A DNA stretch of 64,000 nucleotides, taken from NCBI GenBank assembly GCA_950295325.1, contig OX485806.1, positions 49,161,169-49,225,168 of the forward strand, read 5' to 3'. The notes under the pieces were generated by a model. That model worked only from the letters and a program-made list of their open reading frames with translations. It was not told where the DNA came from and ran no database searches. This document shows, piece after piece, positions 1 to 64,000 of the stretch; the stretch's first letter is position 1; every line of letters starts with the position of its first letter. The stretch comes from Polytrichum commune. Its lineage: Eukaryota > Streptophyta > Polytrichopsida > Polytrichales > Polytrichaceae. A program made the position numbers and the translations under genes.

Positions 1-2990
1 TTCGTATGGGATACGTGACAAATGGTACAAAATCCCAAGAAATATTGAAGTAATATTTTATTTGGTCTGTAACATTGAATCCATATATAGCACGACCTAC
101 CAAAGAGAGGAACTGAAATTAAAGTCATAGTGAGAACGGTGATTACCTATGTTTGAGTCAAGGTCATATATATGAGCTCAAATCACCTTATAACTCAATT
201 TACAGATATTTATGTTTGCATTGGAATAATGCAAATGATGAATGGGATACTTTCAGATAGGGTCACTTTTGACACTACTAGCTTAAAAGTATAAAGAAGG
301 GTAAACCCTCCACATGACATATTGAGGCCCATAATGGGCTTCTCAGACCTTTAAGGGCCAAGAGGATGTATAAGTTGTACCTCAGAACAAGACATAGCAG
401 CGAGGGTTAGGTTGAGCTGGTTCCACAGGAACAAGCAACATCTTTCTTGACGGATGCTCAACGCGGTATGTCATCTTGCACAGAATTAATATACTGATTG
501 ATGATGCCTTCTTCCAGTGACACTAAAAGAGAGTCCCTAAAACCAGCGATCCTAAAACCAATGCACTTTCAATAGAGGCAATAGTAATAAAGACACACCT
601 GTATATATATGGACTATTACTATGTAATTTAACCTCTCACAAAAATAATATAAAATTCCTTTATCCCATCCTCCTCCCAATTGAATCTTCACTTGTTTCT
701 TGCTTTGTGTTGTTTTTTTTTGTTTTCCCTTGCTTTCATGTTACTCAATGAAACTTGGGGAATGCTTATTGACATGATCATGCACATGTCATACCTCCTA
801 AACATGTATTATGATTTACCACACAATTATATAGTCATATAAAATGTTGGGCAAGGTTGCCTTGACTATTTGTTTTGGATGTGGGTGTAAGCACAATAGA
901 GTGGACAACTCCTTATCCATGCCTAGTGTTCAGGGAAAGTGATTCAAAACTATACACTAACTTTGAATTTTGTGAAGAAAAACAACATAGACATTTTTAA
1001 AACATATTGATCTACAAAGCCAAGCAAATTATGATGACAAAAAAAAATCTAATAAAAGTCTACATATTTTAGAAGATGGTACAAGTGGTGTGCAAATAGG
1101 TGATATTGAACAAGTGATTGTCTAAAATTTGTTTAAAGCATGATAAATCTACATTGAATTGATGGTTTTCCACAAAGTTTGTGATGATGCCCTCAAGCAA
1201 ATAATGAAATCAAGGAATATGAAAGAAAATTCCAATTTCAAAATAGTTAAGGTCATGAAATCTACACTCAAAACCAGACTCAATTATTTGTTTTTGAGCA
1301 TCATCTTTAATGATAAATATTGAAGATCTCAACTTGATTTTCTACATTTGAGTATTCAACACAACAACAGAGGTCATCATGAAAAAAATCCAATTTAAAC
1401 AATGCTTTGCTACTACTTTTAGGTCTTTGACCAAAAAATGATGGGTTTAATATACAGGAGCATTTTTTGAACCACTTTACCATGCTTGCACCCATGTGTC
1501 CAGTTGGAGACCATATTTGAATATTATGCCAAATCAATGCAAAAGATATTGGAGGGGTGCATCATAATTGTTTTCTGAGAATGATTGGAGATTTAAGTTA
1601 TTTGCAACAATGGCAATGGGCTCCAACTACGCTCCTTTGCAAACTTTAAAATTGTTGTTTGAGTGTCAACTATAGGACGTCAAGTGAAGATTCTTGTTCC
1701 TTTGGAATTATTGCATAGGCCTTGTGGCTTGTGTTAACAACTCAAAAAAAACGCCTATAATATTTGGAATCCATTTTTAATTAAAAAACTTTGGCACAAT
1801 AAAATCAATTGTAGGTTTCCAATCCCAAAAACTCTAACTATTCATTGGAATTTTGAATGACGTGCATGGGTGCCTATGAAGTAAATCCCCCTAGATATGA
1901 GAAATGTATAGAGAAATAGGTTTACAAACTAGTGTTATATTAGAATATAAAATTAAGTATTTATTGTAAGGTTTTCAATCCATTTTGATAAATGCCTTCA
2001 TTATATACACAAAATTAAATACACAATGGAAATATAGGTCTTTATATATATATATATATACACACACACATACACACGCATTGGAAGACTTGATGAAGTT
2101 TATGAAGAAAAACAAATGTATATGTACGAATGGCATGCTAGAAAATGGTCTCATGTATTTCTACTAAGATTTTTAATGTAATGTAATTAATGCCTCCTCT
2201 ACATATATAGAATACAAATCTCAAATTGAATAAGCATTTAATACATATCAAATTCAATTTTTCTTTCCAATGAGAAAGTCATTAAGCATTTTTTCATTCA
2301 TAGCATGTAACTCAATGATTGCATCAAGCAAACAAAGACAATTTCATAAAAACTTAACCACAATCAAGATAGCAAAACTCAAAGGAGCCCATGAACACTC
2401 CAAAAACCTCTTGTTTGTAAATCCGAATGCAAACCCAAACAATAATGAGCAAAATAGTCATTAGGAACTATTATCAATGACAACAATGGACAAAAACAAG
2501 AATTGAATGAAACACACCTATTATCAATTTTTTCTCTAAAATATAAGGCCATTTTTATACATCTACTTTTATTTCAATATTTTTAAGAGTTTTTTTAAAT
2601 ATACACTTAAAATTTTTAATACCTTTCCCTTATTATTATAATTTAATAAGACTAAAGATGAAAATGCACAAATAAAAATACATACAAACAGGCATATGAA
2701 CAATGCTTGGAGTGAGATGGTCTCATGGTCTCTTTGTTTTGCCTCTTATTTTTTCTTTTCTTTTCTTTGGTTCATATAAATAATATTTGTTTACTTTTAT
2801 CCTTCTTGGACCAACGTTGTGGCCTAATTCTAACATTATTGTTTTTCACACCTCTTTCATTATATTTCTATTGATTATGAACAATATGATGCTCTACCTC
2901 TCACAATTTCATCTGGTATTACATTTTTATTGAATATGAGCAACCTAATACTCCACCTTCAACACTCCCATTTTGCGAACAGTCAAAGAC
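1..2990. other. Non-coding stretch, no gene recognised
   Basis: AT-rich sequence in which I see no convincing coding exon, RNA gene or intact repeat. The short open frames are isolated and low-complexity. A dinucleotide microsatellite is listed separately. Confidence 0.5.
2045..2078. repeat. TA/CA microsatellite
   Basis: A run of TA dinucleotides passes directly into CA dinucleotides, visible by eye. It has no coding meaning. Confidence 0.9.
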
Positions 2991-3009
2991 TTGTAATGCT
3001 ATTCAATTT

Positions 3010-4000
3010 CTTAGATTCTCAACTTTATATAGTGAGGATCAAACATTGCCCATACGTTTCCATATATTATGCCTAATCGTTTCACTCTAGCTCAAAGAAG
3101 CTTCTAATATTGTCACATTGGCTTGATCCTCACCATATTTAGGCCAAATGTGGTTCTTCCACCATTTTCTAAGTGGTCGCCGCTTCTTAGTGGGTCGCGC
3201 CGTTCTTTGCCAAATCTTTAGCAATAATGTTGTTATTTGCCGGTCTTTCACGTGCATTTTCAATCACAATGCCATTACCTCCCACTTCCTCATTGCCATC
3301 AACAAATTGTCCACCACCATTGAACAATGGCGATTTGGAAGATTTTTTCACCACCATCATCGTAGGGCCTTCATTTCTTCCACTTAGAGACACCTCCAAA
3401 TTGTTTCTAATGCTCCTACTATCTTTCATAAACACAACATCTTTTTTTTTATGATTTGTTTTGGATCCAAACAAATCAACCTGTACACATTCATACCTTT
3501 GCAATATCCACAAAATACACATTTGAATCCTTTTGCATCGAGTTTGCCCCTTTTTCATATGAATGCATTGCACAAAGTTGGCCGCACCCGCTCCACACAC
3601 TTTCGTGAAGGTCGTTTGGTACAAATTGGTACCCCAAACCCTAAACCAACTTGCAACTTCCGCATGTGAAGCATAATTTGTGATGCGATCTATGCCTTAT
3701 GTCTCTCATTTCAACTCTGACAATAATGGACCCCATTTTGATGGTTTTAGCCATGATATCATCACCAAAATGCACGTTGCATGGAGTAATTACCTTGTAT
3801 GTGTCAAATGTTGCCCTATGCAAATCATGTTCTTCGTGGCACCCGAATTCATGATCCATTTGCAAACACTTCTCGAATGCGTTCCGTATTGCATTGCAAA
3901 TGCAAATTTGTCTTTTTCCTTTGCATTTATGGTATTGTCCCTCTCTTACTTTTAATCTTTGTGTTTCCACTCCAATCCACTCAAATAAGGTCCAATTCAT
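3010..4000 (-). pseudogene. Ty1-copia pol relic (protease and integrase-tail pieces)
   Basis: Read on the minus strand, the 4000-3641 part contains a copia protease-like block (FDTYKVITPCNVHFGDD). After frameshifts, 3560-3187 gives the end of the integrase region (GFKCVFCGYCKGM, then KKDVVFMKDS), the segment that in copia polyproteins precedes the linker to reverse transcriptase. A further frame at about 3190-3080 reads WWKNHIWPKYGEDQANV, part of that linker. The domain order is right, but most of the integrase core and all of the reverse transcriptase are missing, and there are several frameshifts and stops. This is an internally deleted fossil with no LTRs recognised. Assignment rests on remembered family patterns, not on a search. 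Confidence 0.7.
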
Positions 4001-4040
4001 TTCAAAATCGTTTTTATGGTGTCAAATAAACTTGTGGACT

Positions 4041-4720
4041 ATCAAATCACTCAAATCAATATCTATTCACCACAAATAAGAGCTATTTTTCTCAAATATG
4101 CCTTAAAAATATCAAATCTCTCAGGTCGCATCTTCTTCACCACAAATGAATCCCCTTGCTTTCAAATGTATATTAGAATATTTTAATCATTCAAGTTAGA
4201 TATGGCTTCACTCAAATGAATGCATTTTTTTAAAAACATACCCGTTTGCACTCTTCAATCACTCAAGTAAGATGTTCTTCATCTCAAATCATACTCAAGG
4301 CATTCAAACAACAATTCATTCAACTCAAAATCCTTGAATGGTTTCAAACAAGCCATACAACACTCAAACCTCACAAATAAGCTTTAAACCACTCAAAATA
4401 ATCAAATCATATGTTTTTGAAGTGTAAACACCTCCAAAACCCTCAAATAAACTCCTCAATACTCAAACCTCTCAAATTAGATTATCTAAGAATCTAAACA
4501 CCTTTAATGTTCTCTCATAAACTCCTCAACATTCAAGCCTCTCAAGTTAGATGTTTTTAGAGTTTAAATACCTTCAAAACTCTCAAATAAACCTTTACAT
4601 TCTTAAATCACCTTAATGAAATGTTTTTTGAAGTTTAAACACCTCCAAACCTCTCAAATAAACCACTAAGCACTCAAAACAGTCAATTCATATGTTCATG
4701 CATCAAACATGCATTCAAGT
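4041..4720. repeat. Degenerate ~71-bp tandem repeat
   Basis: Diverged units with period 70-74 bp are recognisable from recurring 'atcaaatcactcaa', 'caaataa' and 'aaacacctccaaa' blocks (unit starts near 4041, 4111, 4185, 4256, then about 4425, 4496, 4566, 4636). Copies are old and partly interrupted. Confidence 0.6.
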
Positions 4721-4741
4721 AAAAACAAAACACAAATAAAC

Positions 4742-5366
4742 ATGTTCGGCCTTGGGTGGGTTTGGCCACACCACCTCACCCATATAAGCCTCTAGGGCTT
4801 TTGGCAGAGCTCCTACCCCACCATGAAGAAACCTTTTGTCTCTCTACCAAGAGTCGGGGCCAAGTAGACATTTTCCCTTAGCCGCTCGGGCTGGAAGCCT
4901 TTAGTAGCTTTAGAACACCATAATTTCTTTGTATGATAGTTGATGCAACAAGCAACCACTCCATCGGCATCTACGTTTTATGTAGATGCCGATGGAGTCC
5001 TCACTTGCCCCATTTGGGCAAGTATTGCGGACGTTAAGCATGTTCAAACCTTGGCAATCCCAGGAGCCAATCCCAGGCTACTGTTGCACCAGGGCGCTGT
5101 CCCGGGATAGCGCCCCTTATCATTAGATTATCATATCTCCTAGCTCACACCTCTGAATAAGGTGTTCTTGAGTACTCTAGAATCACTACGCCATAAGTTA
5201 CACGTAGCTCATGGCCTTACCCTCATGACCCTTAATCTCCGTGGGTGGGAGGTGTTCCCAACTCCCGGGGCACTCTCACCAACGGTGCCACAAGTCCCGG
5301 TGTCACTCCGGGGTCCCCCTTGTGCCCATGGTGTTTTGGGCATTCCTCATGAAGAGGTGTGCAACA
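4742..5366 (+). mobile_element. 5'-truncated, decayed LTR (same family as 25232-26203)
   Basis: Aligns by eye to the 3' two thirds of the LTR at 25232-26203 and, inverted, to 52246-53221. Shared landmarks are 'cacctcacccatataagcctcta', the palindromic 'catctacg..cgtagatg' block, the 'gggcgctgtcccggga' palindrome and the end block around 'gaggtgtgcaaca'. The first ~350 bp are missing and many substitutions have accumulated, so this is the oldest of the copies in the window. Confidence 0.7.
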
Positions 5367-5859
5367 CTATTCACGTTTAAAATTCCACCCTCCAAAACAA
5401 GGTTTGATGGCAAATATCCTCACATCTCTCATGCATTAACGCGTTTTCTATCGCGCCTTGGTCTATGCGACCTAGACCCATGGTGAGACAAAGCAATTTG
5501 GCCTCATCATCTTTTCTCTAAGTACGATGATGCTCTTCACTTCTCTCTTAACTTGCCATGCTCTTGAGATCATGCCATACCTTGTAGCTCCAAATTCATT
5601 CACCAAACTATGTTGTGGTCCGGTAATGAAATAGGTAGAGCACATAGCCTCCACACAACACAACCAACAATACGATTTGTAGTTAATCTTTGTCAAAATC
5701 AATGCCTCATGATTCAACTTGCTCAACAAGTTAACGTTGTAGGTGAAATTGTACTCCAAACACCAACTCCCCAAAATGGCTACAAAGATTACGGCTCAAA
5801 AACATGTAGGATTGAGATGTTGGCGATGTTCAAATGAAAATTGCATATAGGTGGCATGA

Positions 5860-6715
5860 CAATCCTAGGGGTTCATGAAAGAACCAAGGATAAGTAGCCA
5901 ATTATACTCTAAAAATGTCCACAGGGTATTAGTAAGCCACTTGTACCGCCTTGGGCAGTCGCAAAACCTCAGATCATTTCTCACATTCAAAGGAGGTTCT
6001 TTGCTTCATCCTGCACATATGCATTGATAAACCTTGTCATGTGACTGATTTAGATCAGTGCTTAGTCGTCTTGATTGGCCGACATCCTCCAAAATCCATT
6101 CCAAGGCATTCCAGTTTGGAATTGGTTGTTCCACGTCTTTGTCGAATAGGGCCTCGTATTTTCCCAAAAATTTGTGCATCAAGGGGTTGTTCACTTGGCT
6201 TGTACCACTCAACTTTCTATGTACATGGTTAGGAGGGGTTAAGAAAAATGTGATTTGATTCTGCAAATTAGTTTGTGCATTTCCTCCTGTTTGTTTCATC
6301 TATTGATCCATCATGTACATCCTCTCTTTTAGTTGGTAATATTTGAACTGATAATGTCCGGGGCCAAAATCAAGACGTCTACCCATAGCCAACTTCTCTA
6401 AATTGGCATCCATTGCAGCTTGCAAAAAGTTGTCTCCTCTTAGACTTGACTTCACCCTAGAAAATTCAGCTGCCTAATTTTTAAGCATGGGTGAAAGGCT
6501 AATTGTCAATGCAGTGCCAATTGTTGCATTCCAAAATTGGAGATCTACCTCTCTTTGGGGTGGGTTTAATTCTAGAGTTGCCATTTGATGTCTCCTTTGT
6601 TATAGAGACAACTCCAATTGGGGTACAATATGTGAAAACTCTGACTCCAAATTTGGCTATAGACTGGAACACCTTGAAGAGGTCAGTCACTTTCAATCCT
6701 TCCTTTATTATATGA
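5860..6715 (-). pseudogene. Unrecognised gene relic
   Basis: On the minus strand several consecutive blocks are coherent protein once two or three frameshifts and stops are allowed. Examples are AMDANLEKLAMGRRLDFGPG near 6420-6380, KYYQLKERMYMMDQ near 6345-6305, and the open stretch 6299-6006 containing FLGKYEALFDKD and NWNALEWILEDVG. I do not recognise the family and see no catalytic motif or membrane segment. It could be a remnant of transposon cargo or of an LTR-element gag. The open frame at 5774-5472 on the same strand may or may not belong to it. Confidence 0.35.
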
Positions 6716-6719
6716 GAAG

Positions 6720-8550
6720 ATTCTCACATCCATCCATTAGGGATTTTACCTACAATTTCTTAGAATCAGGGATATTTAGGTATTAGTTGGATTGCAGGCT
6801 ATAGACTAAGAAGAAGATGTCTCGCTGTAAGTGAAAGTTTTTGAACAAGGAGGAAAAAGGTGGACACACACTCTCAATTACCTACACACCTAACTTCATT
6901 CTCTCAATCCTTCTTTGTTTTGCTTCCTGCTTGATTTTTTGCCTTTCCAATCTCTCTTCTAATTCTCGGATTTTATGCCTGCTTTCCAAAATATCATGTT
7001 CACTCACTTAGTTTGTGTATGTTCTTTGAAAGATTGAATATTTTTTGGCTAATTTTTTGCTTTTATATATATTTTTTAAACTGCCCGATTGTTCAATAAT
7101 AAAAAGGAATGAATTTCAGCTTTAATGAATTTTTTTGTGAAAGGCACGAGTCTTAGGAAAACTTTGAGTGCAAGCCTTTGTGTCGAATTTTATGACCTAA
7201 ACGAAATATTCATGGCCTACAAAGTATGTAGAGCTCAACTATCTCCACATGTTGCTAAGGTTGATAGTATTGTAGTAATTTAGAACGTCATCCAAATCAA
7301 GATGACTAAACTACCTAATTTCCTTGTCATTTGTTGTTTTTTAACCCCAGTTTTCTTCTTTTGTTATAGATGAAAGTGCTTTTGTTCTTTTAAAAAACTC
7401 TTCTACCTTGTGTTCAACATGTTGGATTTTTAAGTATAACTTAATTTTTTTTAATGAACTATTTTCTTGGTGATATCTCTTCAAATAATATATTTCGATC
7501 AAATGTTACTTCTAATTTATCAATTTGTTTGTTTGTTTTTTTTTTCTTTTGTGTTGAACTACTTCATATGCCGCAGTTGTTTCAATAAGCTCAAGTGTTA
7601 CTTTCTAAGCATTGATCTAGATCTTGTTTATTTTTTCTCTTGCATCGATGTTGTAAATTTTTTATGTGTCATAGTTGTCTTATCAAGATTCAAGTGTTAA
7701 TTACTTCTAAAGATTGATCTAAATTGTATCAATAATTCTTTGTAGCGTTGTGTCATCTTCATGTGCCGAAGTTGTGTTTCTTCTTCTCAAGTAAATAATA
7801 ATTTTTTCTTCAAATAGCTAAGTATCTTAAGTATCCAAGTAACCGTATAAAAAATTTAATTTCCCCTCCAAATCGCCGAGTAGCCAAGTAACATCTCCTC
7901 TCTTCTAAATATCTCAAGTTGCACATAACCTTCTTCAAATAACCAAGTAGCCTAAATAACAAATAATGTTTCTTCAAGTTGTTGAGTAACCAAGTAGCTA
8001 AGTAACCAAGTGGTTTTTCTAAATAATCAAATTGCACGTGTCATTTTTCAAATAACCAAGTAGCATTTCTTTAAATAGCAAGTGATTTTTCTTCAAGTTG
8101 CAAAGTAACCTTCCTTTAAGTTGCCGAGCAACCAAATAGCTAAATAACCAAGTAAAAAATAACTTTTCCTTAAATAACCAAATTACCTTTTGTTCCAAAA
8201 AAAATTATCTTTCAACTTTTATTTTTAGTTTCCTAATTGTTAATCTTCAATATCAGAAAAAATTCCGTTAAAATGTGTGTTGATAGGAACTTAATAATAA
8301 TGAAGTTGTTGTTGGACACTCTCATTTCATGTAGAGAAGATTTCTTCTTTATATGTGTGGTAATGCCTCTACTAAGCTCCACTTTCTTATCAACTCTTGG
8401 GAAGGCATCTTTGCGTCATTCTCTAACCTGTAATTTTTTTCAATTCTCAATTCCTCTTAATAATATTTTTTTGCATAACAATGTCATTTGGATTTTCAGC
8501 TATACATGGTACATTCTATTTTTAGAACAAACACAATAGTTGTATTATAG
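6720..8550. repeat. Non-coding; degenerate 'aagtaaccaag' repeats at 7800-8190
   Basis: No gene is seen. Between about 7800 and 8190 short units related to 'aaataaccaagtagc' recur many times in imperfect form, giving low-complexity open frames rich in L, Y and K that are not genes. Confidence 0.5.
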
Positions 8551-8558
8551 TTTTTCCT
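8551..8558. repeat. Left 8-bp target-site duplication of the hAT element
   Basis: TTTTTCCT directly outside the CAGGGTTGTC end. The identical octamer lies directly outside the right end at 22292-22299. Eight bases is the standard duplication length of hAT transposons. Confidence 0.9.
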
Positions 8559-8593
8559 CAGGGTTGTCTATTGTGTCGTGACAGAGGCTAATC

Positions 8594-8627
8594 TCGGCAT
8601 AATGTCGTGCCGTCATGACATTATGCC
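8594..8627. repeat. Subterminal hairpin of hAT left end
   Basis: CGGCATAATGTC and GACATTATGCCG form 12-bp perfect inverted arms around a 10-bp loop. A counterpart with arms GTGTCGTGACGGA lies near the right end (about 22212-22240). Such subterminal palindromes are typical transposase binding regions in hAT elements. Confidence 0.7.
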
Positions 8628-8843
8628 GGATGTTGTCTTTATCCTGACGGACTTGAATTTTACCAAATTCTGTGTGTAATTACATTACCCCATTTCGGAC
8701 ACGTAGGATGTAAGATGTCCACGTGTGATGACATGTCAGCAAAGTAGAGGTAAAGTGGGGAAAAAATTACTAGCCCCCATCCGCCCCCGTTCCCCCCCCC
8801 CCGGTCCGCCCCCGTTAGATTCGTAGTCCTCCTCCATGAGTAC

Positions 8844-8849
8844 TATAAA
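8844..8849 (+). promoter_or_regulatory. TATA box of hAT transposase
   Basis: TATAAA in 'gagtactataaattgag', about 235 bp upstream of the chosen ATG at 9081, with an intron-like 3' splice site ('tatttgcag') at about 9066 just before the coding start. It is preceded at 8776-8817 by a C-rich tract with GTCCGCC motifs like those upstream of the kinase-like gene. Confidence 0.5.
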
Positions 8850-9080
8850 TTGAGGGTTCAAGGTGCCATTTTTGCCTCCACTGTCATAGTGTGTCTCAAG
8901 ACTTTTGATTCTCTTCTGAGGAGTGAGGATTGAATGCGTGAGACCCGATTGCAGAGGATACTTTGTCCACTCTAGTGACTGTGAATTAGGGTTGCCCTTG
9001 TGACACTCTTCAACAGGACCTAGTATGCGATCAAAGTTATTTGCTCTACCTTGTTTGTATTTGCAGGTTTTGTTGAAATC

Positions 9081-12000
9081 ATGCCACGACGAAATGATGC
9101 ATGGGATCATTGGTACGAGGATAAGGGGATGGTTCCCGGTAAATCACAAAGGCAGGTTAAATGTAGGTTTTGCCTGTTCGTCATATCTTACCGAGGAAAT
9201 AGAATGTTGGCCCACCTTGGTTATAGACCTCCTTTAGGGGGTCCTAGTGATGTTTCCACATGTAGGATGGTACCCCCGCATATTAGGGTCTTGTTTGAAG
9301 ATTGCGGAGGCCCTGTGCCCTTACATGTAGGCATTGTAAATGAGGACCCTCCGGTGCGAGATGATGTACCTCTGGAGCCTATTATAGCGGACTCCGTAGA
9401 TAGTGAAACAAAGCCTTTGCTTATGTCCCAATCCACACAACATTCTGGTGTTGTGGCACATGGCACACCTCCTCGTGAACTACGTCAACTCAACATAACG
9501 GAGGGGTTCAATGTGTCAACAAAAGAATTCCTTGATAGAGCATGGGCAACGGCTTTTTATGAAGCTAACATTCCTTGAAAATTATCCTTGAAAATATAGA
9601 TCAGGATTTGCTTGAATAAAGTCGCGAGCAGCGAAGGCCATAACTGGGGCATTGTCGGTGCAAACTTGGACCACATTATGTCGACCAACATTTTCCACAA
9701 ATGGTTGAATTTGAGCAGCAACGTAGAGATGATCCTTGTGATTTCCCGTGGTATCAATGGTACCCAAGAAAACGTCTCCCTTTGTGCCACATTGAAGAAC
9801 ATTTAGGAGAGGTCGGTTTGCACGTTGTCCCATCCATCACAACATATTGTAACGCCATATTTGTCAACGGAATATTTTCAAGGATATTTTCAAGGATATT
9901 TTCAAGATCCGCATTGCCTAGATCTCCTCTTAGAAGAATGGGTGAAAAAATTGGTAAAAAAAGCGCGCCATATTTGTGTTTTTGTTAAAAATCATCATGT
10001 TTCTCAAGCTATATTCCGGAGGTTGTCACCAAATCTCTCACTCCGCCTACATGTAGAGACCCGTTTTGCAACGAACTTCATCATGATAGAACGTCTTCTT
10101 CAAATACGCAATGCTTTGGAAAGAATGGTGGTTGATGAGGATTGGCCTACTTTAATGCGTGATTTGAGGAGGAGATCTCGCACCGCTTACATGAAGGGCT
10201 TTGCAGTGTGACGCTTATACGTTCCGATGGATTCTGGAATACATGCAAAAATTTCTTGTATATGGTGATCCCGGTTGTTAAAGTTCTTTATGTATTTGAT
10301 GGCAAGGCGCCTGCAATGGGATTGGCTTGGAGGGTCATGCATGATTTACAAACCCATGTTCGTGGATTCAGTAAACCCCCATTTCGCTTAAGCCTTGAGC
10401 TTGTTGCAAATGCTATGCTAACGTTTCAAAATAGACGGAGGTTGATGTTGAATGATCTTCATTGGGCTGGACCGATGTTAAATCCGCTTCTACGTGGTTG
10501 GGCCCCATTCCATGAGGATGACAATTCGAGGACAATCCTAAATCGAGTTCTTCGCAGGCTTGCTCCAAATGAGGACACTTATGTCCAAATCCTCCACCAG
10601 TACCAAGATTTCCTTGAAAATCGAGGGCCTTTTGCTGATTCTACAGACCCAAACGTACATGCCGCACCTCTCCATGAATGGTGGGATGCAATGGGAGGTG
10701 GAGCTAAGGCCCTCCAAACAATAGCAAGACGTATCCTTGCACAAGTATGTTCTGCATCCGCATGTGAGCGCAATTGGAGCATGTACTCATATGTTCACAA
10801 CAAGAGTCGCAATCGCTTGAAGCATTGTCGTGTTGAGGACCTCGTCTATATATATACCAATAATAGGCTCATTCGACATCGGAGGGGCCCAGAACCTGCG
10901 CAATGGTACGAATTGAATGAGGTCCATTTTGACGATGACCTTGATGAAGAAGATGACAACGAAGATGACGTGGATCCAAATGATAGGGCCGGAAATGATG
11001 ATGACAACAATGTTGATGACATTGACTTTGATTTGGATGATCTCGATTCAAATAATCATGATTCAGAAGATGATGATGACAATGGTAGTGATGGAAACCT
11101 TGGGGTGTTTGATTTTGATGAAGCGGATGTCCCCCATCATAACGACGGAATGCATGACAATCATGAGGGGTCTATTGGAGGACCACCTTTTGAAACCCTC
11201 CATACGGGACAAGGTTTTCCCTCTGACCATAATGTTGTTATGGGGGCAACAAAGAATGTAAGAATTGAAGTAGATTCCTTGCAACCTCATAGCGATTCTC
11301 TTTTATTTGGTGGAGGTGACAATGTACTACCCGCAAATGAGCCAACGCATGTTCAACAGGAGCCACTTCCAACCATAGTACATTCTAAATCCATGGAAGC
11401 CTCCCTCATATCCAACCATCGTATAGAAGTTCAAATACCCAATGTTGTTGAAATGCCTACAACTCGATTTCATGCACTTCAAGGAATTGCATCCACCTCT
11501 ACGGTGCAAGTGCATGCACAACGTCAACATCATCCCTTTACTCGAAGTATTGCCAATACTTCTAGATTGGATGTTTCACGTGCAACTGCTGTGGGTGCTA
11601 CTTTGGTTGCTATGCACAATGTTTCAAGAAATGTTGCTATAGAGGCACCACGCCATCCATCTGTTCGTCGACATGTTGTTGAGAACATACCAATTACGAT
11701 TCCACCCGCATCAGTTTAGCTTCTACACAATCAATCCAATGGAAGAGGTGGTCTCGGAGTTGGAGGTGGAAGTACATTGGGGGATGCAATTATAGATGGA
11801 AGTAGAGATGAAGTGCACTCAAGTCTTGGTACGGGTGGAGGGCGTTTGAGAACTACGAGAGGTGTCAAACGTACTAGGAAGAGGTATCAGGGAATATCGC
11901 TTCCGTATACTGCTGAAGACTACAATGGAAATGAGGGTAGACCACATCTAGATGAAAATGGCATACGGGATGCAGAGGGCTATCGGCCCACCAAGAAGAT

Positions 12001-12139
12001 AATTATATCACAACATGACCGAGAGTTGCACAATCGGAGCGCGACTCCCCAAATAGATGATGATTTCAGTACAGACGAGTCTGAAGAAGACCTAAGGTGT
12101 GTCGAAGCAAATGATCCCACCGTACAGATTCGAATGTAA
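9081..12139 (+). pseudogene. hAT transposase (BED finger, DUF659, hAT dimerisation), inactivated
   Basis: The start ATG at 9081 gives MPRRNDAWDHWYEDKGM followed by CRFC and a downstream HLG, a BED-type DNA-binding finger. The first segment ends near FLDRAWATAFYEANIP. The central DUF659 part, including CCDGWDNV and CTDNAPVMA with candidate catalytic acids, is present but inverted (see 9573-9895). The plus-strand frame resumes with DPHCLDLLLEEW and runs through a frameshift at about 10207 into the C-terminal half. That half contains the hAT dimerisation block (CERNWSMYSYVHNKSRNRL), followed by a long D/E-rich tail. A TAG at 11717-11719 interrupts the tail, which stays open in the same frame to 12139. 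AATAAA occurs near 12288. At least three lesions make this copy non-functional. Confidence 0.85.
9573..9895 (-). other. Inverted DUF659 segment of the transposase
   Basis: Between inverted copies of a 23-24-bp sequence (9573-9596 and 9873-9895, which encode YFQG-YFQG when read forward) the transposase reads only on the minus strand. From 9867 downward it gives YGVTICCDGWDNV, then after a one-base slip NRPLLNVLQCGTKGDVFLG and DNAPVMAFAARDF, ending LYFQG. The flanking transposase is on the plus strand. The simplest explanation is an inversion by recombination between the inverted repeats. Confidence 0.8.
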
Positions 12140-12835
12140 TGGTTTTGCACAAATGTGGTCGTTCGGTGCTCCCACGTACTCATGTAATTTTTTTTACGTC
12201 AAAATTGATACAACCTTAGGGCCTTTGGTAAGACATTTAGACCACAAAGCGAACGCTACCTTCGCAGTTGTATCGTTTATTATAGTAATAAAGTTATTTA
12301 TTGCATGTTTTTAAAATACCATATGGTTGTCAACTTGTCGTTGCAATTAATCTCCAACAGAATGTTATGCCATTATTAGTACAATATTTTGTATTATTCT
12401 TACTGTGCATGGAGCTTTATTTTTATTTATTGAGTTTCTTAAAGCAAATGCTTTTATAAATATTGTAAGCCCCCTATTACTTGATTGTACATGCTTCGTT
12501 GGTGACTTCCTCTTTTTGAGAACCTTTCTATGTGTTTTATATAATTATATTTTTATGTAGTTTTCAATATTGACTATATAGTTAATAGTACTTTTGGTTA
12601 GACTATCATATGAATTACTAATATTCAAGTAAGTTTTTAAAATTTTCGAAAAACATTAAAACATGTGGCATCCATATACTATCTTTTACACGTTCTAATC
12701 ACTTAGAAATGACAACTTGCCGGTAAATCCTCTTCATATTACATATTCTTTTAACAATAAATATGTTCATTGCGTCCAAAGTCTTCTTCCCTTCCTATAC
12801 AACTTCCTAAACATCATACAAAAATTCCTAATCTG
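12140..12835. other. 3' region of transposase, no gene seen
   Basis: AT-rich sequence between the end of the transposase frame and the 3' end of the convergent cargo gene. It has AATAAA near 12288 for the transposase transcript and otherwise nothing recognised. Confidence 0.5.
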
Positions 12836-12839
12836 AATC

Positions 12840-15130
12840 TGAATCGAGGTCTATTGCAATTGGATTACCTGGATCAAGACCGCCGTGCCGTTGAAGTCCT
12901 CGTCTGCTCGTGATGATTCCCCTGCACCTTCCATGCTTCGCCCTGCTCCACGGGTGAGATATGGACGACTTCTAGGAGACAATGAAACGGCATTACGTGG
13001 TCTAGGCCCACCATTTAGCCATTTCAAAACCGCATCATCTGTAAGTCTACACAAGAGTGCATCAATTGCACTCAACTACAGCATGTTCTGGTGGTACCCC
13101 TGCTCCAACTCCAATTCAAGTCTCGGATCCTGTTCTAGGTATGTCATCTGCATCTTGTTCCAAATCATGCTCCGATACTAATTCGAAACTTGCTGCATTG
13201 TACCAAGGAGGATGATTGCCTCTCTTTAATTGTTTGCTTGTTGTATCCCAATGCCAACCAAGAGATTGGTAAAAAAATCTTTTCAAGCCATGTTCGGGGA
13301 GTTTGTTGGGATATAATTCATCTGTAGCATACGTAATTAGACGTGCACTCCGTGTCCATGCTCCATTTCTGTTCTCGTTCCATAGCTCAACATTGGCATA
13401 ATTGTATAATCAATTCCACTCAACATTCTCCCCATCAAACTCTTGAAGTTCGAAGGGAAAGTCCTCAGGCACACGTTAGGCATGTAATCCCGAAGGCCAA
13501 ATTGGAGGTACGAAGGAGGGTGAAAGGCTGATCTACAATGAGGACATTGGCGTTTCTTGATCATATTCCCTATTAGATATTGTGGATGGAATTGGGCCCC
13601 ACATGATCCAACTTAAAAGCATCCCTCTGGGCCAAATGGACATTGGCAATGTGTGCGATTTGCCAATGTCCATTTGGCCCAGAGGGATCTGTCTAAAACC
13701 ATTGCATGTGGATTTAGCCATGTAAAATGGATATTCATGCATTTGTTCCACATTCCAATGGTGATCCTCATCGGACACTTGCAGCCAATCGAATGCTCTC
13801 ACTTGGCAATGTCCACTCCCTATATTCATTCTACCTACTAGGGTTCATCTGCTCATTTTCTGGCCATGACGTGAGCATCATGTTCCGCATTTTTTTTATT
13901 GCGGTTTCATTCTTTCTGGATGCTCTCAAACTCAGCTTCAAATTGACGGGCCTTTGCCATAGCAAACAATGTATCTGTCCTCATATTCTTGCGCTCCACA
14001 GTCGTATCCAACAGAAATTTCTTCAACGTTGCATTTTGCTCCTCCAGTTGACCAAGAATGTTAAGGTCAATCTTGGCTTTGTAATCAACAACAACTTTAT
14101 TGATCACTTGAAGTTGTTGCTGTATGTCTACCATCTCTTTTTGCAAAGCCTTCATTTTTCCTTGCATTACTTGATTCATCGTACATACTTCCAAAGCTGG
14201 TGACTTTGCAATATTGGCTTCTTCTAAAGCTATGTTCCTCTCTGCTTGCAAAGATTGAAGGTTAATGTCTGTTGGTGAACTATTTGAACTCCCAGCCTCC
14301 CCCATCGTAATTGTTGCAACTTGATTTTCCAAATCGAGAATCCTTGCTTTGTACTCACGAATTTCCTCAGCATGCTGCATACGCAATTCATCCATTCTGC
14401 TCTCCATCGTGTCCACTCCAAGTTCACCAAGGTTTTCCTCGTTAACCATCTTGTTATTCGAGTTGTTAACCTCAATTTCTGCCATATTCTCTTGGTCTTC
14501 CATGTCGTCATTTATACTTGCAAACGCCTCCTTGATTACCGTCTCCATATCATTGTGTGCTCGCCCAAGACGACGTGGCCTTTTTGGTTCTCGGCCCTCT
14601 GGAATTAGGGTCCCTAGCTCATCCACTGGTCTGGGATTCCTTCTGAACCACTCCGAAACGGGAGTGTATGAAATATCTGAAACTTCACACTTAGTGAATG
14701 CAATTCCAATACCCCAAATTTCTTCTCGTTCAAAGCACCCAGAGTTAACCAATCCACTCTTACTCGTAACGCGTGTTCCGCATACATCATACATGCCACA
14801 GACATCGGAATTGCACTCTTGGCCATCTTCCTAAATTGGAGATATTTCTAAGTATTGTTTGAAATCTTCATTTTGTCTTCACGTCTTCGAGCTGGATATA
14901 ACTCGCACACTTGGATTTGCAATGTCGTTCGTGACAAGATCTTGGCCACAACCGATCAAAGTGAGGAAAATTCACGTACTACATTGCAGTCCTCGCTGAC
15001 CACGGCTGTGATACATTCTCCCAACCTGTCCTAGCTTTTTGGTTGTCGTCATCATAAACATCCCACTCCAACTGTGCGGCCTTGCGTTGATATTTCTAAG
15101 GTTCCTTTCATCCTCCACTTGCCATGTCTC
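12840..15130 (-). pseudogene. Coiled-coil cargo gene of unknown function, decayed
   Basis: One gene appears to run right to left across the region. From about 15110 an N-terminal part reads LEWDVYDDDNQKARTGW and then FDRLWPRSCHERHCKSKC. The longest open stretch (14794-13907, 295 codons) begins with a region containing FEREEIWGIGIAFTKC and PKRPRRLGRAHND, then becomes a long predicted coiled coil (MQHAEEIREYKARILDLENQ, then LQAERNIALEEANIA) up to the stop at 13907. Past that stop, shifting frames still make sense: HHWNVEQMHEYPFYMAKS at 13760-13700, CPHCRSAF at 13546, MPMLSYGTRTEMEHGHG near 13390, GLKRFFYQSLGWHWD near 13260, and AIDALLCRLTDD near 13065. I do not recognise the family. CPHC could be half of a zinc site. 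Stops and frameshifts indicate decay, unless some breaks are introns. Confidence 0.5.
13621..13687. repeat. Perfect 29-bp inverted repeat (hairpin)
   Basis: Arms 13621-13649 and 13659-13687 are exact reverse complements, separated by a 9-base loop (tgtgtgcga). The hairpin lies inside the coding part of the coiled-coil cargo gene and interrupts its frame. Confidence 0.95.
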
Positions 15131-15279
15131 CACTCTAATTATAGTTCTTAAGTCTAATCTAGAACTCTAATTTTATAAATTCTAATTGTACTTCATAATA
15201 ATGCTACAAAAACAACCAAGCATACACTTCAAAATAATGGTGCTGTGGAATGAGTTCAAAAATGATGTTAAAAAATTCA

Positions 15280-15490
15280 GCACACCCTTCGAGCACCCTG
15301 CTACCCGCGCTTATACAGAGGCCAGTTGAGTGGGCACGTCATAAGCAATTTGCCAAAAAACGGCCACCCTAAATACATCCACAAAATACGTGAGTAGTAC
15401 TATTTGTAAAAAAAAGACCCCACACTCCCTCGAGCACCCCGCTATCCCACGTTTTTTTTCAGAGGAGAGCCATCCAAGCGCCCACAAGGA
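15280..15490 (-). repeat. Imperfect direct duplication in upstream region of cargo gene
   Basis: Two related blocks, starting near 15283 ('cacccttcgagcaccctgct') and 15420 ('cactccctcgagcaccccgct'), share order and wording over about 55-65 bp. They lie between the C-rich tract and the first coding block, and may be leader or promoter sequence. Confidence 0.55.
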
Positions 15491-15522
15491 GTGAAGTGGG
15501 GTACAACAAGTGGTCCCCTCCA

Positions 15523-15530
15523 CTTATATA
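15523..15530 (-). promoter_or_regulatory. TATA box candidate for the coiled-coil cargo gene
   Basis: On the minus strand TATATAAG follows the C-rich (G-rich on this strand) tract at 15540-15750, the same order of C-rich tract then TATA box seen before the transposase and the kinase-like gene. It is about 400 bp upstream of the first recognisable coding block. Confidence 0.4.
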
Positions 15531-15539
15531 CCGCATCCG

Positions 15540-15750
15540 CCTCCCCGTACCCCGTACCCAACCATCCCCTGACCCTCCCCCGTACCCCACCATGCCCCCC
15601 CCCCTTCACCCCTCCCCCCTCCCCCCTCCCCCCTCCCCGTACCCGACCCTATCCCCCTTCCCCCCCTTCCCCCCCTCCCCCCCTCCCGCCCACCCTCCCC
15701 CGACCCTGGCCCCCTCCCGCCCGCCCTCCCCCGACCCTAACCCCCCCCGT
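15540..15750. repeat. C-rich low-complexity tract
   Basis: About 200 bp of almost pure pyrimidine, mainly runs of CCCCC with 'cgtaccc' and 'ccctccc'. It gives proline-rich open frames on the plus strand that are not genes. Similar shorter tracts occur at 8776-8817, 19195-19250 and 21993-22020, all inside the hAT element. Confidence 0.85.
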
Positions 15751-15789
15751 CTGCACCCGAAACCAGTTGATTATAAAGTTTATTTTTAA

Positions 15790-16540
15790 AGAGTTGATTA
15801 TAAGCTATAAAAGGTTGCTAAAATTCAAATGAATTTAAGAGTGAAAGTCCTCACAATCTTTTGGTTCAATCTTTTGGACGTGTCAAATTCACTTTGGACG
15901 GGTTCTAAAATCAACATGTTTATAATTTTTTCTAAAAAAATAAATGGTATAAATATCAATTACATTATGTCATATATGACATGTGAATATAAACATAATG
16001 AAATTTTATTACTAATACCCAATTAAAATATCAATCTTAAAGTGTTTGATTCACCTGCATACATTAATTCATCAACCACAAAATTTAGACCCTTTTTAAC
16101 ATAATATCCGAAATTATAATTGAAGGTAAACTTAGCAATTGAACAAGAATTAGTATATATAAACATGTCCAAAATTTCAAAAATGAAGACCTACTTACCC
16201 TTCAAAGAAATGGATGAATTCTTCTATCCTTGATGTTTATCTAAACAAACATCACTACATTCCAATTGATGTTTTTAACTGGAATATTTGCACATGAAAT
16301 GAAGAACTTTAAACTAGTACGTAGATGATTTTTTGTTAGGTTTTTTTTAGAAAAATTACTCTCACATATTGTAGTGCATGACACAAAAAAGTAGGTTGAA
16401 TCTCCTTGACCGCGAAGCCTATCATTTCTTGTTTAAAAAAAAAAACTTAAATCCTTCATCCAAAGTCATAGAAGTATGTAATAATAAACGGCTGGTTGAA
16501 TTTCAAAAAAAAGAATCATAAAGCTGGTACAACATATTAT
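15790..16540. other. AT-rich spacer, no gene seen
   Basis: Featureless sequence inside the hAT element between two minus-strand cargo genes. Confidence 0.5.
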
Positions 16541-16645
16541 ACAAGTAATAACTTTATTACTGCGACGACAGTACAAATGCCCTTTGTAAATCATATACAT
16601 GAATAAACCATGCATAATCTAATATTCCACTTCATTCCGTCAACT

Positions 16646-17194
16646 TGACTTCCGTGGCTTCCGTCGAGGGTCCGTTCTTGGCGGAAGAGGATCCGGCTGA
16701 AGTAAATCAACATAGCTAATCGTTTAGTCTTTCATCCGTTCTTTCAACGGTAGCCGATGAGGCGATAATCCTCTCATCTTCTTACGAAAATGCAAAGTCC
16801 TTAAAGATTCCCCCGCTACCTTGACTTCTTCAATGTCAATTGAGTTGTCCTCCACATCCACATCCCCGGGCTTTCGTTCCATATGCGCACTCACATCAAC
16901 CACATCATTTGGATCTCCACCCACGCATTTTTTTAGGTCTTTCTCCACCGCATCGATCTCCAATTTGTCCGCATATCGTCGTTGGTCCTCCTCCGCCCTC
17001 AACTTCCATGCTTGTATAGATTGTGAGAAGGGGGTCATGACATATTCATCACGAAACTGATCTCTAGCATTTCTCTTATATCTCTCACGCTCGGGTGATG
17101 GATTGAATGAAATATGGGAATCCCCTAAATTCTCTATCTCCTCATCCCATCCTAGACCCTCAAACATGTCTCTCTCCTCTCCCATCTTATCCAT
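16646..17194 (-). pseudogene. MGEERDMF-family small acidic protein, copy 1, premature stop
   Basis: The start ATG at 17194 gives MDKMGEERDMFEGLGWDEEI. The paralogue at 30716-31258 begins MHIMGEERDMFAGLGWEKEI, so the start is supported by comparison. Both share TPF.QS.QAW, then EEQ/EDQ.RYA, an acidic middle and the block MRGLSPHR.PLK.RM. In this copy a TAA at 16724-16726 ends the frame after MKD. The same frame continues with TISYVDLLQPDPLPPR and KPRKSS to a TGA near 16647, matching the paralogue's TVSYIDLLRPGPPPSR, so the stop is a secondary lesion. A TATA box lies at 17235-17242 and a polyadenylation signal (AATAAA, minus) near 16552. The family is unknown to me. The protein is small, charged and soluble-looking, with no transmembrane segment or signal peptide. 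Confidence 0.65.
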
Positions 17195-17234
17195 GATACT
17201 CTATTTCGTCATATGTATGAGTCTAAATGCTCTA

Positions 17235-17242
17235 CTTATATA
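17235..17242 (-). promoter_or_regulatory. TATA box of MGEERDMF copy 1
   Basis: TATATAAG on the minus strand in 'caatatataagtagagc', about 40 bp before the ATG at 17194. The paralogue has TATATAA 47 bp before its ATG. Confidence 0.6.
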
Positions 17243-17421
17243 TTGAGCTCAAAGGACTTCATGAAATATACAATAGTTGATGTAATCAAAGATGTAGAGG
17301 ATCTAATTCTCGTTGGTGAGGTCAAAAGGTAGTTGTACTTTTTGGAAAAGTCTTTCGACATCCGCATTGGAAACCCCTTTGATACCTCTTTAAAGCTTCT
17401 ATAGTTGATATGTTATCCATT

Positions 17422-17650
17422 CATTCAACAAATCACAAATTTGTGCTTCAACCTTAGTGGTTCATATGGTTTCACAACCCATGTCACGCATCCCAAGGCC
17501 ACTTTCATTCAACAAATCACATATTGGTGCTTCAACCTTAGTGGTTCATATGGTTTCACAACCCACACGCATACGAAGGCCACTTTCATTCAATAAATCA
17601 CATACATGTGCTTCAACCATAGTAGTTCATATGGTTTTACAACCCTAAAC
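17422..17650 (+). repeat. 81-84-bp tandem repeat, three copies
   Basis: Units begin at 17422, 17506 and 17587 with 'cattcaacaaatcaca' and contain 'tgcttcaacc' and 'gttcatatggtttcacaaccc'. Overlapping 63-codon frames in it are by-products. Confidence 0.85.
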
Positions 17651-17676
17651 CCTAAAATCCTAAACCCTAAACCCTT
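17642..17676 (+). repeat. Short interstitial telomere-like tract
   Basis: Four to five imperfect CCCTAAA units directly after the 81-84-bp repeat. CCCTAAA is the common land-plant telomere repeat. The tract is too short to imply a chromosome end. Confidence 0.6.
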
Positions 17677-17679
17677 TCA

Positions 17680-19000
17680 AATCATAAACCTAACAACAAT
17701 ATTACATCCAATCTATCTTCAATTAAGGCATTGTGAATTGTGCATTGCACATTGCACATTACACTCAAATTGAAGGGGATCTCTGCATTTTGTAAAGTCT
17801 ACCTCAAATCATCCCAGTATCAAGCTAAGATGCCTCATAAATAACCCAATATTTAACCAGCCAAAGCATCACTAGCATGTCAATTGACGTGTGGTTTTTT
17901 CTTCACAAGTCACAGTACGTGTCAACTTCTCAATTGTGCACGTCAATTGACATGCATTTTTTTTTTGCGAGTTTTTAAGTGTCAAAAGTGAATAACTTGC
18001 AAAAACTTTGTCAAACATACAAATTGTTTCCCCCCATCCCCCAGCCTTTCCCCATTATGCTCCCGTACAGTGTATAAGTTTGACAAATTTCATTTGACGT
18101 TCAACTCCAAATACAAAGTGTCATGTGACATTTAAAAAAAAATGAATATCAAAATGACATCTACATTTAATTCTAAAATGTCACCTCAATTTTGGGTTAC
18201 ACAACATTTTAGAAAAACTAATATTTTAAATAATAAAAAATACAATCTTGATTTGTAACAAAAAACTATCAATCGGGCATAAGGGCCAAGTTCCATGTAC
18301 CGGTCCCGATCCGTTTATTTTGAAATAAATGGGTGGGCCGGTGAAAAGAGGGTGGTGCCATGTACCCATTCCTCTCACCCAAGGACTTCCCTAAAACCCG
18401 GGTAAAGCTCCCTCGGTTATAGCGGACACGTCCAGCTATCCCAATGCACCTACAAGAACTTGCTCCGAAGATTTCCAAGTAGCTTTTAGTTAAGTAGCTT
18501 TCACACATGGTCATTGTTTTATCTACCAACCAATGAATGTTGGATAGTTTTTTCCCATCCCCAAATGCCTTAATCCTTACCATCGGTTTTTGTTAATGGA
18601 ACTCCTCGTGCCCTCAAAGCTAAGACTAAAAGCAACCAATCACAAGAGCGGGAGGCAACACTTTTAGAGGTCCTACATTCTTGCCTCATGTCTAGGTACC
18701 GATGGGAGGGTCGGTAGTTTTACCTTAAAACCTCCATTTTTAAGCCATGCCACATCATTTGCCAACTAGGCTCGGCACGTGATAATGTCGATGGTGTGAA
18801 CGCTCAGTTTTAAGGACCCACTTTTAGGCTTAGCTAATGTCAAGTAGAAAGGGGCCTTAAGTAACATATTTATATATAGAGAAAAAAATCAAAAGAAATA
18901 TTCATAAAATATTTAAAACATTATTTTGGTATCATTTAGGGGTTACAGTTCAATTGTAGTAAAATAATCACATGATTATTTGTTTTTATGTAATAGTTAC
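17680..19000. other. Spacer, no supported gene
   Basis: A minus-strand open frame (18583-18269, 104 codons) is present, but I recognise no motif, and the surrounding sequence ('aagggccaagttccatgtaccgg') looks like repeat-derived sequence. Confidence 0.4.
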
Positions 19001-19010
19001 ATGGAACTCG

Positions 19011-19190
19011 GATTCCAGCGAACAGCGCAGAATTGCGGTTGCACATTCTCTTGCAGTACAAAAGTTATTTCATATTTGTATAGAGGACTTCATTACCTAT
19101 CCGTGGACACCAAGAACTCATTTTTTGGAGTTCATATGATTTTTTGAGAGCCAGAAAACCGAGACTGTGTCTTAATTTTTTTTTTAAAGT
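19011..19190 (+). repeat. ~190-bp repeat unit upstream of the kinase-like gene
   Basis: Begins 'gattccagcgaacagcg' and ends near 'gattttttgagagcc..aaccgagactgtgtctt'. It is nearly identical to the units at 21616-21808 and 21809-21990 downstream of the kinase-like gene, and to the gene's own 3' end at 21520-21600. Confidence 0.9.
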
Positions 19191-19307
19191 GAATATCCCG
19201 CCTGTCCACGCCCCGTTCCCCCCCCCCGTCCGCCGCGTTCCCCCCGTCAAATCCGACCGAGATCTCATCATGATGTGGGCCCCATCAAGATGAAACTCCC
19301 CTTTACC

Positions 19308-19315
19308 TATATAAA
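19308..19315 (+). promoter_or_regulatory. TATA box of kinase-like gene
   Basis: TATATAAA in 'acctatataaagccg', about 210 bp before the ATG at 19523. It is preceded by a C-rich tract with GTCCGCC at 19195-19250. Confidence 0.7.
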
Positions 19316-19522
19316 GCCGGGGGGCTTTAGTAGCAATCACTTTTCCTCTCCTCCCACCACATCGGGACCCGAGACCTTGTTACGTCCCAAGGGACAGCGG
19401 CACCGCGCGGGTCTCAAGGGGTTTGGGACGGCAGGGCAAATTGTGGGGTAACCCTCGCAATTTTTTTTTCATAGTCACACACTCATTTCTACACTCACTC
19501 ACTCACGCGGTTTTTTTTCACG

Positions 19523-21561
19523 ATGGAGGGGGAGGACATGGCTCATTACCAAGACGAGGATTCAAGGCTGCACCGTGCTTGGCTCCAAAGCAATGCATCT
19601 GCGAATATTGGCGAGGGTATGGGAAGCGAGCCCGGAAGTGGAAGTCCTGCAGCACGTAGAGCATGCCCCGATCCTTTTGAATTTGATGAGGAGTTTTTTG
19701 TTGTTGGTCATTCTGGAGGCAGCCAATCACGGGAAGCCGTGGAACACGTGGGAGTCGGGGAAATAATGGATATAGAGGGAGAACAAGAAGGGGACCAAGC
19801 TCAGGCAGTTCCACTAGTATACAGCACGTGCCACCACGATCTCCGACACGGCGGACATCAAGACCACATAGCCCTGCACGTTATGTACCTCAGGCTTCGG
19901 ATAGTGATGAACGACATGGATTGAAACGCGCAGCAGATTCGGAAGAGATGGAGGAGGGGTCCACGGCATCAGGTTCGCAATCAAAGAAAAAGAAAAATAG
20001 AGGCAAACGCGATAAATGGAACGATGAGATAAATGGAACGATGAGATTCGAAACCATTGTAGGACATTGCTTTCGGAATGGTTTAGAAATAACAACATGT
20101 TTTTTTTGGAAAGACAATACCTCAATAATGGTATAAAGGGTTTATAGTTGGTGAAGAACGATTTGATGTCTCTTCTCACAGAAGGCACGGCTGGAGCGGA
20201 GTTTGAAGAAGATAGGGGCATGAGCGATTGGGACACCTGGATTGAACAACAAGGCAGGAAGCAATTTACAATCCAACAATGACATATGATGTTGTGCATC
20301 CTGGTGAGGGAAGTAGTAGTGGCATGAAGTCTAAGCTGTACAAGAAGCTAGAGAATTGGAGAAGAGGCGTAATAATAGCAAAAAAAACATCCGCCCGCAA
20401 CCTTCCCGTTTTTTTTACAGACAAATGGCAAACAACATTGCCACTCAGGGCCAGCATGGTGTCATATGGCTGCCTAGAAATGCGGAGATCAAAGCCTTGG
20501 ATAAGGATATCTTCCAAGGGACCCACGGGGTGGTACGGAGGGTCACAATTCATGGAGCATCATTCATCCCTAGCTGGATAGAGTGGGCTGGGAAGACCAT
20601 GAAGGCCACAAATAGTTTGGAGAATCAAAAGGAGTATTCAGTTGAAGCATTGGCATGTCCAGTAGATCATCCTGGGGTAATCAAGCTACAGTACCTCAAT
20701 ATGAAAACATACGAATCCTATTCGATGTGGTGGAATGGAGGCTCTTTGAAGCACATGAAGGCCTATGACTACCAAGTTCCGGATGTCCATGAGAGCACAA
20801 TCCTTCAAACGCCTGGGCCAAATTTTGAAGCACGGAAACGTTTGGTTGTATATCGAAGGCATCGAGCTTATTTGGCATGGGCTCTAATGTGCATTGTGGA
20901 TGTAGTGCACAAGCATGACGTGTTGCACAATGACCTTAATCCCGACAATGTCATGCTGCATTTCCCACAAGACCGTGACAACACGGTTTTCATTGGTGTG
21001 TGTGATTGGGGCATGACATCATGGGGAGATGAGGACGCCCCCTCTAACTATGGAAAAGATTCAGTGGATGAGATGAACAAGCACAAAGAAAAATACAACT
21101 GTGCTGGTCCTGAATTATTCCATGTACGAGGGCAGCGTGAAACATCCACCTCTCCAATGAGGATGGCTTGGAAACATAGGCACACATTTCTCTCGGAGTC
21201 CTTCTTAGAGGGTGTTTTGGCAAAGAAAATTTATCACAAGGATTCGACTTTCCCCTTGTTTCAGCTAAACCTTGATCCAAATGGCTTCAAGATGCGATTT
21301 GAGGTAGCATTGGATGCATTGACGAAGACCAATCCAGCAGAAAGGTCAACCATCACACACGTAGTGAACATGTTGAAGTCGCCTCCATACAGCATGGCTA
21401 ATCCGACAATGTGCTTCCGTGACACTGCAAAATATAACTTTTTAGTTTCTTTTGCATCAATTTTGAATCATACCAATTTTGTAACCGCTGGAGATGTAAA
21501 TAAAGCCATCAATTTTTCATACAAAACTTGTATATTTTTTGGAGTTTATATGATTTTTTGA
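19523..21561 (+). CDS. Protein-kinase-like cargo gene (HND/DWG variant motifs)
   Basis: The first exon opens at 19523 (MEGEDMAHYQDEDSRLHR) with acidic, Ser/Gly-rich sequence. A frame change near 19790-19820 leads to a basic stretch (SQSKKKKNRGKRDK) that looks nuclear. The kinase part follows a 3' splice site at about 20420 ('gttttttttacag'). In the frame 20356-21561 I see a loop FQGTHGVV (53-60), WAGK with the presumed ATP-binding lysine K80, a helix-C glutamate candidate near E97, hinge-like MWWNGGSL, HNDLNPDNVML (191-201) in place of HRD..N, and DWG (217-219) in place of DFG. Catalytic Asp and Asn are kept, so activity is possible; the substrate is unknown. The C-lobe continues to about residue 360 and the last ~30 codons run into the 193-bp repeat. 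The frame change in exon 1 may be decay or an unrecognised intron. Confidence 0.65.
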
Positions 21562-21990
21562 AAGCCAAAAAACAGAGACTATGTCTTAAAATTCCAAAAA
21601 AAAATGAAAGGTGCTGATTCCAGTGAACAGCGTAGAATTGCGGTCGCACATCCTCTTGAAGTACAAATTTTATTTCATATGTGTATAGAGGACTTCATTA
21701 CCTATCCGTGGACACCAAGAACTCATTTTTTGGAATTCATATGATTTTTTGAGAGCCAAAAAACCGAGACTATGTCTTAAAATTTCCAAAAAAAAGTGAA
21801 AAGGTGCTGATTCCAGCGAACAACGTAGAATTGCGGTCGCACATTCTCTTGCAGTACAAATGTTATTTCATATTTGTATAGAAGACTTCCTAACCTATCC
21901 GTGGACACCAAGAACTCATTTTTTTGGAGTTCATATGATTTTTTGAGAGCCAAAAAACAAAGACTATGTCTTCAATTTCAAAAAAAAAGT
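21520..21990 (+). repeat. ~193-bp direct repeats, 2.4 copies, at 3' side of kinase-like gene
   Basis: Full units start with 'gattccag.gaaca.cg' at 21616 and 21809. A partial unit at 21520-21600 overlaps the gene's 3' end. The same unit at 19011-19190 brackets the gene on the other side, so the gene lies between direct repeats. Confidence 0.9.
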
Positions 21991-21992
21991 GA

Positions 21993-22280
21993 AAATCCCC
22001 CCCCCGTCCGCCCCACACACTCCTTAGTCATATTTTACTACTTTGATTTTAACATAATGATAACATAATGGCAAAATGGTTTACCTGGCGCTAGGCATAT
22101 CCACGTCCACGTCGGCCTTTTCTGCCACATAGGACGCCACCTTGGCAAAAAGGTAAGTATTTTACCCACCCTACTAGCTGCCCCCTAGGTTGACCCTACG
22201 TGGACCCTATTGTGTCGTGACGGAGGGTCCGTCACGACACTACACGTCATGACGGCACGACACCGTCATGACGTCGGGAT
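21993..22280. other. Right subterminal region of hAT element
   Basis: Begins with a C-rich tract and ends with GTGTCGTGACGG/CCGTCACGACAC and CGTCATGACGG palindromes before the terminal inverted repeat. No gene is seen. Confidence 0.6.
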
Positions 22281-22291
22281 CGACAACCCTG

Positions 22292-22299
22292 TTTTTCCT
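22292..22299. repeat. Right 8-bp target-site duplication of the hAT element
   Basis: TTTTTCCT, identical to 8551-8558, immediately after the terminal ...GACAACCCTG. Confidence 0.9.
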
Positions 22300-25231
22300 A
22301 TAATTGGATTGCGGTCTATTTTTAGTGTAGCAAATATATCTCAGTTTCAACTATAAATGGACACACACATTACATTTTTAGCATGGCTCTTAATGCTATC
22401 AAAGTTTAGCTATAACATCCATAATCTATTTTTAGAGGAAAATAATACAATAAAAATCTTGATAATATATTCATATACTCAATTTTATCATATTAAAGAT
22501 TATATCATAACATTTTTATAATCATATCACTCATCATATTTAATTTCCTTAGGCAATCAGTCATGCTTATGAAACATAGAGAATGTAGATTCAAGAATAA
22601 TTATAATAAGAATGATAGCGGAATGAAATAGATATGCAAAGAAAAAAAATTAGTATAATTCATGTTAAGATTCTAATATCTCTTAGACTCATAGCGACAT
22701 TGATTGGGAAGTTACACGTATTCAATTATCCACATCCTTGTATATAACCGCATACATTCTCCTTGCAATATTCCTTCTCACACATATGAATATTAATGAG
22801 TCTTTCTTGGTAAACCACTCCAATCAAAAACTTTACAATACAACTATTCTCACCTCATGTAAATTTCTATGATCTCTCAACGTTTACACCAATGCCTTTC
22901 ATTACCACAATTTCTCTCACCAATGTACGTATCCATAATTTCACTCCTTACACAATTGCCTTTCAACTTTTACAATTTCTTCTTTTCTTGCATGTTCTAC
23001 ATATTCTTCTCAATACACCCAATGTCCGACTCATGAGACTATCTCACCTCATATGAGTTCCTATGCATGGCACTCATCAACTCTCTCAAACATAATCAAC
23101 TTGATCATATTAATGCTATCAATTACTTTGCCTCTACCTTGAATAATTAAGAAGAATATTTGAGTTTGAAACTGTTGTATTCCAATATGATAAAGATACA
23201 AAAAACCTAACTCTCATGTAGCTTATCATTGTGAATAAGGTGTGTTAATTCTAATCCTAACTCTATATATATTGAGAAATGGCGCCTAACATGTGTTTTT
23301 CTTCTAGATTGCTATATCTTTCTTTTTGTTGAAGAATGTTTTTTAGAATTCTCATAAAGAGGACAATCTCCTAAATCTTCCTTTTACATCATCATGTGGT
23401 AGATTATGCCCTAAGATCCACCAATTGTTATCTAGGTGTGGGAAAGTTTCAAAAATATTCCAAAAATTTATTTTTTGGCTCTTAATCCCCCCCCCCTCCT
23501 CGGTTCCCTCACCTACGTGGTCAAAATGGTTTTTAAATCCACATAAAATACACTTATCTTAAGTGGCTACGTTATGTGGCTCATTAATTCCAATAATTCT
23601 TTCACTTATGTTTTACTTACCTCTCATGGTAGCCTATTAATCTGAAACGGTTCACTAATTGTGGTTAATTAATTTCTAACTAATCACTAATCTTAATAAG
23701 TTTATTAATTGGGGGGAAAAAACTACTTGGCTTCGCGGGTCTCCATACCCTCGGTTACCTGAGTTTAAATACATGTTTGAGGGCCAATTAATAATTAGGT
23801 TGATATATGGTCCCTTTCTTTCTCCTTGATTACTTAAAATACCCATCTCGGTTTGGTGGTTGTGGTGCCCTTCCTTGCCATGTCTCGGTACTTGAGTGAT
23901 TATTGTTTCTTTTGGTGCTTGTGTGATTGCGGCTCTACCGGTGATTGCATAGCCATCTGCTGCTATTGGCCATTTGTTGTCGTTGCCGCTGGCCACTCTT
24001 GCTATTGTTGCTACTGTTATTTCCTTGGTGGTGTTTTTTAGTCCTTTTGTTTTGCTTTCCCTTTGTTTAGGGTTTTTTTACGCTTTCCAATATATGTGCA
24101 TGTCTCTGAAGCAACTAGTTATAATAAGGTAATCACTTAACCAAACAACATTACAAATCCTTGTTGACAATTTTGTACTTGAGACTTTCCGCCAACGCAT
24201 ATGTAAGTACGGCCATAGGTAAAAGGAGCATTGCATGTGAAGCAAAATGGTTTCAATGAAGGCCATAATTTGAAACCAAATGATAACTTGAGGAAAAGAA
24301 ATTGTCATGTGTTGGGAGGCGATTGGAACACTTAAAGAACGTAATGGGCGACATTATACCATATCGAAAAGAAAGGAGCCCAAGAGCGAGCATATAAGGA
24401 AGTAAAAACAAGTCAATCTTTGAGTATCATTAGACGTTTATTGATTACTTAAGATTATGGCATGCACTACATTACACTAGACTCGACATTGAAACTTGGG
24501 TGACTTATTCTTAGACTTGGATACTTGGTTATAAATAGATTAAGATCAAATAGACAAGATTTAGGACCTGCTAACTAAACTATAGTATTTTGCAATTGAT
24601 TTGAGCATCGTAATTAAACCATAAAAATTAAAGAACTTTTGATGTAATGTAAAATTTTGGAATGGAAAAGATTTATTTTATGCACCTCAAAATGATCCAA
24701 TGATATTGTAAAGGGAAATATTATTCTTGTTGAGAACTTAAACAATTGCGTAAAAGAAAAACAATTTTCTTGAATCCAATTAAGATGAAGGATAAAAGAT
24801 GGCATGGACGTGGATAGTAATATGTGATGGCCAGTAGTCTTTGGAAACTCACAAACGTGTCCTCTGTCAATCCATGTAAGGACAATGGTCCCACTGCCTC
24901 ATTCAATCGAAGGTAAATTAATGAACACACTTAACCTGCAAGGTTGATATTATAATATTTCTTGATTAATTAAGGAAAGATTATTGTTCAAATCAAAGAA
25001 CCTTTGGCCCTAGTTATATGTCGTCATAGGTTACTCAAAATATTATTGTTGAATTGAGACTCATTGTATTGAAAAACACGCCTGATATAGCGAGTAGTGA
25101 CTACTAGACTATGGTTGGCTATAAAAAATAGACCACGCAATTGCATGTACTATATTGACTAACCTTAATAATCCCTTTTTATATCCTTGAATTCTACAAA
25201 ATTCATATCAAACAAGGTATCACCTAGGTTT
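22300..25231. other. AT-rich spacer, no gene seen
   Basis: Scattered short frames only, none with a recognised motif or matching partner elsewhere in the window. Confidence 0.5.
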
Positions 25232-26203
25232 TGTCGCAACCTTTGCTAGCTCCCTTAACAATCTTGCCAATTTTTGTTTCTAGCAAAGGTTACGAGCGCT
25301 AACCCTTCGCATTCCGCCATGCTAATGGTTAGCTCATCCTACCCCGGGCCTTATAGTTCATAGGAAGGAACCAACCCTCATACTTTGCTTTCGGGACTCA
25401 CCCCTTAATTGGTAACCCATTCCTAGATGTGGACTTCCATCCATGAAAGTCCAATCCTATGTTGATCATCGTGTTGCCGGAGCAACACTACAACAACCCG
25501 AAGCGTATTATGCAACTATGGCCTCACATTGAGGCCAATGCCCATGGAGGCCATGCCGTTCGGCCTCGGGTGGGTGAGCCCACACCACCTCACCCATATA
25601 AGCCTCTAGCACTCTATGCGGGGCCCCTACCCCACCGTCAAGAAGCCTTTTGTCTCTCTACCAAGAGTTGGGGCCAAGTAGACATTTTCCCTTAGCCGCT
25701 GGGCCTAGAAGCCCCTAGCAGCTTCAGACCATCATAACTTCCTTGTATGATGTTCAATGCTAACAGCCAACCACTTCATCTTCATCTACGCTTCACGTAG
25801 ATGCCGATGGACTCCTCACTTGCCCATTCGGGCAAGTATTGACGAAGTTATGCCTGGTCGAACCTTGGCAGTCCCGGGAATCACTCCCAGGCAGTGCTGT
25901 ACCAAGGCGCTGTCCAGGGACAACGCCCCACTCAAACTGCCGTAACTCCTAGCCCACACCTCCGATTGAGGTGTTCTTGAGCATTCTAGAATCTACAGGC
26001 CATAAGCTATGCATAGCTCATGGCCTTGCCCTTGTGCCTCTTAGTTTCCGTGGGTGGGAGGCGTTCCCAACGCCCGGGGCCCTCACCCACACTAGAATCA
26101 CTTGGGCCCTCTCACCAATGGCACCACAAGTCCCGGGTGTCACTCCGGGGTACCCCTTATGCCCATGGTGTTTCGGGCACTCCTCATGGAGAGGTGCACG
26201 ACA
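25232..26203 (+). mobile_element. LTR (972 bp), TGTCGCAACC...GTGCACGACA
   Basis: Matches the solo LTR at 52246-53221 over its whole length in opposite orientation, which defines both ends. The ends form a short TGTCG/CGACA inverted repeat with TG..CA termini. The 5' end folds into a hairpin (AACCTTTGCTAG/CTAGCAAAGGTT), and palindromic blocks occur further in (catctacg/cgtagatg; acttgccc/gggcaagt). No target duplication is found (GGTTT versus CTCAC), so this copy is rearranged or is the end of a longer deleted element. I do not recognise a primer-binding site after it. Confidence 0.75.
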
Positions 26204-26308
26204 CTCACCCCCACCAAACGGAGTCGATGCCCTCATTGACTATACTCGTAGTCGGCACACCAATTCTTAAGTTGCCATCCTCTATGGTGCCGCATTGTGT
26301 TTACCTTA

Positions 26309-26363
26309 GGGCGCGACCCCCACATGTGGAGAAGTCTTTTGTACATGTGGGGGTTGCGCCCTG
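26309..26363. repeat. 20-bp inverted repeat
   Basis: The arm 'agggcgcgacccccacatgt' pairs with 'acatgtgggggttgcgccct', with one mismatch, around a short loop containing 'ggagaagtctttt'. Confidence 0.9.
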
Positions 26364-29300
26364 AGTGTGGGAAGTGTGGAGGAGGGTGGTTGTGACCCCA
26401 CGGGGTCGAGCGACATGCTGTAAAGGTAGTAGCAGCGGCTGGCGGCCTTGAGCTGATTATGGTTTCCTCTCACCTTTCCTTCACATTTTTTTCTTCTTCT
26501 ACAATGCCGGAAGTGGTAAGGGGTAATTACGAATTCTACTGAGAAAGGGGATCCAGAGAAGTAGTGGTCAGGTTTCCTCAAAAAACACCAAAGTCCACTG
26601 GGAGAAGGGTCGAAGTTTTGTGAGGAAATGGATATCCATGAAAGTTGGCACTGATTTTGAGGTCCTCCATAGTTGCAGGCGGCGGCAAGTGTGTGGCGTG
26701 AGTAGTTGGCGAATTGTACAAAGACGATTAGGGTTCCAACTTAGTTGTGTAGGGGATAATATTGGTATTGATTTTATTAGTTGCTCCTTAGGACCACCCT
26801 GATCCACTTGCGAGGAACTTTGAGCAAGCAAAGCATTGTCTCTCAGAGGTTTTTGAGGAGGAGTGGAGTCAATCATTCACTGTATTGCAGCACAGCTGCT
26901 GAGAGAGTTCAAACCTAGTGGTCGGAAAGATCCCAGAGGTTGCGAGGCGGCGCTTGTCAATTGACACGATGAATGCAGAGTAGTGTGGTGCCACCAGCTC
27001 GCTCGATGTGCGTGTCTGTGTTGGGATTGTTGCTAGGGGCAGATATAATGCAACCTAATTAGATTAATGGGTTAATCGGCAAGGGATTGTTCACAATCTG
27101 AGTTGAAAAGATAAATATTACTTTTGTGGGAGGTTTCGGACCAGAACTGAATGCAAGTAGCAACCCTGAAAGGACCGTTGCAGGGAAGAATAAAGAAAAC
27201 ACCAATGTGACTCTGCCCTTGTGGTTTTTTAAGCACAGAATGACATTCATTCAAATAAGAAAATTAAAAACTTCCACACATGGTGCTGGATGCATGGGGA
27301 AAAAAATTTAGTAACCTTTTGTCGTAGCAAGGTCATAGATTCCCCTTTGGGGAAGAACAAGAGTCATGGGTATCCTAACTTCTAGGCACTCTCATCTCTG
27401 AATACCGGAGGTAATCGATGGACTTAACGTGAGACCTTAAGAGTCGTTGACCTCTAGCCCTAGTTCAGGGGGAAAACAAGGCTTAGAAGAGACATGGTGC
27501 ATGGTGCTACATGAGCATGCTTAGTGGAGGAGGTGTTAAAGACAAGTCTTTGAGTGATGGGTTCGCCTTTGAATCTGGTGTGTGTGGCAGGAACAACTTG
27601 TTTATAGAATAACCAAGAATAAAACTCTAGACGTGCATGAGTATGGTTTAATTTTAGAAATCTTTGGATGGGCTGCGGAAAATTGATAGTTGGTTGCAGA
27701 TAGGACAAACATGCAGTGGCTCTGCTCGACGGTCGTGTGGTTGTCGTGCTTTGAGGAACAAGGTAGGCCTTTCTAATTAACTAATTGTAGAGTAAGTGGC
27801 TGGTTAATTGCAATGAAGGACATGCAAATAAGGTGAGGAATCATCAAGGCAAACGAAGGAGGGGACCTCCACAAGGCAGGATCAACTAACACGAAGATGC
27901 GGGGGCAACTGCAGCGCGATGGCAAGGGGCGGGGCATGTAGGGGAGAGGATTGTGGTTGCAGACCATCATTGCCCGAGGCCCTCTTCGGCATGGTCCCTT
28001 GCTCTGCAAGAGGGTGAGTGGGACAGGGGGTGCGAAGGAGATGGCCGCATGATGCGCATGAGGGTATGCATGAGTTGAGTTGTGGCACGGTGCCCAGTAA
28101 TCAGTGTATCTAGAGGTAGTATGAAAAAGAGTTGATCAAGCCTAATGTTTTGCCAACATTATAAGGTACTAGTGTACCTTATGAAGGACTCAAATATTTG
28201 TAAGTATTTGTATGTTTTAATGAAAGGGTGTTATATACACCACTTCCCCCACTTCAATTGGAATGTATTTGCACAGGTGAATGGTGAAATTGGGATGTGA
28301 CAATTGACCCACACCCAGAGTAGGACACAATCAAGGGTGGTGGTGTTATTTGCTCACACCAACCCAAAAACCTATCTACACCTATCCAATCAATGGCTTC
28401 CATTAGTAGTCAACATGTTTGTTGTTAATTTGTGCAAGCAGTCGACTGGGCAAGTGATTGTTTTTTATGAGTAGTCAACTTCATATGTAGATGCAAGCAT
28501 GGGCGTGAAATAGGTGCAATGAAAAATTGGAGGATAGCCAATATTTGTTTGTCTACAAACCATTAGCATATTATAACAAAAGTATTGCCAATATATCAGA
28601 ATTTTACGCAAAAATGTTCATTTAAGTAAAACATGTGTAGTATGGAAACCCCCATGATGAACCTGAAATTCTAAACTTATTTATTACCATCCATGGTTTT
28701 TGTTTGCCATCAGTTCATGAGGCAGTAGTGACATGATGTAGGACTCAAAAACGTCACATCAAGGGGGTGGCATTTGTTGCCAAATAGTTGACAAGCTAAA
28801 TCGAATGCTACCTAAAAGATAACAAACAAAGTTTATTGCTCCAAAGCAATCAATTTCTAAATATTTTATTACTGCAAACAAACAATCAACATTGCACTTG
28901 ATTGCTAATGAATACTCGTTCTAGTGGTCAGCTATTAAATTTGTAGTTGACGCCTTGTCTTTCTCATAGACTTGTGGTGTCCATGGGTTGGCCTTGGAGG
29001 GGTCACATCCAATCAACGCTCTTCCCATGGGTATATGTGGACCCCGCTTCCATACCACCCTTTCTTGGGTGGGTCCTTAATTGTTGAGCATTTGTTGCCA
29101 TTCAAAGACTACGGTGAAGGGCAAACCTTTGTGGATGTATGATTGGACACTTTATTCTATTACACAACATTGATTTACATACATAAATACATTTTCCATT
29201 GCGTACCATTGTGGTCGGTTTTATTATTTCAAAATATGGGATAACGTTTTGAAACAATATTGGAATGTGTAGAATGTAAATACTCATTTTGCATAAGTTC

Positions 29301-29600
29301 TACATCATAGTTTATTGTTGCCATGACATTAATCTAGGGTTCTTTTAAAAATATAGGTGGTAGCAATTATTTTGAAAGAGCTACGATATTAAACTAAATT
29401 GATTTTAAGAAAGAAAAAAATTATAAGTTTAGATCCAATGATGGTGGATACAAAGATTACGCTACCAGAGCCTCCACATGGTAGGAAATCAGGTTTGTGG
29501 GGGGCTCCACAAAGGACTTTGGGATTGACATGGAGAGGTGCACCTATGATGAATTCCAACATATTAATCATCCTTAATTTGATTTGAGTTTGGATCTCCA
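26364..29600. other. Spacer, no gene recognised
   Basis: Moderately GC-richer than its surroundings up to about 28100. I see open frames of 60-100 codons on both strands but no motif I can name. It may hold the 5' part or leader of a degraded retroelement following the LTR at 25232-26203, but I see no gag or pol motif. Confidence 0.4.
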
Positions 29601-30172
29601 CCAGTCATGGGCTCACCCTACCTAACATAGTTCATCTGCATCCAACATTTTACATTGCCCGAGGTAAGGCATTTATCGTTGGTTATGTTGCGCAAAACAT
29701 CTAGAATAAACTCCCAAAATCTTTGACCTTCATCGGCAAATAATAGTGGGTCATGGCCAACATTGCAAAGTTGTTGTGCAACCACGTGACTATATAACAT
29801 TGAGCCTCTTTTTGGTAATGTACATATGGATCATGATGTCTCATATTGTAGACAAAGGAATGCCACCCATAACTTCTCTTCCTTCAATTTTTTCTTTGCC
29901 CCTTTGTTTTCTACATGCCAAAATGATTGAACGTTTTCACCCAAATATGTTGTGCACCCCCAATCGCACACCCCAATCCTCAAACTTCCTTATGATTCCC
30001 AATGGAGCATAATCTTGTCTATGAAAATATCATTATGTTGCACCATTTTTTTGTGCAAAGCCTATGATCCATAACAAAGCCTAAACCAACATAATTTTCT
30101 TAGCCCAAAACCTTTGAACTTGGTTTCACAATTGGCATTTGGTTGCACTCAATGACATGACGCTAGCATTTG
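29600..30172 (-). pseudogene. Kinase-like pseudogene, C-terminal part, split by the 24-kb element
   Basis: Reading leftward on the minus strand from 30043, the catalytic region appears as HNDIFIDKIMLHW followed by GSLRIGVCDWG (29972-29957), the same HND and DWG variants as the kinase-like gene at 19523. It then continues WVAFL..., YSHVVAQQLCNVGHDPL and RNITNDKCLTSGNV down to about 29610. Stops and frameshifts are frequent. The N-terminal part appears on the far side of the 24-kb insertion at 54456-54815. Removing the element and one copy of its target duplication brings the two pieces together on the same strand in the right order. Confidence 0.5.
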
Positions 30173-30182
30173 GGTCATATGC
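30173..30182. repeat. Left 10-bp target-site duplication of the 24-kb element
   Basis: GGTCATATGC, identical to 54446-54455. A duplication of 9-11 bp is characteristic of MULE (Mutator-like) transposons. Confidence 0.85.
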
Positions 30183-30662
30183 GGACGACATAGCTATGTG
30201 AGCGTAGAGCAGAGAGCGGAGAGCGGAAAGGAATTAAATTTAGTAAACTTCTCATACCAAATTTAGAAGTATTAAAAAAATCTTGAATATTCTCAGTATA
30301 TTCTAGATTCTCCTTAAAATAGTATAAAATTGTGACCTATTTCCATGGAATATATAGGTCCAAAAATAAATCAAAAGGCCCTGAATTTGAAAGGTCTCAT
30401 TACATTTGGAAATCGGGAAGAGATAAAATTAAGATAAAACTAAAAAGTATATGATAAAACCAATGATGAACCAAGAAAGAACGAATGAAAATAATTATAT
30501 GGAGGTTGGTATAATTGAAGAATGGGTCAATCAAAATACAAAGGGCGATCAAGTTTCTTCAATTTTATTCCAACACTTTTGTCTTTGTCCTATGTGGGAG
30601 TCAACTCTAGAGCTTGGACTCCAACAATTATTGTTTGTGGTCGAAGAGCTTATCTTCAGCAG

Positions 30663-30669
30663 TATATAA
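30663..30669 (+). promoter_or_regulatory. TATA box of MGEERDMF copy 2
   Basis: TATATAA in 'cagtatataaatgagg', about 47 bp upstream of the ATG at 30716. Confidence 0.6.
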
Positions 30670-30715
30670 ATGAGGACATAAGTTATACTTGCATGCAATA
30701 CGGATGTAGAGACAT

Positions 30716-31258
30716 ATGCACATAATGGGAGAGGAGAGAGACATGTTTGCTGGCCTAGGATGGGAGAAGGAGATTAGAAGTCTAGGAGATCCGCATGTTC
30801 CTTTTAATTCATCGCCGGAACATGACATAGGTGCTGCAAATCGATATAGTGATGACTACGAACTGACTCCATTTTTGCAGTCCACACAAGCTTGGAGGTG
30901 GAGGATGCAGGAGGAGCAGAAACGATATGCAAAAAATGATAAAAGGCGAGGTGATGTGCAGGAGAAGGACGAAACAAGGTGCATGAATAGTGAAGCAAAT
31001 GATTCGACTGATTTGAATGAAGACAAGGCAATCGACACCGAGCAGGAAGTCAAGATGGTAGGCGAATGTTCAAGGTCTTTGTCGTTTTGCGATAGGATGA
31101 GAGGATTATCGCCGCATCGTCGTCCATTGAAGGATCGAATGAGGGATAAAACGGTTTCGTACATTGATTTGCTTCGACCGGGTCCACCTCCATCAAGAAG
31201 GGACGACGAAAAGAAGTCCAAAGCATGTAGGAGGATGGAAACACAGAAGTATAGTTGA
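30716..31258 (+). CDS. MGEERDMF-family small acidic protein, copy 2, intact
   Basis: An uninterrupted 180-codon frame near the left end of the 24-kb element. It shares with the copy at 16646-17194 the N-terminal MGEERDMF.GLGW..EI..LGD, the TPF.QS.QAW and RYA blocks, and the C-terminal MRGLSPHR.PLK.RM.D followed by SY(I/V)DLL.P.P.P. It continues into a basic tail (SRRDDEKKSKACRRMETQ). There is no signal peptide, membrane segment or recognised domain. The acidic middle and basic tail suggest a soluble, possibly nucleic-acid- or protein-binding factor, but this is inference. It has its own TATA box and two AATAAA signals (about 31295 and 31316), so it looks like a compact self-contained gene. 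It is convergent with the SWIM fragment at 31430-32038. Confidence 0.65.
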   Translation: MHIMGEERDMFAGLGWEKEIRSLGDPHVPFNSSPEHDIGAANRYSDDYELTPFLQSTQAWRWRMQEEQKRYAKNDKRRGDVQEKDETRCMNSEANDSTDLNEDKAIDTEQEVKMVGECSRSLSFCDRMRGLSPHRRPLKDRMRDKTVSYIDLLRPGPPPSRRDDEKKSKACRRMETQKYS

Positions 31259-31429
31259 TAGACATAGTATGTATGCTTGACACAATTCCGTATTGTAATA
31301 AAACATCTTAAAGGGAATAAAAACAATCCATGGGATTTTATTTATTAGAGCAAACAATTATGAGTTCACATGATGTCCACAATGGGCACATGTAGTAGGA
31401 CACAATGTATTGGTAGGCTGAGATGAATT

Positions 31430-32038
31430 CTAGGAAGTAGAATGTGTCAAAAGACCCCCTTCGTGGATGAGTTTGACTTCATTGAAGCTGAAGGTTGGGG
31501 CGTGAATGAACAAATTCACCTCCGCATCTAAATTAGAAACCTTGATGAAGATGTTATAGAGATGCTTACAATTCAGATAGGAATTTTGTTTGTGGCCGAA
31601 CTTGGAAATCATATCCAAGAAGTATGGGCAATTGCACTCTGGAAGAGAACTGACTGTCATTTGGTAGATGGGGGGTTGCGGTTCTGCCTTGGACTGCAGA
31701 GTGAGAATGCAACCAAAGCCTGATTGAGGGATCATTGTTAACTTCATAACAGTACCATGCATAGCTTCAGCAGAAGCAACCATCTGCCTGTGTTTTGCCG
31801 AAGGTGCGCTGCTGGATCGTCGAACAACCTTGGACAATCTTGTCAGAGGGATGAAGTCTGGGTTGTCTGGAATACGGATTCCAGACATATCCAGTGGGGG
31901 AGCGGAGTTGGTGAAGAGTCGAGTTGGGGTGATGCGCTCCTTTGGTGGGAGTTGAAAACCTGCGTTCTCAAACGCGAAGATCTCCGAACGGGTGAGGTTG
32001 GTCCCAATCTTGACGGGCCCAAAACAATATGTTAACAA
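31430..32038 (-). pseudogene. SWIM zinc-finger fragment, probable MULE transposase C-terminus
   Basis: A 202-codon frame with ECNCPYF (C135, C137) and YLNCKHLYNIF (C157, H159) matches the CxC...CxH pattern of SWIM zinc fingers, which end many MULE/FAR1-type transposases. The C-terminal APTFSFNEVKLIHEGGLL resembles APTYTYNEVTHLLELAGVV at the end of the transposase in the smaller element (55548-57200), which links the two. The catalytic part that should lie to its right is absent; retrotransposon sequence begins at about 32040. The apparent ATG at 32038 is therefore unlikely to be a real start. Confidence 0.6.
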
Positions 32039-32039
32039 T

Positions 32040-33200
32040 CAGATCTGACATAGGTCTGTATAGTAGCCAAGTAGAAGAACTGAGTCTCCGTATCAACCAA
32101 ACAGTCATCCCTAATCATCAAAGGGCGTTGGAGATAGCAAAGATAAAGGCATTTGATCACTGGTTGAGCGAAAAGACGGCCACAAAGGATCATCATTCAT
32201 GCAATACCCCAGAATTATTGCAAGTCATTTTGGAAAAGTTTGAACACACAAACTCTTCCATGGAGAAAACACTCCAACAGTGGTCCAACGTATTTCCAAA
32301 ACAGTCAATTGATACACCTTACGGGCACCCAGAGGGAGCCACCGAGCATGCCAGAGTTCAGAAACTCGAATTGGAACTTGAAAATAGGACTATCCAGAGG
32401 GACCAGTTATTTGAAAAATTAGGGCTCCTCCAAGGGCAGCATCTGCGGAAGTTGAGTGAGCCGAGTCGCGGCGAGCAGGAACTCCATACCCAGATAAAAC
32501 AGATGAACACCAACTCAGCACATCAAAATGAATCAATTAAGGGCATTCTCGGCCAGCTACAACGACTAAGGCTAACAGTTTGCAGCCTCAAGGAACAACA
32601 CCTGCAACAGCCTTCAGAATTAATAAAACCCTCAGCTCTCAAAAAAATAAAATGTAACCAAAGGGAATCCTCGGAGGCTGCAAAACCGCAAATTTTAGTA
32701 GCCCGGGCTCAACCCTTACAGAAATTAAAGGTACCTGCACAAACTGAAATGAAAAGGGCCACAGAAATGGCTAAAATTGACGCCTTCGATTATAGGATTG
32801 ATAGCAAGAGCAAAACCAGTGAGCAGATCACAGCCTTAACCACATCGACAGACACCACAAAGAGTTTTATTCGGATATTACCAACAAAAATAGGTTACCT
32901 AGCCTTCCACCATACGAACCACAGACCATAAAGGAGATTCAGCAAATGACGGACAAACATTTTCCCGAGTTTATGTCGGCACTTGACACCCTTGCAAGCG
33001 AGGATACGACATTACTACATGCAGCAAGTCACAAGAGCATATCACAAGAGCATTGGAAGATAGAAACACACATTGGAACAACGACAAATATCTACACCTC
33101 AATCCCGAACACTACTTTATTTACGACAACTAGATCCAGGGAGTATGAAGAAAGCCAAACGATCCTGAGGGCAGGATCTCAACGTGGGGAGGGGGTAAAA
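32040..33200 (+). pseudogene. 3' internal part of an LTR retrotransposon polyprotein
   Basis: The frame 32029-32931 (300 codons) is rich in Q, K and E with coiled-coil-like stretches. After a stop and frame change it continues at 32946-33206, ending SQTILRAGSQRGEGVKC. The purine run 'gtggggagggggtaaaa' at 33184-33200 is a good polypurine tract and abuts TGTTGAGTAC, a plausible LTR start. No reverse transcriptase, integrase or 5' LTR is present, so the element is 5'-truncated. The lineage is not determined. Where it joins the SWIM fragment is uncertain to about 20 bp. Confidence 0.5.
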
Positions 33201-34003
33201 TGTTGAGTACCAACATTGTAGAAGAGAAAAGAAGCACATCGACATTCAAACGGCACTTAATCAACAAGCATGCAACTTGGGAAGAAGGATTCGTGAAGAG
33301 GAAGAAGAGCAACACCAAAGAAGAATGCCGAAGGAAGCTTCGGCCATGGAGTTCGGCCATGGAGTCGGCCACGGTTTTAGGGCCCTTTTCCGCGGATTTA
33401 CATACCTTACGCGTGGCTATAGGTTCCCTTACCCACGGCAATGGGTGCCCATCGGGTTTATGGAGGAGAACTTAGGATTTAAGTAGAAGGCTACTACATT
33501 AGTATTAAGGAATTAGTATTAGGCATTATGAAGTATATTAGGGCATATAGGAAATAGGATTTTGAGATTAAAGGACCATTAAAGAGGCAATATGGAAGTA
33601 TTTAGGAATGAAAGATTTTAAGGATCAATGACTATGTGAAGAGGCATAATGACGGAGTATATAGGAATGTAGTATTTTTGAGGAAGCACGATTATGGAAT
33701 ATATGGGAATTTTAGATATTGAACTCAAGGAGACATTATGAAGACATTAAGGGGAATATGGTACATTCTATTAGCATGATCATCAATCAATCAACATGAA
33801 GAATTGAGTGATCTCCTAAAAGAGTTTAGTATGTAGCCACAACAAGGAGTTAGGGAAATCTTGGAATTATGAACATCAAGGTGACGAAACGGTTGTAACC
33901 GTTTAGGATAAGAATCATCTACATATATCAAAGATAGTAAGTATCTAGGAAAGTGGAAGTTAACAACCACTCTTAGTATAGATTTTGGATAGGAAGAAAA
34001 GAC

Positions 34004-34010
34004 TATATAA
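34004..34010 (+). promoter_or_regulatory. TATA box inside LTR
   Basis: TATATAA in 'gactatataaggga', a typical U3-end promoter motif. Confidence 0.5.
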
Positions 34011-34909
34011 GGGAAGTATTTTAGGAGACCTATACCTCATTTTCTACACAACGAAGTTATCTTAAATTTGAGTGTCAAGAATCACTTGAAGCTTTTGTAA
34101 CTCTCCTCTCGAGGAACTTTTGCAATACACTTATCTTTTCTACAATATGAGTGATCTCTCTTACCTCTCCCTCTCAATTTGAACTACGAGTTGTCAATGG
34201 TACTTTGTAGCTTAAGTGATTGAGCAACCGAGAGTAGAGTAGATTGAGTAGATTCTTTTGAGAAAGAACTCAAAAGATAGTGTGAGGGTGAGAACAAAGC
34301 GCTCAAGACAATTTGGAGAATCAATGGAACTTTGAGAGAGATTGATATGAGAAAGCAATTGTCAATTTATACAACTTGAGTGAAGGAAACACGATTATCT
34401 CTCAAAGCGGAACTTATCATTGATCTCCTCAAAAGGGAATTATAAATATAAATGTGATTGAATGCTTGAAGAATTATATTGCATGAATGATTAAAGTGAA
34501 ACCTCTTAACGATTACAAACTCCTTCAAAAGAGGAGGAACTTATTATCATAAACTACATAATTGACTTACAAGTATTATGCATATTATAATATATAACAT
34601 ATGTTTGAGTATCAAACTTATTTTATGATTAACAAGAATGATGAAGACATAAAATTACATCAAAGTTTGAATCTATATGAATGAAGTAATATTGATATGA
34701 AATAATCTACTTACTACAATTGTTATTGGAACTTCTTTCTTTAAATTTCTTTGTGAGTTGTTGGATGTCATTAGAAGTTGAAAGAGTTCTTTCTCTTGAA
34801 CAAACACACAAGAGAGTAATGTAAGAATGATGTTCTAATCTTCTCGTCATCAAGAAACACTTTGTAGTAAAAGTTCTTCTTCTCTTAAGATATTTTGTGA
34901 GTTGTTGGA

Positions 34910-36900
34910 TGTGAGGCCAAACCCCCCACCCTTAAGCGTCCGTAGTCCGAGTAGTGGGTTTGGGCTCACATTCCTCCGCGGTATTGGATTTGGACTTGGA
35001 TGAGTCCATAGTGCAAGGTTCACCCTTCAAGTGGTCTTGGATTTAACTGGAACTCACTTTTAACAACTCAATGTACAATTTCAATACGTATGTGGAGAAT
35101 GCACAAGTTAACTATGTTATTTTAACCTCCTTATGCTCGGGTGCTATTTTGTCTTTGTTTGCTTCTAACGTCCATCCGGCCGCTTTAGCTACACAAGCCC
35201 TTAAGGATATCCCTCTCCTAAATGGAGTCCGTGCCGTTGACTCTATACTACCACTTGAACTATCACTTGTGTATTCCGTATCGCTACTATAAGAGGTCTC
35301 ACTTGGTGTCTCCATACCGTACATAAGCCTTTAAGTATTAAAAAATACTTATGTGACTTATGTCAATCCCTCCCTCGCACCTTTGGTCTTTGCTTCCTTT
35401 GTCTTGCCATCGCGAGAGTGCTCCACATTCTCCATTAATTTGTGCACGTGGTTTATTTTTAAAGAGAGGATGCAAGTGTTAAAAAAAACACTATTCTCTA
35501 TAGTCAATCTCAAATACATTTACTTGTGAAAGCCACCATAACACTAATTAGCATAATGTAACTAACTACTTGTCTATGAGCTAATTAGGTAGGCTATCTA
35601 CTAAGCTCCTTCATGAACCCATCTCTTTACTTTCTAATTACATAAACCCAGCTCCTTCATAAACCCAGCTCCTTCATAAACCCACAACTTTGTAGTTGTA
35701 ATCCCCAACTACCTCACTAATTATTCAAGCCCTTAACTAATCTTCCTACCTAATTTCCCTAATTCTACTAACAACCCCTTTCTAATCACACAATTCTTCT
35801 CTAATCCTAAAATCCTAAAATCCTAGAGAGGAGAGGGGGAGAGAGAATTTCCTAACTTCACTAAGACTAACTAATCCACACAAGTATATTTTTGCACTCA
35901 TCACAACATCAAGTGCTCAACTCTTAAACATGGAACTTGCAACCACGTGTATTCAAAACATGAACTTTAAGTACCACAAATTGGAATCATGAATTAACTT
36001 TAAAATCCTTCACGTCAACACTAATTCTACCAAGAGGTCAAGCCCTCTTCAAGGCTAACAAGCCTTGGCTCTCAAACTAAAAACTAAGCACACACATGTG
36101 CTCCAATATGGCTTCCCACACCCACACTTATAACTCGTGGGGTGCCTTGGAGCACAAAGGAAAGAGAGGATGAGTGAGGGAAGAATGAGGGATTATATAG
36201 TAAGCTTGAGGGGGTGAGCACCCTCAAGGCTCACGATAAGCCCTTGAGATTTCCTCCTACTTAGTAGGCGCCAATCCTATCTTCTAAGCCTCCCTCCCTC
36301 AAATGATCAACAAGGATCCTAATTCGAACATTTAACTAGCCTTGGCTTTCTACCTACCACACTTTACCAAACTTGGGATGCTTCAACCCAAACTTAGCCT
36401 CCTTCGCTTTCCGCCGCCATAACTTTCTCCCCTTACTTTCCCAAATCGTCGCTCACCACTTAATTCAAACCACGATGCTTAACTCGTGATTTGATTGGTG
36501 CTTTGAGAATTTGCTTATCCTCCACCTTGCATTCTTCCTTGGGCCTTCCCCATTAAGTGGCCATGATGAGGTGGTCCACTTGTGCGCTCCATGTGATCCT
36601 CCATTCATCCCAATTCGAATGCACTTGCCTCTTGAGTCACTTTGGTTGTCTCCATCCATTTGTACTAGCCTACTCACTAACTACTCAATCCAAGTTCTCC
36701 TTACCTATCCTCATTCACTCAAATCCTTCCGAAGGTAAAAACACAATAACAACTCACATCCTAGCCTCTTACAACATGGTACTTCTAAGACTAACATTTC
36801 ACTCTTTTTATATTTTTGTGAAGTAACATGCTACTTCAAAGTGCATCAACTAACGTTTCAAGGGTCTAAGACTAAATGTGGGCACCCTTTTGGGCTCACA
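34910..36900 (+). mobile_element. Solo LTR (1,991 bp) with TTGGA target duplication
   Basis: Ends TGTGAGGCC...GGGCTCACA are flanked by TTGGA at 34905-34909 and 36901-36905. The first 68 bp fold back (TGTGAGGCCAAACCC with GGGTTTGGGCTCACA, 34910-34977), a style common in chromovirus-type LTRs. The start resembles the sequence at 63302 onward, so a second family member is entering the window there. No coding frame is convincing. Confidence 0.75.
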
Positions 36901-37463
36901 TTGGATGTCATTAACAATCAAAGAAGAGTTCTTTCTCTTGAACAAACCTCAAGAGAGTTATAATTATTCTTGTCATTAAAACACTTTAAATGTTAAACGT
37001 GACATTGCAAAACAATCAATGATGTGTTCACGAAATTATAACTACTATATGCATACATGTCAAGTTACAATATTATAAGTAGTAACACTTGAGCTTAAAA
37101 AGAAGACTCAAGAATATTAGATCTTCTTCATCATTATAAGGTTACTATCATTTGTGTGATTAATGTTTATGAACTACTAACATTAAGGATCTATACAATT
37201 TATTGAACACTATATTATTATCAAGGATATTGTTACACTTCTTGAAGCTTTCTTTAAATCTAATGGTTCTTATTATCAATGATGCCTTACATTGAGAGTA
37301 AGAATTAAGATAATGAGATTGTGTTCACTCCAATAACTATATTCATATCATAAGAAGAAGAGAGGGATTATTAATTAGAGACCGAACATATTAATGAGGC
37401 ACGGTAGTTCTCAAGCGAATATAAATTTACGTGATGTCTCACCGTGAGTCTTCTTGAGCTAAA

Positions 37464-37646
37464 TTGCAAGGGAACGACCCACGGGGTGTATCAGGGTTGA
37501 ATCTGCAGTCGATAGACGAAGAAGTGGAGAAGAGTGGTTCACAAGCACCATTTATGGCAGAGAGCAAGCATCCGAACAATTCAAATCAGAGCGGGTCCCG
37601 CGAGGAGAGAAGGGAGAATTCGATGAATACCGTAAGTTTGTCGTAA
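37464..37646 (+). other. Candidate 5' exon or gag start
   Basis: A short polar frame (MAESKHPNNSNQSGSREERR within it) runs into a good 5' splice site (CCGTAAGTT) at about 37629. It could be a first exon of the ParB/methylase-like gene, joined across the satellite block to the 3' splice site at 42226, or the start of a retrotransposon gag. The sequence alone does not decide. Confidence 0.25.
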
Positions 37647-37930
37647 GCTTATATGCACAAGGGGTACTTCAAGATTTAGGTTTATGGGAATATGAAACAG
37701 TAATTTCAAATCTCTAAAGATGGGAGAGAACTTGCAAATAATAGGACAAGCAATATATGGAAAGGGATAAGGAAATAAGAAGGAGCCTTGAGTGGGAGAC
37801 ATGCGCCTGGGTGGGATTGACACCCACCTGCCTACATTATAGCAAAGACCTTAGTTCGTTATGGAGTAGAGAAAGACCCTCTCGGATACGAGAGGGTCTG
37901 TCAGTGAGGGCTTGAGGACTACATTGTGAA

Positions 37931-38400
37931 TTCAAGGTTGTATATGTTCAATTGTGTCCACAAACTCGGTTCATAGTGCCGGGAAGGACCTAAGGACTAG
38001 ATATTGAATTGAAGGTAGTGAACGTTGTATGCGTAGATGGGGAAAAATTGTGTCCACTAACTCGGTTCATAGTGCCGGGAAGGACCTAAGGACTAGATTT
38101 TGAATTGAAGGTAGGGTACGTTGTAGGAGTAGATGGGGAAAACTTGTGTCCACTAGTTCGGTTCATAGTGCCGGAAAGGACATAAGGACTAGATTTTGAA
38201 TTAAAGGTAGTGTATGTTGTATGAGTAGATAGGGCAAACTTGGGGGCACTAGTTCGGTTGATAGTGGCGGAAAGGACATAAGGACTACATTTTGAATTGA
38301 AGGTAGTGTATGTTGTACGAGTAGATAAGGTAAACTTTTGTGCACTAGTTCGGTTGATAGTGCCGGCTAGGCCATAAGGAATAGAATATGAATTGAGGTA
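37931..38400 (+). repeat. 96-bp tandem repeat, five copies
   Basis: Copies of 'ggttcatagtgccgg..aggac' recur at 37971, 38067, 38163, 38259 and 38355, exactly 96 bp apart. Just upstream, at about 37874, is one isolated copy of the CTCTCGGATNCGAGAG palindrome. Confidence 0.9.
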
Positions 38401-38689
38401 TAGGGTTTTTGAATTGAATACATATCACTTGTGTGGTGTAGCTCGGGATAGTTGTTGAGGTGAATGTTGTGAGGCATGAATGTGTAGCAAGGGTTCACTT
38501 GTCTATGCCATTACGGCTTATAGTTAATCGGCCATGAGGACCGGGTAGGCAAAGAGGAATAGTTTTTCAATTGAGGGTTAGGGTTTTGAATTGAGAAGAT
38601 CGTGTGGAGAAGCTCGGCTAGGAATTGGGAGGCGGGCAAGAGACCAGAAATGGAGGGGAATGCAGTGAACTACATATTCTTTATCTGTT

Positions 38690-41600
38690 ACTGATGTTTC
38701 CTCCTAATGGCCAGATTTTGATTGAAATGATTTGAGGCATGTATGTTTAAGTGTATGTTAGATATGTTCTCGGTTTCGACCTTCTTGTCTATGGCGTGGT
38801 AGGACCCTCTCGGATCAGAGAGGGTCAAGCAGGAGAGCTTTGGAGGGCCAGATTTCGATTGAAATGATTTGAGGCATGACTGGTTAAATGTATGTTTGAT
38901 ATGTATTCTGTTTCGGCATTGTTGTGAATGGGCTGGTGAGGGACCCTCTCGGATCCGAGAGGGTCCAGGAGAAGGGCTTTGAAGGCCAGATTTTGATTCA
39001 AATATTTTGAGGCATGTACGTTTTGGTGTATATCTCATATGTTTTTGGTTTCGGCATAGTTATGTATGCAATTGGGTAGAACCCTCTCGGATCCGAGAAG
39101 GTCAAGGAGAAGGGCTTTGGAGGGCCAGATTCCGATTGGAATGATTTGAGGCATGAATGTTTAAGTGTATGTTTGATATGTTTTCGGTTTCGGCCTTGTT
39201 GTGTATGGGTAGGGGTGGGACCCTCTCGGATCTGAGAGGGTCAAGGAGTAGGGCTATGAATGGCCAGATTTTGATTGAAATGATTTGAGGCATGTATGTT
39301 TAGGTGTATGTTTGCTATGTTTTATGTGTCGGCCTAGATAAGTATGGGCTGGGGTAGGATCCTCTCGGATCCGAGAGGGTCAAGGACTAGGCTTTGAAGG
39401 GCCACATTCCGATTGATATGATTTGACGCATGACTGTTTAAGTGTATGTTTGATATGTTTTATGTTTCGGCATTGTTGTGGATGGGCACGGGTTGGACCC
39501 TCTCGGATCCGAGAGGGTCATCAGGTAGTGCTTTGAAGGGCCAGATTTTGATTGAAATGATTTGAGGCATGTATGTTGAAGTTTATGTTTCATATGTTTT
39601 CTGTTTTGGCCTTGTTGTGGATGGGCTGGGGTAGGACCCTCTCGGATCCGAGAGGGTCAAGGAATTGGGCTATGAATGGCCATATTTTGATTGAAATGAT
39701 ATGAGGCATGGATGTTGAAGTGTATGTTTCATATGTTTTCTGTTCCGGCATTGTTGTGAATGGGCTAGGGTAGGACCCTCTCGGATCCGAGAGGGTCATC
39801 AGGTAGTGCTTTGAAGGGCCAGATTTTGATTGAAATGATTTGAGGCATGTATGTTGAAGTTTATGTTTCATATGTTTTCTGTTTCGGCCTTGTTATGGAT
39901 GGGCTGGGGTAGGACCTTCTCGGATCCGAGAGGGTCAAGGAGTTGGGCTATGAATGGCCAGATTTTGATTGAAATGATATGAGGCATGGATGTTAGATAT
40001 CTTCTCGGTTTCGGCCTTGTTGTGTATTGGCAGGGGTCGGACCCTCTCGGATCCGAGAGGGTCATCAAGTAGTGCTTTGAAGGGCCATATTTTGATTGAA
40101 ATGATTTGAGGCATGTATGTTTAAGTGTATGTTTGATATATTTTCTGTGTCAGCCTAGTTATGGATGGGCTAGGGGAGGACCCTCTCGGATCCGAGAGGG
40201 TCAAGGAGTAGTGCTATAAATGGCAAGATTTTGATAGAAATGATTTGAAGCATATATGTATAAGTGTATGCTTGATATGTTTTTGGTTTCGGCCTTGTTG
40301 TGTATGGGCTGTGGTAGGACCCTCTCGGATCGGAGAGGGTCAAGGACTAGGGCTTTGAAGGGCCAGATTTCGATTGAAATTATATGAGGCATGTATGTTG
40401 AAGTGTATGTTTGCTATGTTTTATGTGTCGGCCTAGCAATGTATGGCCAGGGGTAGGACCCTTTCGGATCCGAGAGGGTCAAGGAGTAGTGCTATGAAGG
40501 GCCAGATTTTGATTGAAATGAATTGAGGCATGTACTATGTTGAAGTGTATGTTTGATATATTTTCTGTTTTGGCGTTGTTGTGATTGGGTGGGGTAGGAC
40601 CGTCCGGATCCGAGAAGGTCAAGGACTAGGGCAGTGAACATGTATGTTTAAGTGTATGTTTGATATGTTTTATGTGTCGTCCTAGAAAGGTATGGGCAGG
40701 GGTAGGACCCTCTCGGATCCGAGAGGGTCATGGACTAGTGCTTTGAAGGGCCAGATTTCGATTGAAATTATAGGAGGCATGTATGTTGAAGTTTATGTTT
40801 GATATGTTTTTGGTTTCGGCCTTGTTGTGTATGGGCAGGGGTGGGACCCTCTCTGATCCGAGAGGGTCAAGGACTAGGGCTTTGAAGGGCCTGATTTCGA
40901 TTGAAATTATATGAGGCATGTATGTTGAAGTGTATGTTTGCTATGTTTTATGTGTCGGCCTAGAAATGTATGGGCAGGGGTAGGACCCTTTCGGATCCGA
41001 GAGGGTCATGGAGTAGTGCTATGAAGGGCCAGATTTTGATTGAAATGATTTGAGGCATGTATGTTGAAGTGTATGCTTGATATGTTTTTGGTTTTGGCCT
41101 TGTTGTGTATGGGCTGGGGTAAGACCCTCTCGGATCCGAGAGGGTCAAGGAGTACTGCAACGAATGGCAAGATTTTGATAGAGATGATTTGAGGCATGTA
41201 TGTTTAAGTGTATGTTTGATATGTTTTATGTGTCGTCCTAGAAATGTATGGGCAGGGGTAGGACCCTCTTGGATCCGAGAGGGTCATGGACTAGTGCTTT
41301 GAAGGGCCAGATTTCGATTGGAATTATAGGAGGCATGTATGTTGAAGTTTATGTTTGATATGTTTTCGGTTTCGGCCTTGTTGTTTATGGGCAGGGGTGG
41401 GACCCTCTCTGATCCGAGAGGGTCAAGGACTAGGGCTTTGAAGGGCCAGATTTCGATTGAAATTATATGAGGCATGTATGTTGAAGTGTATGTTTTTTAT
41501 GTTTTATGTGTCGGCCTAGAAATGTATGGGCAGGGGTAGGACCCTTTCGGATCTGAGAGGGTCAAGGAGTAGTGCTATGAAGGGCCAGATTTTGATTGAA

Positions 41601-42150
41601 ATGATTTGAGGCATGTATGTTGAAGTGTATGCTTGATATGTTTTTGGTTTTGGCCTTGTTGTGTATGGGCTGGGGTAGGACCCTCTCGGATCCGAGAGGG
41701 TCCTCAGGTAGTGCTTTGAAGGGCCAGATTTTGATTGAAATGATTTGAGGCATGTATGTTTAAGTGTATGTTTGATATGGTTTATGTGTCGTCCTAGAAA
41801 TGTATGGGCTTGGGTAGGACCCTCTCGGATCCAAGAGGGTCATGGACTAGGGCTTTGAAGGGCCATATTCCGATTGAAATGATTTGAGGCATGACTGTTT
41901 AAGTGTATGTTTTATATGTTTTATATGTCGGACTAGAAATATATGGGCTGGGATAAGACCCTCTCGGATCCGAGAGGGTCCTCAGGTAGGTCTTTGAAGG
42001 GCCAGATTTTGATTAAAATGATTTGAGGCAGGTATGTTTAAGTGTATGTTAGATATCTTCTCGGTTTCGGCCTTGTTGTGTATGGCTGGGGTAGGACCCT
42101 CTCGGATCCGAGAGGGTCATCCGGTAGTGCTATGAAGTGCCAGATTTGGA
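38690..42150 (+). repeat. 139-bp palindrome-bearing satellite, block 1 (~25 copies)
   Basis: The monomer is about 139 bp. Each contains a 24-bp palindrome made of the half-site GACCCTCTCGGA and its reverse complement (BamHI site at the centre), followed by 'gggccagattttgattgaaatgatttgaggcatgtatgtt'. Palindrome positions include 40178, 40318, 40457, 40707, 40846, 40984, 41123, 41263, 41401, 41540, 41678, 41818 and 41958. The many minus-strand 60-90-codon frames containing SERVLP.PIHNKAE are by-products. Confidence 0.95.
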
Positions 42151-42238
42151 ATCAAATGATATGAATGATGTATGAAATGACATTTGGATCACATTATGAC
42201 TTCAATGTTCTCTTGCATTTGTGTAGGAATCACAATCC

Positions 42239-45200
42239 ATGGATCTTATTCTATCGGTGGATCCCTCTGTGGATGACCATAATGTTCAATTGGACGTTCC
42301 TCTAGTATGATTATAAGCATGTGCTTCCCTCCTTGAGTTTTTCGTCGCATCCCATACGTGGCCTCGCTTTCATTGTTATTCAATATTTTTCGCATTACCT
42401 AATGTTTTTATGGTTGCCCGTGTAGAATGATGCACTGGTTGCAACCGACTATTTGCGTCCTCTTGATGAGTCCATCCCAGAGGAGACTGAGATCTTGATT
42501 CGGAGGTCACAAAAAGAAGACTCTAATGTTGTCATTAACCGGGTTTGAATGAAACCTTTTCATAAGTTGCGTTTCTCTATCCCTTTGTGCCGCTTGCGAT
42601 GTCTTCCACTTGTTCGTCCCATCAACGAGGTTGATGTCGCTCGGTTGGAAAATGAGTTCGTCATGGGCTACCGTGACGGTGACCGAGCCTTGTATGTCTC
42701 TCCCTACAACAACCTCAATGAGGTACTCCATGTCTCCGATGACATCCACAATTCTTGGAGTTCATTATGTCAAGAGGCCAATGAGGAATTTGACGCCATG
42801 CTCCAAAATGACCCTGACCTTGAACACCTTTCTAGAAAGATGTTCTACGTGTGGGAAGGGAACCACCGTCTGTCGGCTTGGTGGAGGCACATTAATAAAC
42901 ATCATTTGCTGGATAAAGATTGGCATATCTCTGTTCACTGTATTGTCGTGGATCCAAGGAATTCCACCGCCGTCTTCTTGAATGCCATGAATGACATCAA
43001 TTGGTAAGTTTACTTTTCTTTCCCTTATTTTTTTGCCTTTTCCGGTTTCTTTTTATGTTTCACTTTTATTTGGACCCTCATTACTTCGTCTTTTAGGTCC
43101 ATGGAGCACGATCATGTTAAGGACAACCTCCCTGCCAAATTGCTTCGCATTCGTACATTTGGAAAAATGAAGCTTGAGGATTTCAAGGACCTCATTTCGG
43201 TTGACGACTACAAGATGTGCGAGGCTAAGATGGAGAAGACTCCTACTTGGTATCCCCTCACATTGGATGTCTTCGTCAAGTTCTTGTACAAGGTAATATT
43301 TCTTCTTACTCTAGTTTTTCCTTTCCTCATGTTTTGTGCATTAATCCTTACCCACATTTCTGTTTGTTTTAGAGAGAGATCTCGAATTCGGCGGATACTG
43401 CTGCACAGTTATACCATGAGTCCACTCCCGAGGCTCTTAGATCTGCTACTGGGATTTGGGATGCTATGACAAAAGCCCAGGATAGATTGATCAAAAGTAT
43501 TCGATCTCGGAGCTTTGAGAAGTTCATCTCAATCGCCCATAAGGACAACGGCGATGACTTCTTCCAAGAGGTACTCCCTGGACCTCTTCAATTTTTGTTT
43601 CCCTTTGCCTTCATGTTTTTGTGCTTTTGCTTTATGTATATTCCCTTACATTGCACTATGCATTTTTTCAGATTGACCGTCATTTCTCTACCTTCGTCGT
43701 CCCGGATATGACTATTGAGAAACTGCAAAAGGTGGCAACTACATATGTAGATGCTTCCTTTAAGGCTAGATGGCTTCGGTGGTGGAAACCAAAAACAAGT
43801 TCCTGTCTTCTCTTCCTCTTCGCGAGAAAGCCCTCGATGACTGGCTTCACAAAGCTTCTTTTTGGGCACAGGTGCTCCCATACCTTATACTTTCTGGATT
43901 GTGATTTTGGGTTGTAATGTTGAAATATATTGCATTATGTGTGGGTTACTTTGTGTTTAGTTAGGCCACATTTCTGACTTCATGTTTTTCTCATCTTAGT
44001 TGGAGAAAAGGGTTGAGGGTGAGATCGCCTCATTTGAAAATGAACTCACCATCGACATCGACTGGGTTTCTACTGAAGATCTTTTGCAACCTGCTCATTT
44101 TGTCGAACATTGGAGGCTCATTTTGTGGGACAAGGCTTTTCGAGTGTATTTTGATGACAAGGGAGACTTGAAGTTCACCAAAGGACTCGATCTCATGGAG
44201 TTCGAGGAAGGTCCCATAGCTATCAAGCGCGTTGCTTACCGGTATTCATTTTTGTTTAATATATTTTCTGTTTCGGACTAGTTATGGATGGGCTAAGGAA
44301 GGACCCTCTCGGATCCGAGAGGGTCAAGAAGTAGTGCTATGAATGGAAAGATTTTGATTGAAATGATTTGAGGCATGTATGTTTAAGTGTATCTTAGATA
44401 TGTTCTCGGTGTCGGCCTTGTTGTGTATGGCTGGGTAGGACCCTCTCGGATCCGAGAGGGTCATGGACTAGGGCTCTGAAGGGCCATATTCCGATTAAAA
44501 TGATATGAGGCATGACTGTTTAAGTGTATGTTTGATATATTTTCTGTTTCGGCATTGTTGTGAATGGGCTGGTGTAGGACCCTCTCGGATCTGAGAGGGT
44601 CAAGGAGTAGGGCTTTCAATGGCCAGATTTTGATTGAAATGATTTGAGGCATGTATGATAGATATCTTCTCGGTCTCGGCCTTGTTGTGTATGGGCAGGG
44701 GTGGGACCTTCTCGGATCCGAGAGGGTCATCAGGTAGTGCTTTGAAGGGTCCTATTTTGATTGAAATGATTTGAGGCATGTATGTTTAGGTGTATGTTTG
44801 ATATATTTTCTGTTTCGGCATTGTTGTGAATGGGCAGGGGTAGGACCCTCTCGGATCCGAGAGGGTCAAGGAGTAATGCTATGAAGGGCCAAATTTTGAT
44901 TGAAATGATTTGAGGCATGTATGTTTAAGTTTATGCTTGATATGTTTTCGGTTTTGGCATTGTTAGGAATGGGCTAGAGTAGGACCCTCTCGGATCCGAG
45001 AGGGTCAAGGAGTAGGGCTTTGAATGGCCAGATTTTGATTGAAATGATATGAGGCATGTATGTTAGATATCTTGTTGGTCTCGGCCTTGTTGTGTATGGG
45101 CAGGGGTAGGACCCTCTCGGATCCGAGAGGGTCAAGGAGTAGTGCTATGAAGGGCCAGATTTTGATTGAAATGATTTGAGGCATGTATGTTGAAGTGTAT

Positions 45201-47761
45201 GTTTGATATATTTTCTGTTTCGGCGTTGTTGTGATTGGGCTGGGGTAGGACCCTCTCAGATCTGAGAGGGTCAAGGAGTAGGGCTTTCAATGGCCAGATT
45301 TTGATTGAAATGATTTGAGGCATGTATGATAGATATCTTCTCGGTCTCGGCCTTGTTGTGTATGGGCAGGGGTGGGACCCTCTCGGATCCGAGAGAGTCA
45401 AGGAGTAGTGCTATGAAGGGCCAAATTTTGATTGAAATGATTTGAGGCATGTATGCTGAAGTGTATGTTTGATATATTTTCTATTTCGGCCTAGTTATGG
45501 ATGGGCTAGGGGAGAACCCTCTCGGATCCGAGAGGGTCAAGGAGTAGTGCTATAAATGGCGAGATTTGGATAGAAATGATTTGAGGCATGTAAGAAATTA
45601 TCTTCTTTTGTTTTCATTTCCAATTCTTTGTTCTCATGTTTTCTAATGTGTAGGTGCATTCACCGTGAGCTTGTCGTGAAGAATACTCTTCATTTTTCGT
45701 CCTTGCCTACATTCTTTGATGATTGGATCGATGACACCTCAAAGCTTTGTGTGTACACTCCCATGCAACTTGTAAAATTCCCACGGGTGCATTTGGTGGC
45801 TGGTGGTTGGTACTTGGATTGCTCTCGTGGATTCGTTCCCGACGTAAAAGAAACCCCCTCTACGAAAGCCTCGCTTCCTCTGCCCTGAGGTAATTGAATT
45901 GGAGGAAGAGCCGGAAGAAGATGAGAATCCCCCTCCTCCCATCATTGACAAGGAGGTTGCACCGGTGAAGGCCAAGGCCAAAGGCAAGAAAGTGGCCTCC
46001 AGTCAAGTCTCCACCCGCTCTTACACAAAGGCCTCCGTTCTGGGCACCGCAGCTCCAGCTACCACGGTTGTGAGAAGACCAATGGCAACTCCTTCTGCCC
46101 TTTCTCAGGACCATGTTCCGTCCCATAGCGGTGTCACCATTCCATCCGTGCCGCGAAAGGGGAAGGCTATTGCTCCGGATACCTCCGCAACTTCTTCGGA
46201 GAAGTCCTCGTCTCTTTTTTTGATAGAGAATGTTGACATGGGGGACCTCATAGAGGATCTCATGCGATCTAAAGTTCCCCCTCTCGCTTACCGCCGCATC
46301 CAAGAATTCCTCACTAAGGTACGTAAAACATTATCTTGTTTACCCGTTCTTTTATTTTAATTCAACACTTGTTTTGTTATATTTTTCCTTGGATTTTTTC
46401 TTTCCAGGTTGGAGCGGGTCGTACTCGTCCTAATACCAAGGCTAAGGTGCACACAAGGCTTGATCTACTCTTTGCAGATGTGTCTAAGAACCTTCGTGTA
46501 CCGGACATCTCCTCATCATCGTTGGATGTTCTCCAATGGAACAAGCGTTCTTCCTCTTACTTTGAGGTTCTGTTTGCCTTTGCAAACGCCAACCTCCATG
46601 ACGACGGCGTTCTTGTCTTTCCACATGCCACTGATCCTGACGTGTCTAGATCCATACATGACTGGGCACATACAGAGGACTTCTACGTTGCCGAAGACTA
46701 GTTCGGCATGAATGACCTCGACCTTCAATCGCCTACTAATCCATCGGAGTTGGTAATTCTTTTCTTCCCTCATCGTCTTGTATTCTTGTTTTTTTTCCCT
46801 TGCATTTTTGTATTCCTAATTCAAATTTTTTTTCATGTTTTCCAGACTCGCAAGTTCTTTATCAAGGTTCTCGTGCGTAATGACTCTTTTTTTAATGTCC
46901 GGACCTCGAACTTCGAAAACCTGGCTTACAATCTCAAGAGAGATGGTTGGCTCAATAGCTTCGCCGATTCGAAGAACCAATCGCTGAGGGAAGATGGCGT
47001 GCCTTGGAGAGGTGCTCGTGAAAAGGGCCCCGAGTTTTACTTCATCATTTTCTCCGCTCTCACAGACAAGGACGACATTATCATGAATTGGCAATGTGGC
47101 CTTGGTTGGTTTTTCTTCTCCTTGTTTCTCATGACTTTGTTTTGCTTTGTTTTGCTTTCTTTTTTTATTGTTACATTCTCCATTCATTACCTTATGCTCA
47201 CATTTTCGGATTTCGTTCTTCTAGGAGGTTCCGTCATTGCATGTCGATCTATTCAACGCCATATTGTGGCGCTTCAGTCGGATATCGATATCTTCAAGTC
47301 CATCCTCCTACCAATGCGTGAGACTGACCAAGAACACACTTCAGAGCGTGCTGCCCCACAACGAGGATCGGTTTTTGCTCCTCCTCCCCGGAAGATGGCG
47401 AAGCGCAATTTCGATTTGCTGTGTGCGTAAGTTCGTTCTTGGCTTCTAACTTGCTTTGTTCGATTTTTGTCTTCTCCATTCCGAATGTTTGGCTTGTGCT
47501 AATTTTTTTGTTGTCTCTTTCTATATTTTCAGAGTCCATATTGAAAGCCCGATTCGTGTCCTTAATGCGGACATGTTTTCAACTCCTTCGACGACATTTG
47601 AGCTCCCTTCTTATGCTGCTGACATTGCCTATGTTTTGGCGGAAGCACCGTCCTCACCTTCTAGTCGCACCCGCCCTTTCAACAAATTAGTTTTGGATTT
47701 TCTAGACATAGAGGCCGACCAGGGCGAGGAAAGTGATAGACATGGTAGTCCAAGTTCTTGA
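42239..47761 (+). pseudogene. ParB/sulfiredoxin-like plus DNA-methylase-like cargo gene, 11 exons
   Basis: GT-AG introns give exons 42227-42304 (ATG 42239), 42426-43003, 43097-43292, 43373-43570, 43672-43871, 44000-44241, 45654-46318, 46408-46752, 46846-47103, 47225-47426 and 47533-47761, roughly 900 codons. Residues at 42849-42881 read VWEGNHRLSAW, like the GxHR..A signature of ParB/sulfiredoxin folds. The C-terminal half resembles beta-class N4/N6 DNA methylases: RLDLLFADVSKNL (46456-46494) where DPPY is expected but absent, a segment DDGVLVFPHA, then NWQCGLGGSVIACR and HIVALQSD (47085-47280) like the FxGxG motif and its acidic partner. Methylation activity is doubtful without DPPY. Lesions are TGA at 42546, a frame change near 43790, another near 45870 and TAG at 46699 (probable Trp). 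Domain calls rest on motif memory only. Confidence 0.55.
44270..45600 (+). repeat. 139-bp satellite, block 2, inside an intron (~10 copies)
   Basis: The same monomer and palindrome as block 1 fill almost all of the 1,412-bp intron 44242-45653 of the ParB/methylase-like gene. Palindromes lie near 44301, 44438, 44578, 44705, 44843, 44982, 45110, 45249, 45377 and 45517. Confidence 0.95.
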
Positions 47762-47929
47762 CTACGCCTCGTACGTTTGAAACCTACATCACCTATGTAT
47801 TCTCTATGTTCAAGTGTTTTATAATTTCATTCCCTGAATTTCCATGACTCTTGTTCTCACCACATGGTTCGGCCTAACTGTGTATAATGGCCACATCTTC
47901 ATTGAAATGATTTGAGGCATGTATGTTTG

Positions 47930-49780
47930 AGTGTATGTTTCATATGTATGGGATTCGGTAGGACCCTCTCGGATCCGAGTGGGTCATCGAGTATTACTTT
48001 GAAGAGCCAGATTTTGATAAAAATGTTTTAAGGCATATATGATTAAGTGTATATTTCATATGTTTTCGGTTTCGGCCTAGTTATGTATGGCTTAGGTCGG
48101 ACCCTCTCGGATCCGAGAGGGTCATCTATTAGGACTATGAAGGGCCAGATTTTTATTCAAATATTTTCAGGCATGTATGGAAAAATATATATTTCTTGTG
48201 TTTTCTATTTCGGCCAAGTTGTGTATGTGCTAGGGTAGGACCCTCTCGGATCCGAGAGGGTCATCTAGTGGGACTATATAGTACCATATTTTGATTCAAA
48301 TATTTTGAGGCATGTATGTAAAAGTATATATTTTTTGTGTTTTCTGTTTTGGCCAAGTTGTGTATGTGCAAGGGTAGGACCCTCTCGGATCCGAGAGGGT
48401 CATCTAGTGGGACTATATAGTGCCATATTTTGATTCAAATATTTTGAGGCATGTATGTAAAAGTATATATTTCTTGTGTTTTCTGTTTCGGCCAAGTTGT
48501 GTACGTGCTAGGGTAGGACCCTCTCGGATCCGAGAGGGTCATCCAGTGGGACTATATAGTGCCATATTTTGATTCTAATATTTTGAGGCATGTATGTAAA
48601 AATATGTATTTCTTGTGCTTTTTGTTTCGGCCAAGTTGTGTATGTGCTAGGGTAGGACCCTCTCGGATCCGAGAGGGTCATCCAGTGGGACTATATAGTG
48701 CCATATTTTGATTCAAATATTTTGAGGCATGTATGTAAAAATATATATTTCTTGTGTTTTCTGTTTCGGCCTAGTTGTGTATGTGCTAGGGTAGGACCCT
48801 CTCGGATCCAAGAGGGTCATCCAGTGGGACTATATAGTGCCATATTTTGATTCAAATATTTTGAGGCATGTATGTAAAAATATATGTTTCTTGTGTTTTC
48901 TGTTTCGGCCAAGTTGTGTATGTGCTAGGGTAGGACCCTCTCGGATCCGAGAGGGTGATCCAGTGGGACTATATAGTACCATATTTTGATTCAAATATTT
49001 TGAGGCATGTATGTAAAAGTATATATTTCTTGTGTTTTCTGTTTCGGCCTAGTTGTATATGTGCTAGGGTAGGACCCTGTCATATCCGAGAGGGTCATCG
49101 AGTATTACTTTGAAGGGCCAGATTTTCATTTACATATCTTGAGGCATGTAAGTTTATGTATATATTTCATATGTTTTCTGTTTCGGCATTTTATTTATGG
49201 GCTGGGGTAGGACCCTCTCGGATCCGAGAGGGTCATCGACTGGGACTATGAAGTGCCAGATTTTGATTCAAATATTTTGAGGCATTTATGTAATGGTATA
49301 TATTTCTTGTGTTTTCTGTTTTTGCCAAGTTGTGTATGTGCTAGGGTAGGACCCTCTCAGATCTGAGAGAGTCATCTTTTAGGACTATGAAGGGCCAGAT
49401 TTTGATTCAAATATTTTGAGGCATGTATGTAAAAGTATATATTTCTTGTGTTTTCTGTTTCGGCCTAGTTGTATATGGGCTAGGGTAGGACCCTGTCGTA
49501 TCCGAGAGGGTCATCGAGTATTACTTTGAAGGGCCAGATTTTCATTTACATATCTTGAGGCATGTAAGTTTATGTATATAATTCATATGATTTCTGTTTC
49601 GGCATTTTGTTTATGGGTTGGGGTAGGACCCTCTCGGATCCGAGAGGGTCATCGATTGGGACTATGAAGGGCCAGATTTTGATTCAAATATTTTGAGGCA
49701 TCTATGTAATAGTATATATTTCATATGTTTTCTGTTTAGGCCTAGTTGTGTATGGGCTGGGTGGGACCCTCTCGTTTGGT
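47930..49780 (+). repeat. 139-bp satellite, block 3 (~14 copies)
   Basis: Downstream of the gene the same palindrome recurs at about 139-140-bp steps. The intervening sequence has drifted as a group ('gggactatatagtgccatattttgattcaaatattttgaggcatgtatg'), so this block has evolved separately from blocks 1 and 2. Confidence 0.95.
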
Positions 49781-49789
49781 CTATGTGTG

Positions 49790-50700
49790 TGCACTAGTTT
49801 GGTGGTTAGTGTCGGGTAGGACAACTTGGGGTTCACGGGTTCAACATTTTGTTTTCTTTTTTGAATTTTTCATGTTATGGTGTTGGACTAGTTAGGGACC
49901 CTCTCGGTTCCGAGAGGGTCCATGGGTTGGGGGGTTGATCATGATTTTATGCATGTGGTATTATAGCCGTAATGCTATATATTGCATCCAGGTCATTATG
50001 AGGTGTATTACGTAGGATCCCCTAATTAAGTTAAGGCTATACATGTAGGATGTGTGGTTATGTGGATGGTTCCAACTACATTGTTGGTAGGATCAACTAT
50101 TTTGTATCTTGGCTAGAATTAGCCACTCTTGCAACCGAGAGGGTCTTAGGCTAGGAATGTAGGACCAGATTATCCAATTTCGTTTTCAAAGCTTTCATTT
50201 GTGGATAGTTTCAATTACTTGGTGGTTACTAGGTTAAACTATTTTGTATTTTGGATGGAATTAGACCCTCTCGGAACCGAGAGGGTCTTAGGCTATTAAT
50301 GTAGGCCAAGATTATGGGCATTATGATAAATATTGCATCCCCCCTTCATTATATGGTGTACTAGCTAGGATCTCCTACTCAAGTTAGGATTTTCCATAGT
50401 AATGTAATGCACTCAAATCAAATCAAACATCATAGCAATGATGGTCACCTCCCCTTCCACCCTTTTTACAATGGAGGACTTCCAAGCACATGCCCTTCAC
50501 AACAAATGCAACTTTTCATTGCATTCTCCTACTCCATTCTGGTGAGTGTTCGGACTCTCCCCCTTTGAATTTTTGTTCATGTTTTTTTAGGCCAGATTTG
50601 TGGGTTTAATGCATAAGATGTAATTCTATGTTTCGGTTTTCCCTCTTGGACCCGAAAAGGTGTATGGTATGCAAGATTGTTGGGTTTCATGCATAAGATG
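49790..50700 (+). repeat. Transition zone with isolated palindromes
   Basis: Isolated copies of the palindrome with changed centres occur near 49895 (CTCGGTTCCGAG) and 50264 (CTCGGAACCGAG): the CTCGG/CCGAG arms are kept while the two central bases vary. No gene is seen. Confidence 0.7.
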
Positions 50701-52200
50701 GAGTTTTGTGTTTGAATTTTTTGTGGCTACTTTGGACTTCAATGTTGAATGCGTGTTATTGTATATAGGTTGGACTTGTGTGTGTGTGTATGTGGTTGGA
50801 TTGGACACTCTTCCTTCAAGTATTTAGGACCAGATTTTGTACTTCATTGTTGAATGCTTGTTTGTGTATATAGGTTGGACTTTTGTGTATGTGTATGTGG
50901 CTGGATTGGACCCTCTTCCTTCAAGTACTTAGGACCAGATTTGGAATTCATTATTGAATGCTTGTTTGTGTATATAGGTTGGACTTGTGTGTATATTTAT
51001 GTGGCTGGAATGGACCCTCTTCCTTCAAGTATTTAGGACCAGATTTGGAATTCAATGTTGAATGTTTGTTTGTGTATATAGATTGGACTTTTGTGTATGT
51101 GTATGTGGCTGGATTGGACCCTCTTCATTCAAGTACTTAGGACTAGATTTGGAATTCAATGTTGAATGCGTGTTAGTGTATATAGGTTGGACTTGTGTGT
51201 ATGTGTATGTGGATGGATTGGACACTCTTCCTTCAAGTATTTAGGACCAGATTTTGTACTTCATTGTTGAATGCTTGTTTGTGTATATAGGTTGGACTTT
51301 TGTGTATGTGTATGTGGCTGGATTGGACCCTCTTCATTCAAGTACTTAGGACCAGATTTTGGAATTCATTGTTGAATGCTTTATTGTGTATATAGGTAAG
51401 ACTAGTGTGTATGTTTATGTGGCTGGATTGGACCCTCTTCCTTCAAGTACTTAGGACCAGATTTGGAATTCATTGTTGAATGCTTGTTTGTGTATATAGG
51501 TTGGACTTGTGTGTATGTTTATGTGGATGGATTGGACCCTCTTCCTTCAAGTACTTAGGACCAGATTTTGGAATTCATTATTGAATGTTTGTTTGTGTAT
51601 ATAGGTTGGACTTTTGTGTATGTGTATGTGGCTGGATTGGACCCTCTTCATTCAAGTATTTAGGACCAGATTTGGAATTCATTGTTGAATGCATGTTTGT
51701 GTATATAGGTTGGACTTGTGTGTATGTTTATGTGGCTGGATTGGACCCTCTTCTTTCAAGTATTTAGGACCAGATTTGGAATTCAATGTTGAATGCTTGT
51801 TTGTGTATATAGGTTGGACTTTTGTGTATGTGTATGTGGCTGGAATGGACCCTCTTCATTCAAGTACTTAGGATCATATTTGGAATTCATTGTTGAATGC
51901 TTGTTTGTGTATATAGGTTGGACTTGTCTGTATGTTTATGTGGCTGGAATGGACCCTCTTCCTTCAATTACTTAGGACCAGATTTTGGAATTCATTGTTG
52001 AATGCTTGTTTGTGTATATAGGTAAGACTAGTTTGTATGTGTATGTGGCTGGATTGGACCCTCTTCCTTCAAGTATTTAGGACCAGATTTTGGATTTCAT
52101 TTTTGAAGTCCAAAATGTGTATATAGGTGAAACTAGTTTGTATGTGTATGTGGTTGGATTGGACTAGAGGGTTTTCCTTGAATTATTTAGGACCAGATTT
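50700..52200 (+). repeat. 104-bp satellite (~14 copies)
   Basis: The monomer 'ggaccctcttc.ttcaagta.ttaggaccagattt..' to 'gttggacttgtgtgtatgtgtatgtggctggattgg' repeats every 104-105 bp. It shares 'ggaccctct' and 'ccagattttg' with the 139-bp monomer but lacks the right half of the palindrome. Recurrent 60-codon frames containing VYRLDFCVCVCGW are by-products. Confidence 0.95.
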
Positions 52201-52245
52201 TGGAAGTGTATGGGTTCCCATTTGCTATATGAGTCGGCCCCTTAC

Positions 52246-53221
52246 TGTCGCGCACCTCTCCATGAGGAGTGCCCGAAACACTATGGGCACAAGGGGGACC
52301 CCGGAGTGACACCCGGGACTTGTAGCGCCGTTGGTGAGAGGGCCCAAGTGATCCTAGTGTGGGTGAGGGGCCCGGGCGTTGGGAACGCCTCCCACCCACG
52401 GAGACTAGGAGGCATGAGGGTAAAGCCAAGAGCTATGCGTAGCTCATGGCGTGGTGATTCTAGAATGCTCAAGAACACCTCAATCGGAGGTGTGAGCTAG
52501 GAGTTATGGCCATTTGAGTGGGGCGCTGTCCCGGGACAGCGCCCTGGTACAGCAGTGCCTGGGAGTGATTCCCGGGACTGCCAAGGTTCAAACAGGCATA
52601 ACTTCCTCAAGACTTGCCCGAATGGGGCAAATGAGGAGTCCATCGGCATCTACGTGAAGCGTAGATGAAGATGGAGTGGTTAGTTGTTATGAGCGGACAT
52701 CATACAAGGAAGTTATGATGGTCTGAAGCTGCTGGGGGGGTTCTAGGCCCAGCAGCTAAAGGAAAATGTCCACTTGGCCCCAACTCTTGGTAGAGAGACA
52801 AGAGGTTGGTTGACGGTGGGGTAGGGGCCCCGCGTAAAGTCCTAGAGGCTTATATGGGTGAGGTGGTGTGGCCTCACCCACCCGAGGCCGAACGGCATGG
52901 TCTCCATGGGCTTTTGGCCCATTGTGAGGCCATAGTTGCCTAGTATGGTTCGGGTTGTTGTAGTGTTGCTCCGGCAATGCGATGATCAACATGGGATTGG
53001 ACTTCCATGGATGGAAGTCCACATCTAGGAATGGGTTACCGATTAAGGGGTGAGTCCCGAAAGTAAAGTAGGAGGGTTGGTTCCCCTCCTATGAGCTATA
53101 AGGTCCGGGGTAGGAGGAGCTAACCATTAGCATTGCGGAATGCGAAGGGTTAGCACTCGTAACCTTTGCTAGAAACAAAAATTGGCAAGATTATTAAGGG
53201 GGGCTAGCAAGGGTTGCGACA
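52246..53221 (-). mobile_element. Solo LTR (976 bp) with CTTAC target duplication
   Basis: Reverse-complement match to 25232-26203. The ends are TGTCGC/GCGACA and CTTAC lies on both sides (52241-52245; 53222-53226). It carries a perfect 24-bp palindrome (half-site GGGCGCTGTCCC) at about 52520-52543 and several smaller hairpins. It is inserted at the end of the 104-bp satellite. Flanking 'tatgggttcccatttgctatatga' is duplicated on both sides (52208 and 53276), reflecting pre-existing repeats. Confidence 0.85.
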
Positions 53222-53589
53222 CTTACACCAGAATTTGGAAGTTTTTTTTTTGGATCATTTGTGTATGCTAAGTGTATGGGTTCCCATTTGCTATATGATT
53301 TGGCCCCTCACATATGATTATGGCTAACTCTCGGCCAAATTCCAGATTTCATTTATGTTGAGTTCATGTTTGGCTATTGGAGGAATCAAGCCCTCTCACC
53401 ACATTCGGTATCATGTGGGTAGGTAAGTTGATTCGGCCCTTACCCTACATTTTGAAGTTTATTTGTTATTTATGTTGGATTATGTAGTTAGGCATTTGTC
53501 TCAGTTCCGAGAGGCTGCAAGTTTCGACCTCTTACACCAAATTTTGATTTTATTTTATTATGAATGTGTGTCCTTGTGTGACTCATCAG

Positions 53590-54020
53590 GTAACGCAAGA
53601 ACGCGCGCATTCCACGTCATCGTGCCACACGTATTGCATCTGGACCTAGATGTACAGTTGTCCGTATTAGTTCCCAACTTAGTGGTGGGTGCTACAAAGG
53701 ATTATGCGAGCCGGGAGAGGGCCTTTGACACCAAACGCCGTTTGTTGGTAATCGGCAAATTGAGGCTATGTAGCAAAGCATGGAAAAGGATTGTGGATAG
53801 GAGTGTGGAGTACAATGCTCTTCGTTTGGCGGCGCATGAGTACTCCATGGGTCCACATGCTCTCCCACAGTTGTGTTTGCCATGCGAACAGAACCTCGTC
53901 AAACTTTTTAAATTGAATTTCATGTTGTTCTCACAAAGCCGGCACCTAAACCCAAAAATTTCCAAGAGGATTTTGAGGTTGAACTTGGGGGATTTGTCTT
54001 TGCGTTCTTTGGCTAGCTAA
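53590..54020 (+). CDS. Unrecognised ORF near right end of the 24-kb element
   Basis: After a good 3' splice-site context ('gactcatcag' at 53580-53589) an open frame of about 143 codons begins NARTRAFHVIVPHVLHLDLDV and contains SRERAFDTKRRLLVIGKL, AWKRIVDRSVEYNALRLAAH and ISKRILRLNL, ending at TAG-like context 54018-54020. AATAAA follows at about 54148, so a transcript end is plausible. I do not recognise the family. It is moderately basic with no membrane segment. It may be the last exon of a longer gene broken by the solo LTR and satellites. The open frame extends upstream to 53463, but that part reads as intron-like sequence. Confidence 0.35.
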
Positions 54021-54445
54021 GGGATGAATTGGAAGGCTGTTATGGTGCGGTGGAGATCTATGGCATGTTCTAGAGTAGAGTATATAGCTACTTGAACTGA
54101 CTACCCATTTTTGTAAGTCTTGAGGTTGGCTACATTTTGTTGGCCAATAAAATATTTTGTTTATGGTATTTTGATTTCAATTGGTGACGTCAGCCCTAAT
54201 TTAATATGAAACATATACTATAAGATGTTTGATAACAAATGCAATCTTCCACGCCTATAGGATCCGTTGGTTTTTCGAACAATTCTGGATTATTATGTCC
54301 ACGGGAATGGGGTGCCTTTCCAAATATAAAATTCAAACTATCTCTAATTCCACGGAAAAAGGCACTGCTTCTCCTAAAATTACCCAACAAATCTCCGCTC
54401 TCTGCTCTCCGCTCTCTGCTCTACGCTCACACTACTAAGTTTCCC

Positions 54446-54455
54446 GGTCATATGC
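54446..54455. repeat. Right 10-bp target-site duplication of the 24-kb element
   Basis: GGTCATATGC, identical to 30173-30182. Confidence 0.85.
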
Positions 54456-54815
54456 TCTATCCTGGATATACAATTCTCATAGAATTCCTTTGTTCCACCA
54501 TATTGTGTAGCCTACATTGGATACATTGTTGATCAAACAAAACTTGATGAGGCCAAAATTGGTGTTCTTTAAGACATATGCCTCGGCACTAGCTTGGATC
54601 CAAGCATGTTGCCAATCTTTGGAATTTTTTTGGCCCATGTAACATTTGAAGATAGATGTTTGTCACCCCCACTCTTCACCTTACTAAGCTTCATGTATAC
54701 ACCCCCCGCCAACTTGTTAATGCTCTTCAACCACATCACATTTTGCCATATCAAGAATCCACAATAATTGGCATGGGCTTGACACTCTTAACCATTTCCT
54801 TAATATCTCTTCCCT
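54456..54815 (-). pseudogene. Kinase-like pseudogene, N-terminal part
   Basis: The minus-strand frame contains WAKKIPKIGNMLGSKLVPRH and, with frame changes, a continuation toward the insertion point. By position and strand it is the missing N-lobe side of the pseudogene at 29600-30172. Stops are frequent. The link rests on order, strand and the target duplication more than on recognisable N-lobe motifs. Confidence 0.35.
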
Positions 54816-55261
54816 CCAAGGAATTGTTGGTGGTTGCCTTGGGCAACCATTTGGCCATAGAACCCCAACATCCAAAAACTTCCCGCATTTTCACTCAAAC
54901 ATTGAAAATTTGTTTCTAAGGTGGAAAATGTTATGAAAAAATTACTTGAAATTGAAAACCCCATTTTGGACCTTATTCTACACCCAAAAACCAAATCCTA
55001 TGAGATTTCTATCCCCAATAGATTTAGATCTATCCATTGCTAATCAAATGGAATTTTCCATGTCTTTCTTGATTCATTAGCCATTTTTTGTTTCCAAAAA
55101 TCTTAAAATTTCCACTTGATGCCATGGGGCACTCTACAGGATCTTTATGCACCAAGTGCAATGGATGGTATTTGTTTAAAGGTTATTTACATCCAACGCA
55201 TGATTTAAAAAATCCTTATAATTATTTAAATCTCTAAAATAACCTTATTTGTTTGCACTAA
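54816..55261. other. Spacer between the two MULE-like elements
   Basis: AT-rich, no gene or repeat recognised. Confidence 0.5.
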
Positions 55262-55547
55262 GGGAAGCTATCTTATGAGCAGTGAGCGGTAACACATGAA
55301 CAATGAATCCAAATTTAGTAAAGACACACGGGTTTAGGGTACATAACCAAAATTTTGACAAATTAATTGCATATTTTCAATTGTAAATTGCCAGTATTTT
55401 AAATGAAGTACAGGTAAAAGGGCCCTATTGCCATGGATAATTTAAAACACTTTCAATCCATTGCTAATTTTTATTAAAATAATCCAAACCAATACATGTC
55501 ATTTATTGACATCCTTATACATGTAGTTACAACCAACACTTGCACAA

Positions 55548-57200
55548 CTACTCACATTCTACAACACCAGCAAGTTCAAGTAGGTGTGTAACCTCATTGT
55601 ACGTATATGTAGGTGCCAACACATATTTCTTCTTAGTGCCATTTACACAATGCTTGATGTCATCAGGGCAAAACCAAAATTCATACTCCACATTGTTGGT
55701 AGAACGAAATTCCTTCTTGAGCCCTTTGTATGTTGGTGCAAGTGTGTCATGTTTGCTACTCCCGACTTTGGCATTGCACATAGTCCCTGTAATGGCTTGT
55801 AATACCCAACATCGTTTAACTGAGTTGGGTGGTAATCTTGCAATGTGCCAATTGGAAATGAAACATTCAGTCTCTAAGATAGTTGTAATATGAACCACAT
55901 CATGCTCTACAAAAGTCAACGATTCATCTATGCATTGGCGAGTTGTCCGGCTGTTAGGACGAGGAATTGAATAATTCACTTTGTGCGGGTCGATGCAAGT
56001 TGAATTTTTGTTTGGTGGATCCAAATAACTCGGACCCTTCCCATGCACAATCTCTGGTTTTGGCGCCTTCTGTCCCTAGGTAAAACTTCATAGCATCTGC
56101 CAACATTTTTTGATCCCCATACTTAGCAGCTGCTTTGAGTTTCAAGGACGCAAAATCCGGGCCTTTACCATCTGATCCCCCTTTCAACCATGCCCAATAA
56201 TTTGCAATTTGCATGAAAGTACAAATCATGTCATCCACTGTTGTTTCATATAAACAAATCATCTTGTTGCCGGATTGTTGGAGCCATTTGTTGTATACAG
56301 TTTTTGTAAAGTTGCATTTTGGCATTTTTGCATGTTCTTTGATTGTCATATCCTATGAACCATACACAAGTATAGGGATAGGAAAAATGAATTATAAATG
56401 TGTTAGAATAAAAATAAATCAGCAAAAATTCAATGACATTGAATAATGTAGATTATTATACACTTACAAGTAACATATGACCACCCCATTGTCTATAACG
56501 GAAATGCCAAAATTCCAACCACTTTGAAAGGCCGAGGATGCCTTCCTCTGTGGTAGCTCCGGATGACAACCACCAAGAACAAATGACATAGTACTTAGTC
56601 TCAGCATCGCCCATTGTTTTTGCATCTTTGTAATCCTTGCAAAGTTGTTTGTGTTGAAATTGCAATGATGGTTTGATATACGTCTGTGTCACCTTATCCA
56701 AACTTGCATACTAATAAAAAAACATACACGCTCATGTGCGACCATGGGCAAAGTTTGATCACCATCACTGTAAATCATCCTCACCGCATTTCGATTAGCT
56801 TGAGCACTGAACACCATGTTCGAAATTTTGGGAAAATTCCATGATTTTGGGAAAATACAGTTTAGGTTGAGTCGACCTAAAATGTACCCACTGGGTACAT
56901 TTTAGGTCGACTCCACCTAAACTGTCATCAAATTGGGAGACTGGAAATCTCCCAAAATTTCGAATATGGTGTTACTGTCTGCCATGAACCCTTTGAAAAT
57001 TACCTTTGAAACATCATTCTCTGTCATTACAACATTCAAAATTTTCCAAAAGAGACTTTGTGTTGTACCATCCTCAGATTGTATGTCACCACACGCAATA
57101 GTCAACACTTTACAAAATCGACTATCGTACACATGACAAACAATTGTTGTCCAATCTTTCACACATTTAATATGTGTGGGTCACGCTCACGGGTTGAATT
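55548..57200 (-). pseudogene. MULE-like DDE transposase, decayed and interrupted
   Basis: Reading leftward: CVKDWTTIVCHVYDSRFCKVL and QSEDGTTQSLFWKILN, then VIFKGFMADS (ending at 56978), an insertion (56810-56973), then AQANRNAVRMIYSDGD and LPMVAHERVCF. A TAG at 56713-56711 replaces a probable Trp, followed by LDKVTQTYIKPSLQFQHKQL, SWWLSSGATTEEG and EFWHFRYRQWGGHMLL. An intron (56466 to about 56351, GTAAGTG..TTCATAG) joins MTIKEHAKMPKC and ICLYETTVDDMICTFMQIAN. After one frame change (about 56050) it continues VHGKGPSYLDPPNKN and ends APTYTYNEVTHLLELAGVV. The spacing of acidic residues and the SWIM-bearing relative at 31430 support a MULE-type transposase. SWIM cysteines are not clear here. 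Non-functional. Confidence 0.6.
56810..56973. mobile_element. 164-bp foldback MITE-like insertion
   Basis: Starts AACACCATGTTCGAAATTTT and ends with the near-perfect reverse complement. The centre is a second inverted repeat (CAGTTTAGGT.GAGTCGACC..TGTACCCA and its complement). It is flanked by ACTG on both sides (56806-56809, 56974-56977). Removing it with one ACTG restores the transposase reading ADS-AQAN.NAVR across the junction. Confidence 0.9.
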
Positions 57201-57239
57201 AAAGCTCATAATTGACAAAAAAGAAGAAGTTAGATATCA

Positions 57240-57600
57240 GAATTAGTCAATATGTAGGTAGTTACTAGGTTTTGAGACATCCACCTGTGGATGCAAGTTG
57301 TGTAAAAAACTGGTATTAGGTTTGGATCAACCCGGGTTTGAATCCAGTTGGTTACATTGACTGGTGCTATCCCAAATTGAGTTAATAATAAAGCATGAGT
57401 AATTTATAGGAGGATACAAAGAAGAGGTTATTACGCGGGTGTGCGTAGAATCTTCTCGATTTTTTTTTATCTTTAGAAACTTGTTATTATTTATCCGTGT
57501 GAATCAATCAAACCGCTCACGGTTGGGTCATAGTCTAAATAGAAATGAAATTAGTAAATAGAAATTAGATTTAGGTTAATTAATTAGTATGAAGAAATGT
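57240..57600. other. Spacer, no gene seen
   Basis: Contains 'gggtttgaatcc', which resembles a tRNA B box, but no A box or tRNA fold is visible. Confidence 0.4.
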
Positions 57601-58050
57601 AGACAATGGGTGAAGAACAGCGAAGGACAATGTCAAAGGAATGAACGACAACGTAACACGACGCCGAATAGATGAAGGACAGTGAAAGACAACCTCGAAA
57701 GAATGAATGACAGCGTAGGACGACGCCGAACGGATAAAGAACAACGTAGGACGACGACGAATAGATGAATGACAACGTAAGACGACATCAAATGGATGAA
57801 TGACAACGTAAGATGATATTGAATGAATGAATGAAGGCGTAAGACAACGTCAAATATAGGACATCAACGAACAGAGGATGATATCAAACAGATAAGATGT
57901 CGAGTGGATGAAGGTATAAACGTATGACAACAACAAACAAAAGATGATATTAAACGGATGAAATGTTGAGCGGATGAAGGTATAAACGAAGGACAACAAC
58001 CAACAGAGAATAATGTTAAGCGGATGAAGTCGAGCGGATGAAAGCCATTA
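57600..58050 (+). repeat. 31-bp degenerate tandem repeat
   Basis: Units around 'gacaacgtaagacgacatcaa' + 'atggatgaat' recur every 31 bp (57741, 57772, 57803), with increasing divergence towards 58050. Confidence 0.8.
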
Positions 58051-58149
58051 GATCAAACGGTTGGGAAACCATGACCGTTGGATCTAGGGGTTTAGATAAT
58101 GGCGGCTAGGGTAGGGACGGCCATAAAGGCCAACCGTTAGATGAAGGTA

Positions 58150-59220
58150 TGATTTGATTTGCATAGGTTATAGCCAAGGTAACTCTTACAACAATCCGCA
58201 TCTGCAAGGCAATATCAATTTTTTTTTCATGACAGGCAAGTGCAAGGGTTCCAACCCAACCAACATGGAGGCAATGGACAACAACCTTCCCATGGAAACC
58301 AAGGCTACAACCATGATACCAACTGGAACCAATGATTCAATAGAGATGACCGTAACCTAAATTCTGGTCGTAACCAAAATAAAATTAGGGGTCAAGCCCG
58401 ACTGGGTCATCCTCATCAACCAAATTTCCAAAACGCTCGGTATGTCGACGTGAATTCCATGGACCCAATGGGCAATAGTGATCCAATCTTCCAGATAACA
58501 CTCGTTGTACTACACGAGCATAAGCCAATGGTCTTCTCTACTCTTCTTATGGGGTTGGAAAAAGAAACGGTAGATGCCGAAGTTATGACTAGAGCCCAAC
58601 GGTTAGTCAACCCCCCTATATAACACATGGTGGACCCCCTACTTTCTTGGATGGATCACCAAACTTTGTTCAATTGAACAAGGTCATTAACTCCGCCATT
58701 CAAGATGCCCTCAATGAACCCCTTCTTAACAAACCCTCTACTGAGGCAGTACCATTGGTAGAATCTGATGAAGATGAAGATGACGACGATTTGTACCGGT
58801 TTGTGGACATCTTAGAGAATAGATCAGATGGACCTTTGAAACCAAAACCTCCATATTCATCCCTTCTTCTAAACAAGACCAAGTGTGCACAAAAAAAAAC
58901 TTAAAAATGTAAGAAGAAGGGTGCGTGACTTTGACAAATAGGAGAAGGAAAAAAAATTGAAATTTTCTATCACAAAGCAATTATATAGGGCCAAAATGGA
59001 ACGACAAATGAGTAGGGTCACTTCATGTGACATCAAAGACACTGCACGCGTACTAGAATTTCCTGCAATAGAAAAAAATGAAAATGTTGAAATCGAGACG
59101 CAACATAACAAACAACCCTTCATTTTTGGAAATGATGATGATAAACGAGTGAGCAACACTACCAACGATATGTCTGACGTAGAATAAGAAAGAGAATGTA
59201 CTTCCATTTACAATGCACCG
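58150..59220 (+). pseudogene. Unrecognised coding remnants upstream of the ParB-like paralogue
   Basis: Several broken frames in one direction are visible. The first is Q/N/G-rich (HGGNGQQPSHGNQGYNHD near 58260-58310), followed by FQNARYVDVNSMDPMGNSD (58425-58480) and LGLEK-type sequence. Then comes 58647-58904, with an acidic run (ESDEDEDDDDLYRFVDILEN), and 58957-59187 (IKDTARVLEFPAIEKNENVE), running to a possible 5' splice site at 59221 (CCGGTAAGT). These may be upstream exons of the ParB-like gene or a retrotransposon gag remnant; I cannot decide. Confidence 0.3.
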
Positions 59221-59379
59221 GTAAGTTTTTGATGGTGTTATGTATAGATGAGGCAATTTCCAATTGATATCACCTCCTCAACCCCATTGGATTACCTACC
59301 TCTTCTTTGCCTATTCTATGTCGATATTATAGCCGTTGTCCCAATTTTCTTGTATATTTGTCTCTTGAAAAAAAATTGT

Positions 59380-60235
59380 GAAATAGGGGTTTCGGTACGA
59401 AAACCCTATTCCACAATATTTTTTTCAAAAAATATACTTCTAAGTAAATAATTTTGTTGACATCATAGTCGGTGTCCTCATTTCTTTTCCAGGTTTATTC
59501 TTGAAAAACATTTGTGGAATAAGGGTTTCGGTACCCAAACCCTTATTCCACAACTTTTCTTCAAACAATATACTTCTCAGTAGATAATTTTATGTTGACG
59601 CCATAGCCGGTGTCTTCATTTTTTTCTTTTTTTATTCTTAAAAAAAAATTTGTGGAATAGGGGTTTCCGTACCGAAACCCCTATTTCACAACTTTCTTTC
59701 AAACAATATATTTCTCATTCAATAATATCATGTTGACACCATAGCCGGTGTCTTCATTTTTTTTCCATGTTCATTCTTGAAAGAGAATTGTCGTATAGGA
59801 ATTTCGGTACCGAAACCCCTATTCCAGAACTTTCTTTCAAAAAAACGTTTTGGTCCTTCACCAATTTATTATGACACTACAATGAATGTCTTCAATTTCT
59901 TCTATGCGTATTTCTTAAAATAATGTTGTATATTAGGAGTTTCGGGACCAAAATTCCTATTTCAGAACTTTTTTTCAAGTATTAAAATTTCTTCTTGACT
60001 AATTTAATGTCTATGTTACAACTGTGGCATTTTTTTTTGTATGGCTATTTCTTGAAAGTAAGTCACGAAATAGGGCTTTCGGTACTACTCCATAGTTTCT
60101 TTTAGAAGAAGTACTTCTAATTTGTCAATTTCAAGTACAGGGGTTAGCCATCTGCCTCATGTTTTACCATGTTTATTTCTAAAATAAAAGCTTTGGAATG
60201 GAGATTTCGGTGCCGAAACCCTTACTCTAAAATTT
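59380..60235 (+). repeat. ~138-bp palindrome-bearing tandem repeat (7 degenerate copies)
   Basis: Copies of a palindrome with half-site AATAGGGGTTTCGGT (KpnI-like centre) start near 59391, 59528, 59665, 59803, 59941, 60078 and 60206, spaced 137-138 bp (last step 128). Between palindromes lies 'gttgacaccatagccggtgtcttcatttttttcc', which contains a smaller GACACC/GGTGTC inverted repeat. The copies are diverged, and the arms decay more slowly near the CGG/CCG core. Confidence 0.9.
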
Positions 60236-60464
60236 ACTTGAAAATAAATATTATCTTTATCAAACTATTTAGGTGTTTTCAAGTCTATATGTGTGTTTTG
60301 TATTATATCAAAATGTTGATGGTTGTGTCAATTATACAGTCATGTAGGTGGCCTTTATTCATTCTTTCATTGAACTTTAAGTGTCAAGTATATTTCATTT
60401 TATAGTTTAGTTTATTTATTTATTTGAAGTTACTTATAATGTACATTTGATGTTTTGTTGTAGA

Positions 60465-62310
60465 ATGGATGATTATTTGTTGCATGATCTTTTTCACTTA
60501 TTATACGTTTTTCTTTGGTTGTTAATATGTATGATTACATTTTGGCAGACATCGACATTAAAGAAACATAAAAAAAAAAGTTACAATAAACAAATTTCAA
60601 CTATTAGACCAATTCTAGAATTTGATGTTCAGTTGTTGGAGAATGAATATTTCAATGGTTATAGGGAAGGTGATTGTGTTTTGTATGTTTCTATTGTCAA
60701 CGATCGTGGGGAGAATTTATGTGTAATAAATGACAAGTTGAGATCTTGTGATCCAATATGGCAACAAGTGAACGATGTTTTTGAGTAGTCACTTTCCCCA
60801 GATGAGGATTAGAAGGTTTTTAAAGATAAAATATTTTCAATATGGGAGGGTAATCACCAAGTTATAGCATGGAGACGGCACATAGATAAAGTTCATGTTG
60901 ATGAGAAAAATTAATATTATAGTGTGGATTGTATATGCCTTAATGCAATGGATGTGACTGGCATTCTCTTAGATGCCATGAATGACGTCAATAGGTTAAG
61001 CCTGAAGCCCATTGATTTCAATTTTTTTTGTCAAATGCATTGAAGATCAATCTTATATTTATAAATTTATTTTGTTGAATATCAGATCCACGGAAATTGA
61101 TCATGTGAGGATCAATTTGGTTTATAAAATCCATTGCATTTGGAGTTTTGGGACTTTGAAGCTACAAGAATTTAAATATATTTTGTCCCCTAACGATTAT
61201 GCTAAGTGCGAGAAGAAACGCCCATGGACTACATGATATTCTCTTACTGTAGACATTTTTTCAGCTTTCACCTACAATGTGAATCTTTAAAATCTGAATG
61301 TCTACATCAATTTTATGCTCTTACATTAAGTTCTTTTATTATTTTAAACTAAAAAATTTCAATGTTGTTTTCATCGTAATGTTGTAGCAGCATCAAAAGA
61401 GGCATATTATGAGGACAAAGACAACATTCTATTGGCCCAAAGATCTTCCAAGCTTGAATTGGAGGCTACAGCAAATGCGGTGAGATAAACAACCAAAGCA
61501 TATAGGTTAAAAGAATTTGATAAACTCCTTGCAATTGCGGATCCCGCAAATGGCATTGATTTTGTGAAAGAAATAAGTATTTGTATTATTTATTTGATTT
61601 TTGTGATATGTTTTGTTTCATTGTGTATTTTATATTTAAATTTATTTTAAGGTAAATGGGCATTGGAGTTCTAATCCTAAACCAAAAATGATCTTGGAGA
61701 AATTGCAAAAAATTACAACAACTCCGGTGAATGGCAAGTATAAAGTGAAATGGTTGAAGTGGTAGAATTCATCTCCGATGACACGCGAGGCTTTGCATTT
61801 CTTGCCTCCAAATTTTATAGACAATAACCTTGATTTATGGTTGGTGAAAACATCATTTTGGGCTCAGATTATATTATGAATTATAGTTGTAAATGCATTT
61901 ATGCTTATGAAAATATCATAATTAGCGTTTTTATTTGTTAAGATAGTTATTTGACATAACGTTTTATGTATGAATTCTAATTTTTAGTTGGAGGAAGGTG
62001 TCATCAATGAGTTTCATGACATTCTACCACAATTGGGTGATGTGGTTTAGAATAACGTCCTTTATGTGATTCATTGCCACCTCCTATTGTCCATAGTTTG
62101 CAATTAATTAACATGGTATGCAAAGATGACGAGTCTATTCAAAAATCTCCAACGAAATCTCGCTTGAGTGCATAAGTTTGTTGGTTTGAATGATTTTAAA
62201 ATTTTGGTTTTTCTTGTGTACTATTTAGTCTTCCACCAATTGTTTCTAACATTTTTGGATATTGCATGTAGAAAAATGAAGGATGCGATGTCCCCCCCTC
62301 ATCAATTGAT
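60465..62310 (+). pseudogene. ParB-like cargo gene paralogue, truncated and decayed
   Basis: Exon by exon it parallels 42239-47761. From 60549 it reads STIRPILEFDVQLLENEY and GYREGDCVLYVS, matching RPINEVDVARLENEF and GYRDGDRALYVS. At 60840-60872 it has IWEGNHQVIAW, the ParB-like signature. At 61085-61236 it has STEIDHVRINL, FGTLKLQEFK and LSPNDYAKCE, and near 61660-61870 KPKMILEKLQK, VKWLKW and VKTSFWAQ; LEEGVINEF follows at 61988. In-frame stops (for example 60786, 60913, 61235, 61762 and 62048) show it is dead. The methylase-like half of the larger gene is missing; recognisable similarity ends by about 62160-62310. Confidence 0.65.
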
Positions 62311-62469
62311 TATCCTTGTGTATACCGAGTCTGAGGCGATACGGTTAGTAACTGTCATTACACCTCCAAGGCGAAGTAGATCTAAACATTATGATTTTCA
62401 TATCTTGACATTCATGAATATAGAGGCAAAAGAATGTAATGTTTGTGTTTGTAATAATAAGGAGAATAA

Positions 62470-63168
62470 TAAATAATAAAATATAGATACATGAAGAGGT
62501 CTTGCACATGACTTGGTATATATGTGCACATGTTTTTTTTGTTTTTGTGTGGCAATTATCTAGTTTACCCTAAACTCTAATCACTAAGAGTGATTTGTGT
62601 GACCATTGTCTAAAATTCCTAAACCCTAATGATTTCCACAACATCATTGTTTTATAGCTTTCATCATTGTTTCAAATGTTCATATGAATTGGAGCAATCA
62701 ATTGGCAAGTTAGTTTTTGGCAGGTAACATCTGTTGATGTTTGAGCTACAAATATGTGGTAATAGGATACCAAACCCACGGTGATGGGTATGTTTCTTGA
62801 ATTTTTCTCACCCTAATCCGCTCATTAATTACTGCTCACTGCTCATATGATAGCGTTCCCTGCTTGTATCTTATCATCACTTATATTTTCCCATGCCAAT
62901 GCAGTTTACAAATGTTTATATTCCTCTTACATAAAAAAGAGTCCTTGTGAATATATAAAATCATGTCCATACATACCAATGCATATTTACAAGAACCACA
63001 TCTATACATAGTATTGTTAACACAAATCCATACAAACCATTGCAAAAAAAACTTGTGCTCCAAGTTCATATTACAAAATGAAACAATTTTTTTTCCACAT
63101 TTGTGAAATGCAATTTTTATCCATCCAATGTGCACTATGCTTACAAACACATCATACTAGACATTAAT
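62470..63168. other. Right end of second MULE-like element and spacer, no gene seen
   Basis: AT-rich. The terminal inverted repeat lies at about 62817-62860; beyond it nothing is recognised. Confidence 0.5.
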
Positions 63169-63301
63169 TGTTGCAACCCTTGCTAGTGCCCTTTAATTTC
63201 TCTTGATTGCTTTGCAACTCTAGCAAGTGTCACGAGCACTAACATGCACATCCCACACACGTGCATGGTTAGCTCCCTATATCGCGGACCTCCAAGCTCA
63301 T
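63169..63301 (+). mobile_element. 5' fragment of the TGTCGCAACC-family LTR
   Basis: Begins TGTTGCAACCCTTGCTAG and keeps the 5' hairpin (paired with CTAGCAAGTGTCACGA), then 'gcatggttagctcc', as in 25232 onward. It is cut off by the next LTR start at 63302. Confidence 0.6.
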
Positions 63302-64000
63302 TGTCAGCCCTAAACCCCCACCCTTGTGCGTCGTAGTCCGGGTGGAAGCCTAGGGCTCACATGCATTTGTTTAACACCAATGATTCCTTGGAACTTGGAT
63401 TCTTATGCCTTCCCAGTGAAATTGTCCAACACACAAGTTTTATTCAATGCCACAAGGTTCCAAGTATTTAGAAATACTCCTGTTCCTCACAGTCATTCAG
63501 AAATCACTGATCCACAATCGCACACACTATGAGCTAATGTGCTACCCTAACCCAATCCTTTTGCCTAGAAGCAACACCAATGTTACAATTGGCTTGCCTG
63601 CATCAATTCCCACACTTAACTAATAACCTAATAATTACTCAACAAAACCATTAGCACCTCACCCCTAATGTTGGCTACCCCTAACTTCTAATACTAGTTT
63701 TCATTTAGCTGATTATCCTTAAATCCAGCTTAAACCTTGCTGGACCCACCTTGTTCAATAGTGGTACATTGCCTGAGTCCAGCAACCACGGTTCTGTCAC
63801 CTCTGCCTTCGGCAACTGGGAACCGGTATGCTCTCTCGCATTCGACTGTCGTCTCAGACCCACCACTTCCTTCTGCACTCGCCAACATCAAGCTGCCTCG
63901 GAGCCAACCCACTATGGTGGCTAATGTTCAGTCCTCCTCGCCATATCTCTGCCACCTATATCGGTAACCTCCCTGTTATCCGAGTAGTTCCCTCGGCATT
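63302..64000 (+). mobile_element. LTR related to 34910-36900, truncated by the window end
   Basis: Starts TGTCAGCCCTAAACCCCCAC, with 'cgtagtccg' and a fold-back partner 'cctagggctcaca' at about 63349, paralleling the first 70 bp of the solo LTR at 34910. The later part ('cacacttaactaataacc', 'ctcaccccta') is looser. No coding frame is supported. Confidence 0.5.

Follow-up and report, generated by a model that had tools for sequence, protein, structure and literature searches.

A ParB-methyltransferase-like gene and palindromic arrays in large DNA transposons of Polytrichum commune

Clustered palindromic sites are a feature of the ParB/parS, Noc and KorB systems. In Arabidopsis, VANDAL transposons encode VANC, a protein described in the available parts of two papers as binding a motif repeated in the introns and upstream region of its own element and as reversing silencing, with loss of DNA methylation (PMC5735166; PMC10398659). 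Accessory genes of the ParB-N4/N6-methyltransferase type are found in algal transposons, for example in Sola1-1_Ec32 of Ectocarpus, a giant DNA transposon of 21.5 kb in which this gene lies on the strand opposite the transposase; according to the accessible portion of the source, green and red algal cases have also been reported (Iyer 2011; Petroll 2025), and the authors suggest that the algal protein binds its own element's sequence (PMC12477816). ParB-CTPase-N6_N4-methyltransferase fusions are documented in phages and prophages, nucleotide binding having been measured for some ParB-CTPase proteins (PMC12704722, available text), and retrotransposons with captured 5mC methyltransferases are also on record (PMC5890265, available text). 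An earlier note on the DNA presented here, made from its letters, knew of no plant system of this kind. This has to be amended in view of VANDAL/VANC, in which a transposon protein is combined with tandem motifs of its own element (PMC5735166), and of the ParB-methyltransferase genes listed for brown, green and red algal transposons in the portion of PMC12477816 at hand.

The transposon and its ParB-methyltransferase-like gene

The stretch analysed (the window, 64,000 nucleotides) contains two elements, of 24 kb and 7.6 kb. MULEs are recognised by long terminal inverted repeats (TIRs) and a target site duplication (TSD) of 9-11 bp. The 24-kb element has TIRs of 43-48 bp at both ends and a 10-bp TSD, whose inner 9-mer, on the + strand of the window, is confined to the two TSD copies; these features, along with the SWIM-like motif that a divergent frame contains, fit a MULE. 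Because the transposase-like frames gave no match in Pfam, MULE/MuDR domain included, and offer the SWIM-like motif only, they are called presumed transposase here. In the 7.6-kb element, inverted repeats are present and a clear TSD was looked for and not found. A short AACCCTA tandem array is also present in the window (TRF).

30173-30182, no strand: left TSD copy of the 24-kb element, GGTCATATGC, repeated at 54446-54455
30183-30230, + strand: left TIR of the 24-kb element, degenerate in its outer bases
31430-32038, - strand: presumed transposase gene remnant, divergent, SWIM-like CxC...CxH at 31559-31636 (motif scan)
54398-54445, - strand: right TIR of the 24-kb element; a similar end was read in the clade-2 copy
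54446-54455, no strand: right TSD copy of the 24-kb element, GGTCATATGC
55261-55292, + strand: left TIR of the 7.6-kb element (inverted-repeat match)
62829-62861, - strand: right TIR of the 7.6-kb element (inverted-repeat match)

The gene of interest spans 42239-47761, inside the 24-kb element, and a decayed relative of its ParB-like exon is found in the 7.6-kb element.

42239-42304, + strand: first coding exon, ATG at 42239 (read by eye, guided by the gene model of the clade-2 copy)
42426-43004, + strand: ParB/Srx-fold exon, with WEGNHR and fold matches; stop at 42546-42548 in the window copy
43098-44242, + strand: four further exons, middle protein region, no family found (open frames, clade-2 gene model)
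45848-46321, + strand: exon of the proline/lysine-rich linker (open frames)
46411-47761, + strand: C-terminal exons, N6/N4-methyltransferase-like, and gene end (similarity shown on relatives, clade-2 copy)
60594-60992, + strand: ParB-like exon in the 7.6-kb element, decayed, WEGNHQ, 43% identity over 133 aa, three stops

We propose with high confidence that the product is built of an N-terminal ParB/Srx fold, a middle region, a Pro/Lys-rich linker and, at the C-terminus, a region similar to permuted N6/N4 DNA methyltransferases. The window copy itself is broken by stops at 42546-42548 and 46699-46701 and by an apparent frame change near 43770, in the third of the four middle exons. The ParB exon is nevertheless under purifying selection: among 26 ungapped copies, including the window copy, and after pairs with dS <=0.05 were dropped, the median dN/dS is 0.12 in clade 1 (129 of 136 pairs) and 0.08 in clade 2 (25 of 36 pairs), values that are biased downwards because mostly open frames were chosen. 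Almost all of the between-clade pairs (150/153) are saturated.

The predicted structure of the N-terminal domain has the beta-alpha topology of the ParB N-domain and Srx, with weak Foldseek matches (best E 0.017). Of the 102 retrieved proteins matching a looser box-II pattern, 85 have the G-x-x-R of box II in the form WEGNHR, and R107 is conserved at 90% or more in the ParB-domain set A1. The kinship to ParB and Srx that the earlier note had put forward, with a structure check as the way to examine it, is thus borne out by Foldseek and by the G-x-x-R, and so is its report of a gene with WEGNH(R/Q) in both elements, WEGNHR being read within 42549-43004 and WEGNHQ in the 7.6-kb copy. In sulfiredoxin, the catalytic Cys is part of a G-x-C-H-R signature; the motif here reads GNHR, without that Cys, and a sulfiredoxin identity was dropped.

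Searches by sequence gave little. Pfam returned no match for the window ParB exon, none for the middle region (clade-2 stretch) and scattered chance rows only for the 49 members of set A1. In PDB, phmmer with the ParB domain yielded rows at E>=1.3 only, and the ParB-domain profile two unrelated rows (E 0.27-0.29). The ParB domain had no match in PHROGs and no confirmed match in IMG/VR or in GTDB contigs, and relative P0105 had none in phage records. From these null searches, whose reach is close relatives only, a close prokaryotic source was therefore not found in these collections.

The C-terminal region, absent from the earlier note, resembles a permuted N6/N4 DNA methyltransferase of the beta class: it shows the order of that class, motif IV then motif I, and a Rossmann-like fold, in a structure model with a pLDDT of 57.5. 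At the motif I position, D-W-Q-C-G-V-G is mostly conserved. The catalytic motif of N6/N4 DNA methyltransferases is (D/N/S)PP(Y/F/W). The one occurrence of this canonical form is in P0131, within its proline-rich linker; none is at the place of motif IV, where the motif-IV-like strings read FAD(I/V)PENL in 55 of 73 cases (272 proteins were retrieved, many ending before that region). The Pfam family PF01555 matches the methyltransferase region weakly (E 0.068), and it matches no member of set A3. The C-terminal profile of A3 found nothing at E<=1 in PDB, because its rows presumably hold translated introns; single C-terminal sequences performed better than this profile.

Palindromic arrays and their pairing with the gene

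Tandem arrays, most of them palindromic, lie before, within and behind the gene, and a decayed one is found in the 7.6-kb element.

37952-38400, + strand: 96-bp tandem array without palindrome (TRF, palindrome scan)
38709-42164, + strand: main palindromic array, 139-bp units, immediately preceding the coding exons (TRF in two rows, palindromes, column conservation)
44253-45592, + strand: 139-bp palindromic array within an intron (TRF; intron inferred from open frames and the clade-2 gene model)
47957-49774, + strand: 139-bp palindromic array 3' of the gene (TRF, palindrome scan)
49896-49921, + strand: single palindrome, centre TT (palindrome scan)
50263-50288, + strand: single palindrome, centre AA (palindrome scan)
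50731-52164, + strand: 104-bp array in which the TCGG palindrome is absent and the CCAGATTTTG motif of the palindromic arrays is present (TRF, motif scan)
59363-60240, + strand: palindromic array in the 7.6-kb element, 138-bp units, decayed (TRF to 59978, last exact core 60207)

Exact TCGGNNCCGA cores number 37 in the window, and palindromes that are perfect with an arm >=10 and a spacer <=2 number 31; each of 10 first-order Markov simulations gave 0 or 1 of either. The cores are confined to the two elements, with 35 in the 24-kb and two in the 7.6-kb element, and 28 of the perfect palindromes lie within 38941-50288; the decayed array of the 7.6-kb element has none of arm >=10. Among 49 monomers, conservation reaches 97% in the 24 columns of the palindrome and 84% in the remaining columns, two figures to which array homogenisation may add. 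The 24-mer palindrome is exact in 23 of these monomers, has one mismatch in 19 and more in 7. The arrays of ~138-139-bp monomers described in the earlier note are therefore real, although its statement that every monomer contains the palindrome holds only if mismatches are allowed. Its placing of an array immediately upstream of the gene is right for the main array (38709-42164), which nevertheless falls outside the interval it had singled out (42239-62310), and has to be widened to the intronic and 3' arrays.

The genome (407.8 Mb, 64 contigs) was searched twice for the gene, with 1240 and 1256 first-look candidates, 150 of which were scored and matched per search, window copy included. Besides the window, 31 copies were inspected, in stretches of 10 kb (20 copies), 5 kb (6), 3.4 kb (3, one extended) and 2.2 kb (2); the two 2.2-kb stretches, L040 and L041, represent clades outside the 150 scored rows of the first search. 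At least one exact TCGG-NN-CCGA core is found in 29 of the 31 copies, which are not independent because several, e.g. L025-L028, are near-identical in score, and at least four cores are found in 27, for an expectation of 0.056 per 10 kb. L037 has a single core. In L008, a stretch of 10.8 kb contains one core and a degenerate array of two units, and the cores of L019 are all behind the gene. Elsewhere, no core is found in window positions 1-38000 and 52500-59000 or in L029, two are found in L030 and five in L031; the last two, 5' and 3' flanks of gene copies, may lie inside the elements of those copies. The exceptions are L040, with no TCGG core and a 95-bp array of a different palindrome, GGGTGCCGTTAACGGCACCC, and L041, with no TCGG core, one palindrome, AATCCCACGGATCCGTGGGATT, and no tandem array within 2.2 kb. 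We are thus highly confident that gene and palindromic arrays are paired recurrently, as the proposed co-occurrence would have it in all but these two copies. The TCGG-NN-CCGA centre, said to be shared, is indeed common to both window elements, but it is a clade trait and not universal.

The palindrome arms track the clade of the gene, with GACCCTC/GAGGGTC and CACCCTC/GAGGGTG on the one hand and AGAGGCC/GGCCTCT in clade 2 on the other. A difference in one arm is mostly matched by its complement at the corresponding site of the other, which preserves the symmetry; the outer arm is asymmetric in L019, L020, L035 and L036, and the outermost pairs are looser in other copies too. The two central bases are variable, most commonly AT, AA, TT, CT or GT, and unit length and spacing differ widely between copies while the palindrome persists. 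With the truncated L016 and the single-core L037 excluded, arm distance follows protein distance over all 25 copies (Mantel r 0.905, 0/5000 permutations) and within clade 1 (r 0.679, 16 copies, 0/5000 permutations), a correlation that is expected because of linkage within one element and that does not in itself demonstrate contact. Linkage does not explain, however, that both arms differ jointly and that the palindrome survives the turnover of its unit.

Possible functions and comparison with known systems

Our tentative reading, which we hold to be somewhat short of probable as a whole, is that of a transposon accessory protein which would sit as a dimer on the arrays of its own family and control their chromatin in a VANC-like manner. 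The fold match, the C-terminal similarity, the element structure, the gene-array association, the symmetry-preserving arms and the purifying selection are established from the data, whereas array binding, dimerisation and anti-silencing are inferred. The product would act as a dimer that recognises the palindromes which its own element carries outside the coding sequence, in the 5' region, an intron and the 3' flank, and an array of such sites would concentrate it there. Most likely, it would act on the chromatin of its own family, as a sequence-specific anti-silencing comparable to that of VANC on VANDAL, and the clade-specific palindromes would limit it to its own kind. The gene product probably binds the array, a recognition that the earlier note had inferred for it or for a partner, even though another protein, e.g. 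the transposase, could bind the palindromes instead; anti-silencing as the outcome is possible, if doubtful. A more elaborate version, in which a putative ParB-type nucleotide-driven DNA clamp would load at the clade-specific arrays, spread and shield the element from silencing, the arrays being a parS-like 'self' tag that co-diversifies with the protein, seems quite unlikely.

Other functions were considered. The element could mark itself chemically, an active methyltransferase region placing N6-methyladenine or N4-methylcytosine on it, in or close to the arrays; the label would serve transposition or counter silencing by the host. The methyltransferase-like fold, the largely preserved motif I and the proposal of own-sequence binding and modification made by the Ectocarpus authors (PMC12477816, accessible portion) agree with this, but the non-canonical motif IV, FAD(I/V)PENL in 55/73 strings, makes it unlikely. 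The palindromes could alternatively be sites of the transposase, or of a complex of transposase and ParB-like protein, in the control of copy number, target immunity or end pairing. In the window as in the clade-2 copy, the main array does separate the ParB-like gene from the divergent transposase-like frames, and a dyad symmetry suits a dimeric enzyme; arrays are, however, also intronic and 3' of the gene, away from the ends, and their place and number vary between copies, and we regard such a role as rather improbable.

The position of arrays directly before the coding exons, with further copies in an intron, is also what would be expected of regulatory satellites (enhancer or insulator) read by a host factor, the gene product having another job and linkage alone explaining the correlation. 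That both arms differ with the gene by clade is hard to fit to one conserved host factor, which renders this explanation distinctly improbable. Tandem arrays arise easily in transposons, and homogenisation could keep any motif alike in palindromic satellites that have no function and owe their amplification within the element to chance. CpG is usually mutable when methylated, yet the palindrome columns are the better conserved ones (97% vs 84%) despite their CpG content, and the palindrome stays when the unit length changes; chance amplification is thus very improbable. Least credible is a ParABS-like segregation role, segregation being one of the options of the earlier note, or a plasmid-like origin: a ParB-like fold and clustered palindromes are all that speaks for it, whereas the gene belongs to a eukaryotic transposon in integrated form, bounded by terminal repeats and a target duplication, and no ParA-like gene was noticed in passing among the listed open frames. 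This extremely improbable candidate was dropped.

With ParB/parS, Noc and KorB, the present system shares the fold of the N-terminal domain and the clustering of palindromic sites, and it differs in that the gene sits in a eukaryotic transposon. Canonical ParB proteins also have an HTH domain, a C-terminal dimerisation domain and a ParA partner, and they bind CTP and slide as DNA clamps; the middle region of the present product gave no Pfam match. The phage and prophage fusions have the same two domains in one protein and an association with mobile elements, but they are prokaryotic and arrays are not described for them in the available text, in which a word search for 'plant', 'transpos' and 'palindrom' gave 0 occurrences (PMC12704722). 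The retrotransposons with captured methyltransferases likewise carry a DNA methyltransferase-type gene, in their case for a C5-cytosine enzyme in a retroelement, a ParB domain being unmentioned in the part of the paper at hand (PMC5890265). Sola1-1_Ec32 comes closer, with both domains in one product and an accessory gene opposite the transposase strand in a giant DNA transposon; it belongs to another superfamily and host, and palindromic arrays are not mentioned for it in the accessible text (PMC12477816). Algal transposons are already reported to have the ParB-methyltransferase pairing, which is therefore no novelty in itself (PMC12477816, same portion). What is new, as far as the literature searched goes, mostly without subscription journals, is this pairing in the present element type together with matched clade-specific palindromic arrays. 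For the algal cases, own-element binding was proposed and a binding site is not named in the portion available (PMC12477816); here, one genome offers a candidate site that varies naturally between several clades, each variant with its protein counterpart, and the question of whether a transposon marks itself by sequence becomes directly testable.

All this looks like a system by which an element recognises its own DNA, in a large family of plant transposons, and VANDAL/VANC is its nearest functional parallel. Both are DNA transposons with a non-transposase gene and with tandem motif arrays in the non-coding regions of their own element, motif and protein diverging between related families (PMC5735166; PMC10398659, available parts). 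The function of VANC has been tested, whereas the present system is known from sequence and predicted structures. The domains of VANC are DUF1985/DUF287, and its 9-bp motif has a single orientation (PMC5735166), in contrast to the ParB/Srx and methyltransferase-like regions and the 20-28-bp palindromes found here, and no Pfam match to DUF1985/DUF287 was obtained in the gene parts scanned. Beside the solution of the VANDAL elements, the present transposons would offer a second one, by an unrelated protein.

Motifs and palindromes in and around the arrays

A second motif, CCAGATTTTG, is common to four arrays of the window, and is counted 11 times in the array at 38709-42164, 4 times in that at 44253-45592, 4 times in that at 47957-49774 and 6 times in that at 50731-52164. 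The last of these is an array of 104-bp units devoid of palindromes. CCAGATTTTG is present in none of the six other stretches in which it was counted; by eye, it is also found in the array units around four other gene copies (L012, L013, L017 and L020).

The elements carrying clade-2 copies of the gene (L025-L028) possess a second palindrome, CCCACGGGTGAACACCCGTGGG, located between about -4200 and -1250 from the ParB exon. It is similar to the outer arms of the lone palindrome seen in L041, a copy from a further clade. Two perfect palindromes other than those of the arrays, as well as three further features, are present in the window:

52521, perfect palindrome GGGCGCTGTCCCGGGACAGCGCCC
52998, perfect palindrome TGGACTTCCATGGATGGAAGTCCA
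9051-11719, transposase of the hAT type, including a dimerisation domain (E 3.2e-10 in Pfam)
20356-21561, open frame resembling a protein kinase (Pkinase of Pfam at E 2.2e-05, short of the curated cut-off)
56857-56925, near-perfect hairpin inside the 7.6-kb element (arms of 34 nt, 97% complementary, 1 nt between them)

The cores of GGGCGCTGTCCCGGGACAGCGCCC and TGGACTTCCATGGATGGAAGTCCA are seen again in several loci, and both palindromes may be part of a nested repeat.

Distribution of the gene copies and their relatives

Among the 150 matches scored out of 1240 candidates, 21 of the 31 other copies that are 84% or more identical to the gene of the window lie on contig C4, between 42.8 and 59.0 Mb, and the clade-2 copies (about 68% identity) are spread over all of contigs C1-C7. 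The clustering on C4 could result either from a recent local burst or from a poorly recombining region.

At L032, a more distant second ParB-like match (1487-1947, two pieces, 38-44% identity) is located upstream of the clade-2 copy there and is perhaps an older element under it. Several of the retrieved protein relatives (P0046-P0076) are encoded on very long contigs, the longest of 973 kb, from one source collection, and may represent the gene family in a second, related genome.
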